Below are positions 1-46,863 of a DNA stretch of 46,863 nucleotides, piece after piece. The notes under the pieces are model-generated. The model was not told the DNA's origin. It saw only the letters and a program-made list of their open reading frames with translations, and made no database searches. The position numbers and the translations under genes are program-made. Numbering within the stretch: the stretch's first letter is position 1; every line of letters begins with the position of its first letter. Source of the DNA: Pseudomonadota bacterium (GTDB lineage Bacteria > Pseudomonadota > Alphaproteobacteria > Rhodobacterales > Rhodobacteraceae); NCBI GenBank assembly GCA_963205235.1, contig CAUJIP010000125.1, forward strand, positions 1-46,863, written 5' to 3'.

Positions 1-443
1 CGGTTGACGGCGGCCTTGTCCTCCAGCGTCAGGCCGGGGGCGGGTGCGGGCAGAAGCGCCGAGCCACCGCCGGAAATCAGGGCAATGACCCGGTCACTTT
101 TGCCCGCACTTTCAAGAAGATCGGCCACCGCCTGACCCGCCTTCGCGCCGTTCCCGTCCGGCACCGGATGGCCCGAGGCCATGACCTTGGCTCCAGCAAT
201 TTCGCGGGCGTTTTCGTAATTGGTGACCACCAGCGCCCGGATCGGTGCATCCCGCAGGACGGCAAGAGCGGTCTCTGCCATCGGCACCGCTGCCTTGCCG
301 ACTGCGATCAGAATATAGCTTCCCCCGGCATCAGGCGGGGAAACCGGATGCTCGGCCAATGCGCGCTGAAGCGCCCCAGCAGGGTCGGCGGCTGCAACGG
401 CAACCTGAAACAGCCGGAGGGCCTCGGCGCGCAGATCCATCAT
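1..443 (-). CDS. gckA: Glycerate 2-kinase, N-terminal part (runs off left edge)
   Basis: This is the first ~147 residues of a MOFRL/DUF4147-family glycerate kinase (GckA/TtuD type), which in the serine cycle phosphorylates D-glycerate to 2-phosphoglycerate with ATP in the cytosol. Visible family motifs are VGKAAVPMAE, SGHPVPDGNG and the glycine-rich ISGGGSALLPAP near residues 124-135. The start is a double ATG at 443/440; the first overlaps the stop of the malyl-CoA lyase gene (ATGA), so the two are translationally coupled. The rest of the gene, including the MOFRL domain, lies beyond position 1. Its pairing with malyl-CoA lyase, and with the aminotransferase, malate-CoA ligase and hydroxypyruvate reductase a few kb away, fits the serine cycle. 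TtuD-type hydroxypyruvate reductase is an old alternative name for the same family. Confidence 0.9.
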   Translation of the reverse strand, partial: MMDLRAEALRLFQVAVAAADPAGALQRALAEHPVSPPDAGGSYILIAVGKAAVPMAETALAVLRDAPIRALVVTNYENAREIAGAKVMASGHPVPDGNGAKAGQAVADLLESAGKSDRVIALISGGGSALLPAPAPGLTLEDKAAVN

Positions 444-1417
444 GCCCCCGCGATCTGGCGGGCCTTGGCGACCAGCACCTCGGCTTGGCGGATCGAGGCA
501 TAGTCGATCAACCGCCCATCCAGCGACACGGCGCCCTTGCCGGCCTTCGCCGCCTCTTCCATCGCCTCAAGGATGCGCTTGGCGCGGGTGATCTCTTTTT
601 CCGAAGGGCTCATCACCTCGTTGGCCAGGGCAATCTGGCTGGGGTGGATCGCCCACTTGCCCTCGCAGCCCAGAACGGCGGCACGGGCGGCGGCGGCGCG
701 ATAGCCATCGGGGTCGGAAAAGTCGCCAAACGGGCCATCCACCGGGCGCAACCCGTTGGCGCGGGCGGCCACCACCATGCGTGCCAGCGCATAGTGCCAC
801 ATGTCGCCCCAATGCACCGCACGGCTGCCATCTTCAAGCCGGTCTGTCAGCACCGAGTAATCGGGATTGACCCCGCCGATGATCGTCGTGCGGGCACGGG
901 TCGAGGCCGCATAATCCGCCACGCCGAAATGAAGACTTTCATTTCTTTTGCTGGCTTTTGCAATTTCGGTGACGTTCTGCATTCCAAGCGCGGTTTCAAT
1001 GATATGCTCAAAACCGATGCGCTTCTTATAGCCCTTGGCGTCCTCGATTTGCGTCACCATCATGTCGACGGCATAGACATCCGCCGCCGTCCCGACCTTC
1101 GGAATCATGATCAGGTCCAGACGTTCCCCGGCCTGTTCGACCACGTCCACAACGTCGCGATACATGTAGTGGGTGTCCAGTCCGTTGATGCGGACCGACA
1201 TGGTCTTCTTGCCCCAGTCCAGCTCGTTCAGGGCCTTGATGATGTTCTTGCGGGCCTGAACCTTGTCATCCGGGGCGACCGCATCCTCAAGGTCCAGGAA
1301 GATCACATCTGCGTCGGATTGCGATGCTTTTTCAAACATTTGCGGGGCACTTCCCGGCACCGCAAGTTCGGACCGGTTCAGGCGGGCAGGGGCCTGTTCG
1401 ATGATGTGAAAGCTCAT
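440..1417 (-). CDS. mcl1: L-malyl-CoA / beta-methylmalyl-CoA lyase (Mcl1 type)
   Basis: A 325-residue CitE-like lyase that cleaves malyl-CoA to glyoxylate and acetyl-CoA (serine cycle) and, in Rhodobacter-type enzymes, also makes or cleaves beta-methylmalyl-CoA (ethylmalonyl-CoA pathway). The N-terminus MSFHIIEQAPARLNRSEL closely resembles Rhodobacter Mcl1, followed by the LDLEDAVAPDDK metal/CoA-region motif (residues 41-52) and IHPSQI near the C-terminus. The ATG at 1417 was chosen over an upstream in-frame ATG because it has an AAGGA ribosome site eight bases ahead and gives the family N-terminus. It is followed directly by gckA with ATGA overlap. It supplies the glyoxylate that the nearby serine-glyoxylate aminotransferase consumes. 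Confidence 0.93.
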   Translation of the reverse strand: MSFHIIEQAPARLNRSELAVPGSAPQMFEKASQSDADVIFLDLEDAVAPDDKVQARKNIIKALNELDWGKKTMSVRINGLDTHYMYRDVVDVVEQAGERLDLIMIPKVGTAADVYAVDMMVTQIEDAKGYKKRIGFEHIIETALGMQNVTEIAKASKRNESLHFGVADYAASTRARTTIIGGVNPDYSVLTDRLEDGSRAVHWGDMWHYALARMVVAARANGLRPVDGPFGDFSDPDGYRAAAARAAVLGCEGKWAIHPSQIALANEVMSPSEKEITRAKRILEAMEEAAKAGKGAVSLDGRLIDYASIRQAEVLVAKARQIAGA

Positions 1418-1459
1418 GGGGCGAATCCTTCGCAGTTGGGGTTTGCTGACGGGCAGAAG

Positions 1460-1488
1460 ACAAGGACGATGTTCGACCGGCCTGTCAA
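1460..1488 (-). promoter_or_regulatory. Possible promoter for mcl1-gckA
   Basis: Reading the minus strand, a perfect TTGACA (1488-1483) is followed after 17 bases by CCTTGT (1465-1460), about 45 bases before the mcl1 start. The -35 is ideal but the -10 is weak. It would let mcl1-gckA be transcribed independently of the upstream LuxR-type regulator gene. It is a visual match only. Confidence 0.3.
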
Positions 1489-1542
1489 GCAAGAAAATTT
1501 CCAGCCACCACCGGCTCGCGCAACATCCTGTCCGCCCTCACT

Positions 1543-2193
1543 CTAGCCCCGTCCGGCCTCCTTCGGCAGCCGGGACGAGTAGTAGAACGCAATGGCCTGC
1601 GCCCGGTTTGCGACCCCCAGTTTTTCAAAAAGGTTGGACAGGTGGAATTTCACCGTATTGGCCGAGATATCAAAATCACGGGCAAGATCCTTGTTCGTCA
1701 GGCCCTTCGACAGTGCTTCCAGCAGGGCCCGTTCGCGCCGGGTCAATTGCGAAATCGGATCGGCCTGCAATTCGCGCATATCCAGAAACGGAAAGACCAT
1801 CTGACCGGTCGCAACGGCTATGCAGGTTTCGGGAAGTCTTTCGACCGCACCACCGCGCCCGACAAATCCCGCCGCCCCGGCCAGCATCGCCGCACGGGCC
1901 ACTTCGCCCCCCCGTTCATCGCCATAGACCACGATCCGCGGCGCGCCGGGCTGGTCGCGCAGCACCTCGATCAGCTTCTGGCCGCCAAGGACGGGCAGGT
2001 TCCAGTCGATCACCGCAACGCGAACCGGCACCCGCATCACCGCGCCAAGAAAGCCCTCGGCGGTAGCCGCAGTGACGACAAGCGAGAATCGGGGGTCACG
2101 GTCGAAAAGTTCCGACATGGCCTGCAGGACCAGCGGATTGCCGTCGGCCAAGGCAAGGTCAACCGGGGAACTGCTATCGGTAACAGACGGCAA
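1543..2193 (-). CDS. LuxR/NarL-type response regulator with degenerate receiver domain
   Basis: A ~216-residue two-domain regulator: a CheY-like receiver (about residues 8-125) and a C-terminal LuxR HTH (RRERALLEALSKGLTNKDLA to NTVKFHLSNLFEKLGV). The presumed phospho-acceptor is present in VAVIDWNLPVLGG, but the usual acidic pair is reduced to DG (LALADGNP), the Thr/Ser switch position is Gly (VVYGDE) and the invariant Lys appears to be Arg (FVGRGG). This suggests phosphorylation-independent or altered signalling. No good ATG fits the domain start. I chose TTG at 2193, preceded by GGAAAGGG; an in-frame ATG at 2265 would add 24 unusual residues. It is divergent from the aminotransferase-mtkAB-hprA operon and upstream of mcl1-gckA, so it probably regulates the serine-cycle genes. 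The signal is unknown, and no histidine kinase is adjacent. Confidence 0.85.
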   Translation of the reverse strand: MPSVTDSSSPVDLALADGNPLVLQAMSELFDRDPRFSLVVTAATAEGFLGAVMRVPVRVAVIDWNLPVLGGQKLIEVLRDQPGAPRIVVYGDERGGEVARAAMLAGAAGFVGRGGAVERLPETCIAVATGQMVFPFLDMRELQADPISQLTRRERALLEALSKGLTNKDLARDFDISANTVKFHLSNLFEKLGVANRAQAIAFYYSSRLPKEAGRG

Positions 2194-2379
2194 TTGCGAC
2201 CCTTTCCAGAAGAAACCTACCCAATAGGGTTGGCTAATTTGTCGTATACAACGGTATTCCAACATCAACGGGTAGGAAAGAAACCACCCAAGAAGATACC
2301 CGAAAGCAGGAGTAAGGCAGGTTGCAACCGTTTCGCAATGGATTTCTGCTGGTCGCAACAAAATTCCATGAGGCCCCCG
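2194..2379. promoter_or_regulatory. Divergent control region between LuxR-type regulator and serine-cycle operon
   Basis: This 186-bp gap must hold the promoters of both divergent units. Visible symmetry elements are CCTACCC (2216-2222 region) with its exact reverse complement GGGTAGG about 50 bp later (2270-2276), a nearer imperfect partner GGGTTGG, TTGT-N5-ACAA around 2239-2251 centred on GTATAC, and a perfect 10-bp palindrome GGTTGCAACC at 2320-2329. Any of these could be operators for the adjacent regulator. None was matched to a known consensus. Confidence 0.4.
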
Positions 2380-3624
2380 ATGTCCGAAATGATCTTTCCC
2401 GCCCTGACGATCCCCGACACTCTGGCTGCCGGTCCCGGCCCTGGGAACACCGACGCCCGGGTGCTGGCGGCCTTTGCCGGGGCCGGGGTGGCCGATCACA
2501 TGCAGGCCGATGTCCTGCGCGGCATGATCGAATGCAAGCACATGCTGCGGACTCTCTGGGGCACCAAGAACGCCTACACCTACGGCGTCGGCGGCACCGG
2601 TTTTTCCGGCCTTGACTGCATGCTGTCGGCGATCCTGCCGGGCGACAGCGTCGTCGCCTTCATCAACGGGACATTCTCGGGCATCGATGGCCTCACCATC
2701 CGCATGAAGGCCGCCACCCGCGAAGACCTCGCCGCAAACCCGATGGACCCGAAACCGGCCAACGTGACGATCATCACCGTGCCGCACGGCCAGTCGGTGA
2801 CCGGAGAGATGGTCGCCAAGGTCCTGGCTCAGCACAAGCCGAAATGGGCCTTCATGGCGCATTGGGAAACCGGGTCGGGCCGGATCAACGACCTGCAGGG
2901 CTTTTCGGACGCCTGCCTCGCGCATGGCGCGCTGGGTCTGGTCGATGCGGTCTCCTCGCTCGGCATCGCGGATTTCGCGATCGACGATTTTCCCGGTGTC
3001 GTCGGCTGGGCCTCCTGCCCGCAGAAGGGTGTGCTGTGCCTGCCGATGACCTATGCCCCCGTCAGTTTCACCGACCGCTATATCGCCGAGGTCCGCAAGA
3101 CCGGCGTTGCGACCTATGTCCACCATCCGGTGCTTGAGGCCCGCCATTGGGGCGTGATCGATTGCCAGGACGTCGCAACCCCCGCCTATCACCGCACCCA
3201 TTCCGGCTATGCGATTGCGGCGTTCCATGAGGCGCTGAGGATCACCCTCCAACATGGCCGCGCGCAAAAGGCCCGCGACTACGCCTTCCATGAGGCCGCC
3301 CTGCGCGACGCCGTCATTGCCATGGGATGCACGGTGACCTCGAACATGACCTCGCTGGTCGTCCTGAACCTGCCCGCGAACCTTGCGGGGCGCGAAAAGG
3401 AACTGGTGCAGAAGGCCCGCGCCAAGGGGTTCGGCATCTGGCCGACGCTGTCGGAACCGGTGCAGGTCCGTATCGGCATCCTGAACCAGCTTTCCGCCGC
3501 CGCCATCACCGACATCACCCGCCGCTTTGCAGCAGGCATGATGGAACTGGGCGCCGACATTGACATGACAAAGGTGCTGGCGGGCCTGTCGCGGCACTAT
3601 GCGACTGCCGTAGCGGCGGAATAA
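2380..3624 (+). CDS. sgaA: Serine-glyoxylate (class V) aminotransferase
   Basis: A 414-residue class-V, fold-type-I PLP aminotransferase, expected to convert serine plus glyoxylate to hydroxypyruvate plus glycine. Key features are [12 protein letters not shown] near the N-terminus, the GTGFSGLDC substrate/PLP region (72-80), the HWETGSG motif (161-167), the PLP-binding aspartate in VDAVSS (189) and the Schiff-base lysine in CPQKG (about 216). The ATG at 2380 was chosen because TGAGG lies seven bases upstream; an ATG at 2368 is also in frame. It heads an operon with mtkA 14 bp downstream. It is recognisably of the alanine/serine-glyoxylate/pyruvate group but not an obvious close copy of Methylobacterium SgaA, so exact donor preference is inferred from the serine-cycle context. 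Confidence 0.85.
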
Positions 3625-3638
3625 GGGGAGGGGCGGAT

Positions 3639-4838
3639 ATGGACATCCATGAATACCAGGCCAAGGAAATCCTGAAAAGCTTTGGCGTCACCGTGCCCGA
3701 AGGCGCGCTGGCCTACAGCCCGGAACAGGCGGCGTACCGCGCGCGTGAGATGGGCGGCAACCGCTGGGTCGTCAAGGCCCAGGTCCACGCCGGGGGCCGG
3801 GGCAAGGCCGGGGGCGTCAAGCTTTGCAACGACGACCACGAAATCCTCGACGCCTGTTCCAACATGTTCGGGATGAAGCTCGTCACCCATCAGACCGGCC
3901 CCGAAGGCAAGGGCGTCTATCGCGTCTATGTCGAGGCCGCGACGCCGTTTGACCGCGAAATCTATCTGGGCTTCGTCCTTGACCGCACCTCGCAGCGGAT
4001 CATGATCGTGGCCTCCGCCGAGGGCGGGATGGAGATCGAGGAAATCTCGGCCACCCGGCCTGACAGCATCGTCCGCCAGACCGTCGAACCGGCCGTGGGC
4101 CTGCGCGACTTCCAAGCGCGCGAGATCGCCTTTGCGCTGGGCATTCCCCCAGACCTGACCCAGCAGATGGTCCGCACCCTGCAGGGCTGCTATCGCGCCT
4201 TCACCGATCTTGACGCCACCATGGTCGAGATCAACCCGCTGGTCATCACTGCCGACAAGCGGATCATGGCGCTGGACGCCAAGATGACCTTCGACGGCAA
4301 CGCGCTTTTCCGGCACCCGCAGGTGTCCGAGCTTCGCGACAAAAGCCAGGAAGACCCGCGCGAAGCCCGTGCCGCCGACCGGGGCCTCGCCTATATCGGC
4401 CTTTCCGGCAACATCGGCTGCATTGTGAACGGCGCAGGGTTGGCGATGGCGACGATGGACACGATCAAGCTGGCAGGCGGCGAACCGGCCAACTTTCTGG
4501 ACATCGGCGGCGGGGCAACCCCGGAACGGGTGGCCAAGGCGTTCCGGCTGGTGACCTCGGACAAGAATGTGCAGGCGGTCCTTGTCAACATCTTCGCCGG
4601 CATCAACCGCTGCGACTGGGTGGCCGAAGGCGTCGTCCAGGCGCTGAAGATGGAACCGGTCGACGTGCCGGTCATCGTCCGCCTGGCCGGGACCAATGTC
4701 GAGGAAGGCCAGAAGATCCTCGCCAAGTCAGGCCTGCCGATCATCCGCGCCAACTCCCTGATGGAGGCGGCAACCCGTGCCGTCACCGCCTGGAAGAACG
4801 ACACCGCCCAGAACACCAAGCTGAGGGCCGCAAAATGA
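3639..4838 (+). CDS. mtkA: Malate-CoA ligase (malate thiokinase), beta subunit
   Basis: A 399-residue SucC-like subunit that, with MtkB, activates malate to malyl-CoA using ATP and CoA in the serine cycle. It has the N-terminal ATP-grasp region ([26 protein letters not shown] at 51-59, VEINPL) and the C-terminal CoA-ligase domain with [14 protein letters not shown] and DIGGGAT. The start is preceded by GGGGAGGGG. Length matches the family. The sequence alone cannot fully exclude a succinyl-CoA synthetase beta subunit. However, its place between the glyoxylate aminotransferase and hydroxypyruvate reductase, with malyl-CoA lyase close by, argues strongly for malate. Its stop overlaps the mtkB start (ATGA). 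Confidence 0.9.
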
Positions 4839-5728
4839 GCATCTTCATCAACCGCGACAGCCGCGTCATCGTGCAGGGCATCACCGGCCGCATGGCGCAG
4901 TTCCACACCAAGGAAATGCTGGACTACGGCACCAATGTCGTCGGTGGCGTCGTCCCCGGCAAGGGGGGCGAAAAGGTCTTTGGCGTTCCGGTCTTCAACA
5001 CGGTGAAAGAGGCCGTCGCGGCAACCGGCGCCAACGCCAGCCTTGTCTTCGTGCCCCCGCCCTTTGCCGCAGATTCGATCATGGAGGCCGCGGATGGCGG
5101 CATCCGCTATTGCGTCTGCATCACCGACGGGATCCCCGCGCAGGACATGATCCGGGTGAAACGCTACATGCTGCGCTACCCGCGCGAAAAGCGCATGGTC
5201 CTCACGGGACCGAACTGCGCGGGGACCATCACCCCCGGTCAGGCACTTCTGGGCATCATGCCCGGCCATATCTACTTGACCGGCCCGGTGGGCATCGTCG
5301 GGCGCTCGGGCACGCTTGGCTATGAAGCCGCCCAGCAGCTGAAAGACCTTGGCATCGGGGTTTCCACCAGCGTCGGCATCGGTGGCGATCCGATCAACGG
5401 CTCCAGCTTCCGCGACATCCTGGAAGAGTTCGAGAACGACCCGGCAACCGAAGTCGTCTGCATGATCGGCGAAATCGGTGGCCCGCAAGAGGCGGAAGCG
5501 GCGGAATATATCCAGAACCACATGACCAAGCCCGTGATCGCCTATATCGCGGGCCTGACCGCACCCAAGGGCCGCACGATGGGCCATGCGGGGGCAATCA
5601 TTTCGGCCTTCGGCGAAAGCGCCTCGGAAAAAGTGGAAATCCTGACCGCAGCCGGTGTAACCGTGGCCGAGAACCCGAGCGTGATCGGCGAGACGATTGC
5701 CCGGGTCCTGAAGAAACGCGCGGCCTAA
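4835..5728 (+). CDS. mtkB: Malate-CoA ligase, alpha subunit
   Basis: A 297-residue SucD-like subunit with an N-terminal CoA-binding Rossmann domain ([15 protein letters not shown], residues 11-25) and a ligase domain. The phosphohistidine is H251 in [10 protein letters not shown], which carries the phosphate between ATP and malate. [12 protein letters not shown] and [10 protein letters not shown] are family motifs. It starts inside the last codon of mtkA, implying coupled synthesis of the heterotetramer. Thirteen bases after its stop the hydroxypyruvate reductase begins. Assignment to malate rather than succinate rests on the serine-cycle neighbours. Confidence 0.9.
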
Positions 5729-5741
5729 AGGGGGGCAAGTG

Positions 5742-6713
5742 ATGACGAGACCCAGAATCCTTGTGACGCGGCGCTGGCCGCTGGCGGTCGAGGCGCAGAT
5801 GGCAAGGGACTATGACCTTGTCCTCAACACTTCGGACACACCGCTCGGCGAAGAAACTCTGCGGGACGCGATGGGCCAATACGACGCGATCCTGCCGACC
5901 GTGACAGACCGCCTGCCTGCGGCGGTCTTTGATCGGGCCAGCCCGCGCACAAGGATTCTGGCCAATTACGGCGTGGGCTTTGCCCATATCGACTGCGAAG
6001 CCGCCAAATCGCGCGGGATCGCGGTGACCAACACGCCGGACGTCCTGTCCGAATGCACCGCCGATATCGCGATGACACTGATGCTGATGGTCGCGCGCCG
6101 CGCGGGCGAAGGCGAACGCGAACTGCGCGAGGGCCGCTGGACCGGCTGGCGCCCGACCCATCTGATCGGCACCAAGGTTTCCGGGGCGACGCTGGGCATC
6201 ATCGGCTTTGGCCGCATCGGTCAGGCCATGGCGCAGCGCGCGCATTTCGGCTTTGGCATGAAGATACTCGTCCAGAACCGCTCCCCCGTCCCGGCCGAGG
6301 TGCTGGCACGCTACAATGCCGTGCAGGTCCCGACCATCGAAGCCCTGCTTCCGCAATGCGATTTCGTGTCGCTCCACTGCCCGGGAGGCCGCGCGAACCG
6401 CCACCTGATCAACGGCCCCCGGCTGGATCTCATGCGCCCCGGTGCCTTCCTGATCAACACCGCGCGCGGCGAAGTTGTCGACGAACAGGCCCTCGCGCAA
6501 TCCCTGTGGTTCGGCACCATCGGCGGCGCGGGCCTTGACGTCTTTGAACGCGAGCCGAAGATTCCCCCAGAACTGATGGGTGCCGACAATCTGGTGATGC
6601 TTCCCCACCTCGGCTCCGCCACCCGCGAAACGCGCGAGGCGATGGGGTTCCGCGTGCTGGAAAACCTTGACGCCTTCTTCAAGGGCCGCGTACCGCAGGA
6701 TCGGGTGGCTTAA
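5742..6713 (+). CDS. hprA: Hydroxypyruvate/glyoxylate reductase (D-2-hydroxyacid dehydrogenase)
   Basis: A 323-residue NAD(P)-dependent D-isomer 2-hydroxyacid dehydrogenase. The dinucleotide-binding motif is GIIGFGRIGQAMAQ (152-165), and the catalytic triad is R242 (NTARGE), E271 (DVFEREP) and H289 (LPHLGSAT). In the serine cycle it reduces hydroxypyruvate to D-glycerate, the substrate of the kinase at the left edge. The start is GTG (5739) or the adjacent ATG (5742); I use the ATG, with a G-rich ribosome site just upstream. It is the last gene of the sgaA-mtkAB operon. Its stop overlaps the stop of the convergent acyl-CoA synthetase by four bases, leaving no room for a terminator. Confidence 0.88.
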   Translation: MTRPRILVTRRWPLAVEAQMARDYDLVLNTSDTPLGEETLRDAMGQYDAILPTVTDRLPAAVFDRASPRTRILANYGVGFAHIDCEAAKSRGIAVTNTPDVLSECTADIAMTLMLMVARRAGEGERELREGRWTGWRPTHLIGTKVSGATLGIIGFGRIGQAMAQRAHFGFGMKILVQNRSPVPAEVLARYNAVQVPTIEALLPQCDFVSLHCPGGRANRHLINGPRLDLMRPGAFLINTARGEVVDEQALAQSLWFGTIGGAGLDVFEREPKIPPELMGADNLVMLPHLGSATRETREAMGFRVLENLDAFFKGRVPQDRVA

Positions 6714-8800
6714 GCAAAGACATGGATCAGGGCATCGATGATCGTCGCCCCTGATGGCCCTGCGAAAAGCGGGTTGATCTCGATTTCCGCAAGGGTCGGA
6801 TCGGCCAGGAATACTGCCTGCAAGGCCTTGATCGTGTGGGTCAAGGCGGGCAGGTCCGCACCCACCGCTCTGCGATAACCCGCCAGCACGGGGGCCATGC
6901 GCAGTGATCCAAGCGCCGCCGTGATGTCGGCTTCGCTGGCGGGCAAAAGCAGGCTCGTTCCGTCCTTCAGAAGCTCGACCAGTACCCCACCGGCGGCAAG
7001 GGTCAGGCAGGGCCCGAACTCCGGGTCGCGGCGCAACGAGACCAGAAGCTCGGCGACTGGCCGCTCGACCATTTCCTCGATCAGGAACTGGTCGGTCACG
7101 GCCAAGGGATCATGGGCTGTGACTGCCTCGATCATCCGGCTGGCGGCACGCTCCAGCGCGGCACTGTCGGGGATGCCAAGATGGACGGCCCCAGCATCCG
7201 ACTTGTGGGCAAGGCGCGGTCCGATCATCTTAAGCGCGACCGGAAACTGCAGGGCGCCGGCGGCCCCGGCGATCCCCGCCTGTCCGGTCAGCCGCGACTG
7301 CGGGATGGGCAGGCCCTTGGCGGCAAGCCGCGATTTGCTTTCCGCCTCGGTCAATCCGCGCAAAGCTCCGGTGACGGTTGGCTGCAACGGCGCAGGCGGT
7401 GCCTTGGCAATCGCGCGCTGCCTTTCGCCCCACCAGACGGCATGGCGGATCGCCCCAAGACCTTCGCTGATCCCCAGAAGCGGCGCGCAGCCTTGCCCCA
7501 CCAGCCAGTCGCGGGTGCCAGCGTCCATGTTCTCATGCAGCGTCGCAAGCACCGCCACCGGCAGGCCCCGCGCCTTGGCGGCGGCAATGAAGGCCTCGGC
7601 GTCATTGCGATAGTAGACCTGGCTTTCGTCCAGCCCGGGGGCGGGATAGTCCTGCACCAGAACGGCGGCAGCGGCCTTGGTCTGGTCCATCGCTTCGGCA
7701 AAGACCGGTCCAGTGCGTGCCGGATCACCCCAGATTGGCGTCGTGTAGTCCAGCGGGTTTGACACCGTTGCAATGGGCGGCAGCAAGGCGGTCAGGGCGG
7801 CGCGGGTGCCCGTTGGAACCGGTGGGAAGGTCAGGCCGATCTTTTCGGCCCGGTCGGCCAGCATCGTCGCCCCACCACCCGAGCAGGTGAACCCCGCGAC
7901 GTGGTTCGACTTCGGCACCCCTGCCAGAACCAGAAACTTCAGCGTCTCCATCATCTCTGGCGGGGTTTCGACCCGGATCACCCCGCAGCGGGCAAAAAGC
8001 GCGTCGTACAGCGCATCCGATCCCGAAAGCGAACCGGTATGGCTGACCGTCAACGAGGCCCCGATGCTTGAGGACCCGGTTTTCAGGGCCACGACCGGAA
8101 TGCCCTTGGTCACGGCCCGCAGCGCGGTGTCGTGGAAGCGGGCGACCGAGCGTAGGCCCTCGATATGCAACCCGATGGCGCTGACGCCGGGTTCGTCGAT
8201 CAGGAAATCAAGATAATCCTCAAGGCTAAGCGCCGCCTGATTGCCGCAGGAAATCATGTGGGTCAGGGGCAGCCCACGCTGCGACATGGTGATGTCCGAC
8301 GACAGCATCCCCGACTGGGTGACAATCGCCGCCCCGAACCCGTCCGGGCAGCCGCCGCCATGGGCAAACGGCCAAAGGGCGGTGTTCGACGTGTAATTGA
8401 TCGCGCCATAGCAATTGGGGCCGATCAGAGCCAGATCGCCTGCCGCGGCAACAAGGTCAGCTTCCATCGCAACGCCATCGCCGCCCGCTTCGCGGAACCC
8501 GGCGGTATAGCAGACGATCCCGCCTGCACCTCGGGCGGCCAAAGCACGGGTGACCTCGACGGCCGAAGCCGGGGGCACGGCCAAGAACACCGCATCGGGC
8601 GCTTCGGGAAGGTCGGCGACGGTGGCAAAGCAGGCATGACCCCCCATCTTGGGGCGCGACGGGTTGACAGGCCATATGGCCCCGGTGAACCCCCGCCGCT
8701 CTGCCTCGCCAATGGCAGTCAGGCAGTCGCGCCCGCCGACAAAGGCGATGTGGCGAGGCGACAGAAGCCGCCGCAGATTGTCACGTTTAGCAGGGGTCAT
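6710..8800 (-). CDS. ADP-forming acyl-CoA synthetase (fused alpha/beta, acetate-CoA ligase type)
   Basis: A 696-residue NDP-forming acyl-CoA synthetase with the CoA-binding domain first (LLSPRHIAFVGGRD, about 1-130), then the ligase domains with the phosphohistidine motif VSHTGSLSGSDA and a flavodoxin-like segment. The C-terminal ATP-grasp domain (about 470-696) has VALKMIGPRLAHKSDAGAVHLG and EIEINPLF. Both subunits are in one chain. It is the last gene of the operon starting with the BKACE enzyme, and its ATG overlaps the acyl-CoA dehydrogenase stop. In this carnitine-type context a gamma-butyrobetainyl-CoA or other betainyl-CoA synthetase is the natural guess, because the next enzyme is an acyl-CoA dehydrogenase. 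The substrate is not visible from the sequence. Confidence 0.85.
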   Translation of the reverse strand: MTPAKRDNLRRLLSPRHIAFVGGRDCLTAIGEAERRGFTGAIWPVNPSRPKMGGHACFATVADLPEAPDAVFLAVPPASAVEVTRALAARGAGGIVCYTAGFREAGGDGVAMEADLVAAAGDLALIGPNCYGAINYTSNTALWPFAHGGGCPDGFGAAIVTQSGMLSSDITMSQRGLPLTHMISCGNQAALSLEDYLDFLIDEPGVSAIGLHIEGLRSVARFHDTALRAVTKGIPVVALKTGSSSIGASLTVSHTGSLSGSDALYDALFARCGVIRVETPPEMMETLKFLVLAGVPKSNHVAGFTCSGGGATMLADRAEKIGLTFPPVPTGTRAALTALLPPIATVSNPLDYTTPIWGDPARTGPVFAEAMDQTKAAAAVLVQDYPAPGLDESQVYYRNDAEAFIAAAKARGLPVAVLATLHENMDAGTRDWLVGQGCAPLLGISEGLGAIRHAVWWGERQRAIAKAPPAPLQPTVTGALRGLTEAESKSRLAAKGLPIPQSRLTGQAGIAGAAGALQFPVALKMIGPRLAHKSDAGAVHLGIPDSAALERAASRMIEAVTAHDPLAVTDQFLIEEMVERPVAELLVSLRRDPEFGPCLTLAAGGVLVELLKDGTSLLLPASEADITAALGSLRMAPVLAGYRRAVGADLPALTHTIKALQAVFLADPTLAEIEINPLFAGPSGATIIDALIHVFA

Positions 8801-9963
8801 GCGCCAAGGGGCCTCAGGATCGACCGGCTGATGATATGCCGCTGAATTTCCGAAGTGCCATCCCAGATCCTTTCAAGCCGCGCATCGCGCCACAGGCGCT
8901 GGACCGGAAGTTCCTCCATCAGCCCCATGCCGCCATAGATCTGCACGCAGTCGTCGGCGACCCGGTTCACCATTTCCGAACAGTAAAGCTTGACCATCGA
9001 CACATCGGCATCGGTCATGATGCCCGCCTCAGCCCGTTCCACCGCATCCGCGACCAGAAGGTCGCCAGCACGCAGGCCAAGCGCCATGTCCGCCAGTTTG
9101 AAGCCGGTGCCCTGGAACTGGCCGATGGGTTGGCCGAACTGGCGGCGGTTCGCGGCCCATTCGGTCGCCATCTCGATGATCCGTTCGGCCTTGCCGCAGC
9201 AAGAGGTGCCGACCCAGACGCGGCCCATGGTCAGCCATTTGCCCGCAAGCTCGAACCCCTTGCCCTCTTCACCAAGGACATGACCGGGGCCAAGGCGCAC
9301 ATCATTGAATGACAGTTGAAATGTCTTGTACCCGCGATAGCTGACCGATTTGTTGCCTTCGCGGATGTCAAAGCCCGGCATACCGACATCGACCAGAAAG
9401 GCCGTCACGCGCTTGCGCGGACCTCGCTTCGTCTCATCAAAACCAGTGGCCGCAAAGACGATTGCAAAGTCGGGCATGCAAGGGCCCGAGATGAAATGCT
9501 TGGACCCGTTCAGGATCCAGTCTGCCCCGTCGCGCTGGGCGTTCGATTTCATCCCCATCGCGTCCGATCCGGCCTCGGGTTCGGTCAGGGCAAAAAGCTC
9601 GCGCTTCTCGCCGGTCAGGCAGGGTTTGAGATAGGTTTCCCGCTGATCCCCCTCGCAGGCCAGCAACAACTCGGTCGGGCGTGCGACCCAGGAATGCAGC
9701 GCGTGGCTGGTCTTGCCGTATTCACGTTCGACCAGGCTCATCGCCTTGATCGACAGCCCGCCGCCGCCAACGCTTTCCGGCTGGTTGGCCGCGAACAGCC
9801 CCAGCGCCTTGGACTTGGCCTCGATCTCGCGCCCGATCTCCTCGGGGACATGGCCCAGCCGGTCGACCAGGTCCTCATGCGGCTGCATTTCGTCTTTCAC
9901 AAAGCCCCGGACCGTGTCCACGATCATGCGGGTTTCGTCGTCCAGATTGTAATGGTTGGTCAT
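8797..9963 (-). CDS. Acyl-CoA dehydrogenase (putative gamma-butyrobetainyl-CoA dehydrogenase)
   Basis: A 388-residue FAD-dependent acyl-CoA dehydrogenase that passes electrons to ETF. The family signatures ALTEPEAGSDAMGM, ILNGSKHFISG, RRQFGQPIGQFQ and QIYGGMGLMEE are present. The usual catalytic-base motif YEGT reads WDGTSEIQR, so Asp (about residue 368) replaces the common Glu. The ATG at 9963 overlaps the stop of the upstream permease gene (ATGA) and gives a standard N-terminus; longer upstream in-frame sequence is the permease's other frame. The next gene encodes an acyl-CoA synthetase. In a carnitine locus the likely reaction is desaturation of gamma-butyrobetainyl-CoA to crotonobetainyl-CoA, which the CaiD-like hydratase at 17 kb could use. 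Confidence 0.88.
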   Translation of the reverse strand: MTNHYNLDDETRMIVDTVRGFVKDEMQPHEDLVDRLGHVPEEIGREIEAKSKALGLFAANQPESVGGGGLSIKAMSLVEREYGKTSHALHSWVARPTELLLACEGDQRETYLKPCLTGEKRELFALTEPEAGSDAMGMKSNAQRDGADWILNGSKHFISGPCMPDFAIVFAATGFDETKRGPRKRVTAFLVDVGMPGFDIREGNKSVSYRGYKTFQLSFNDVRLGPGHVLGEEGKGFELAGKWLTMGRVWVGTSCCGKAERIIEMATEWAANRRQFGQPIGQFQGTGFKLADMALGLRAGDLLVADAVERAEAGIMTDADVSMVKLYCSEMVNRVADDCVQIYGGMGLMEELPVQRLWRDARLERIWDGTSEIQRHIISRSILRPLGA

Positions 9964-10751
9964 GTCGGGGTCCGGGCACGGCGGGCGCGGCGTTGCAGCA
10001 GCGCCCAGATCAGGAAAGCCGCGAATGTGACCCCAAGAAGGACCACGGCAGCGGCAGCAACGGCGGGGTCGGTATTCTCGCGGATGCCGTTCCACATGCG
10101 GCGCGGCAGCGTGTAGACCGAGAATTTCGACAGAAACAGCGTGACGACGATTTCGTCCCAGCTGGCGATGAAGGCAAAAACTGCGCCCGATATGACACCG
10201 GGCCGGATCGAGGGCAGGATGACCCGCCACAGGGTCTGGCTGGCCGAGGCCCCCAGATTGCGCGAGGCCTGCTCCAGCCGCCGGTCAAACCCCGCAAGCG
10301 AGGCGCCGACCGTGATCAGCACCAAAGGTGCGGCCAGAACGGCATGCGCAAGGATCAGGCCGGTATAGGTGTCGATCAGGCGCAGCGGGACATAAAGGCG
10401 GTAGAAGGCCATGGCCGCAATGATCGGCGGGATGACAAGGGGCAGGAGGAGGAAGCCCCGCAACACTTCCCCCCAGCGACTGGACATCCGCCAAAGCCCG
10501 ACTGCGGCCAATGTGCCCATGACTGTTGCCAAGGCGGCCGAGGTCAACCCGATCAGCGAGCTTTGGAAGAACGAGGACATCCAGTCCGGTGAGGTAAAGA
10601 CCTCACGGTAGTATTGCAGCGACAGCCCGTCCCAAGGCAGGGACAGATAGTTCTGCGAGGTCAGCGAGACCGGAATGGCAATCAGCGCCGGGGCGACCAA
10701 AAAGACCAGAAGGCTCCAGGCAATGATGCGGTTCAGGCGGGCCGGGGTCAT
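9960..10751 (-). CDS. ABC transporter permease, PotC type
   Basis: A 263-residue inner-membrane permease of the spermidine/putrescine (PotC/MOI) family with about six hydrophobic segments. The EAA loop reads EQASRNLGASASQTLWRVILPSIRPGVISG (shortened here as EQASRNLGAS...LPSIRPG), the contact site for the ATPase. The start ATG at 10751 overlaps the stop of the other permease. It pairs with PotB-, PotD- and PotA-type genes in the same operon. The substrate is inferred to be a quaternary amine such as carnitine or gamma-butyrobetaine from the flanking BKACE, acyl-CoA dehydrogenase and ligase genes. Confidence 0.87.
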   Translation of the reverse strand: MTPARLNRIIAWSLLVFLVAPALIAIPVSLTSQNYLSLPWDGLSLQYYREVFTSPDWMSSFFQSSLIGLTSAALATVMGTLAAVGLWRMSSRWGEVLRGFLLLPLVIPPIIAAMAFYRLYVPLRLIDTYTGLILAHAVLAAPLVLITVGASLAGFDRRLEQASRNLGASASQTLWRVILPSIRPGVISGAVFAFIASWDEIVVTLFLSKFSVYTLPRRMWNGIRENTDPAVAAAAVVLLGVTFAAFLIWALLQRRARRARTPT

Positions 10752-11593
10752 GTGCGCCCCCCGCCAAGGGCCGCCGACAGCTTCATGAAGCGTGACAGGA
10801 TGTAAAGAAGCGCCAGGACCGAGGCGAGCATGACAACCGCCAGCATCGCCGCCGTGCCCCATTTCAGCGTGACCAGAATCTGGACCGAGATATATTCGGC
10901 CACCATCAGGACCTTGCCCCCACCCAGTATGGCGGGAGTGACATAGAACCCCAGCGACAAGATGAAGACCAAAAGCGCCCCGGCGATGATCCCCGGCTTG
11001 GTCAGCGGCAGATAGACGCGCCAGAAAGTCTGCGCCGGTCGCGCGCCCAGATTGCGCGATGCTTGCAGGACCCGCCGGTCGATCCCCTGCATCGCGGCAA
11101 GGATCGGCAGAACGGCATAGGGGATCATGTAATGGACCATGCCGATCAGCACACCAACTTCGTTGCGCACAAAGGGGATCGGCTGCGAGATCAGGCCCGC
11201 CTCGATCAGCCCGTTGTTCAAAAGCCCGTTCCGGCCCAGAAGCATGATCCATGAGAATGTGCGGACAAGGACGGAGATCCAGAAGGAAATCAGGATGAAC
11301 AGCATCATCCGGTGCCGCGTCGCCTCGGCCACATTGGCCATCGCATAGGCGATGGAATAGCCAAGGATGACCGAAAGCACCGTCGTGATCAGGCAGACGC
11401 GCAAGGTCGTCCAGATCAGCTTGCGCAGGCTGTCCTTCTCGATCAGGGCGGCATAGTTCCCAAGGCCCGGTTCAGGATCGGTCAGCGACAGCCACAGGAT
11501 GTTGACAAGCGGCCCGCCGAACATGACCAGAACAAGCAGCAACAGGGGTGCTACCAGAAGCCAGGCCGGATTGAGACGAGAGGAACGGGTCAT
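10748..11593 (-). CDS. ABC transporter permease, PotB type
   Basis: A 281-residue integral membrane protein with an N-terminal transmembrane segment (AWLLVAPLLLLVLVMF), about six helices in all, and the EAA motif LQASRNLGARPAQTFWRV before LPLTKPGI. It forms the heterodimeric channel with the PotC-type partner downstream (ATGA overlap). About 69 bp containing a GC-rich hairpin separate it from the upstream binding-protein gene, which would lower permease expression relative to the binding protein. Confidence 0.87.
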   Translation of the reverse strand: MTRSSRLNPAWLLVAPLLLLVLVMFGGPLVNILWLSLTDPEPGLGNYAALIEKDSLRKLIWTTLRVCLITTVLSVILGYSIAYAMANVAEATRHRMMLFILISFWISVLVRTFSWIMLLGRNGLLNNGLIEAGLISQPIPFVRNEVGVLIGMVHYMIPYAVLPILAAMQGIDRRVLQASRNLGARPAQTFWRVYLPLTKPGIIAGALLVFILSLGFYVTPAILGGGKVLMVAEYISVQILVTLKWGTAAMLAVVMLASVLALLYILSRFMKLSAALGGGRT

Positions 11594-11620
11594 TGCCTTG
11601 CACGGGTTCAGGACAGGGAA

Positions 11621-11651
11621 CCTGCGGCGACAGGGAGCGCGCCGCCGCAGG
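11621..11651 (-). terminator. Hairpin between binding-protein and permease genes
   Basis: CCTGCGGCG (11621-11629) pairs perfectly with CGCCGCAGG (11643-11651), a 9-bp GC-rich stem with a 13-base loop. It follows the binding-protein stop by 12 bases and there is no strong T-run. It most likely acts as an mRNA-stabilising or attenuating element inside the operon rather than a full terminator. Confidence 0.6.
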
Positions 11652-11662
11652 AAACGCGGTGT

Positions 11663-12772
11663 TTAGCTGATCGCCTCAAGGAAAGCGTTCACGGCAGCGT
11701 CGGTGTTCTGACCCCACCAGGTCGGATCGTTCAGCGCGATCACGGCCATGTTCGCCTCGGACGTGATGGCATAGGGCGCATCCTCGGCCGAAATCATGGC
11801 AACGGCTTCGGGGTTCGTCGGCGTCATGCCAAGGCACGAGAACAGGCCAAGCTGCGCATCGACGGATTGCGACACGGCGATGAACTTCATCACCGCTTCA
11901 CGCCCGCCGGGGTTGCCCTTCGGCACGATATAGGCCCCCGGCATCGCAATCGCCCCGTCCATCACCATCTTGTAGCGACCGTTGGTCTCTTGCTCGATGT
12001 TGCGGCCCCGGTTCTGCCAGACCATGCCCATCGACACTTCGCCGTTGACCAGCATGTCATGCGCCTCAGAGCCCGAACCCCAATAGATCGTGCTGTCCTT
12101 GATCGCCGTGATCTTGGCCAGCGCGCGGTCAAGATCCAGCGGATAAAGCGCGTCCTTGGCGACACCATCGGCCATCAGCGCCGCCTCAAGCGACCCGTTG
12201 GCCCATTTGTACAACGACCGCTGGCCGGGGAACTTTTCCAGGTCAAAGAAGTCGGCCCAGTTGGCCGGGGCGCCGTCCGGATAAGCCTCGGTGTCATACA
12301 TGAAGGCATAGCCGTAAAGGATGATCGAGGTGCCGAACTCCAGCGCATATTGCGGCAGGGTCTTGTCCTTGGACACGACCGCATAGTCGATCGGTTCCAG
12401 ATGGCCGGTGGCCCCAAGCGCAACCGCGTCGAAAAGATCGGCGTCGCAGACATCGGCGGTGACATTGCCGCTGTCGACCATTTCCTTGATCTTGCCCTGC
12501 AGGGGGCCAGAGGTGTCGAACTTCAGCGGCATTCCGGTTTCAGCAGTGAACGGCACGCCGATGGCCGAGCCATGGCATTCCTCGGACTGGCCGCCCCAGT
12601 TCCACATCACGATCTCACCGGCGGCAGCCTCGGCCTTGCCTGCCAGAACGCTGGGCAGCGCCACGCCCGCCATCCCGCAAAGCGCGAGAAAGCTGCGGCG
12701 GTCCAGACGACCGGCGCGGAAGGCATGGGCGGCCTCGGTGACCGTCTCACGCATGAACTGCTTGTCTTGCAT
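11663..12772 (-). CDS. ABC transporter substrate-binding protein, PotD/PotF type, Tat-exported
   Basis: A 369-residue periplasmic solute-binding protein of the polyamine/spermidine-type family. A twin-arginine signal is visible (RLDRRSFLALCGMAGVAL, residues ~22-40), with a likely cleavage site after KAEA, so it probably folds in the cytoplasm before export. Mature sequence starts with GEIVMWNWGGQS. Aromatic residues (many Trp/Tyr, as in WNWGG, YKWANGS, PTWWGQN) could form a cage for a quaternary ammonium ligand; this is inference. The start has GGAGGAAG as ribosome site. It lies between the ATPase gene (upstream) and the permeases. Confidence 0.87.
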   Translation of the reverse strand: MQDKQFMRETVTEAAHAFRAGRLDRRSFLALCGMAGVALPSVLAGKAEAAAGEIVMWNWGGQSEECHGSAIGVPFTAETGMPLKFDTSGPLQGKIKEMVDSGNVTADVCDADLFDAVALGATGHLEPIDYAVVSKDKTLPQYALEFGTSIILYGYAFMYDTEAYPDGAPANWADFFDLEKFPGQRSLYKWANGSLEAALMADGVAKDALYPLDLDRALAKITAIKDSTIYWGSGSEAHDMLVNGEVSMGMVWQNRGRNIEQETNGRYKMVMDGAIAMPGAYIVPKGNPGGREAVMKFIAVSQSVDAQLGLFSCLGMTPTNPEAVAMISAEDAPYAITSEANMAVIALNDPTWWGQNTDAAVNAFLEAIS

Positions 12773-12838
12773 TGGTCTTCCTCCGTGTTGGGGGAGTTGC
12801 CTCCCGGTTTATGGGGCGATTTAGCCCGTCTTTCTGGT

Positions 12839-13828
12839 TCACTCGTCCAGCGGCACCGCCGCGTCGTCCTTCCAGTCAAGCCCCACCTGGGCACCCGGCT
12901 GCAGCGCAGGCCCGCCACGCCAGGCATCGACATCCACCTCCAGCGGGCCATGTTCGGCGGTCTCGATCTGGTATTTCAGCACCGGCCCGAAATAGTTGAG
13001 CGACAGCACCCGACCACTGACCCGACCCAATCCTTGCGCAACAAGGTCAATGCGTTCCGGGCGGATCGACCAGCGGCGGCCATCGCGTTGCAGGAAATTG
13101 CTTTTCCCCAGGAACGAGGCGGCAAATTCGGTACGGGGCCTTGTGTAAAGCTCTTCCGGGCTGCCGACCTGTTCGATCCTGCCGTCCCGCATGATGACCA
13201 CGCGGTCCGACATCGACAGGGCTTCGTCCTGGTCATGGGTGACATAGATGAAGGTCGTACCGACGCGGCGGTGCAGGTCCTTCAGCTGCTCCTGAACCTC
13301 GACCCGCAGCTTGCGGTCCAGGGCACCCAAGGGTTCATCCAGCAAAAGCACCGGCGGCGAAAAGGCCAGGGCACGCGCCAAAGCGACACGCTGCTGCTGG
13401 CCGCCCGAAAGTTCGGACGGCAAGCGCCGCTCCTTGCCGGTAAGCTGGACAAGCTCCAGCATCTCGGCCACGCGACCGGCAATCTCGGCCTTGGGGCGGC
13501 CGCGGACGGACAGCGAATAGCCGATGTTGTCCGCGACCGTCATGTGCGGAAACAGCGCGTAGCCTTGAAACACCATGCCGAAATTGCGCTTTTCGGCAGG
13601 CGTTCCGGTGATCGGCTGACCATCCAGCAGGATGTCGCCCTCGGTCGCGTCCTGAAACCCCGCGATCATCATCAGAAGCGTGGTCTTGCCCGAACCCGAC
13701 GGTCCCAGCAGCGTCAGGAATTCGCCGCGCCGGATTTCCAGGTCAATCCCGGCCACGGCCTGCACAGCGCCATAGCGCTTGACCAGCCCACGAAGCGTCA
13801 GTCCGCCAGAGGCTGCAACGGTCGACAT
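12839..13828 (-). CDS. ABC transporter ATP-binding protein, PotA type
   Basis: A 329-residue ATPase with Walker A GPSGSGKTT (about 43-51), Q-loop VFQGYALFPHMT, signature LSGGQQQRVALARAL, Walker B VLLLDEPLGALD and the H-loop VTHDQDEAL. A C-terminal TOBE-like regulatory domain starts near residue 240 (RWSIRPERIDLV). It energises the PotBC-type permeases encoded downstream. Its ATG overlaps the stop of the BKACE gene by one base (TGATG), tying transport to catabolism. A 66-bp gap follows before the binding-protein gene. Confidence 0.9.
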   Translation of the reverse strand: MSTVAASGGLTLRGLVKRYGAVQAVAGIDLEIRRGEFLTLLGPSGSGKTTLLMMIAGFQDATEGDILLDGQPITGTPAEKRNFGMVFQGYALFPHMTVADNIGYSLSVRGRPKAEIAGRVAEMLELVQLTGKERRLPSELSGGQQQRVALARALAFSPPVLLLDEPLGALDRKLRVEVQEQLKDLHRRVGTTFIYVTHDQDEALSMSDRVVIMRDGRIEQVGSPEELYTRPRTEFAASFLGKSNFLQRDGRRWSIRPERIDLVAQGLGRVSGRVLSLNYFGPVLKYQIETAEHGPLEVDVDAWRGGPALQPGAQVGLDWKDDAAVPLDE

Positions 13829-14718
13829 CAGGCGTCTGCCCCACGAAGTTTCAGTTTGTTCCGGGCCTCTTGCGGCGTCAGCACCCGTGCGCCCATGCGT
13901 TCGATGATCTCACGCGCCCGTTCGACCAGTTGCGCGTTCGTCGCCAGCACGCCCCGGTCAAGGAAGATGTTGTCCTCCAGCCCGACCCGCACATTGCCAC
14001 CCAAGGCCACAGCCGCAGCCGCCATCGGCATCTGCATCCGGCTGATCCCGAAACTCGCCCAGCTTGCTCCGGGGGGAAGCTGCTGCTTCATCGCGGCCAT
14101 GATTTCCACCGTCTGATCGGCGCCCCACGGGATGCCAAGGCACAGCTGGAACATCGGCGGATCGGCCAACAGGCCTTCGGCATACATTGCCTTGGCGAAC
14201 CGGATATGGCCAAGCTCGAACACCTCAAGCTCTGGCTTCACCCCCCATTCCTTGGTCAGCGCGGCCATGCGGCGCAGGATCGGCGGGGTCGAGATATAGA
14301 TCGTGTCGTCATTGCCGAAATTCAGCGTGCCGCAGTCCAGCGAGCAGATTTCCGGCAGGCATTCCTTGATATGCGCCAACCGCTCATCCGGCCCGATCAT
14401 GTCGGTCCCCGGTCCCGGCATCGCCCAGTTGTCCTTGGCTGGTGTCCAGTCGCCACCCATCCCGGCGGTCAGGTTGATGACCACGTCGACGCCGGACGCA
14501 CGCACCCGGTCGACGGTCTCTTTGAACAGCGCCGGATCGCGTGAGCCCTTGCCCGTCTTGGGGTCGCGGACGTGCAGATGTACCGCCGAAGCCCCCGCCC
14601 GTGCCGCCTCGATCGCCGAGTTCGCGATCTCTTCGGGGGTGACCGGAACGTGCTTGCTCTTGCCCGTAGTATCGCCCGCGCCAGTCACGGCGCAGGTCAG
14701 AACGACCTCGAAATTCAT
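13828..14718 (-). CDS. cdhC: BKACE-family beta-keto acid cleavage enzyme (probable dehydrocarnitine cleavage)
   Basis: A 296-residue DUF849/BKACE enzyme. This family condenses a beta-keto acid with acetyl-CoA, releasing acetoacetate and a new CoA ester, with an active-site metal. The metal-ligand motif [10 protein letters not shown] (48-57) and the later GLEDNIF (about 254-260) are visible. Next to a GlxA-type regulator, with carnitine 3-dehydrogenase on its other side, it most likely acts on 3-dehydrocarnitine to give betainyl-CoA plus acetoacetate. This is the role established for CdhC in Pseudomonas carnitine catabolism. The start has a GGGGAGACAG ribosome site. It leads a seven-gene operon reaching the acyl-CoA synthetase. 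Confidence 0.87.
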
Positions 14719-14810
14719 CTGTCTCCCCGTCTTTATGCATGCGGCATTTTGTCAGTCTTGATCCACAAGACGGGCTTTCCTGCCAGTAATTCGACTGATA
14801 TTGTCCCGGC
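14719..14810. promoter_or_regulatory. Divergent promoter region, BKACE operon / GlxA-type regulator
   Basis: This 92-bp gap separates two divergent starts and must contain both promoters and presumably the regulator's binding site. It holds a short ATGC...GCAT symmetry (about 14733-14745), and the minus-strand gene has a good GGGGAG ribosome site. I cannot identify convincing -35/-10 boxes. Confidence 0.35.
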
Positions 14811-15929
14811 ATGTCGAAAAATCGTATCATTGACGGATACCCCGCTGCGGCCGGCAATCTGGCGTCCGAAGCGGCGGCAGGTCAGCCGACTCGGGTGACA
14901 TTCCTGATCGTGCCGCGCTTCAACATGGCGACGCTGATCACCATGATCGAACCCTTGCGGATCGCGAATTACCTTGCCCCGTATCCCCTGTACCAGTGGG
15001 ATATCCTGTCGATGGACGGGACCGAAATCACCGCTTCGAACGGGCTTTCCATCACCGCGCAGCCGGTGACCGAACGCAACCGGCGGGGCGAGACGCTGTT
15101 CGTAATGGCCAGCTGGGGGGCCGAGGATTACCAGAACCGAGAGCTGTTCAGTTGGATTCGCAGACAGGCGCGGGAAGGTGTCCGGATCTGCTCGGTCGAG
15201 CTTGGCTGCTATCTGGTGGCCAAGGCGGGGCTGTTGTCAGGGGCCAGGCTGGCAACGCATTGGTCCTGGGCGCCGGGCTTTCAGGAACAGTTTCCGGACA
15301 TCGCATTGATCGAGCAGATATTCACCCTGGACGATCCCGTCCTGACTTGCGCGGGCGGCCTTGCCGGGGTGGACCTGATGCTGAAGCTGATCGCCGACGC
15401 ACATGGCGACAGCATGGCGGGCGAGGTTGCCGACCAGATGCTGCACCACCCGATCCGCCCGGCGACCGCCCCGCAGCGGCGGACATTGGGGCAGGGGATC
15501 GACACCTTGGCCCCCGTCCTGCGGCAGGCGATCACGCTGATCGAACGCAACATCCCCGAACCCCTGACCGTGCCCGAGATTGCCGCGACCCTTGGCATCT
15601 CGCAGCGCCAGTTGGAACGGCAATTCCACCGTGGGGTCGGCTGCTCGGTCGTGCAGTTCGGAACGCTTGTCAGGCTGCAACATGCACGGGTGCTGCTGAT
15701 TTCAACCAAACTGACCGTGCGCGAGATTGCCACCGCCACCGGGTTCAACACCCTGTCACATTTCGCCTATGCGTTCCGCAAATGCTTTGACCGGCGGCCC
15801 AGCGATTATCGGCAGGCTTGGCCTACAAAGGACGCAACGCCAAGCTGGCCCGGCACCCTGACCCGGTATCTTGAGACGCTGCACCAACGCGCCTCCCGCG
15901 CGGTGCGGGAAGGCAAACACAGCGCCTGA
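14811..15929 (+). CDS. cdhR: GlxA-family AraC-type regulator (CdhR-like, carnitine responsive)
   Basis: A 372-residue regulator with an N-terminal DJ-1/PfpI (GATase1-like) domain (about 28-205: VTFLIVPRFNMATLITMIEPLRIAN) and a C-terminal AraC pair of HTH motifs (about 245-340). The second HTH region includes VREIATATGFNTLSHFAYAFRK and RRPSDYR. The position of the DJ-1 nucleophile reads Glu rather than Cys (VELGCYLVAKAGLL), as expected for a sensor rather than an enzyme. This architecture is shared by CdhR, GbdR and SouR, which control carnitine, betaine and sarcosine genes. Its location between BKACE and carnitine dehydrogenase supports the CdhR assignment. The ribosome site ahead of the ATG is poor, so the exact start is uncertain. 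Confidence 0.87.
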   Translation: MSKNRIIDGYPAAAGNLASEAAAGQPTRVTFLIVPRFNMATLITMIEPLRIANYLAPYPLYQWDILSMDGTEITASNGLSITAQPVTERNRRGETLFVMASWGAEDYQNRELFSWIRRQAREGVRICSVELGCYLVAKAGLLSGARLATHWSWAPGFQEQFPDIALIEQIFTLDDPVLTCAGGLAGVDLMLKLIADAHGDSMAGEVADQMLHHPIRPATAPQRRTLGQGIDTLAPVLRQAITLIERNIPEPLTVPEIAATLGISQRQLERQFHRGVGCSVVQFGTLVRLQHARVLLISTKLTVREIATATGFNTLSHFAYAFRKCFDRRPSDYRQAWPTKDATPSWPGTLTRYLETLHQRASRAVREGKHSA

Positions 15930-15942
15930 TCCCGGCCAGTGA

Positions 15943-16009
15943 CCGATTTCTTCTAAGAAATCGGACCGGAGCCTTCAAAGACTCCGAACCGGAATTTTCG
16001 AAAATTCCG
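15943..16009. terminator. Three tandem hairpins between convergent genes
   Basis: Three adjacent inverted repeats fill the gap between the regulator and carnitine dehydrogenase. First: CCGATTTCTT (15943-15952) with AAGAAATCGG (15955-15964), perfect 10-bp arms. Second: CGGAG (15967-15971) with CTCCG (15982-15986), extended by an inner CTT/AAG pairing. Third: CGGAATTTTC (15990-15999) with GAAAATTCCG (16000-16009), a perfect 20-bp palindrome. They can act as bidirectional terminators; the regular triplet layout is unusual for a simple terminator. Confidence 0.75.
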
Positions 16010-16011
16010 CC

Positions 16012-16956
16012 CTATGACCGCGCGTCGCGGATCGCCTTCAGGACGGCCACGATTTCATGGTCACGGGTCGCCGCCATTTCGGTGAAATGCCGATCCCCGG
16101 CAATGGCGTTGCAGCCGTCGACCATCCGATCCCGCAGCTCTTGTGTCAGTTCGGGGGCCTCAAGCCGGGTCCAGGGCCATTTCAGCGCCGGGCCGAACTG
16201 GTCAAGGTTCGTGGCCATCCCGCCCTCGCCGCAGGCGACGTGAAAGGCCATGCATTGCCCCTGCACCGCCATCCGGGGGGCAGGTCCGTTCATCAGCGCT
16301 ACGTCGATATCCTCGGGCGTCGCCTCGCCATTTGCGACCATGTGCAGCGCCTCACGCCACAGCGCCTCTTGCAGACGGGTCGCGACGAAACCGGGGATTT
16401 CCTTCTTCATGATCAGCGGCGCCTTGCCTGCGACCTTGTAGAACTCCGCCGCCCATTCGACCGCTGCCCGGTCGGACTTCTTGCCGCCGACGATTTCAAC
16501 CAGCGGCAAAAGGTAAGGCGGGTTGAACGGATGGGCGATGACGGTCCGTTCCGGCGACGGGCACAGCGCCTGAATATCACTCATCATCAGGCCCGAGGTT
16601 GACGAGCCGATGACACAATCGCGCGGGGCCAGACGCCCAAGCTCGGCATAAAGCGCCTGCTTGATGTCCAACCGTTCCGGCGCGCTTTCCTGAATGAACT
16701 GCGCGTCCTTGACCGCGTCGGCAAGGTTGTCAGTCACCCGCAGCCGGGCCCGCGACGCCCCCGGTGCCAGACCAAGTGCCGTCAGGCTGATCCAGGCAGT
16801 GTCGATCACCGCCATCAGCGCATCCTTTTCCGCCATGGAATGGATATAGGCCGTCACATCATAGCCGCGCGCCAGAAAATGCGCGGTCCAGCCGCCGCCG
16901 ATCGGCCCCGCGCCAAGGCTTGTCACACGGGTGACGGATTTCGGATCAGGATACAT
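16012..16956 (-). CDS. lcdH: L-carnitine 3-dehydrogenase
   Basis: A 314-residue 3-hydroxyacyl-CoA-dehydrogenase-fold protein. It has the NAD motif LGAGPIGGGWTAHFLARG (residues 14-31), SSTSGLMMSDIQA and the long HPFNPPYLLPLVEIVGG typical of carnitine dehydrogenases (CdhA/LcdH). It oxidises L-carnitine to 3-dehydrocarnitine with NAD+, the substrate for the BKACE enzyme across the regulator gene. The ATG at 16956, one base after the stop of the CaiD-like gene, has AAGGGG upstream. It is the last gene of the ALDH/monooxygenase/hydratase operon. L-gulonate or lambda-crystallin-type dehydrogenases are the main alternative, made unlikely by the context. Confidence 0.88.
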   Translation of the reverse strand: MYPDPKSVTRVTSLGAGPIGGGWTAHFLARGYDVTAYIHSMAEKDALMAVIDTAWISLTALGLAPGASRARLRVTDNLADAVKDAQFIQESAPERLDIKQALYAELGRLAPRDCVIGSSTSGLMMSDIQALCPSPERTVIAHPFNPPYLLPLVEIVGGKKSDRAAVEWAAEFYKVAGKAPLIMKKEIPGFVATRLQEALWREALHMVANGEATPEDIDVALMNGPAPRMAVQGQCMAFHVACGEGGMATNLDQFGPALKWPWTRLEAPELTQELRDRMVDGCNAIAGDRHFTEMAATRDHEIVAVLKAIRDARS

Positions 16957-16957
16957 C

Positions 16958-17755
16958 TTAACGCCCCTTGAAGACTGGATCACGTTTCTCGACGAAGGCG
17001 GCGACGCCTTCCTTGGCATCTTCCGAGGTCAGCATCGCCCGATAGATCGGCAAGTCACCCTCGCGCATGGCCTTGAACGCCTGCTCCAACGGCAAGCACT
17101 GGATCGCGCGTTCCACCTCTTTCACCGTCTGCATCGCCAAGGGGGCCGAGGCGGCAATCTGGTCCGCCCATTCCCGCGCCGCCGCCATCTCTTGCCCTTT
17201 CGGCACGACCTTGTTGACCAGCCCATAGCGCGCAGCTTCATCGGCGGTCATCTTGCGGCCCAGAAGGAACATCTCATTCGCGATGTTGCGCGGGATCAGG
17301 CGCGGCAGGCGTTGCAGGGCACCGGCATCCGGCACGATCCCCAGCGGCATTTCCGGCAGGCCAAAGGTCACATGATCCCCCGCGATGATCAGGTCGCAGG
17401 ACATCGCAATCTCAAAACCCCCACCAATGGCCATGCCGTTCAGCGCACAGATCACCGGCTTGTTCAGCCGCCAGTTCTCGGTCAACCCGGCAAAACCGCC
17501 GTCGCCGTAATCCTCTTCCCACCAGTTGTTCAGCGCCATGTCGCCCTGGTTCAGCGCCTTCAGGTCCCAGCCCGCCGAAAAGATCCGGTCGCCCGACCCG
17601 GTCAGGATCGCGCACCAAAGATCGGGATCGTCCCGCAAAAGGGCGAAGGCCGCCCCCATTTCCTGGCTCATCGCCCGGTCGATGGCATTGACCTTCGGTT
17701 TGTTCAGCGTGACCTCAAGAACCCGGCCGCGCCGGACCAGTTCGACATGGCTCAT
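16958..17755 (-). CDS. caiD: CaiD-like enoyl-CoA hydratase (crotonobetainyl-CoA hydratase)
   Basis: A 265-residue crotonase that visibly resembles E. coli CaiD: KPKVNAID, FSAGWDLKA, GGFAGLTE, NGMAIGGGFEIA and EKRDPVFKGR at the C-terminus. Both catalytic glutamates are present, E115 in GGGFE and E135 in GLPE. CaiD hydrates crotonobetainyl-CoA to L-carnitinyl-CoA. Here that would connect an acyl-CoA dehydrogenase product to carnitine, which the next gene's dehydrogenase oxidises. I chose the ATG at 17755 (GAGGGC upstream), seven bases after the monooxygenase gene. A generic enoyl-CoA hydratase remains possible. Confidence 0.82.
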   Translation of the reverse strand: MSHVELVRRGRVLEVTLNKPKVNAIDRAMSQEMGAAFALLRDDPDLWCAILTGSGDRIFSAGWDLKALNQGDMALNNWWEEDYGDGGFAGLTENWRLNKPVICALNGMAIGGGFEIAMSCDLIIAGDHVTFGLPEMPLGIVPDAGALQRLPRLIPRNIANEMFLLGRKMTADEAARYGLVNKVVPKGQEMAAAREWADQIAASAPLAMQTVKEVERAIQCLPLEQAFKAMREGDLPIYRAMLTSEDAKEGVAAFVEKRDPVFKGR

Positions 17756-17762
17756 GATGCCC

Positions 17763-18797
17763 TCAGCGGAAAGCGGGGATGACATGCTTGCAGAACAGCT
17801 CAAGCGAGCGTTTCTGTTCCTCCAGCCCATAGCCCATCGAGGCGTAATAGATGAAGTCATCCACCCCCATCGCCTGATAGGGCTTCAGCTTGGCGATCAC
17901 CTCATCCGGCGTGCCGAACATCAGGTTGTTGGTCAGCATCTGCGGGTCGTATTCCGCGCGGTTGGCCACCGATTCCAGCGGGATTTCCTTGGGGAAGCCG
18001 TCAATCACGCCGCCAAGGTTCTTGAACAGGTTCTCGAACTGCGACAGTTGGCGCTGGGCGGCGCGAACTGGTGACATCCAGTCCTCTTTCCGGTCATAGA
18101 CCGCCGTGTGCCGCATCATCGCCATCGTCGGGCGCTTCTTGCCGGGGTTCGCGGCCACCGCCTCGTTCAGCCGGTCCATATAGGTCTGCGCTTCGTCCAT
18201 GCCACGGGTCAGGGGCCAGGACATGATGTTGCAGTTGTTCTTCACCGCATAATCATAGGTGATCGGCGCACGGGCGGCGACCCAGACCGGAACCTCTTTC
18301 TGCAGGGGTTTCGGGCACGAGGTGGCGGTCGGGAAGTTCCAGAACTTGCCGTTGTGTTCGGTATCGCCCTGCCACAAGGCCCGCACCAAGGGCAGCATTT
18401 CCTGCATGTGTTGCCAGGCGTCCGATTGCTTCAGCCCCGCAGCCATCCGGTCAAACTCGCGCTGATAGGCGCCCGAGCCGATGCCGAACTCCAGCCGCCC
18501 GTTCGAGATCAGGTCAACAAAGGCCGCTTCGCCCGCCAGCTTGATCGGGTGCCAATAGGCCGCAACGGCAACCGCAGTCCCCAGCCGGATGGTCGAGGTA
18601 TTTTCGGCCCACCATGTCAGAATGGAAAACGGGTTCGGCGCGATGGTCATTTCCAGCGCGTGGTGTTCGGCGGCCCAGACGATGTTGAACCCGCCTTCCT
18701 CGGCCATCTGGACCATCTCGATCGTGTGACGCGCGACGTCGCGCATATCCAGCGAAGCGTCCATCCGCTCCATGTTGATGGCGAGTTGGAATTTCAT
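17763..18797 (-). CDS. Luciferase-like (LLM class) flavin-dependent monooxygenase
   Basis: A 344-residue bacterial-luciferase-family TIM-barrel oxygenase (MKFQLAINMERMDA, WAAEHHALEMTIAPNPF, LEFGIGSGAYQREFDRM) that would use reduced FMN and O2 supplied by a separate flavin reductase. The fused flavin reductase domain at about 22.8-23.7 kb in the divergent operon is the obvious partner. RutA and the trigonelline oxygenase TgnB belong to this broad class and open N-heterocycles or cleave C-N bonds, which may hint at a cyclic or N-methylated amine substrate. The start has AGGAG six bases upstream. The substrate cannot be read from the sequence. Confidence 0.85.
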   Translation of the reverse strand: MKFQLAINMERMDASLDMRDVARHTIEMVQMAEEGGFNIVWAAEHHALEMTIAPNPFSILTWWAENTSTIRLGTAVAVAAYWHPIKLAGEAAFVDLISNGRLEFGIGSGAYQREFDRMAAGLKQSDAWQHMQEMLPLVRALWQGDTEHNGKFWNFPTATSCPKPLQKEVPVWVAARAPITYDYAVKNNCNIMSWPLTRGMDEAQTYMDRLNEAVAANPGKKRPTMAMMRHTAVYDRKEDWMSPVRAAQRQLSQFENLFKNLGGVIDGFPKEIPLESVANRAEYDPQMLTNNLMFGTPDEVIAKLKPYQAMGVDDFIYYASMGYGLEEQKRSLELFCKHVIPAFR

Positions 18798-18822
18798 CGT
18801 CTGTCTCCTGGACTGGATTGGT

Positions 18823-20301
18823 TCAGCGCATCACAAAGGGATTGGCGATGGGCTCGGATGAGGTGTTGACCCAGATCGTCTTGGGCCGCGTATAGTCGAA
18901 CATCGCCTGAAAGCCGCTTTCGCGCCCATAGCCCGAGCCTTTGACCCCGCCAAAGGCTGCAATGGGCGACACCGCGCGGTAGGTATTGACCCAGACGATC
19001 CCGGCACGGACGGCCTTGGCCACCCGCATCTGCCGCGCGCCGTTCAGGGTAAAGATCCCGGCGGCAAGGCCGTGTATGGACGCATTGGCCAGCGCAATCG
19101 CTTCGGCTTCGGTCTTGAAGCGCAGGACGGAAAGGACCGGCCCGAAAAGCTCGGTGTCAACGATGGTCAGGTCGGGCCGGGGGCAGTCGATGATGGTGGG
19201 TTCAAAATAGGTGCCACCCAGGCCGGGGGGCTGCTTGCCGCCAACCAGAACCGTGCCGCCTTCTGACTGCGCCAAGGCGACCTGCCGTTGGATATGCGCA
19301 AGCTGGCCCTCGGTGCACAGCGGCCCCATCTGGGTTTCTTCCGCCAAGGGGTCGCCGATGCGGATTTCCTTGGCCATGGCCACCATGCGCGCCAGAAATT
19401 CATCCGCCACGCTTTCATGGATGATCAACCGCGAGCCTGCGACACAGCTTTGCCCCGTCGCCCCGAAGATCCCGGCAATCGACCCGTTGACCGCGCTTTC
19501 GATATCGGCGTCTTCAAACACGATGAAGGGCGATTTTCCGCCAAGCTCCAGCGACACTTCGGCAAAGTTCTCGGCCGAATTGCGTACGATGGCCCGCGCC
19601 GCATTCGGGCCCCCGGTAAAGGAAACCCGCGCCACCAACGGGTGGCTGGTCAACACCCGACCAACCTCGTTGTGCCCGGTGACGATGTTCACCACCCCCG
19701 GCGGAAAGCCCGCCTCGGCAATCAGCCGACCAAAGTCCAGCATCGCCACAGAAGCATGTTCCGACGCCTTCAGCACCACCGTATTCCCCGCCGCCAGCGC
19801 AGGGCCGATCTTCACCGCCGTCAGGAAAAGTTGCGAGTTCCACGGCACGACCGCCGCCACCACGCCCAAGGGCTCGCGGTTGGAAAAGACGAACAGGTCC
19901 GGCTTGTCGATCGGCAGCACTTCACCCGACAGCTTGTCGGCGGCCCCGGCGTAGAAATGGAAGAACTCGGCGATGTATTTCGCCTGCCAGCGGGTTTCCT
20001 TCAGCATCTTGCCGGTGTCGACGGTTTCGGCCCGGCCCAACTCTTCCGACTTCTCTGCCAGAAGGTCGCCCAACTTGCGCAAGCATTTCCCGCGTTGGCT
20101 GGGGGTCATGCTGGCCCATGGTCCCGAAGTGAACGCGCGGTCCGCCGCGCGAACCGCACGGTCGACATCGGTACCGGTCGCTTCGGGGATGCGCGCCCAA
20201 GGCTTGCCGCTGATCGGCGAGACGCTGTCAAACGTCGCCCCGTCCGACGCCGCGACCCAGTCGCCGTCGATCAGCATCTGACAGTCCCTGATCTGATCCA
20301 T
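18823..20301 (-). CDS. NAD(P)-dependent aldehyde dehydrogenase
   Basis: A 492-residue aldehyde dehydrogenase with the oxyanion-hole Asn in VPWNSQ (N155), general base E252 in LELGGKSP and nucleophile C286 in GQSCVAGSR. The start at 20301 is preceded by GGGAGGA. It opens the minus-strand operon that continues with the LLM oxygenase, CaiD-like hydratase and carnitine dehydrogenase. Candidate substrates are 4-trimethylaminobutyraldehyde (giving gamma-butyrobetaine) or an aldehyde from oxidative ring or C-N cleavage by the neighbouring monooxygenase. The sequence does not decide between them. Confidence 0.87.
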   Translation of the reverse strand: MDQIRDCQMLIDGDWVAASDGATFDSVSPISGKPWARIPEATGTDVDRAVRAADRAFTSGPWASMTPSQRGKCLRKLGDLLAEKSEELGRAETVDTGKMLKETRWQAKYIAEFFHFYAGAADKLSGEVLPIDKPDLFVFSNREPLGVVAAVVPWNSQLFLTAVKIGPALAAGNTVVLKASEHASVAMLDFGRLIAEAGFPPGVVNIVTGHNEVGRVLTSHPLVARVSFTGGPNAARAIVRNSAENFAEVSLELGGKSPFIVFEDADIESAVNGSIAGIFGATGQSCVAGSRLIIHESVADEFLARMVAMAKEIRIGDPLAEETQMGPLCTEGQLAHIQRQVALAQSEGGTVLVGGKQPPGLGGTYFEPTIIDCPRPDLTIVDTELFGPVLSVLRFKTEAEAIALANASIHGLAAGIFTLNGARQMRVAKAVRAGIVWVNTYRAVSPIAAFGGVKGSGYGRESGFQAMFDYTRPKTIWVNTSSEPIANPFVMR

Positions 20302-20356
20302 ACCGATCCTCCCAATCCGTTCCGACAATCTTGACGGCCTCGCTTGGCAGAGTATT

Positions 20357-20388
20357 TCGAATATTCGACGTCGGATGGCGAATATTCC
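20357..20388. promoter_or_regulatory. Pair of AATATT-centred operator-like palindromes, 21 bp apart
   Basis: A perfect 12-bp palindrome TCGAATATTCGA (20357-20368) is followed by GGCGAATATTCC (20377-20388 region). Their AATATT cores start at 20360 and 20381, exactly 21 bp (two helical turns) apart. They lie in the 144-bp gap between the divergent ALDH and RidA genes, as expected for a repressor or activator controlling both operons. No known consensus was matched. Confidence 0.6.
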
Positions 20389-20445
20389 AAATCCATAACC
20401 GCTTCGGAATGCAATCTGAAAAGGGGCCATGAAAGGGATTGCCGC

Positions 20446-20835
20446 ATGCAGAAACAGATCATCGGTGAGCCGCTTGTCATCAACGGGCGAAAGCTTAGCC
20501 TGTCCCGCGCCGTTCGGGCCGGGGATATGGTCTATCTGACCGGGCAGGTTCCGATGCAGGACGGTCAGGTGATGACCTGGGGCACGGTCGAAGACCAGAC
20601 CCGCGCTGTGCTGGACGAGATTACCAAGACCTTGGCCTTGGCAGGATGCACACGGGATGATGTTGTGAAAACAATGGTCTGGCTGAAAGACCGCGCCGAT
20701 TTTCCGGGCTTCAATGCGGTTTATGGCGAATACTTCCCGACCGATCCGCCCGCCCGGTCCGCCCTTGTCAGTGACTTCCTTGTCGACATCCGGGTCGAGG
20801 TTGAAGTCGTTGCCTACAGCCCAAGGGGGCGCTGA
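20446..20835 (+). CDS. RidA/YjgF/RutC-family protein
   Basis: A 129-residue RidA-family protein (LSRAVRAGDMVYLTGQVP ... PPARSALVSDFL). The arginine that binds the carboxylate of imines/enamines in archetypal RidA is present (R104). It probably hydrolyses a reactive imine or aminoacrylate-like intermediate, as RutC does in pyrimidine breakdown. The chosen ATG (20446) gives the usual length and has AAAGGGA about ten bases upstream; longer in-frame sequence would run through the palindromes at 20357-20388. It is the first gene of a plus-strand operon and overlaps the hydrolase gene by one base (TGATG). Confidence 0.83.
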   Translation: MQKQIIGEPLVINGRKLSLSRAVRAGDMVYLTGQVPMQDGQVMTWGTVEDQTRAVLDEITKTLALAGCTRDDVVKTMVWLKDRADFPGFNAVYGEYFPTDPPARSALVSDFLVDIRVEVEVVAYSPRGR

Positions 20836-21632
20836 TGACCCTGCGCGATCCCCACGGAACCGCCTATGATCTGACCGGCCCCGATGGCGCTCCGGTCGTT
20901 GTGCTGGTCCATGGCCTTGGCCTGAACCGGGCAGTCTGGCAGTGGATGATTCCCGATCTGGCCCAGCGATTCCGGGTTCTGACCTTTGATTTCCTTGGCC
21001 ACGGCGAAAGCCCGCCCCCCACCGGCCAGCCTTCCTTGCGCGACCTGTCCGAACAGCTTCGCGCGCTGCTTGACCATCTGCACATCGCCAAGGCCGCCAT
21101 CACCGGCTTCTCGCTTGGCGGCATGGTTGCGCGGCGTCTTGCGCAGGATCACCCTGACCGGGTTTCCGCGCTGGTGATCCTGCATTCGGCCCATCGCCGC
21201 AGCGAAAAGGCGCAGGCCGCAATCCTGTTCCGGGTTGCCCAAGCCGACGATCACGGCCCCGCCGCCACCGTCGAACTGGCGTTGGAGCGTTGGTACACTG
21301 ACGCCGCCCGCGCCACCCGGCCCGACCTGATGGACCTGACCCGGAGATGGGTGCTGGCCAATGACCCCAAGGTCTATCCCAAGCTTTACCGCATCCTTGC
21401 GCACGGCATCGACGAAATCGTCGCCCCGTCACCTGCAATCACCCAGCCCACACTGGTCATCACCGGGGACGAAGATTTCGGCAACGGCCCCGAGATGAGC
21501 GCAGCCATCGCCGCCGAAATCCCCGGCGCGCGTCTGCTGATTCTGAAGGGCCTGCGCCACATGGCCTTGGCCGAAGACCCCGCCGCCGTGAACCGACCGG
21601 TCCTCGATTTCCTGACCGAGGTCCTTTCGTGA
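20835..21632 (+). CDS. Alpha/beta hydrolase (RutD / 3-oxoadipate enol-lactonase-like)
   Basis: A 265-residue alpha/beta-fold hydrolase with oxyanion-region HGLGLN, nucleophile elbow GFSLGG (S93), a late acid in TGDEDFGN and the catalytic His in GLRHMALAE. The family includes enol-lactonases, RutD-type aminoacrylate hydrolases and amide or ester hydrolases. Located between a RidA protein and a flavin-reductase fusion, it could hydrolyse a ring-opened amide, lactone or carbamate. Its start overlaps the RidA stop, and the next gene's GTG start overlaps its own stop, so all three are coupled. Confidence 0.83.
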   Translation: MTLRDPHGTAYDLTGPDGAPVVVLVHGLGLNRAVWQWMIPDLAQRFRVLTFDFLGHGESPPPTGQPSLRDLSEQLRALLDHLHIAKAAITGFSLGGMVARRLAQDHPDRVSALVILHSAHRRSEKAQAAILFRVAQADDHGPAATVELALERWYTDAARATRPDLMDLTRRWVLANDPKVYPKLYRILAHGIDEIVAPSPAITQPTLVITGDEDFGNGPEMSAAIAAEIPGARLLILKGLRHMALAEDPAAVNRPVLDFLTEVLS

Positions 21633-23710
21633 CCGGCATCCTTGCGGGTCTGCGGGTGCTGGACCTGTCGCGCATGCTCTCGGGGCCTTACGCCACGATG
21701 ATGCTGGCCGACCATGGGGCCGATGTGATCAAGGTCGAGGATGCCCATGGCGATACGTCCCGCGCCAACGGGCCGTTCCGCGACGATGATCCGGGCCACG
21801 ACTGGGCAGGCTATTTCGTCAGCCTGAACCGGTCGAAGAAAAGCATCGTCCTTGACCTGAAGTCCGAAGCTGGCAAGACGACGCTGCGCAAGATGGTCGC
21901 CCATGCCGATGTGCTGATCGAAAACTACCGTCCCGGCGTGATGGAACGGCTGGGCCTTTCCTATGAAAGCCTGTCCGAAATCAATCCCCGCCTCGTCTAT
22001 GCCGCGATCCGGGGCTTTGGCGACCCGCGCACTGGGACCAGCCCCTATGCCAACTGGCCCGCCTATGACGTGGTTGCGCAGGCGATGGGCGGGCTCATTT
22101 CCGTCACCGGCCCCGACCGCGCCCATCCCATCAAGACCGGCCCCGGCATCGGCGATGTCTTCGCCGGAATGGTAGCCGCCTTTGGCATCCTAGCCGCCGT
22201 CCGGTCTGCCGAGGCGACCGGGAAGGGCCAGTTCCTTGATGTCGCCATGTATGACGCCATGCTGTCCTTGTGCGAACGCCTCGTCTACCAGCACGACTTC
22301 GACGGCACCGTGCCCGGACCCGAAGGCAACGGCCATCCGCTGCTTGCGCCTTTCGGCCTTTTCCCGGCCAGTGACGGCTTGGTGGCGATTGGCGTGGTGG
22401 ACGATGCCTTCTGGTGCGTGCTGGCCGAAGTGATGGGGCAGGGCGCGCTTGGGCTTGACCCGGCCTATGCCACCCGCGCCGCGCGCCGGGTGAACATGAC
22501 CGCCGTGAACGCCATGGTCAGCGACTGGACCAAGGGCCACAGCGTTGCCGACCTGACCGCGCTTCTGGGCGGCCGCATCCCCTTTGGCCCGGTCAATGAC
22601 ATCAAGGCGATCTTTGCCGACCCCCATGTCGCCGCGCGTGGGATGATTGCCACCATCCCCCATGCCGAACCGGGCAAGCGCCCGTGGCGGGTTGCCGCCA
22701 ACCCCCTGCGCTTTGCCGAAGCGCGTGCACCGGCACCTGTTGCCCCCGCTCGCCTTGGGGCTGATCAGGCTTTGACCAAAACCGAACCGAAACCCCAGAT
22801 CGACCCCCGCGCCCTCCGCAACGCCTTCGGCGCTTTCGCAACCGGCGTCACCGTCATCACCAACCGCCAACCCGACGGCACCCCGCGCGGCTTTACGGCC
22901 AACAGCTTCACTTCCGTCTCGCTTGATCCGCCGCTTGTGCTGGTCTGCCTTGCGAAATCCGCTCATTCCGTCGATGTCTTCGCCACTGCTCCACATTTCG
23001 CCGTGAACATCCTGGCCGAGGATCAGAAGGCGGTTTCCGGTCTTTTCGCCTCCCGCGCGCCAGACAAGTTTCAGCAATGCGACTGGACCCCCGGCCACGC
23101 CGATGTGCCGGTCCTGTCAGGCGTGCTGGCCCAGTTCACCTGCTCTCGCCACCGACTTGTCGATGCGGGCGACCATCTGGTGCTGATCGGGCTGGTCGAG
23201 GATTTTGCCACGCGCGAAGCCCAACCTTTGGGTTATTTCCGGGGCAACTACTTCTCGGTCGGGCTTGAACACGATCTGGTCAAGGCCGCTGCCGCCACGG
23301 GCAGCCGGATCGGCGTCGTTCTCGCCTGCGAAGATGGCGTCCTCCTCCGCGAAGGCGCGGGCAAGCTTTCCCTCCCGCTCTCACCCGGCCCGAACCCCTC
23401 GCTTGAAGCGCTGCGCACAAGCCTCACCGCTCAAGGCCTGACGCCCGAGATCGACTTCGTCTACGCCGCTTTCGATGACCGCACGACCGGTGGCCACGCG
23501 ATCTATTACCATGGCTGCGCGACCGGCCCGGTTCCGACCGGCTACTGCGTCCTGCCTCTGGCCGATCTTGCCGCAGCACCGCTCGCCAACGCGGCCGAGG
23601 CGCAGATGCTGGCCCGCTATGCCCAAGACTTCCGAAATGGCAGCTTCGGCATCTATCATGGCACTGAAACCACAGGCTCCGTCCGTCAGGTCGCGACGAG
23701 CCTCGACTGA
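21629..23710 (+). CDS. CaiB/BaiF CoA-transferase fused to flavin reductase plus C-terminal domain
   Basis: A 693-residue three-part protein. Residues 1 to ~385 are a class-III CoA-transferase (LRVLDLSRMLSGPYATMMLADHGADVIKVE) with the catalytic Asp at about D209 in VAMYDAMLSL. Residues ~390-555 are a flavin reductase of the HpaC/RutF type (FGAFATGVTVITNR, GFTANSFTSVSLDPPLVLVCL, FAVNIL). Residues ~560-693 form an unrecognised domain (RIGVVLACEDGVLL ... FVYAAF ... FGIYHGTE), faintly Nudix-like but without a Nudix box. The reading frame is continuous across both joints. It starts with GTG overlapping the hydrolase stop, with GAGG upstream. I infer a CoA-activation function and an FMNH2 supply for the LLM oxygenase in one chain. 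I do not recall this fusion being described. Confidence 0.87.
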   Translation: MTGILAGLRVLDLSRMLSGPYATMMLADHGADVIKVEDAHGDTSRANGPFRDDDPGHDWAGYFVSLNRSKKSIVLDLKSEAGKTTLRKMVAHADVLIENYRPGVMERLGLSYESLSEINPRLVYAAIRGFGDPRTGTSPYANWPAYDVVAQAMGGLISVTGPDRAHPIKTGPGIGDVFAGMVAAFGILAAVRSAEATGKGQFLDVAMYDAMLSLCERLVYQHDFDGTVPGPEGNGHPLLAPFGLFPASDGLVAIGVVDDAFWCVLAEVMGQGALGLDPAYATRAARRVNMTAVNAMVSDWTKGHSVADLTALLGGRIPFGPVNDIKAIFADPHVAARGMIATIPHAEPGKRPWRVAANPLRFAEARAPAPVAPARLGADQALTKTEPKPQIDPRALRNAFGAFATGVTVITNRQPDGTPRGFTANSFTSVSLDPPLVLVCLAKSAHSVDVFATAPHFAVNILAEDQKAVSGLFASRAPDKFQQCDWTPGHADVPVLSGVLAQFTCSRHRLVDAGDHLVLIGLVEDFATREAQPLGYFRGNYFSVGLEHDLVKAAAATGSRIGVVLACEDGVLLREGAGKLSLPLSPGPNPSLEALRTSLTAQGLTPEIDFVYAAFDDRTTGGHAIYYHGCATGPVPTGYCVLPLADLAAAPLANAAEAQMLARYAQDFRNGSFGIYHGTETTGSVRQVATSLD

Positions 23711-23729
23711 CCCAAGAAAGGACTTACCC

Positions 23730-24335
23730 ATGTCGCTTCCCGAACTCCGCAAGGTCGTAAACTATGACGAGGATATCCTCTCCGACGGTGGCCGCGCCGC
23801 CAATCCGCCCCTGCGGATGATCGGGGTCGCCGCCGTGGTCACCAACCCCTGGGCTGGGCGGGGTTACGTCGAAGACCTGCAACCCGAAATCCGCCGCATG
23901 GCCCCCGTCCTTGGCAAGCTTCTGACCGACCGGCTGATCGCTTTGGCCGGATCAGGCGACGCCATCGAAGCCTATGGCAAAGCCGCCATCTGCGGCACGG
24001 CTTGTGAGCTGGAACACGGCTCGGCCCTGATCCACACCCTGCGTTTCGGCAATTTCTTCCGCGAGGCGGTGGGCGCGAAAACCTATCTTGGCTTCACCAA
24101 CTCACGCGGGCCCGCCAACACCCAGATCCAGATTCCCCTGATGGACAAGCATGACGGCGGACGGCGGTCGCATTACCTGACCGTGCAATTCTCGATCCCC
24201 GACGCCCCCAGCCATGATGAACTTGTCGTGGCCCTTGGCGCATCGACCGGCGGGCGTCCGCATCACCGGATCGGCGACCGCTACAAGGACCTTGAGGATA
24301 TGGGCCGCGACGTCGAAAATCCCGCCGGGGTCTGA
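23730..24335 (+). CDS. DUF1185 / 'amino acid synthesis' family protein
   Basis: A 201-residue protein (MSLPELRKVVNYDEDILSDGG, NPWAGRGYVEDLQPEIRRMAPVLGKLL, GKAAICGTACELEHGSALIHTLRFG, NTQIQIPLMDKHDGGRRSHYLT) of the AA_synth/DUF1185 family. Its biochemical role is not established to my knowledge despite the family name. It is the last gene of the RidA-hydrolase-fusion operon, 19 bp after the fusion gene, with AAGAAAGGAC as ribosome site. By position it could be a ring-opening or amide-processing hydrolase replacing RutB in a Rut-like pathway; this is speculation. It converges on the kinase/phospho-lyase gene with a 10-bp gap. Confidence 0.85.
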   Translation: MSLPELRKVVNYDEDILSDGGRAANPPLRMIGVAAVVTNPWAGRGYVEDLQPEIRRMAPVLGKLLTDRLIALAGSGDAIEAYGKAAICGTACELEHGSALIHTLRFGNFFREAVGAKTYLGFTNSRGPANTQIQIPLMDKHDGGRRSHYLTVQFSIPDAPSHDELVVALGASTGGRPHHRIGDRYKDLEDMGRDVENPAGV

Positions 24336-24345
24336 CCCCCGGCCC

Positions 24346-26661
24346 TCAAAGCTGCGCCAGGGCCCGCTCCAGCGCGGCAAGCGCAAAGTCAGCGTCCGCC
24401 GCCGTGAACACCAGCGGCGGGCGCATCTTGACGATATTGCCAAGCACGCCCTCACTTCCCGCCAGAATGCCCTCGTCGCGCATCAGCCCCAACAGCCGGT
24501 CGGTCTGACCTTGCGCCGGGGCCAAGGTCTGCCGGTCGCTGACCAGCTCCATCCCGAAGACCAACCCCATCCCCCGCACATCGCCGATGATCGGGAACCG
24601 GTCCCTCAACCGCAGCAATCCCGCCTTGAACCGCCCCCCGACATCGCGGGCACTGTCCACCAGACCCCGGTCGCGGATTTCATCCAGCACCGCCAACCCC
24701 GCCGCACAAGACACGTTGTTGCCACCGAAGGTCGAAAAGAACGCCGTCTGCTCAAGGAAATGGTCCAAAATCTCGGGCCGTGTCAGCACGACGCCAATCG
24801 GGTGACCATTGCCCGCAGGCTTGCCGATGGTCACGAAGTCCGGTGTCACCCCATGGTGCTGATAGCCCCAGAAATGATCCCCCATCCGGCCAAAGCCCGA
24901 CTGCACCTCGTCGGCGATGCACAGGCCACCCGCCGCACGAATGCGGGCGAAAAGCTCTGCCACATAACCGGGCATCGGCTCCAGCACGCCATTGGTCAGA
25001 AACGCGCTGTCGGTGATCACCGCGGCAGGTTTCATCCCCGCTTCCGCCAAAGACCGGATCGCCCGGTCCGCGTCCATCGCATAGCGCCGCCCCAGATCGG
25101 GTGTCCCATGCTTGAACGGCCCACGATAGCCATCCGGTCCAAGCACGGTGCGCACATGATCCGGCGTCTTCGCCGCACGCAATGCGCTGGGCGACAGGGC
25201 GTCAATCGCCTCGGTGATCCCGTGATAGGCGAATTCTTGGGTGATCGCGCCCCGGTTCCCCGTCCATGCCCGCGCCATGCGCCAGGCGATGTCATTCGCC
25301 TCGGACCCTGAATTCACGAAAGCACAAGCCGTCAACGCGCCACCCGTCAGTGCCCCCAGCCGTTCGGCATAGTCCAAGAGATGCTCGCCCAGATACCGGG
25401 TGTTGGTGTTCAAAATTCGGGTTTGCGCGGCAATCGCATCGGCCACGCGCGGGTTGCAATGCCCGACAATGGGAACATTGTTGTAAAGGTCCATATACCG
25501 GCGACCATCAACGTCGATCAGCCAGACCCCCTCGCCCCGTACCAGATGCAACGGCGGGTCATAGAAGACATAGGGCCGTCCGCCCATCACCTTGCCCCGC
25601 CGCGCCATCATCTCGGCCACCGACTGCCCCGACACCGGCGCCGACAGCCCCGCCGCCCCCGCCAGCCGCGCCGTTACCTTCCCCGCGTCCAAGGCCAGCA
25701 CCGCCGCCAACCCCTCCGTCGACCCGAACCCGGCGTCCCGGATGTAATCCGCCTGATCCCCGGCCTCCTCGGCGCGGGTCATGGTGATCAGCAGCGTCAC
25801 CAACAGCCGCGCAAGCGTCAGGTCGACCAGAAGCTCCACCTCCTCCGGCTCGATCCGGCGCTGACCCGCATAGCCTTCGACCAGCGCCGACCAGATCGCC
25901 AGCGTATCCGGCCCGTCATGCAGGAAATCGGCCAAGGCATTGGTCAGGTTCAGGATGCGTGGCCCATGGACCATGTCGCCGAAATCGATCACCCCGCTGA
26001 TCGCGCGGTCTGGCCCAAGCACCAGATTGTGGCCGTGGATATCGCCATGGATCACCTGCGCCTGCAACTTTTCCAGCCTTGGCAGGATATTCGATGCAAA
26101 TCGCGCAATGAACTGGTCGGCCCAGTCCTGATGCGCGCCAAGATAATGCGTCTTGCCCGCAAGCTTCGGCAGTTCGCGCACGTCCCACAACAGCCCCCGT
26201 CCCCCAAGGGCGGGATGAAAGAACCCCCGCATCCCCTGTTCGACCCGTGCAATCATCCGACCGATGTCGCGAAAATCGGTCGGCTGAAGCCCCGCGTCCG
26301 AGACGACGCTGCCGGGCAACCAACTTAGCGCAAAGCAGGTATGGCTGGCCCCGTCCTTGCCGCGCAGAGTGACAACAGGCTGTCCCGCCCTTCCCAAAAG
26401 CACGCGCGGAAGGGGAAGATCAGGCGCGGTGCGGGCCAGAAACTGCAACGCCTGAACCTGCGCCTCGATCAGCGCAGACTCCTCCAGCGTATTCGATATC
26501 TTCAGGACAAAGTCGCCCTGATCCCCGCCCGAGACCCGGAAATTCAGGTCGCGTTCGCTGTAAAGCTCGGTCAGTTTCCCCGTCAGCCCGAACTCCCCCT
26601 GCGCAAGCTCCTCGACAGCGGCCATGGGAAAGTCGGGGCGATTGGCGATCAGGAATTTCAT
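24346..26661 (-). CDS. Fused APH-type kinase and class-III PLP aminotransferase/phospho-lyase
   Basis: A 771-residue bifunctional protein. The N-terminal half is an aminoglycoside-phosphotransferase-like kinase with HGDIHGHN (205-212) and the metal motif DFGD (226-229). The C-terminal half (from ~355) is a class-III PLP enzyme with NSGSEANDIAWRMAR, DEVQSGFGR and the lysine motif TIGKPAGNGHP, closely like ethanolamine-phosphate and 5-phosphohydroxylysine phospho-lyases. The likely logic is phosphorylation of an amino-alcohol's hydroxyl, then elimination of phosphate and ammonia to give an aldehyde. Substrate candidates are hydroxylysine, ethanolamine or a related amino alcohol. In animals the two activities are separate proteins (HYKK, PHYKPL). 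The ribosome site is weak. The gene stands alone, convergent with the DUF1185 gene. Confidence 0.85.
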   Translation of the reverse strand: MKFLIANRPDFPMAAVEELAQGEFGLTGKLTELYSERDLNFRVSGGDQGDFVLKISNTLEESALIEAQVQALQFLARTAPDLPLPRVLLGRAGQPVVTLRGKDGASHTCFALSWLPGSVVSDAGLQPTDFRDIGRMIARVEQGMRGFFHPALGGRGLLWDVRELPKLAGKTHYLGAHQDWADQFIARFASNILPRLEKLQAQVIHGDIHGHNLVLGPDRAISGVIDFGDMVHGPRILNLTNALADFLHDGPDTLAIWSALVEGYAGQRRIEPEEVELLVDLTLARLLVTLLITMTRAEEAGDQADYIRDAGFGSTEGLAAVLALDAGKVTARLAGAAGLSAPVSGQSVAEMMARRGKVMGGRPYVFYDPPLHLVRGEGVWLIDVDGRRYMDLYNNVPIVGHCNPRVADAIAAQTRILNTNTRYLGEHLLDYAERLGALTGGALTACAFVNSGSEANDIAWRMARAWTGNRGAITQEFAYHGITEAIDALSPSALRAAKTPDHVRTVLGPDGYRGPFKHGTPDLGRRYAMDADRAIRSLAEAGMKPAAVITDSAFLTNGVLEPMPGYVAELFARIRAAGGLCIADEVQSGFGRMGDHFWGYQHHGVTPDFVTIGKPAGNGHPIGVVLTRPEILDHFLEQTAFFSTFGGNNVSCAAGLAVLDEIRDRGLVDSARDVGGRFKAGLLRLRDRFPIIGDVRGMGLVFGMELVSDRQTLAPAQGQTDRLLGLMRDEGILAGSEGVLGNIVKMRPPLVFTAADADFALAALERALAQL

Positions 26662-26942
26662 GGTCAGGGGCTTTCGAAGGGCGGAACTCTGGCTCTTGGA
26701 TACCTGACTTTCCAGTCACTGGGCAGGGGGTCGGCAGCGAAAGCCCCCAAGTGACACGCGCAAGACCCACCGGATCGGTCGCGCGTTTCCGCAAGACATG
26801 GCAGTGAGTGGAAGGCAGTCGCCCGCCGACCAATCCACCGCACCCAAAAGGATGCTCTGCAGCTCGCCATTGCCGCTGGTCTTGGGATGCCGCATCTCAG
26901 GGCAGACAGGGATACGTGAAACCCCGCCCCCAATTACCCTTC

Positions 26943-26982
26943 AAAAAATATCCTCTGGGGGTTTGGGGGGCGAAGCGCCCCC
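26943..26982 (-). repeat. Rhodobacterial GC-rich hairpin repeat, copy 1
   Basis: AAAAAATATCC is followed by a G-rich tract and a hairpin GGGGGCG-AAG-CGCCCCC. Read on the minus strand, this matches the layout of the element at 34610-34643: a GC hairpin, then a CCCC-rich tract, then GGATATTT. Such elements are commonly seen between genes in Rhodobacterales, by recall. The function may be transcription termination or mRNA end processing. Confidence 0.6.
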
Positions 26983-27154
26983 AACCTCCGAGGCGGTTGG
27001 TCCAGAGGCAAAGCCGAAGGACCAGAGACGCGACAAAAGGCTTGCGGCTTCCAAGCCGCTCCGCTTCGTAACCGCCCAAAGCCGGGCGAATCCGGGTGTT
27101 AAGAAACAGTTACCGTCCACGCGTAACCGACCGGTAACAAATAAAAATCCGAAA

Positions 27155-27171
27155 CTGTCCACCGTGGACAG
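27155..27171 (-). terminator. Rho-independent terminator of the thiolase operon
   Basis: CTGTCCAC and GTGGACAG form perfect 8-bp arms around a single base. On the minus strand the palindrome is followed by TTTCGGATTTTTATTT, a T-rich tract. It lies 16 bp past the thiolase stop and so should end the crotonase/dehydrogenase/thiolase transcript. Confidence 0.65.
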
Positions 27172-27187
27172 GTTGCCCACGTCGCCC

Positions 27188-28363
27188 TCAGACCGCCAGC
27201 AATTCCAACGCGACACCCTGTCCGACGCCCACACACAGCGTGACCAAGGCCGTCTTCCCCCCACTCTCTGCCAGCCGCCGTGCGGCGGTCCCTGCGATCC
27301 TCGCCCCGGACATTCCCAAAGGATGCCCCATGCTGATCCCGCCCCCCTTGGCGTTCACGCGGGCATCATCATCCGCCATCCCCCACCCCCGCGTGCAGGC
27401 CAGCACCTGCGCCGCGAAGGCCTCGTTCAACTCGATCACGTCAGTCTCGCCAGGCGCGCGCACCCCCCGTGCCACCAGCTTTTCGACCGCCGCCAGCGGC
27501 CCGATCCCCATGATCCGGGGCGGAACCCCCGCACTTGCCGCCCGACCGATCCGGGCCAGCGGCACCAGCCCCTGCGCCCTGACCCCGGCAGCCGAGGCAA
27601 GGATCACCGCCGCAGCCCCGTCGTTGATCCCGGCGGCATTCCCCGCCGTCACCGTGCCCCCCTTGCGGAACGGCGCGGGCAGGGCGGCCAGCCGGTCCAG
27701 ACTGGTGGCGCGGGGGTGTTCGTCGGTGCTGACGACCGTGTCGCCCTTCTTGCCGGAAATGGTGACCGGCAGGATATCGGCGGCATGCCAGCCCGCATCA
27801 TAGCGGGACTGCGACCGCAGCGCATACCCGTCCTGATCGACGCGGGAGATGTCCCGTTCCGCCGCGACATTCTCGGCAGTCTCTGGCATCGCCTCGATCC
27901 CGAAAGCCTGCGCGATCCGGTCATTGATGAACCGCCAACCGATGGTCGTGTCCTGCAGTTTCTGATCCCGGGCAAAAGCGGTGTCGGCCTTGCCCATCAC
28001 ATAAGGCGCGCGGGACATGCTCTCCACGCCGCCCGCGATCACCACATCGGCCCCGTCCCGCACTGCCCTTGCGCCCGCGATCACGGCATCCAGACCGCTG
28101 GCGCACAGCCGGTTCACTGTCATCGCCGGCACGGTTTCGGGCAGCTGCGACAGAAGAACGGCCATCCGTGCGACGTTGCGGTTGTCTTCGCCCGCCTGAT
28201 TGGCACAGCCGAAGATCACCTCGTCGACCTTGAGCCCCGGATGCAGGTTCAGAAGGCCGTCGATCACATGGGCCGCTATGTCATCGGGACGGACCATTGC
28301 CAGACTGCCGCCGTGACGGCCAACAGGTGTGCGGCGGTGGGCGCACAGGAAAACCTCGGTCAT
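27188..28363 (-). CDS. 3-oxoadipyl-CoA-type thiolase (PcaF/PaaJ-like acetyl-CoA acyltransferase)
   Basis: A 391-residue thiolase with nucleophile C87 in NRLCASGLDAV, the NEAFAAQ motif, GGGISMGHPLGMSGAR and the second Cys in CVGVGQG. The segment SMSRAPYVMGKADTAF ... DTTIGWRFIN is characteristic of PcaF/PaaJ, which split 3-oxoadipyl-CoA into succinyl-CoA and acetyl-CoA. It is the last of three minus-strand beta-oxidation genes; its ATG overlaps the stop of the dehydrogenase gene (ATGA). Here it should complete breakdown of the ring-opened product of 2-aminobenzoyl-CoA. The exact chain (adipyl or pimelyl type) is not decidable from sequence. Confidence 0.87.
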   Translation of the reverse strand: MTEVFLCAHRRTPVGRHGGSLAMVRPDDIAAHVIDGLLNLHPGLKVDEVIFGCANQAGEDNRNVARMAVLLSQLPETVPAMTVNRLCASGLDAVIAGARAVRDGADVVIAGGVESMSRAPYVMGKADTAFARDQKLQDTTIGWRFINDRIAQAFGIEAMPETAENVAAERDISRVDQDGYALRSQSRYDAGWHAADILPVTISGKKGDTVVSTDEHPRATSLDRLAALPAPFRKGGTVTAGNAAGINDGAAAVILASAAGVRAQGLVPLARIGRAASAGVPPRIMGIGPLAAVEKLVARGVRAPGETDVIELNEAFAAQVLACTRGWGMADDDARVNAKGGGISMGHPLGMSGARIAGTAARRLAESGGKTALVTLCVGVGQGVALELLAV

Positions 28364-29481
28364 GATGCCTCCAGCAGGGGGGACGGAAGATAGCGGGTCT
28401 TCAGGTGGGCCGGGGCGGATGCCTCCAACCCGGCAAGCGTGGCCCGAATGCGGTCGGCACCGTGTGCCGCCAACATCTCGAACGGACCGCGCGGGAAATT
28501 CAAGCCAAGCTTCAGCGCGCTGTCGATCCCGTCGCGGGTCGTGCCGCCTTCGGCAAGCAGCCAGCCCGCTTCGTTGACCAAGGTCGCCTCGATCCGCAAG
28601 GCAATCGCGGCGGCGTCCGTGGGAAGCGGCCCCGCTTCGCCGGGAAAGACAAAGCCCTGCCCGGACTTTCGCCCCAACCGGCCTGCCGCCACCTGATCCT
28701 GCAACGCGGCAAAGACGTGATAGCGCGGATGGCCGCCCATGGCGCGCGACAGGCCTTCGGTGGCAGCCAGGTTGATGTCGGCACCGATCAGGTCGATCAG
28801 ACCGAAAGAACCGATCCGGTAGCCCGCCGCTTGCATCGCCGCGTCAATCTCGCCCGCCGAACGGCCCTCTTCAAGCAAAGCCAGCGCCTCGCCGTAAAAC
28901 GGTCGGGCGCAGCGGTTGACGATGAAGCCCGGTCGGTCGGGGGCGTCGATCACCACCTTGCCAGCCGCGCGGGTCCAGTCCCCGGCACGGGTCAGCGCAG
29001 CGGGAGAGGTACCGGGATGGGCAACCAGCTCGACCAGTTTCATAACCTGCGCGGGGTTGAAGAAATGCAGACCCAGAATGCGTTCTGGCCGTTTCGCCCC
29101 GGTCGCAATTGCGGTGACGGCCAAGGATGAGGTGTTTGTCGCAATCACGGCATCGGGGGCCAGAACAGCCTCCAACCCGGCCACAAGTGATTGTTTGGCG
29201 GCAAGCGTTTCGATGATCGCCTCGACCACCAGCCCGGCAGGGGCCAAGGCGGCCACATCATCGACAATCGTGATCCGATCAAGGATCGCGTCATGGTCGC
29301 CTTGACTGATCGCCCCCTTGGCCAGCCGGGGGGCAAGTGCCGCCGTCAGCCTTTCGCGGGCAGAGGCGCGGGCCGCCGGGAAACTGTCGGTCGCCAGCAC
29401 GGCAAACCCGGCCTGCGCATAGACCAGCACGATCCCAAGGCCCATGGTGCCAAGACCGACGACGCCGACGATGCCATCCAT
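28360..29481 (-). CDS. 3-hydroxyacyl-CoA dehydrogenase (PaaH-like)
   Basis: A 373-residue NAD-dependent dehydrogenase with the Rossmann motif VGVVGLGTMGLGI (4-16), the catalytic-region ATNTSSLAVT and LHFFNPAQVMKLVELV. A second C-terminal 3HCDH domain gives two 3HCDH domains after the NAD domain (GFIVNRCARPFYGEAL; LNFPRGPFEMLAAHG). It oxidises a 3-hydroxyacyl-CoA to the 3-oxo form for the downstream thiolase. The start at 29481 follows the crotonase stop by one base and has GGGGGGAATAAG upstream. Longer in-frame sequence upstream belongs to the crotonase's other frame. Confidence 0.87.
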   Translation of the reverse strand: MDGIVGVVGLGTMGLGIVLVYAQAGFAVLATDSFPAARASARERLTAALAPRLAKGAISQGDHDAILDRITIVDDVAALAPAGLVVEAIIETLAAKQSLVAGLEAVLAPDAVIATNTSSLAVTAIATGAKRPERILGLHFFNPAQVMKLVELVAHPGTSPAALTRAGDWTRAAGKVVIDAPDRPGFIVNRCARPFYGEALALLEEGRSAGEIDAAMQAAGYRIGSFGLIDLIGADINLAATEGLSRAMGGHPRYHVFAALQDQVAAGRLGRKSGQGFVFPGEAGPLPTDAAAIALRIEATLVNEAGWLLAEGGTTRDGIDSALKLGLNFPRGPFEMLAAHGADRIRATLAGLEASAPAHLKTRYLPSPLLEAS

Positions 29482-29482
29482 C

Positions 29483-30238
29483 TTATTCCCCCCGGAACAC
29501 GGGCTTGCGCCGTTCGCGGAAGGCGGCGATGCCTTCCACCTTGTCGGCGGTATCCAGCAAGGCCTCGAACGCGGTCCGTTCGCCGGAAAAAGCCAGCCGC
29601 CCCTCGTCCCCGGCCACCAGCGCCCGTTTGGCGGCGGCCAAGGCCAAGGGCGCCCGCGCCGCCAGCGTTCCGGCCAGCGCCTCGGCCATCGGCAGGGCAG
29701 GGCCCTCGGCCCCCCAGGCGGCGATGCCCCAACCCAGCGCCGTCGGCGCATCAATGATCTCGCCCGTCAGCACCATGCGAGAGGCCCTTGCCCGCCCGAC
29801 CAGCGCCAGAAGCCTTTGGCCACCGCCAGCCCCCGGCAAAATGCCAAGGTTGGTTTCCGGCAGGCCGACCCGGGCCGTCGTACCCAGCACCATCGCATCG
29901 GCCATCAGAGCCAGTTCAAACCCGCCGCCAAGCGCAAAGCCATCGACCGCCGCGATCAGTGGCTTCGGGAAGGCCCTGATTCGCGCCCAAAGGTCCTTGC
30001 GCGGATCAACCGCGCCTTCTGCCGACCCCTTGGTGGCAATCTCGGCGATATCTGCCCCGGCGGCGAAGTTCCCCTCGGCCCCGGTCAGCACCACGGCCCG
30101 GCACGAGATATCCTCGGCCAAGTGGTCCAGAGTGTTGGCCAATGCCCCAAGCAATGCCGTCGTCAGCGCATTGCGCGCGGCGGGGCGGTTCAGCGTCAGA
30201 AGGCACCAGCCTTCGCGATGGTCGATCAAAAGCTCCAT
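29483..30238 (-). CDS. Enoyl-CoA hydratase (PaaF-like crotonase)
   Basis: A 251-residue crotonase with FAAGADIAEIA, GFALGGGFELA (catalytic E108) and VGLPETNLGILPGAGGGQRL (catalytic E128), so the active site is complete. It hydrates a 2-enoyl-CoA intermediate. It heads the three-gene minus-strand operon and is divergent from the 2-aminobenzoyl-CoA monooxygenase gene, sharing a 111-bp control region with tandem palindromes. The role as the lower-pathway hydratase of aromatic CoA degradation is inferred from this arrangement. Confidence 0.86.
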   Translation of the reverse strand: MELLIDHREGWCLLTLNRPAARNALTTALLGALANTLDHLAEDISCRAVVLTGAEGNFAAGADIAEIATKGSAEGAVDPRKDLWARIRAFPKPLIAAVDGFALGGGFELALMADAMVLGTTARVGLPETNLGILPGAGGGQRLLALVGRARASRMVLTGEIIDAPTALGWGIAAWGAEGPALPMAEALAGTLAARAPLALAAAKRALVAGDEGRLAFSGERTAFEALLDTADKVEGIAAFRERRKPVFRGE

Positions 30239-30265
30239 GCCCCATCATCGCCCGAGGAAAAAAAA

Positions 30266-30294
30266 TTTCAAGCCGGAAACTTTCAAGCTTGAAA
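30266..30294. promoter_or_regulatory. Tandem TTTCAAG operator-like palindromes
   Basis: Two 14-mers 15 bp apart: TTTCAAGCCGGAAA (30266-30279) and the perfect palindrome TTTCAAGCTTGAAA (30281-30294). They differ at two positions, and a further partial TTTCA-CCGG follows at 30299-30308. They lie between the divergent crotonase and monooxygenase starts. The MarR protein encoded at 33.4 kb is the obvious candidate to bind here, sensing an aromatic acid or its CoA ester. Confidence 0.65.
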
Positions 30295-30349
30295 TATATT
30301 TCATCCGGTGTCAGCCTTGGGTGAAACAGCATCAACGGAGATCGGCGCG

Positions 30350-32635
30350 ATGAAAGTCCTTTGCCTTGGGGGTGGCCCGGCCGGGCTTTACTTTGCGATC
30401 TCGATGAAGCTGCGCGATCCATCGCATCAGGTTACAGTGATGGAGCGGAACCGGTCAGACGACACGTTCGGCTGGGGTGTCGTCCTGTCAGACGACGCCA
30501 TGGCGCGGATGAAGAAGAACGATCCGCAAAGCTATGAGGCGATCAAAGGCAGCTTTGCCTATTGGGACGATATCGCCGTGGTGCATGAAGGCGAAAGAAT
30601 CGTGTCGGGCGGGCATGGCTTTGCCGGGATCGGGCGGATGAAGATGCTTCTGATCCTGCAGGCCCGCGCGCGGGAGCTGGGGGTGGACCTGCAGTTCCAG
30701 TCCGAATTCAAGACGGCCGAGGATTACCGCAAGGACTATGACCTTGTCGTCGCGACCGACGGGATCAATTCGCTGGTCCGCCGCGAATACGCTGACGTCT
30801 TCAAGCCCGACATCGACCAGCGGCTGGTCAAGTTCATCTGGCTGGGCACGCATCAGAAGTTTGACGACGCCTTCACCTTCATCTTCGAAGAAACCGAATG
30901 GGGCTGGTTCTGGGCGCATGTCTACCAGTTCGACAATGACACCGCGACGTTCATCGTCGATTGCATGCCCGAAACCTGGGACAAGGCCGGTTTCGCCGAC
31001 ATGTCCAAGGAAGAAACCGTCGCCACCTGCCAGCGCATCTTTGCCAAGCATCTGGGCGGCCATGACCTGATGTCGAACGCCAACCACCTGCGCGGCAGCG
31101 CGGTCTGGATGCAGTTCCCCCGCGTGCTGTGCGAACGCTGGTACAACGGCAATGTCGTCCTGATGGGCGATGCCGCCGCGACCGGGCATTACTCCATCGG
31201 CTCGGGCTCGCGCCTTGCCTTCGACAGCGCCATCGCCTTGGCCGACTACCTCCATTCCGAACCGACGATGGAGGGGGCCTTCCAGCGCTATCAGGACGAA
31301 CGCCGGGTCGAGGTTCTGCGGTTGCAATCCGCCGCGCGGAACTCGCTTGAGTGGTTCGAACGGGTCGAGCGGTATCTGGACATGGCCCCGATGCAGTTCG
31401 CCTATTCCCTGCTGACCCGCAGCCAGCGGATCAGCCACGAAAACCTGCGCTTGCGCGACCCTGAATGGCTGAGGAAGGCCGAAGATTGGTTCCAGGCCCA
31501 GGCCGGGGGCCAGCCGGGCCGCCAGCCGATGTTCGCGCCGTTCCGGCTGCGCGACATGACCTTGAAGAACCGCGTCGTCGTCTCGCCCATGGCGCAGTAC
31601 AAGGCGGTGAACGGTTGCCCGACTGACTGGCATTTCGGACATTATTCCGAGCGCGCCAAGGGGGGGGCGGGTCTGGTCTATACCGAGATGACCGCCCCTT
31701 CCCCCGATGGCCGGATCACCCATGCCTGCCCCGGCCTTTACGCCCCGGAGCACGAGGCGGCGTGGAAGCGCCTGACCGATTTTGTCCATGCCGAGACCAC
31801 GGCCAAGATCTGCTGCCAGATCGGCCATGCGGGCCGCAAGGCCAGCGTCCAGCTTCCGTGGGAAGATGACGAAGCCCCCCTGAAGGAAGACGGATGGAAG
31901 ACACTTTCTTCCTCGGTTCTTCCATGGTCCCCAGCCCATCCCGCGCCCCGCCAGATGACGCTGGAAGACATGGACCGCGTGACCGAAGATTTCGCCAAGG
32001 CCACCGAAATGGCCAAGCGCGCGGGTTTCGACATGGTCGAATTGCACGCGGCGCACGGCTATCTGATCTCGTCCTTCATCTCGCCGATGTCGAACAATCG
32101 CAGCGACGAATTCGGCGGCAGCCTTGAAAACCGGATGCGATTCCCCCTTCGCGTTCTGAAAGCGATGCGCGCTGCATGGGGCGAGGAAAAACCCCTTTCG
32201 GTCCGTATTTCGGCCAGTGACTGGGTCGGTGACAAGGGCGTGACGCCGGAGGAAGCCGTTGAAATCGCGAAGATGTTTTCTGCTGCGGGGGCCGATATCA
32301 TCGACGTCTCCGCTGGCCAGACCTCGACCGAGGCACAGCCGATCTATGGCCGGATGTTCCAGACCCCGTTCAGCGACCGCATCCGCAACGAGGCGGGCTT
32401 GGCGACCATGGCTGTCGGCAACATCACCGAGGCGGATCAGGTGAACGGCATCCTTCTTGCAGGCCGTGCCGACCTTGTCTGCCTTGCCCGCCCGCATCTG
32501 GCCGATCCCTACTGGACATTGCATGCCGCGATTGCCGCCGGGGACACGGGCACCGATTGGCCCTTGCCCTATGATGCAGGCCGCAGACAGGCCGAGCGGC
32601 TGCGTGAGAAACAACAAGAGGTTCTTCGCGCATGA
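30350..32635 (+). CDS. abmA: 2-Aminobenzoyl-CoA monooxygenase/reductase (salicylyl-CoA 5-hydroxylase family)
   Basis: A 761-residue two-domain flavoenzyme. Residues 1-390 form an FAD aromatic hydroxylase ([12 protein letters not shown] at 6-17; [14 protein letters not shown]). Residues ~395-755 form an old-yellow-enzyme FMN reductase domain ([45 protein letters not shown]). This fusion is that of Azoarcus 2-aminobenzoyl-CoA monooxygenase/reductase, which hydroxylates and then reduces the ring, removing aromaticity without ring-cleaving dioxygenases. Salicylyl-CoA 5-hydroxylase is the main alternative. The ATG at 30350 has CGGAG upstream and begins right at the Rossmann strand. It leads an eight-gene plus-strand operon ending with an aryl-CoA ligase. 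Confidence 0.87.
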
Positions 32636-33369
32636 CCTTGACGGACAAGCGAATTCTGATCACGGGGGGTGGCACCGGGGCGGGGGCCGACCTTGCCCGC
32701 GGCTTTGCCGAAGCCGGGGCAGAGGTCGTGATTTCCGGACGCAGGTTTGCCCCGCTGGAGGAGGTCGCAAATGCCACCGGCGCGCGGGTGGTGCAGGCCG
32801 ACGTGACGGATGAGGCTAGCGTTCAGGCCATGTTTGCCGCCGCCGGACCCTGCGACATCGTCATTGCCAATGCCGGTGCCGCCGATTCCGCGCCGATGCT
32901 GAAGACCACGCTGGACCAGTGGAACGCCATGATCGCGGTGAACCTGACCGGCGTGTTCCTGACCTTTCGCGAAGGCCTCCGCCAAATGCCTGGCTGGGGG
33001 CGTCTGATCGCGGTTGCGTCATCTGCGGGCTTAAAGGGATACGCGAAGATAACCCCGTATGCTGCTGCAAAACATGGGGTAATCGGAGTCACGCGGTCGC
33101 TTGCGCTTGAGGTGGCAAGGGGCCCGGTAACGGTGAACGCCATCTGTCCCGGCTTCCTTGATACGCCGATGACCGACCATTCGATCGAGGTCATCGCGGC
33201 CAAGACCGGTCGCTCCCTGACCGAAGCGCGGGCCACGCTGGAAGGTCTGTCGCCACAGAACCGGCTTTACCAGCCCTCTGAAATCACCGCCGCCGCGCTG
33301 TTCCTGTGCGGGCCGGGGTCGGAAGGGATCAACGGCGTCGCGCTTCCCATCACCGGGGGCGAGATATGA
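32632..33369 (+). CDS. Short-chain dehydrogenase/reductase
   Basis: A 245-residue classical SDR: cofactor motif TGGGTGAG (11-18), NAG strand motif (ANAG), catalytic Ser in AVASSAGL, the YAAAKHG Tyr/Lys pair and a terminal PITGGEI. It starts in the last codon of the monooxygenase gene (ATGA). In this operon it probably oxidises or reduces an alicyclic hydroxy/oxo-CoA intermediate after dearomatisation. The exact substrate is unknown. Confidence 0.86.
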   Translation: MTLTDKRILITGGGTGAGADLARGFAEAGAEVVISGRRFAPLEEVANATGARVVQADVTDEASVQAMFAAAGPCDIVIANAGAADSAPMLKTTLDQWNAMIAVNLTGVFLTFREGLRQMPGWGRLIAVASSAGLKGYAKITPYAAAKHGVIGVTRSLALEVARGPVTVNAICPGFLDTPMTDHSIEVIAAKTGRSLTEARATLEGLSPQNRLYQPSEITAAALFLCGPGSEGINGVALPITGGEI

Positions 33370-33800
33370 GCGACCTTGCCCAACGCCGCCTGAAGCTTTG
33401 GATTCGCCTGCTTGGGGTCACCCGGTCCGCCGAATCCGAACTGCGCGAATTCCTGCGGCTGAACCATCAGACCACGCTGCCGCGGTTTGACGTGATGGCA
33501 GCACTTTACCGCCGCCGCGATGGCGTGACGATGAGCGAATTGTCCCGTATGCTGTTGGTTTCCAACGGCAATGCGACGGCTGTGGTTGACCGGCTGGAGA
33601 CGGATGGCATGGTTCGCCGCACCCAGTCGGAACAGGATCGCCGCACCGTCCATGTCGCCTTGACAGCCGAGGGCCTGCAAAGCTTTGAGGCGCAGGCGAC
33701 CGACCACAAGGCCGAGGTTGACCGGCTGTTCGGCAAGCTGACCGAGGCCGAAATCGACACGCTGACCGACATTTTGAAACGCATGGGGGGCGGGGTATGA
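33366..33800 (+). CDS. MarR-family transcriptional regulator
   Basis: A 144-residue MarR protein with the winged helix [29 protein letters not shown] and wing residues [13 protein letters not shown]. MarR proteins often repress aromatic-CoA operons and release DNA on binding the acid or its CoA thioester. It sits inside the operon with ATGA overlaps on both sides, which implies autoregulation if it binds the TTTCAAG palindromes upstream of the monooxygenase gene. The start at 33366 overlaps the SDR stop. Confidence 0.88.
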
Positions 33801-34609
33801 CCGAACTCGCGGGGCTTCAGCCCAAACACTTTCTGTGGGAGGTCAAGGACCGCATCGCCGTCGTGCGCCTGAACCGCCCCGACCGCAAGAACCCGCTGAC
33901 CTTCGACAGCTATGCCGAGCTGCGCGACACCTTCCGCGCACTGGTCTATGCGACGGATGTGGACGTGGTCGTCTTTGCCTCGAATGGTGGCAACTTCTGT
34001 TCCGGTGGCGATGTGCATGACATCATCGGTCCGTTGATCGGCCTGCCGATGAAGGACCTGCTGGCCTTTACCCGGATGACCGGCGATCTGGTCAAGGCGA
34101 TGATTTCCTGTGGGAAACCGATCATCGCGGCGGTCGACGGCGTGGCGGTGGGGGCGGGGGCGATCATTGCGATGGCATCCGATCTGCGGCTGGCAACGCC
34201 TGCGGCGAAATGTGCGTTCCTGTTCACGCGGGTCGGGCTGGCAGGCTGTGACATGGGCGCCTGCGCCATGCTGCCCCGGATCATCGGGCAGGGCCGCGCG
34301 GGGGAACTTTTGTACACGGGCCGGGTCATGCGGGCCGAGGAAGGCGAACGCTGGGGCTTCTGGAACGCGCTTCACGCCCCCGAGGCGCTGGAGGCGGCGG
34401 CAAGGACGCTGGCTGAACAACTGGCCTCGGGCCCGACTTTCGCGCATGGCATCACCAAGACCCAGCTGAACCACGAATGGAACATGGGGCTGGAGCAGGC
34501 CATCGAAGCCGAAGCGCAGGCCCAGGCGATCTGCATGCAGACCAAGGACTTTGAACGCGCCTATCAGGCGTTCGTGGCCAAGGAAAAGCCGGTGTTTCAA
34601 GGCAACTGA
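33797..34609 (+). CDS. Crotonase-fold protein lacking both hydratase glutamates
   Basis: A 270-residue enoyl-CoA hydratase/isomerase-fold protein ([53 protein letters not shown]). At the two catalytic glutamate positions of crotonase it reads Ile (GAGAII, ~123) and, by alignment of [10 protein letters not shown], a non-acidic residue. [11 protein letters not shown] follows and offers an Asp (152). It is therefore unlikely to be a simple hydratase. Ring-opening hydrolases and lyases of aromatic-CoA pathways use the same fold, so it may open the alicyclic ring. It lies between the MarR gene and a GC-rich hairpin repeat. Confidence 0.84.
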
Positions 34610-34643
34610 CCCCCGGGGCGCTGCCCCGGACCCCGGGATATTT
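34610..34643 (+). repeat. Rhodobacterial GC-rich hairpin repeat, copy 2
   Basis: Immediately after the crotonase stop lies CCGGGGC-GCT-GCCCCGG (a 7-bp perfect stem with a 3-base loop), then CCCCGGG and GGATATTT. It resembles the element at 26943-26982 in the opposite orientation. Within this operon it may reduce read-through to the acyl-CoA dehydrogenase or mark an mRNA processing site. Confidence 0.65.
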
Positions 34644-34654
34644 GTGGACAGAAA

Positions 34655-35788
34655 ATGAGCGACAAGAGTTTCCTGGACTGGCCTTTCTTCGAAGCCCGCC
34701 ATCGCGAACTTGCGGTGGCGCTGGAAGACTGGTGTGCATCGAACCTTCCGGTCGCGCATGACGATGTCGATGCGGCTTGCAAGGGACTGGTCGCGGCGCT
34801 GGGGGCGGGCGGCTGGCTGCGGCATTCGGGGGCTGGTGCGGGCGAAAAGCTGGACGTCCGCACGCTGTGCCTGATCCGCGAGACTTTGGCGCGTCACGAC
34901 GCACTGGCTGATTTTGCCTTTGCCATGCAGGGGCTGGGAATGGGGGCGATCAGCCTGTTTGGCTCATCCCTGCAGCGGGAATGGCTGGACAGCACGCGGG
35001 CCGGAAAGGCGATTTCGGCCTTTGCCCTGACCGAGCCGGGATCGGGGTCGGATGTCGCGGCGACCAGCACGACTGCGCTTCGGGTGGCTGAAGGATGGCG
35101 GATCGACGGCGAAAAGACCTGGATATCGAACGGCGGAATTGCCGATCTTTATGTCCTTTTCGCCCGCACCGGAGAGGCTCCGGGCGCGCGGGGGCTTTCG
35201 GCTTTTCTGATGCCGGCTGACACGCAGGGTCTGACCATAGCCGAGCGCCTGGAGACCATCGCCCCGCATCCGCTGGCCCGCCTGAGGATGGACGGGGTGA
35301 TCCTGCCCGAAGCCGCTCTGATCGGCACGGCGGGAGAGGGCTTCAAACTGGCCATGTCGGTTCTGGACATCTTCCGCCCGACGGTCGGCGCGGCGGCCCT
35401 GGGGATGGCGCGCCGGGCCCTGGATGAAACTCTTGTCCGGGTGCGGAACCGCAAGATTCAAGGGCAACCGCTGGCCGATATGCAGTTGGTTCAGGGCCAC
35501 CTGGCCGACATGGCGCTGAAGATCGACGCTGCGGCCCTGCTGGTCTATCGCGCCGCCTGGACCAAGGATCAGGGCGCGGCCCGGATCACGCGCGAGGCGG
35601 CCATGGCAAAGCTTTACGCCACCGAAGCCGCGCAGGAGGTGATCGACATGGCGGTTCAACTGCATGGCGGGGACGGGGTTCGCCATGGTCACCCGACGGA
35701 AGCGCTTTATCGTGAAATCCGGGCGCTGCGCATCTATGAAGGCGCGTCGGACGTGCAACGACTGGTCATCGCGCGGTCGCTGTCATGA
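34655..35788 (+). CDS. Acyl-CoA dehydrogenase
   Basis: A 377-residue acyl-CoA dehydrogenase with [37 protein letters not shown] and the catalytic Glu in [11 protein letters not shown], the common position. It should desaturate an alicyclic or ring-opened acyl-CoA and pass electrons to ETF. The start has GGACAG seven bases upstream, right after the hairpin repeat. Its stop overlaps the thioesterase ATG (ATGA). The specific substrate in the aminobenzoate pathway is inferred only from position. Confidence 0.87.
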
Positions 35789-36198
35789 TCTACCATCGGG
35801 ACATCCGTATCGAATTCAACCATTGCGACCCGGCGGGCATCGTCTTTTATCCCCGCTATTTCGAGATGCTGAACTCGGTCGTCGAAAACTTCTTCCGCGA
35901 CGTGGCAAAGCATCCTTTCGAAGCGATGATGCTGGACGATACCGGCGTCCCGACCGCGCGGACGGAAGTGACCTTTACTGCGCCCAGCCGTTTGGGTGAG
36001 GTGCTGGACTGGCGCCTTGCCGTTGCACGCCTTGGCCGCGCAGCGCTTGACCTGACCGTTGAAGCCTGGGGAGCAGACCAAAGGCGGCTGACCGCCGAAA
36101 TCACGGTTGTCCATATCAAGACTGGCCGCCCCAAGGCCTGGCCCGAAGCGGTCCGCGCCCGGATCGCGCAATTTGCGGAGACAAAAGATGAGCCATGA
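35785..36198 (+). CDS. 4-Hydroxybenzoyl-CoA-type (hotdog) thioesterase
   Basis: A 137-residue hotdog-fold thioesterase with the motif [20 protein letters not shown], in which the Asp of CDPAG is the catalytic residue of 4-hydroxybenzoyl-CoA thioesterases. In aerobic aryl-CoA operons such enzymes often release CoA from dead-end aryl-CoA esters, preventing CoA depletion. It is ATGA-coupled to the acyl-CoA dehydrogenase gene, and its last 11 bases overlap the RidA-like gene. A role in hydrolysing betainyl-CoA is unlikely given the distance and operon. Confidence 0.87.
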
Positions 36199-36595
36199 TT
36201 TCCTGCATCCCAAGGGCTGGAAGCCGGCCAAGGGCTATTCGAACGGCGTCGCGGCCAGCGGCCGGATGGTCTTTACCGGCGGCATGGTTGGCTGGAATGC
36301 CGATTGCGAGTTCGAGACCGACGATTTTGCCGGTCAGACTGCCCAGGCCCTGAAGAACATCGTCGCGGTCCTGGCCGAAGGCGGGGCACGGCCGGAACAC
36401 CTTGTCAGGCTGACCTGGTTCGTAACCTCGAAGGCCGAGTATCTGGGCTCGCTTCGTGCGTTGGGCCAAGCCTACAAGGAGATCATCGGGCGCCACTATC
36501 CGGCCATGGCGCTGGTGCAGGTCGTGGCCCTGGTCGAAGACCGGGCCAAGGTGGAAATCGAGGCAACCGCAGTCATCCCCGAGGAGGACAAGTGA
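36188..36595 (+). CDS. RidA-family protein lacking the archetypal arginine
   Basis: A 135-residue RidA-fold protein (GWKPAKGYSNGVAASGRMVFTGG, VRLTWFVTSKAEYL). The position of the carboxylate-binding Arg of RidA reads Met (YPAMALVQV, M107), so it belongs to a divergent Rid subgroup. The 2-aminobenzoyl-CoA route makes an enamine or imine on the dearomatised ring. Deamination of that CoA ester, which lacks a free carboxylate, is an attractive role and would fit loss of the Arg; this is inference. The start has GGAGACAAA upstream, and it ends overlapping the ligase start (TGATG). Confidence 0.82.
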   Translation: MSHDFLHPKGWKPAKGYSNGVAASGRMVFTGGMVGWNADCEFETDDFAGQTAQALKNIVAVLAEGGARPEHLVRLTWFVTSKAEYLGSLRALGQAYKEIIGRHYPAMALVQVVALVEDRAKVEIEATAVIPEEDK

Positions 36596-38214
36596 TGCTT
36601 GGACCCACTGGACATAGCGACGGCTTCACCCGGGACCGCCTGCCACAGGCCAAGGATTGGCCGGTGATCGACACGACGCGCTTCGATTATCCCGAATGGT
36701 TGAATGCGGGCGTGGAACTGACCGACCGGATGGTCGAAAAGGGCTTTGGCGACCATACCGCCCTGATCGGGAATGGCCGTAGCCGCACCTACAAAGAGCT
36801 TGCCGACTGGTCGAACCGCATCGCGCATGCGCTGTCCGAAGACTATGGCGTCAAGCCGGGAAATCGCGTGTTGATCCGGTCCGCCAACAATCCGGCGATG
36901 GTTGCCGCGTGGCTAGGGGCAACCAAGGCCGGGGCGGTGGTGGTCAACACCATGCCGATGCTGCGGGCGGGCGAGCTGACCAAGATTGTCGACAAGGCCG
37001 AGATCAGCCATGCTCTTTGCGACACCCGTCTGCTGGAAGAACTGGTTGCCTGCGGCAAGTCCAATGACTTCCTGAAAACGATCGTGGGCTTTGATGGCAC
37101 CGCGAACCATGATGCCGAGCTTGACCGGGTCGCGCTTCGGAAATCCGTGCGCTTCGATGCAGTGAAGACGGGTCGCGATGATGTGGCGCTTCTGGGTTTC
37201 ACCAGCGGCACCACGGGCGAGCCCAAGGCCACGATGCATTTCCATCGCGACCTTCTGATCATCGCTGATGGCTATGCGCGCGAAGTTCTGAACGTGACGC
37301 CCGAAGACGTCTTTGTCGGCTCGCCCCCGCTGGCCTTTACCTTCGGGCTGGGCGGGCTGGCGATCTTTCCGCTGCGCTTTGGTGCGGCGGCGGCACTTCT
37401 GGAACAGGCGAGCCCGCCGAACATGATCCAGATCATCCAGGAACACCGCGCGACTGTCTGCTTTACCGCCCCTACCGCCTATCGCGTCATGCTGCGGGCG
37501 ATGGAGGAGGGAGCCGATCTGTCCAGCCTGCGGGCCGCCGTCAGCGCCGGAGAAACCCTTCCCGCCCCGGTCTATGAGGATTGGATCAAGAAGACCGGCA
37601 AGCCGATGCTGGACGGAATTGGCGCGACTGAAATGCTGCATATCTTCATTACCAACCGCTTCGACGACCACCGCCCCGGCTGCACTGGCCGACCCGTGGC
37701 GGGCTATGAGGCGCGAATCGTAGGAGAGGACATGGCAGAGCTTCCGCGTGGGGAAGTCGGTCGGCTGGCCGTCCGTGGCCCGACCGGCTGCCGCTATCTG
37801 GCCGACGACCGGCAGGGGAAATATGTTCGTGACGGCTGGAACCTGACGGGCGACAGCTTCTGGCAGGACGAAGAGGGCCGCTTCCACTTTGCCGCCCGCT
37901 CTGACGACATGATCATCTCGGCGGGCTACAACATTGCGGGACCCGAGGTCGAAGCCGCACTCTTGTCCCACCCCGCGGTGCTGGAATGCGCCGTCATCGG
38001 CAGCCCGGATGAAGATCGCGGCCAGATTGTCGAGGCCCATGTGGTGCTTGCCGCCGGACATGACCCGGGCGAACTGCTGGTCAAGATCCTGCAGGATCAC
38101 GTCAAGCGCACCATCGCCCCCTACAAATACCCGCGCCGAGTGATCTTCACCGATGCCCTGCCGAAGACCCAGACCGGCAAGATCCAGCGCTTCCGGCTGA
38201 AAGAAGAGGGCTAG
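36595..38214 (+). CDS. abmG: 2-Aminobenzoate-CoA ligase (benzoate-CoA ligase family)
   Basis: A 539-residue acyl-adenylate-forming ligase with P-loop GFTSGTTGEPKATMH, the motif GIGATEMLHIF typical of benzoate-CoA ligases, the hinge YNIAGPEVE and the C-terminal lysine in KTQTGKIQRF. It activates an aromatic acid to its CoA ester with ATP. Co-occurrence with the aminobenzoyl-CoA monooxygenase makes 2-aminobenzoate the leading substrate; benzoate or salicylate cannot be excluded. It starts by overlapping the RidA stop and is the last gene of the operon. It converges on the ROK regulator with a 2-bp gap. Confidence 0.87.
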   Translation: MLGPTGHSDGFTRDRLPQAKDWPVIDTTRFDYPEWLNAGVELTDRMVEKGFGDHTALIGNGRSRTYKELADWSNRIAHALSEDYGVKPGNRVLIRSANNPAMVAAWLGATKAGAVVVNTMPMLRAGELTKIVDKAEISHALCDTRLLEELVACGKSNDFLKTIVGFDGTANHDAELDRVALRKSVRFDAVKTGRDDVALLGFTSGTTGEPKATMHFHRDLLIIADGYAREVLNVTPEDVFVGSPPLAFTFGLGGLAIFPLRFGAAAALLEQASPPNMIQIIQEHRATVCFTAPTAYRVMLRAMEEGADLSSLRAAVSAGETLPAPVYEDWIKKTGKPMLDGIGATEMLHIFITNRFDDHRPGCTGRPVAGYEARIVGEDMAELPRGEVGRLAVRGPTGCRYLADDRQGKYVRDGWNLTGDSFWQDEEGRFHFAARSDDMIISAGYNIAGPEVEAALLSHPAVLECAVIGSPDEDRGQIVEAHVVLAAGHDPGELLVKILQDHVKRTIAPYKYPRRVIFTDALPKTQTGKIQRFRLKEEG

Positions 38215-38216
38215 TG

Positions 38217-39464
38217 TCAGGCCGTGCGGGCCGCGGCGTTCTGGTCGATCAGGTAGCGTTGGCTTAGCGGGATTGCCGCTGCGCCAAGCGACCGCGCCAT
38301 CGGCCCGACCGTGCCTTCCCGCACGGTAAGGGGCGTGATGCCCGACAGATCAAGCTTTGCCAAGGCAACGCGGGTTGCCTCGGTGATCCGGGCGCGGATC
38401 ACGGGGGGCATCCAGCCATCGATCATCACCGCTTCAAGTTCCAGCAGCGAGGCCGCAGACAAGGTGGCAAGCGCCAGCCCCTGCGCCGCCCGGTCGATCC
38501 AGTCTTGCAGCAGCGGTTCGGACACCTGCCATTGATCCGGGTTTTCCCAAAGCTGCGATGAATCCTCGCCAGCCGCGTCCATCGCCCGTGCCAGTGCCGA
38601 CATCGATGCAAGATCGAAAAGACGCGGGCTTGCTCCGCCTGCGCCCGGCATCGGCAAAGGTCCCACGCCGGCTGCGTTGCCGCTGCGGCCAAGGAAAAGC
38701 TGGCCGTTCAGCACAAGCCCGCCGCCGATGAAATAGCCGAAGTAGAAGTACAGAAAATCGCGTGGCCGTTCACCTGATCCGAACACGAGCTCGGCCCCGC
38801 AGGCCGAAGTGGCGTCGTTCTGGACATAGACCGGCAGGCCGGTGGCAGTGGCCAGTTCGGCCTGAATGTCGCGGTTGCGCCATTCGTCCATTTCCTCTTG
38901 CGGGGCCCCGACTGCCTGAACCCAGTTCCAAAGCTGGAACGGCATCGCAACGCCCATCCCCGAAATCCGGTCGCGGACGGCGTCGGGCAAGTTGCGGGTC
39001 AGGCCGGGAAGCGCCTCGGTGACGAAGGCAATGATCGTGCTTGGCGTCGGATAGCCATAGGTGCGCCGGTGCATGCCCCGGACGGTGCCGACGAAATCGA
39101 CCAACATCAGATCGGCCGAGCGGCGACCGATCTTCAGGCCCAGGAAAAAGGCCCCATCCGCCGCAAGCGACATCGGCACCGAAGGCTGGCCAATCCGGCC
39201 CCGGATCGGCTCGCCCCGCACCAGAAGCCCGTCGCTTTCCAACGACCGCATGATCACTGAAACGGTCTGCGCCGACAGGCCCGTGATCCGCGCGATATCC
39301 GATTTGGCCAAGGCCCCCTGTTGCCGCACCAGGCTTAGAACCAGTCGCTCGTTATGGGCCCGCATGCCGGACTGGTTCGATCCGCGCAGCGCAACATCAA
39401 CCGGTTCATGCGTTGACCGGTCGTCAAAAGCGTCAGAGGCAGGGAGTTCCGTCTGGTCCGTCAT
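38217..39464 (-). CDS. frcR: ROK-family transcriptional repressor of the sugar transporter
   Basis: A 415-residue ROK protein with an N-terminal winged HTH (ERLVLSLVRQQGALAKSDIARITGLS, about 39-90) and a C-terminal ROK sugar-binding domain. The kinase ATP motif is degenerate (GLKIGRRSADLML), and the zinc cysteine cluster of ROK kinases is absent near GVGPLPMPGAGG, so it should be a regulator only. It follows the FucU/RbsD-like gene (ATGA overlap) and is divergent from frcB, as expected for FrcR-type control by fructose or a related sugar. The gene name is by analogy with the rhizobial frc locus. Confidence 0.85.
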   Translation of the reverse strand: MTDQTELPASDAFDDRSTHEPVDVALRGSNQSGMRAHNERLVLSLVRQQGALAKSDIARITGLSAQTVSVIMRSLESDGLLVRGEPIRGRIGQPSVPMSLAADGAFFLGLKIGRRSADLMLVDFVGTVRGMHRRTYGYPTPSTIIAFVTEALPGLTRNLPDAVRDRISGMGVAMPFQLWNWVQAVGAPQEEMDEWRNRDIQAELATATGLPVYVQNDATSACGAELVFGSGERPRDFLYFYFGYFIGGGLVLNGQLFLGRSGNAAGVGPLPMPGAGGASPRLFDLASMSALARAMDAAGEDSSQLWENPDQWQVSEPLLQDWIDRAAQGLALATLSAASLLELEAVMIDGWMPPVIRARITEATRVALAKLDLSGITPLTVREGTVGPMARSLGAAAIPLSQRYLIDQNAAARTA

Positions 39465-39901
39465 CGCGCGCTTTCATGGCCGATCACACCCTTTCGCAGG
39501 ATGACGTTTGCATAAAGTGCAAGCTCGGACGTGGCAACGATGGTATGGGCAGCCCGCACCCGCGGATATAGGTCCGCACCAGCAAGTGCCACCACCTTGC
39601 GGCCTGGGGCGAGTTCGGCACAGACCGCATCGATCTCGCGGTGAATCGTCCCTGCTTGCGCGGCGTCATTGTTCAATGCGGCGCGCAGAACGGGGGCAGG
39701 CACATCGCGGTCAAGCGGCAGGACGGCCAGAATTGCCCTCAGCACGGCAATCAGGGAATGGCCGTCTGCCCGCACCAACCGCCGTGCATGATCCTGCGCA
39801 GGATAGTTCCCGTCGACAATGGCGATCTCGTCGCCGTGGCCCATCGAGCGCAGGGCGTAAAGCATGTCTGGCCCCAGAAGGGGTGGCAGTCCGATCAGCA
39901 T
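39461..39901 (-). CDS. RbsD/FucU-family sugar mutarotase
   Basis: A 146-residue FucU/RbsD protein (MLIGLPPLLGPDMLYALRSMGHGDEIAIVDGNYPA) that interconverts alpha and beta anomers of a sugar. The His in GHGDE and the C-terminal ATSELALYANVILRKG are family features. The ATG at 39901 with GAGG upstream gives the right length; an earlier in-frame ATG would add 27 unrelated residues. It is co-transcribed with the ROK repressor and is divergent from the transporter genes. The anomer processed is probably the sugar imported by FrcBCA, which would be a pyranose or furanose substrate. Confidence 0.87.
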   Translation of the reverse strand: MLIGLPPLLGPDMLYALRSMGHGDEIAIVDGNYPAQDHARRLVRADGHSLIAVLRAILAVLPLDRDVPAPVLRAALNNDAAQAGTIHREIDAVCAELAPGRKVVALAGADLYPRVRAAHTIVATSELALYANVILRKGVIGHESAR

Positions 39902-39985
39902 CCCGACGCCTCGTGGTTTGGCGATGGCCCTGAGCCAAGCGCAATTCTTGCCAGAATGATGAAGGAATCGGTCGTCTGTCAATAT

Positions 39986-40002
39986 TAAATCAGAGTGATT
40001 TA
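39986..40002. promoter_or_regulatory. 17-bp palindromic operator-like site (ROK type)
   Basis: TAAATCA-GAG-TGATTTA is a perfect inverted repeat in the control region between the mutarotase/ROK genes and frcB. Its AT-rich arms resemble Mlc/NagC/ROK-type operators. TTGACC at 40009-40014 just downstream could be the -35 of the frcB promoter, so a bound repressor would block it. Confidence 0.65.
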
Positions 40003-40120
40003 TTTATCTTGACCTGATGCCGGGAATCGGCTTTTCTTTGCATCGTCGGCAGGCTTGAAACGCGGCCTGCAAGACTATCGGTGCGGGATGGACCCGTTCC
40101 AAATCCTTGGGAGGATAGAC

Positions 40121-41132
40121 ATGTCATTCAAAGTTGCTGCGCTGGCTGGCGCTGCCATGCTGGCCCTGGTTGCGGGTTCGGCTTCTGCTGCCGACCTGGC
40201 CTGCCTGATCACGAAAAACAACACCAACCCCTTCTTCGTGAAAATGAAGGAAGGCGCCGAGGCTGCCGCCGCGGCCGCCGGTCTTGATTTCCAAGCCTAC
40301 GCTGGCGAAAAGGACGGCGACGCCGCCCCGCAGATCACTGCTATCGAAAACTGCGTTGCTGCTGGCGCAAAGGGTATCCTGATCACCCCGTCGAACGACA
40401 GCGTCGGCCCGGCCCTGAAGGCCGCCCGCGCCGCTGGCATCCTCGTGATCGCTCTGGACAACCCCGCTGGCTGACGGCGAAGCACAGGACATCACCTTTG
40501 CGACCGACAACTTCGAAGCTGGTCTGCTGATCGGCAAATGGGCTGCCGCCACGATGGGCGACACCTCGGGTGCCAAGATTGCGATGCTTGACATCAACAA
40601 GGACAACATCTCGGTCGACGTGCAGCGCGACACCGGCTTCCTGGTCGGCTTCGGCATCGAAGTTCCGGATCTGACCGTGATGGGTTCGGAAACCGATCCG
40701 CGCGTCATCGGCCACGAATCCTCGGATGCGAACCCCGAAGGCGGTCTGCGCGCGATGGAAACCCTGCTGGCAAAAGACCCGGACATCAACGTGATCTACA
40801 CGATCAACGAACCGGCCGCCGAAGGTGCTTTCCAGGCGATGAAGAACGCTGGCAAGGAAGCCCAGGCGATCATCGTTTCGGTTGACGGCGGCTGCCCAGG
40901 CGTGGCCTCGGTCAAGTCGGGCGTCATCGGCGCGACCTCGCAGCAGTACCCGCTGAAAATGGCTGGCCTTGGCATCGACGCCATCGCCGCCTACGCCAAA
41001 GACGGGACCAAGCCGACGGTGACCGAAGGTCTGTCCTTCTTCAACACCGGCGTGAACCTGGTGACCGACAAGCCCGCCGAAGGCGTGCCGTCGATCGACA
41101 CCACTGAAGGCACGGCTCTCTGCTGGGGCTGA
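40121..41132 (+). CDS. frcB: Frc-type sugar ABC transporter binding protein, frameshifted
   Basis: A periplasmic sugar-binding protein (peripla_BP_4, ribose/fructose type) split across two frames. The first part (40121-40474) has a Sec signal peptide ([23 protein letters not shown], residues 1-23), [19 protein letters not shown] and LVIALD, then reaches a stop. Removing one A at 40460/40461 restores [23 protein letters not shown] and an open frame to the stop at 41132, about 336 residues in all. Both halves are otherwise intact. It is therefore either a sequencing/assembly error or a very recent inactivation. The start has GGGAGGA upstream. Downstream, a hairpin precedes frcC. Confidence 0.85.
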
Positions 41133-41160
41133 TCCTGCCCTAAGGTGACTTGATTAGTGA

Positions 41161-41190
41161 AAGGGCGGCTTTACAGTCGCCCTTCTTCTT
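41161..41190 (+). terminator. Hairpin between frcB and frcC
   Basis: AAGGGCG (41161-41167) and CGCCCTT (41178-41184) form a perfect 7-bp stem with a 10-base loop, followed by CTTCTT. It lies 29 bases after the frcB stop. It probably terminates part of the transcripts, giving more binding protein than permease. Confidence 0.7.
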
Positions 41191-41237
41191 AGGCGAACTC
41201 GCACGAGTGTCGTCTTCATCAGGAGGACCAATCCAAG

Positions 41238-42494
41238 ATGGCCAGCCCGACCGAACCCACCAAGACAATATCTGATTACGAAGCGACATTGGCAAAGGCG
41301 GACACCGCCGTTGCAAGCTTCGAGCGGGACGACAAGACCTTCATTCAGGTCCTTCGCAACTTCCTTCGGCGCAATCCCACGATGATCCCGGCGCTTGTGC
41401 TGGTGCTGTCGATCCTGGCCTTCGGCTTGATTGAACCGCGTTTTCTTGGGACGGGTGCGCTGTCCACCGTGTTGAAACAGGTGACTGTCACAGGTTTCAT
41501 CGCACTGGCCCAGACCCTGATCATCCTGACTGCGGGTATCGACCTTTCGGTCGGGGCGATCCTTGTCGTCTCGTCGCTGGTCATGGGAACCACGGCCGTT
41601 ACCAGCGGCATCCCGGTTCCAACCGGCTTTGGCCCGATGGAGCTTTTCGGGATATCGCTGCCCTTCGGGCTTGAATTCACCCGGATGATCCTTCCGGTCT
41701 ATGATGCCATCATTCTGGGAATTCTGGTCGGCGGTGTCATGGGCATGGTCAACGGCCTGCTGGTCGTGAAGGCAAAGCTGCCGCCCTTCATCGTGACCTT
41801 GGGCACGCTTTCAATCTTCGAGGCTCTCAAGCTTTGGTATTCGCAATCGGAATCGGTCCGAAACGTCGACATTGTCGAAAAGGCCCCCGGCCTGCTGTGG
41901 TTCGGCGAAGGGATCGCCATCGCCAAGGCGAAGGACCCTGCGGTGATCGACAGTGGTCTGGTGATCACCGGTTTTGGCGAACCCCGCATCTTTTTCATGG
42001 ACGCTACCGAGTATCTTGGCGTCGCCCAACTGTCCTGGGGCGTGTTCATGCTGGTCATCCTGGCGGCGGTCCTGTGGTACGTTCTGAACCACACCGCATG
42101 GGGTCGGCACGTCCATGCCATTGGTGATGATCCCGATGCTGCAATGCTGTCCGGGATCCGGGTCGGTCGGACGCTGATTTCGGTCTATACCGTTGCCGGG
42201 CTGATCTGTGGCTTTGCCGCCTGGATCGCCATCGGTCGGGTCGGTTCGATCTCGCCCATCGCCTTTGCTGACGTGAACCTCGCCTCGATCACCGCCGTGG
42301 TGATTGGCGGCACCTCGCTTTTCGGTGGGCGCGGGTCGATCATCGGCTCGGTCCTTGGGGCGATCATCGTTGGCGTTTTCATCACCGGCCTTTCGCTGGC
42401 AGGGGTGGACGACTACTGGCAGAAATTCGCGGCGGGGTGCCTTGTCATCATCGCTGTGGCACTTGATCAATGGCTGCGGAGGGCTTCGCAATGA
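41238..42494 (+). CDS. frcC: Sugar ABC transporter permease, FrcC type
   Basis: A 418-residue BPD_transp_2 (ribose/fructose family) permease with about ten hydrophobic helices. TLIILTAGIDLSVGAILVVSS is the family signature near residues 92-112, KLPPFIVTLGTLSIF is another, and the AIGDDPDAAMLSGI loop contacts the ATPase. A 48-residue soluble N-terminus precedes the first helix, as in rhizobial FrcC. AGGAGG lies eleven bases before the ATG. It overlaps frcA by ATGA. Confidence 0.88.
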   Translation: MASPTEPTKTISDYEATLAKADTAVASFERDDKTFIQVLRNFLRRNPTMIPALVLVLSILAFGLIEPRFLGTGALSTVLKQVTVTGFIALAQTLIILTAGIDLSVGAILVVSSLVMGTTAVTSGIPVPTGFGPMELFGISLPFGLEFTRMILPVYDAIILGILVGGVMGMVNGLLVVKAKLPPFIVTLGTLSIFEALKLWYSQSESVRNVDIVEKAPGLLWFGEGIAIAKAKDPAVIDSGLVITGFGEPRIFFMDATEYLGVAQLSWGVFMLVILAAVLWYVLNHTAWGRHVHAIGDDPDAAMLSGIRVGRTLISVYTVAGLICGFAAWIAIGRVGSISPIAFADVNLASITAVVIGGTSLFGGRGSIIGSVLGAIIVGVFITGLSLAGVDDYWQKFAAGCLVIIAVALDQWLRRASQ

Positions 42495-43288
42495 CCGCTG
42501 AGGTGAATGGAGTGCAACCGATCCTGCAAGCCAAGGGTCTGATGAAACGCTATGGCACCGTTGTCGCGATGAGCGGCTGCGACTTTGACCTGATGCCGGG
42601 CGAAATCCTGGCCGTCATCGGCGACAATGGCGCGGGCAAGTCGACACTGATCAAGGCCCTGTCGGGGGCAGTTGTCCCCGACCATGGCGAGATCCTGCTG
42701 GACGGCCAACAGGTGAACTTCCGCAGCCCCGACGATGCCCGCGCCTTGGGGATCGAAACGGTCTACCAGAACCTTGCCATGTCGCCGGCCCTGTCGATTG
42801 CCGACAACATGTTCCTTGGACGGGAATGGCGGAAACCTGGCATCCTCGGTTCGGTCTTTCGCAAGATGGACCGCACCCGGATGGAGAAATTCGCCCGTGA
42901 CAAGCTGTCGGAACTGGGCCTGATGACCATTCAGGACATCACGCAGCCGGTGGAAACCTTGTCGGGTGGTCAGCGGCAGGGTGTGGCCGTGGCACGGGCG
43001 GCGGCTTTCGGGTCCAAGGTCGTGATCCTGGACGAACCCACTGCCGCGCTGGGCGTGAAGGAAAGCCGTCGCGTGCTGGAGTTGATCCGCGATGTCCGGG
43101 CGCGCGGGATTCCGATCATCCTGATCAGCCACAACATGCCCCATGTGTTTGAAGTGGCCGACCGGATCCACATCCACCGCCTTGGCCGCAGGCTTTGCGT
43201 CATCAACCCCAAGGACTATTCGATGTCCGACGCGGTGGCCTTCATGACCGGAGCAAAACTCCCCGAAGGCGTGAACGAGGCCGCATGA
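42491..43288 (+). CDS. frcA: Sugar ABC transporter ATP-binding protein, FrcA type
   Basis: A 265-residue ATPase with a single nucleotide-binding domain, unlike the two-domain RbsA/XylG proteins and like rhizobial FrcA. It shows Walker A GDNGAGKST, Q-loop VYQNLAMSPAL, signature LSGGQRQGVAVARA, Walker B VVILDEPTAALG and switch His in LISHNMP. The start ATG overlaps the frcC stop; an in-frame ATG seven codons earlier is less likely. It powers uptake with FrcB and FrcC. Confidence 0.9.
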   Translation: MTAEVNGVQPILQAKGLMKRYGTVVAMSGCDFDLMPGEILAVIGDNGAGKSTLIKALSGAVVPDHGEILLDGQQVNFRSPDDARALGIETVYQNLAMSPALSIADNMFLGREWRKPGILGSVFRKMDRTRMEKFARDKLSELGLMTIQDITQPVETLSGGQRQGVAVARAAAFGSKVVILDEPTAALGVKESRRVLELIRDVRARGIPIILISHNMPHVFEVADRIHIHRLGRRLCVINPKDYSMSDAVAFMTGAKLPEGVNEAA

Positions 43289-43902
43289 CCCCCGCAGCGC
43301 TGGCCGAACTGATCGTCCGGCGCGCGGCCGACACACCGGGGCGGCGGTTCATCGCTGCCCTGGCAGGCCCGCCCGGCGCGGGCAAGTCGACGCTGGCCGC
43401 AAACTTGGTGTCCCTGATCGGCAAAGCGGCCAAAGTCGTGCCGATGGACGGGTTTCACTATGACGACGGCATCCTGATTGCCCGGGGTCAACGCAGCCGA
43501 AAAGGCGCACCCGAGACCTTTGATGTCGCAGGTTTCGCCCATCTCCTTTCCAGGCTGCAAGTCGAGGATGAGGTCGCCATCCCGATCTTCGACCGCTCGT
43601 TGGAACTGTCGCGCGGGTCGGCAGATATTGTCGGTTCTGACCAGCGCATCCTGATTGCCGAGGGGAACTATCTTCTGTTGAACGAAGCCCCCTGGACTGA
43701 TCTGGGCCGGTATTTCGACTTGACCGTGATGATCCATGTTTCCGAGGCTGAACTTGACCGCCGCCTTCTGGATCGCTGGGCGCAGTATGGAAAGACCGCC
43801 GAGGAAGCCCGGGCCTGGATCGACGGCAATGACCTGCCGAACATCCGCCGGGTCCAGAAGCACAGCCGCAGGGCGGATGAAACGCTTCTCTGGCGCGGCT
43901 GA
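43285..43902 (+). CDS. frcK: FrcK-like P-loop kinase family protein
   Basis: A 205-residue P-loop protein of the uridine kinase/pantothenate kinase-like group, with Walker A GPPGAGKST (28-36), VPMDGFHYDD and LIAEGNYLLL. The same gene follows frcBCA in Sinorhizobium (frcK), where it was proposed as a sugar kinase, but the reaction is not certain. ATGA overlap with frcA places it in the same operon. It is the last gene before a convergent GH78-type gene. Confidence 0.83.
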   Translation: MTPAALAELIVRRAADTPGRRFIAALAGPPGAGKSTLAANLVSLIGKAAKVVPMDGFHYDDGILIARGQRSRKGAPETFDVAGFAHLLSRLQVEDEVAIPIFDRSLELSRGSADIVGSDQRILIAEGNYLLLNEAPWTDLGRYFDLTVMIHVSEAELDRRLLDRWAQYGKTAEEARAWIDGNDLPNIRRVQKHSRRADETLLWRG

Positions 43903-43953
43903 GGAGCTTCTTCCACATCAGGTCAGATGCCGGGTCTTGACGACGATCTATGG

Positions 43954-44001
43954 GGTCAGGGCGGCCATCAATAGAGGCCAGCCGCTATCAAGGCCCTGAC
44001 C
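43954..44001. terminator. Inverted repeat between convergent frcK and GH78 genes
   Basis: GGTCAGGGC (43954-43962) is exactly complementary to GCCCTGACC (43993-44001), with a 30-base loop containing GGCC repeats. A smaller GGGAC/GTCCC hairpin lies at 44039-44054 next to the GH78 stop. Together they can end transcription from both sides of the 153-bp convergent gap, which holds no gene. Confidence 0.5.
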
Positions 44002-44055
44002 AAGGGACAAGGAACTGTCTGCTTCAGCCTTGCCCGCAGGGACGCTGCAGTCCCG

Positions 44056-46173
44056 TCAAGCGGTCCCAGCAGACTGAGACATTCCGTTCTTCGGATTCGG
44101 CGCCCTGGTGATGCGGTCGCCCGAACCCATCAGCCAGCCCAACGGGTGCGCCGAGAACCCGTGGCAAGCTGATCCGTCGGGAAAGTCGATTGCCCAGTTT
44201 TCCCAGCAGGTTGGCAAGCCCGTCCTGGCCCAGCGTCCCCACCGCAGCGCAATGATGCGGTCGATGTCATCCTTGCGCCCGACTTTGTGCAGCGCCTGAA
44301 AGACATAGTGGTGCATGAACGGGCTGGCGAGGACCAGCTTTCCCGCCTGTGTCGCGTCCTCTGGGTCAAGCGAGCGGGCAATGATTGAATCGGTCAGGAT
44401 TGTCGCGTCCGGGCCGGTTGCGATCCCGGTCAGAACAACGAAAGCCAAGGCAAGCTGGCTGGCCGCAGCGCCGTCGGGGCTTTCCTGCCAGCCGCTGCTG
44501 CCCAGATGGGTCGACAGGATCGCCAAGCGCAGCGATGCCGCCCGATCACGCCAGCCTGCGACCTCGGGCGCCTGCAAGGCGGTGCCAAGACCTGCGGCCA
44601 GTTGCAGCGCGTGAAGATAGCGCAGGTTGTAGGTCAGGTTCGGCTCGGATCGGTCCATCGGAGACCAGTCCAGAAACAGCCTACGCCCCGGTTGGCTGCG
44701 GATCAGCCCGTCATCCCCTACATCTGCGGCGAACCTGTCCAGCATCCGGCACAGCACAGGCCAATGACGCAGCAGAAGCGCGCCGTCATCGCGGCCCGGA
44801 TGGCGTGACCAGACGTCCAGAAGCTCGACCCAGGAAAAGTTGTAGTCGGTGATGACATAAGCGGGCACGTCTCCCGGCAGGACCGAGGGCAGGATGCCAT
44901 CATCGGCCATGCCTTCGGCAGCAAGGTCTATGGCAAGTTGCAAGGGACTTGCGTCGTCGGTGAGAGCCAAAAGCGCAAAGGACTGGGCCACGACATCGCC
45001 CAGCCACATGCTGCTTTCGCGCCAGACCGAATCGACAAATCCATCCTGCAGGCAGGCCAGCGTCGTGCGCAGGCACATTCGGACGACCGAATTCAGGGTC
45101 GGGTCCGCAAGGTCGGGCAGAGGGCGCGTGTCCAGCAAAGAGCTTGGAAGTCGGACATGGAACTGCGGGGCAGGGAGGCCGTCCCGGACAGTCTCAAGCC
45201 GGAAGACCAGATAGCGCCCGCCGCGTAGGGTGAACCCTTCAACTTCTTGCCGCCCGTCCCGCAGGGTCGTGCCGTCGGTCGGACGCATCCGGCAATAGGT
45301 GGCCGGGTCGGATATCAGCACATCATCGCCGTGCAGTTTTTCGGCGTATGAGATGGTCAGCCGGTCGCCGGAACTTGCGGTGATCGTGGCACCCGCCACG
45401 CAGACCCGGCTTTCCCCAAGATCAAAGACCCAGATTGCAGTCTGACCGGCTGAAAGACTTGCCGGGATCTCTGCGCGCGGGCAGGTCGAATAGGCAGCGC
45501 GCAGGCTGGAATGCGGGTCGTTCAGATCACGGTCGGGCAGTGTGGGGCCAAGACGGGTTTCCCAAGGGTGGGACAGCAACCGAAGCTCTTCCGTCAGAAG
45601 CGGTGTCCTGCGGGGGCGCAAGCCTGCCCAGATCGGCCCCGCTGGCGGTTGCACGATGCGGGCCGTGGACCAGCCTGTCACATCCGCTTTGGTCCAGTCC
45701 TCCACCCGGGTCAGATCGCGCAGCTCGGCTCCGGTGCCATAGATCGACACCCTTGGAACCAGGGCCGACCATGAGAGATCGCGCCGCACGCGCCAGTCAC
45801 GGTTGCTGACCAGACGGATTTCGCTGTCTGCCTGTAGCCAGGCAATCAGACCGCAGGCGCTGCGATGCACATGGGAAAAATGCGAATAGCCGGGGGAATA
45901 GACCTGGACGGCGATCCGGTTCCGCCCCGGCGTCAGCTTGTCCGAAATGTCCCGCACATCGACGGCCATGGACGCGGGCCATGAGCGCTCGGGACCGCGT
46001 CCGATGAAATGGCCATTGATCCAAAGCCGATAGCGGCTGTCGGCGGTCAGGTGCAGCATTGCCCGAGTTGGAACCTTGGCAAGCTCTAGATCGACGCGAA
46101 AGTTTAGATAGCACTCGGACAAGTCAAAGGGATGGTCAGACCCGATCCAGAATGCCCCCTCTGGAGCCTTCAA
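44056..46173 (-). CDS. Alpha-L-rhamnosidase-like glycoside hydrolase (GH78 type)
   Basis: A 705-residue protein with an N-terminal beta-sandwich carbohydrate-binding-like region (YRLWINGHFIGRGPER, about 45-65), further beta domains, and an (alpha/alpha)6 barrel from ~390. The GH78 catalytic-region motif appears as DSVWRESSMWLGDV, with the conserved Glu in RES and Trp/Gly/Asp in WLGD. C-terminal SAHPLGWLMG fits the family end. No signal peptide is evident, so a cytosolic enzyme acting on imported oligosaccharides or rhamnosides is likely. It starts in the last codon of the UroD-like gene (ATGA). Relation to the frc transporter is unproven, as the genes are convergent. Confidence 0.82.
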   Translation of the reverse strand: MKAPEGAFWIGSDHPFDLSECYLNFRVDLELAKVPTRAMLHLTADSRYRLWINGHFIGRGPERSWPASMAVDVRDISDKLTPGRNRIAVQVYSPGYSHFSHVHRSACGLIAWLQADSEIRLVSNRDWRVRRDLSWSALVPRVSIYGTGAELRDLTRVEDWTKADVTGWSTARIVQPPAGPIWAGLRPRRTPLLTEELRLLSHPWETRLGPTLPDRDLNDPHSSLRAAYSTCPRAEIPASLSAGQTAIWVFDLGESRVCVAGATITASSGDRLTISYAEKLHGDDVLISDPATYCRMRPTDGTTLRDGRQEVEGFTLRGGRYLVFRLETVRDGLPAPQFHVRLPSSLLDTRPLPDLADPTLNSVVRMCLRTTLACLQDGFVDSVWRESSMWLGDVVAQSFALLALTDDASPLQLAIDLAAEGMADDGILPSVLPGDVPAYVITDYNFSWVELLDVWSRHPGRDDGALLLRHWPVLCRMLDRFAADVGDDGLIRSQPGRRLFLDWSPMDRSEPNLTYNLRYLHALQLAAGLGTALQAPEVAGWRDRAASLRLAILSTHLGSSGWQESPDGAAASQLALAFVVLTGIATGPDATILTDSIIARSLDPEDATQAGKLVLASPFMHHYVFQALHKVGRKDDIDRIIALRWGRWARTGLPTCWENWAIDFPDGSACHGFSAHPLGWLMGSGDRITRAPNPKNGMSQSAGTA

Positions 46174-46863
46174 TTAAGCGTGCCATATTGCTGCGCCAGC
46201 TTGTTCACCAGCCGGTAAGCCCGGACCAGTCTTGCAGGCGGAATATCGGCCTGGATGAAATGTCCGCCGTTGAAGATGAAGCCACCGCCGGGTGCATAGA
46301 TGCCGAAGCGCTCGGTGATGTATTCGTCCAACTCGTCCCCGTCATATTTCAACAGCCCGTCCACCACATCAAGCGAGCCGTAGATGACGATCTTGTCGCC
46401 ATACTTTGCCTTTATCTCGCGTGGGTCCATGCCCGCACTTTCCTGCACCGGATGCCATGAAGTATAGCCCATCTCGACGATGTCATCGAGGATCTGCATG
46501 ATGTAGCCATCAGAATGCAGGTTGACCGGCAATCCCCGGCTGCGCGCATGCTGCACCACCCGCATCGCATAGGGCTTGATCAGCTGGCGCCAGGATTTCG
46601 GATTGAACAGCATTGTGCCGTTCGATCCCCAGTCATCCGACAGCGTCATCATGTCCACGCCCGCTTCGACCATCTGGTCGACCTGGACGCACATCCAATC
46701 GGCATAGCGGTCAAAGAACGATGCCATCAGATCGGGGTTGCCGCCCAGATTCATCCAGCAGTTCTCGATCCCAAGAAAGGACGAAGTCCCCTCGACCATG
46801 CCCCAGCAATGCGCCAGCACGCAGCGCTTGCCCTTGTGGTCGCGGATCGCGGTGGCGATGTTG
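46170..46863 (-). CDS. Uroporphyrinogen-decarboxylase-family protein, C-terminal part (runs off right edge)
   Basis: About 230 C-terminal residues of a UroD/MtaA-type TIM-barrel protein, open through the window edge (frame starting NIATAIRDHKGKRCVLAHCW). Features include LSDDWGSNGTMLFNPKSWRQLIKPY, LHSDGYIMQILDDIVEMG and GGGFIFNGGHFIQADIPP. Such proteins outside heme synthesis are often corrinoid-linked methyltransferases or uncharacterised enzymes in sugar loci. Co-transcription with a GH78-type rhamnosidase suggests a carbohydrate or O-methyl-sugar role rather than heme synthesis; this is inference. The N-terminus is not in the window. Confidence 0.82.
   Translation of the reverse strand, partial: NIATAIRDHKGKRCVLAHCWGMVEGTSSFLGIENCWMNLGGNPDLMASFFDRYADWMCVQVDQMVEAGVDMMTLSDDWGSNGTMLFNPKSWRQLIKPYAMRVVQHARSRGLPVNLHSDGYIMQILDDIVEMGYTSWHPVQESAGMDPREIKAKYGDKIVIYGSLDVVDGLLKYDGDELDEYITERFGIYAPGGGFIFNGGHFIQADIPPARLVRAYRLVNKLAQQYGTLN

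Follow-up and report, generated by a model that had tools for sequence, protein, structure and literature searches.

Gene content of the island and its control region

The window (the whole stretch of DNA that was analysed, 46,863 nucleotides) contains two operons that diverge from a gap of 144 bp. All eight genes claimed by the original prediction for positions 16012 to 24335 were indeed located there by a Pfam scan and the ORF list, with the expected domains: a carnitine-dehydrogenase-like HADH protein, a crotonase, an LLM flavin monooxygenase (Bac_luciferase) and an aldehyde dehydrogenase (ALDH) on the minus strand, and RidA, an alpha/beta hydrolase, a fusion ORF and an AA_synth (DUF1185) protein on the plus strand. 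The island reaches beyond 16012, with its left edge at about 6710, and comprises an oxygenase core and a CoA arm, the latter made up of synthetase, acyl-CoA dehydrogenase, hydratase, dehydrogenase and BKACE.

6710 to 8800, minus strand: NDP-forming acyl-CoA synthetase, "acetate--CoA ligase family" (arm); 57% identical (tblastn) to an annotated gene of Aminobacter pSR3
8797 to 9963, minus strand: acyl-CoA dehydrogenase (arm); NCBIfam acyl-CoA dehydrogenase models, all below cut-off
9960 to 10751, minus strand: ABC permease 2; island order conserved
10748 to 11593, minus strand: ABC permease 1; island order conserved
11663 to 12772, minus strand: ABC substrate-binding protein of the polyamine/GABA/opine type; a polyamine binder, a GABA sensor and agropine permease are among its PDB sequence matches
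12839 to 13828, minus strand: ABC ATPase; island order conserved
13828 to 14718, minus strand: BKACE (arm); Pfam BKACE 333 bits against a gathering score of 24.8; type present in 12 of 295 family genomes
14811 to 15929, plus strand: GlxA/GbdR-like AraC-family regulator; NCBIfam GbdR 247 bits, cut-off 480
16012 to 16956, minus strand: carnitine-dehydrogenase-like 3-hydroxyacid dehydrogenase (arm); Pfam, NCBIfam
16958 to 17755, minus strand: CaiD-like crotonase/hydratase (arm); below the crotonobetainyl-CoA hydratase cut-off
17763 to 18797, minus strand: LLM flavin monooxygenase, TgnB family (core); Pfam, NCBIfam
18823 to 20301, minus strand: aldehyde dehydrogenase, TgnC-like (core); Pfam, NCBIfam
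20302 to 20445, no strand: shared divergent control region; sequence and conservation across loci
20364 to 20382, no strand: conserved palindrome, probable regulator site
20446 to 20835, plus strand: RidA-family protein (core I); Pfam
20835 to 21632, plus strand: alpha/beta hydrolase (core); Pfam; closest NCBIfam models PcaD-like, 170 to 176 bits, below cut-off
21629 to 23710, plus strand: CaiB-type CoA-transferase fused to a TgnA-like flavin reductase; Pfam
23730 to 24335, plus strand: DUF1185/AA_synth protein, TgnF-like (core); Pfam 232 bits

The prediction that the two operons share one control region was borne out by the gap, which contains the palindrome TTCGAC-N6-TGGCGAA. Its general form, TTCGNC-N6-TGNCGAA, matches exactly in 28 of 41 homologous gaps and with at most one mismatch in 36 of them; shuffled gaps gave no exact match and about 0.3 of 40 with a single mismatch allowed. 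The palindrome is operator-like and probably a regulator site. Counts elsewhere were uninformative, with 150 matches at three mismatches across the window (162 expected) and 10 strand matches at 8 places in the genome, the island included (6 for a reversed control pattern), and the evidence for the palindrome is therefore its conservation in one place. The regulator and BKACE genes diverge from each other in all 33 loci that hold both, and the palindrome was not found in the gap between these two genes (2 of 34 within two mismatches).

The oxygenase core and its relatives

As judged by sequence kinship, the oxygenase is a member of the TgnB (trigonelline monooxygenase) family, so that the likeness to the breakdown of trigonelline, a compound of plants and the sea, pointed out in the original prediction is right in sequence terms. 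Its type III relatives include the annotated tgnB of Acinetobacter PK01, where DUF1185, hydrolase, tgnA, tgnB and tgnC are grouped together. Identities between window and PK01 proteins are 40% for the LLM, 55% for the ALDH, 39% for the flavin reductase, 28% for the hydrolase and 61% for DUF1185, and a passage of PMC7913881 calls a DUF1185 protein homologous to TgnF of A. baylyi. Island and tgn cluster thus have in common a five-gene core: a two-component LLM oxygenase with its flavin reductase, ALDH, alpha/beta hydrolase and DUF1185. However, the island adds RidA, a reductase-fused CoA-transferase, the CoA arm with BKACE and a GbdR-like regulator, whereas a second ALDH of the succinate-semialdehyde type was not recognised in it. 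The low identity of the LLM also counts against a Tgn-like reading. In an LLM tree of the loci without L132, 10 of the 11 tgn-labelled rows and the PK01 tgnB formed one starred side (100), the eleventh (L070) being a long branch elsewhere; the window LLM was outside this clade, in another starred side. The composition of core I varies: at the thresholds applied, RidA was not found in L102, L106 and L110, nor the reductase in L039 and L107. Type II loci, considered as candidate homarine loci, have an extra TPP enzyme that is nearest to sulfoacetaldehyde acetyltransferase but below its cut-off.

The original prediction had also seen a RutA/C/D/F set. Although LLM, RidA, alpha/beta hydrolase and flavin reductase have the same broad folds as the Rut proteins, only the fold families are in common: the models for RutC (60 against 169 bits), RutD (88 against 238) and RutF (82 against 255) all stayed far below cut-off, the RutA model was not among the 25 of 32 NCBIfam models listed for the LLM, and for the core proteins the closer relatives are those of the Tgn cluster. 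The Rut pathway was rejected on the three model scores, and a pyrimidine pathway of this type is extremely unlikely.

If the LLM clade acted directly on homarine or trigonelline, the CoA arm would serve a separate compound, with transporter and regulator in common. N-Methylated pyridinium betaines have recently been recognised as part of the labile carbon and nitrogen of surface waters. Homarine was reported to be abundant in particles of the surface ocean (PMC8269262), with up to 3% of the particulate carbon according to the 2021 abstract, but a later correction states that the homarine values were overstated. A homarine pathway reported in 2026 (Nat Microbiol, cited in PMC13390433) probably likewise opens an N-methylpyridinium ring. 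These reports and the kinship to TgnB favour direct action, but the trigonelline-type LLMs are a separate clade (type III, about 40% identity to the window type), inspection of the loci revealed no recognisable N-methylglutamate dehydrogenase (the homarine marker), and the LLM and hydratase (ECH) genes are neighbours in 48 of the 50 loci holding both, which argues for a single pathway. We therefore consider direct action unlikely. Two Sox-like proteins were scanned with NCBIfam: that of L148 was rejected as N-methylglutamate dehydrogenase subunits because it is one protein of 817 amino acids with both SoxB- and GcvT/SoxA-type models, far below cut-off, and that of L151 had no NCBIfam match. 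Sox-like matches were also seen near the LLM loci L097, L098, L152, L154, L158 and L166.

Alternatively, the LLM might cut the C-N bond of an aliphatic betaine (e.g., delta-valerobetaine or its shortened product), with the ALDH oxidising the released aldehyde. The GbdR-like regulator would fit, as would the ProVW betaine transporters at the arm loci L045 and L046, where the Pot-type importer was not found. However, simple N-dealkylation leaves the core in common with tgn, including DUF1185 and hydrolase, unexplained, which makes this reading quite improbable.

The CoA arm and the fused CoA-transferase

Elsewhere in this genome, on another contig, lies a genuine carnitine cluster (L086), a gamma-butyrobetaine/carnitine pathway with BKACE. 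Five enzymes encoded in one stretch have counterparts in the arm: BKACE (53% identity), carnitine dehydrogenase (39 to 40%), acyl-CoA dehydrogenase (53%), synthetase (38%) and hydratase (41%). On these identities, the pathway has a second copy in the CoA arm, which has diverged. The dehydrogenase of L086 exceeds the carnitine 3-dehydrogenase cut-off (755 against 592 bits). In contrast, the protein called carnitine dehydrogenase in the original prediction is much shorter than the 506-amino-acid ORF of L086 and below both NCBIfam carnitine dehydrogenase cut-offs (309.8 against 414 and 271.4 against 592 bits); it is named here a carnitine-dehydrogenase-like 3-hydroxyacid dehydrogenase. The crotonobetainyl-CoA hydratase model (cut-off 500) gave 317 bits for the window hydratase and likewise just 305 for that of L086, and both acyl-CoA dehydrogenases are below the crotonobetainyl-CoA dehydrogenase cut-off of 540 (window, 157.5 bits; L086, 178.3 bits). 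Among 40 BKACEs aligned from the loci (repeats counted), 53 positions that are conserved in at least 90% of the sequences differ between the window BKACE and that of L086, and some of the differences follow a conserved Arg (M228N, Q229E and M232Y). Therefore, carnitine is probably not what the arm acts on, and its substrate may be something other than an onium. Carnitine is also disfavoured as the direct substrate of the island because the genome has its genuine carnitine cluster elsewhere. The SAR11 carnitine/BKACE island, as far as the available text of PMC12421898 describes it, has a different gene set.

The predicted fusion of CoA-transferase and flavin reductase was found as a single ORF of 693 amino acids with the Pfam domains CoA_transf_3 (5 to 379) and Flavin_Reduct (401 to 544), and it is one open frame in 25 of 25 loci holding both domains above threshold. 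Its gene shares an operon with the hydrolases. The CaiB-type assignment of the domain held, but with 391.9 bits for the succinyl-CoA:mesaconate CoA-transferase model (cut-off 700) and 132.8 bits for the L-carnitine CoA-transferase model (cut-off 413), it is, by these scores, nearer to the former.

Co-occurrence in relatives and a proposed pathway

That the flavin oxygenase set and the carnitine-type CoA enzymes belong together, as originally predicted, is supported by strong co-occurrence in relatives. We examined 107 distinct loci; six true repeats were left out by exact LLM DNA, and L132 and L063 count as separate loci. Hydratase and dehydrogenase genes (ECH-HADH) are neighbours in all 49 loci that hold both, and ALDH and RidA are divergent neighbours in 41 of 45 loci; with the LLM-ECH adjacency, this arrangement is far beyond chance. 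The genes for acyl-CoA dehydrogenase and synthetase (ACAD-AcsADP) adjoin in 30 of 30 loci with both. Moreover, the BKACE and the hydratase of the arm type share one set of 12 among the 295 family genomes, all within the 29 that have an LLM of at least 56% identity; the chance of such an overlap would be about 7e-14 on the assumption, not true here, that the genomes are independent. The other 17 LLM genomes are without the arm-type BKACE.

The arm accompanies core I in 33 loci and core II in 2, while core I is without it in 20 (by threshold) and core II in 23; 15 of the 107 show neither arm nor core nearby, many contigs being short. Diverged arm genes are present in one of the core-I-only loci (L164) and in the fragment L169, and a whole-genome check of six core-I-only genomes gave no BKACE above 53% identity. 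The neighbours of core-only loci are mostly kept by a common chromosomal place and gave no substrate clue. Without the arm, the oxygenase clade comes with two alternative downstream sets. Since LLMs of differing locus types interleave in the tree, their substrate is probably common to the locus types and the downstream sets have been exchanged. The island is found mostly in Alphaproteobacteria, also on two plasmids and, in diverged form, in a gammaproteobacterial MAG (L164); the oxygenase also occurs in records titled Acidimicrobiales.

The Tgn-like ring-opening enzymes together with a second carnitine-type route suggest that the island probably serves the use of a ring-containing betaine. We tentatively propose that the island serves the catabolism of an N-heteroaromatic (pyridinium-type) betaine, with the arm shortening the side chain and the Tgn-like core opening the ring; the substrate would most likely bear a carboxyalkyl side chain. 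We infer these reactions, their order and the substrate class as follows. The synthetase would load CoA onto the side-chain carboxylate, the acyl-CoA dehydrogenase and the CaiD-like hydratase would form a 3-hydroxyacyl-CoA, and the CaiB-type transferase would swap the CoA, leaving a free hydroxyacid open to oxidation. BKACE with acetyl-CoA would then give acetoacetate and an onium acyl-CoA shorter by two carbons. The core, with RidA, would work like TgnA/B/C and partners: the ring would be opened with reduced flavin and O2 to an N-formyl enamide aldehyde, the ALDH would oxidise the latter, and hydrolase, DUF1185 protein and RidA would release formate, an amine and a short acid. Given these reactions, side-chain shortening by the arm most likely makes the substrate of the core.

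The reverse order was also considered, in which an N-heterocycle is converted by the core to an unsaturated (amino) acid of 4 or 5 carbons, crotonobetaine-like or glutaconate/mesaconate-like, that CoA-transferase, hydratase, dehydrogenase and BKACE break down to acetoacetate and a short acyl-CoA. The CaiB domain, which comes nearest to mesaconate and glutarate CoA-transferases, would suit such draining of a C4/C5 diacid and counts against the arm acting first, as does the place of CaiB in one operon with the hydrolases, and CaiB is present in 24 of the 33 core-I loci with the arm and in 2 of the 20 without it. Furthermore, a C5-type set (CoA-transferase, ACAD, MaoC, CitE and MmgE) adjoins the core in L035, with parts of it in L133, L134 and L169. 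Nor do we know of an abundant natural pyridinium compound whose carboxyalkyl side chain has 4 carbons, which counts against the main proposal. However, the hydrolytic set is retained when the arm is present, and an already unsaturated product needs neither the acyl-CoA dehydrogenase nor the synthetase, both of which are in the arm. An arm downstream of the core is thus possible but doubtful. Because the same LLM clade also occurs without the arm, with alternative downstream genes, and the genome has its own carnitine cluster, it is more likely that the arm supplies the ring-opening core than that the product of the oxygenase goes on into carnitine/CoA metabolism, as the original prediction had it.

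On this sequence evidence, the Tgn-type core and the carnitine-type route are each known, and what appears new is their joining in one conserved island, which we did not find described in the literature searched. Among the carriers of this widely shared island are the named environmental strains Pseudogemmobacter humi CIP 111625, Parasedimentitalea marina W43, Aminobacter sp. SR38 and Shimia gijangensis DSM 100564, and the class proposed for its substrate is narrow enough to be tested. The island also supplies a context for DUF1185, a family that has long gone under the name "amino acid synthesis". It is conceivable, if on balance doubtful, that freshwater, sea and soil bacteria have a route devoted to pyridinium analogues of gamma-butyrobetaine and carnitine, with carnitine-style chain shortening by BKACE followed by TgnB-like ring opening. 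If so, there would be an unrecognised class of natural betaines whose onium nitrogen lies in an aromatic ring.

Gene order and distribution of the island

All eight genes named in the original prediction were found by ORF calls and Pfam:

18823-20301, minus: aldehyde dehydrogenase (ALDH), first gene leftward from the control region
17763-18797, minus: TgnB-family flavin monooxygenase (LLM), after ALDH
16958-17755, minus: CaiD-like hydratase (ECH), after LLM
16012-16956, minus: carnitine-dehydrogenase-like enzyme (HADH), after the hydratase
20446-20835, plus: RidA, first plus-strand gene
20835-21632, plus: alpha/beta hydrolase, after RidA
21629-23710, plus: CaiB-type CoA-transferase/flavin reductase fusion, 693 aa
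23730-24335, plus: DUF1185, after the fusion gene

Start sites of the two minus-strand CoA genes were chosen to match lengths in relatives. The plasmids pSR3 of Aminobacter and pW43B of Parasedimentitalea marina have the gene order of the window, extending past the eight genes to a GlxA-family regulator, a BKACE, a four-gene ABC importer, an acyl-CoA dehydrogenase (ACAD) and an "acetate--CoA ligase family" enzyme; in pSR3, the reductase is separate, not fused, and the CoA-transferase is absent from that position. The island order in the window, at 6710-24335, matches that of the two plasmids; the predicted coordinates cover its right half, and the left half, down to 6710, lies outside them. 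Beside the island, at 24346-26661, a 771-aa protein (PRK06148 type, below cut-off) joins a kinase-like N-terminal part to a class III aminotransferase; among the loci compared, it stands next to the island at high identity only in L091 (84%).

The predicted co-occurrence of the LLM with the carnitine-type CoA genes (the arm) was borne out in relatives. LLM matches (E<=1e-60) were present in 78 of 295 genomes from the family, 29 of them with at least 56% identity. Arm-type BKACE (E<=1e-115) and arm-type hydratase (E<=1e-100) were each found in 12 of the 295, the identical 12, and 12/12 fall within the 29; the chance of this overlap is ~7e-14 assuming independent genomes, but since the genomes are related, this figure is a guide and not a probability.

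Loci were compared by combining the best 80 of 472 relatives in a named-genome scan with 30 places from the family search, the two plasmids and the window (113, or 107 without six exact repeats). The arm was scored as present when two or more of HADH, ECH and BKACE exceeded the threshold in the fetched stretch. Arm and core I (the oxygenase set with RidA) were found together at 33 of the 107 loci, arm and the alternative core II at 2, core I only at 20, core II only at 23, arm only at 14 and neither nearby at 15; because many contigs are short, absences in these counts are no proof. L164 and the fragment L169, scored as core I only, hold diverged arm genes below threshold, and the genome of L053, scored likewise, carries an arm at L046. 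No BKACE above 53% identity was found in six core-I-only genomes searched whole. Core genes were traced for 8 of the 14 arm-only loci: ALDH, RidA, hydrolase, CaiB and DUF1185 lie directly past the synthetase (L119, L125, L126, L129), ALDH, hydrolase, CaiB-reductase and DUF1185 lie at another place in the genome (L094, L096), or a type II core lies elsewhere (L139, L221, for L137, L165). In the tests of genomes made for such loci, DUF1185 was present in 12/12. The island is real and conserved.

Control region

The ALDH-RidA gap carries the motif TTCGNC-N6-TGNCGAA exactly in 28 of 41 distinct loci and with at most one mismatch in 36; shuffles of 40 of these gaps gave ~0.3 at one mismatch and none exact. 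It was present within two mismatches at 32/32 loci with the GlxA-like gene (>=80 bits, fetched stretch) and in 6/9 loci without it, being absent in L045, L048 and L050; contig ends truncate some of these nine. The motif is lacking from the BKACE-GlxA gap (2/34 within two mismatches). Thus, the data support the proposal that the eight genes share one control region; this site does not account for how the left half is controlled. The GbdR-like protein encoded by the GlxA-like, AraC-family gene (14811-15929) may bind the palindrome.

Trigonelline-type core and carnitine-type arm

In trigonelline degradation, ring opening leads to an N-methylformamido butyrolactone, and oxidation and hydrolysis then give succinate semialdehyde. 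No NCBIfam model was above cut-off for the LLM among 25 shown of 32. Its type III (trigonelline) relatives, at ~40% identity, include the annotated tgnB of Acinetobacter sp. PK01, which is adjoined by tgnA, tgnC, a hydrolase and DUF1185. Two papers describe a DUF1185 protein as a homologue of TgnF of A. baylyi (PMC7913881) and ring opening by TgnA/TgnB (PMC8269262). Together, the PK01 neighbourhood and the TgnF homology define a set of five genes (reductase, oxygenase, ALDH, hydrolase and DUF1185) common to the island and trigonelline degradation; the Rut comparison was dropped, since the RutC, RutD and RutF models score below cut-off.

Several variants were seen. Plasmid pAt of Agrobacterium fabrum C58 (L038:9466-20319) has a type IV locus with reductase, ALDH, LLM, hydrolase, CMD, NIPSNAP, DUF1185 and a ProXWV betaine transporter. 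Type II loci (L148:12464-14519) have an added TPP enzyme, whose nearest match is sulfoacetaldehyde acetyltransferase (421 bits vs cut-off 620), adjoined in several by a 122-aa protein. A second DUF1185 in the window's genome (contig C91, L087:10983-11504; 35% to the island copy) has no recognised TgnB-type neighbours, and an LLM match of 42% identity with six in-frame stops (G014:C39:117265-118248) is a decayed copy.

On another contig, the same genome holds a carnitine cluster (L086) in which genes for BKACE, carnitine dehydrogenase, ACAD, synthetase and hydratase lie together. Its dehydrogenase (506-aa ORF) scores 755 bits with the carnitine 3-dehydrogenase model, above the cut-off of 592, whereas the window's enzyme is below the cut-off of both carnitine models. 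These five counterparts mark the arm as a second, diverged five-enzyme carnitine-type set. Of the alignment positions conserved in >=90% of 40 BKACEs from the loci, a set with repeats, 53 (one of them a gap) differ between the two copies; the differences include the stretch after a conserved Arg, which, by analogy with the family, would line the substrate pocket.

Direction of the pathway and its substrate

In the LLM tree (121 rows), 107 type I/II rows lie on one starred side (99), within which loci with and without the arm are intermixed, as are those with core I and core II; type II by itself requires six or more changes on starred branches. Read most simply, the LLM substrate is common, downstream sets are swapped, and the arm is an optional addition by which a larger compound reaches the LLM. 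We tentatively place the arm upstream of the core. A downstream position appears less likely. Speaking against an upstream arm, the CoA-transferase is diacid-like by model scores and tied to the arm (24/33 core-I loci with the arm vs 2/20 without), and C5-type modules adjoin the core in some genomes.

The binding protein of the ABC importer is similar to proteins that bind polyamines, GABA and opines. Some loci have ProV-type betaine transporters, and a related importer of Pot type occurs at L075, a trigonelline-type locus. This fits import of an onium or amino-acid-like compound but does not single one out.

Adjoining the island, 440-6713 holds an apparent serine-cycle set, labelled by eye from ORF translations (malyl-CoA-lyase-like, LuxR-type regulator, serine-glyoxylate-type aminotransferase, malate-thiokinase-like pair, hydroxypyruvate-reductase-like), which could serve to assimilate the C1 units of N-methyl groups. 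An ARAGORN tRNA-Glu call there (5130-5225, minus) lies within a long plus-strand ORF (4835-5728) and is probably a false positive. At 27188-32635, a thiolase, a 3-hydroxyacyl-CoA dehydrogenase and an enoyl-CoA hydratase (by eye) lie beside a bifunctional salicylyl-CoA 5-hydroxylase (1229.9 bits vs cut-off 1078), an aromatic-CoA pathway that is apparently separate from the island.

A literature search for this gene set gave no match, and among the papers listed in searches on trigonelline and homarine, no title or abstract opening concerns the island. The evidence points to a class of substrate, not a single compound. The island is catabolic and probably transferable, and what is new in it is a trigonelline-type ring-opening core coupled to a carnitine-type CoA arm.
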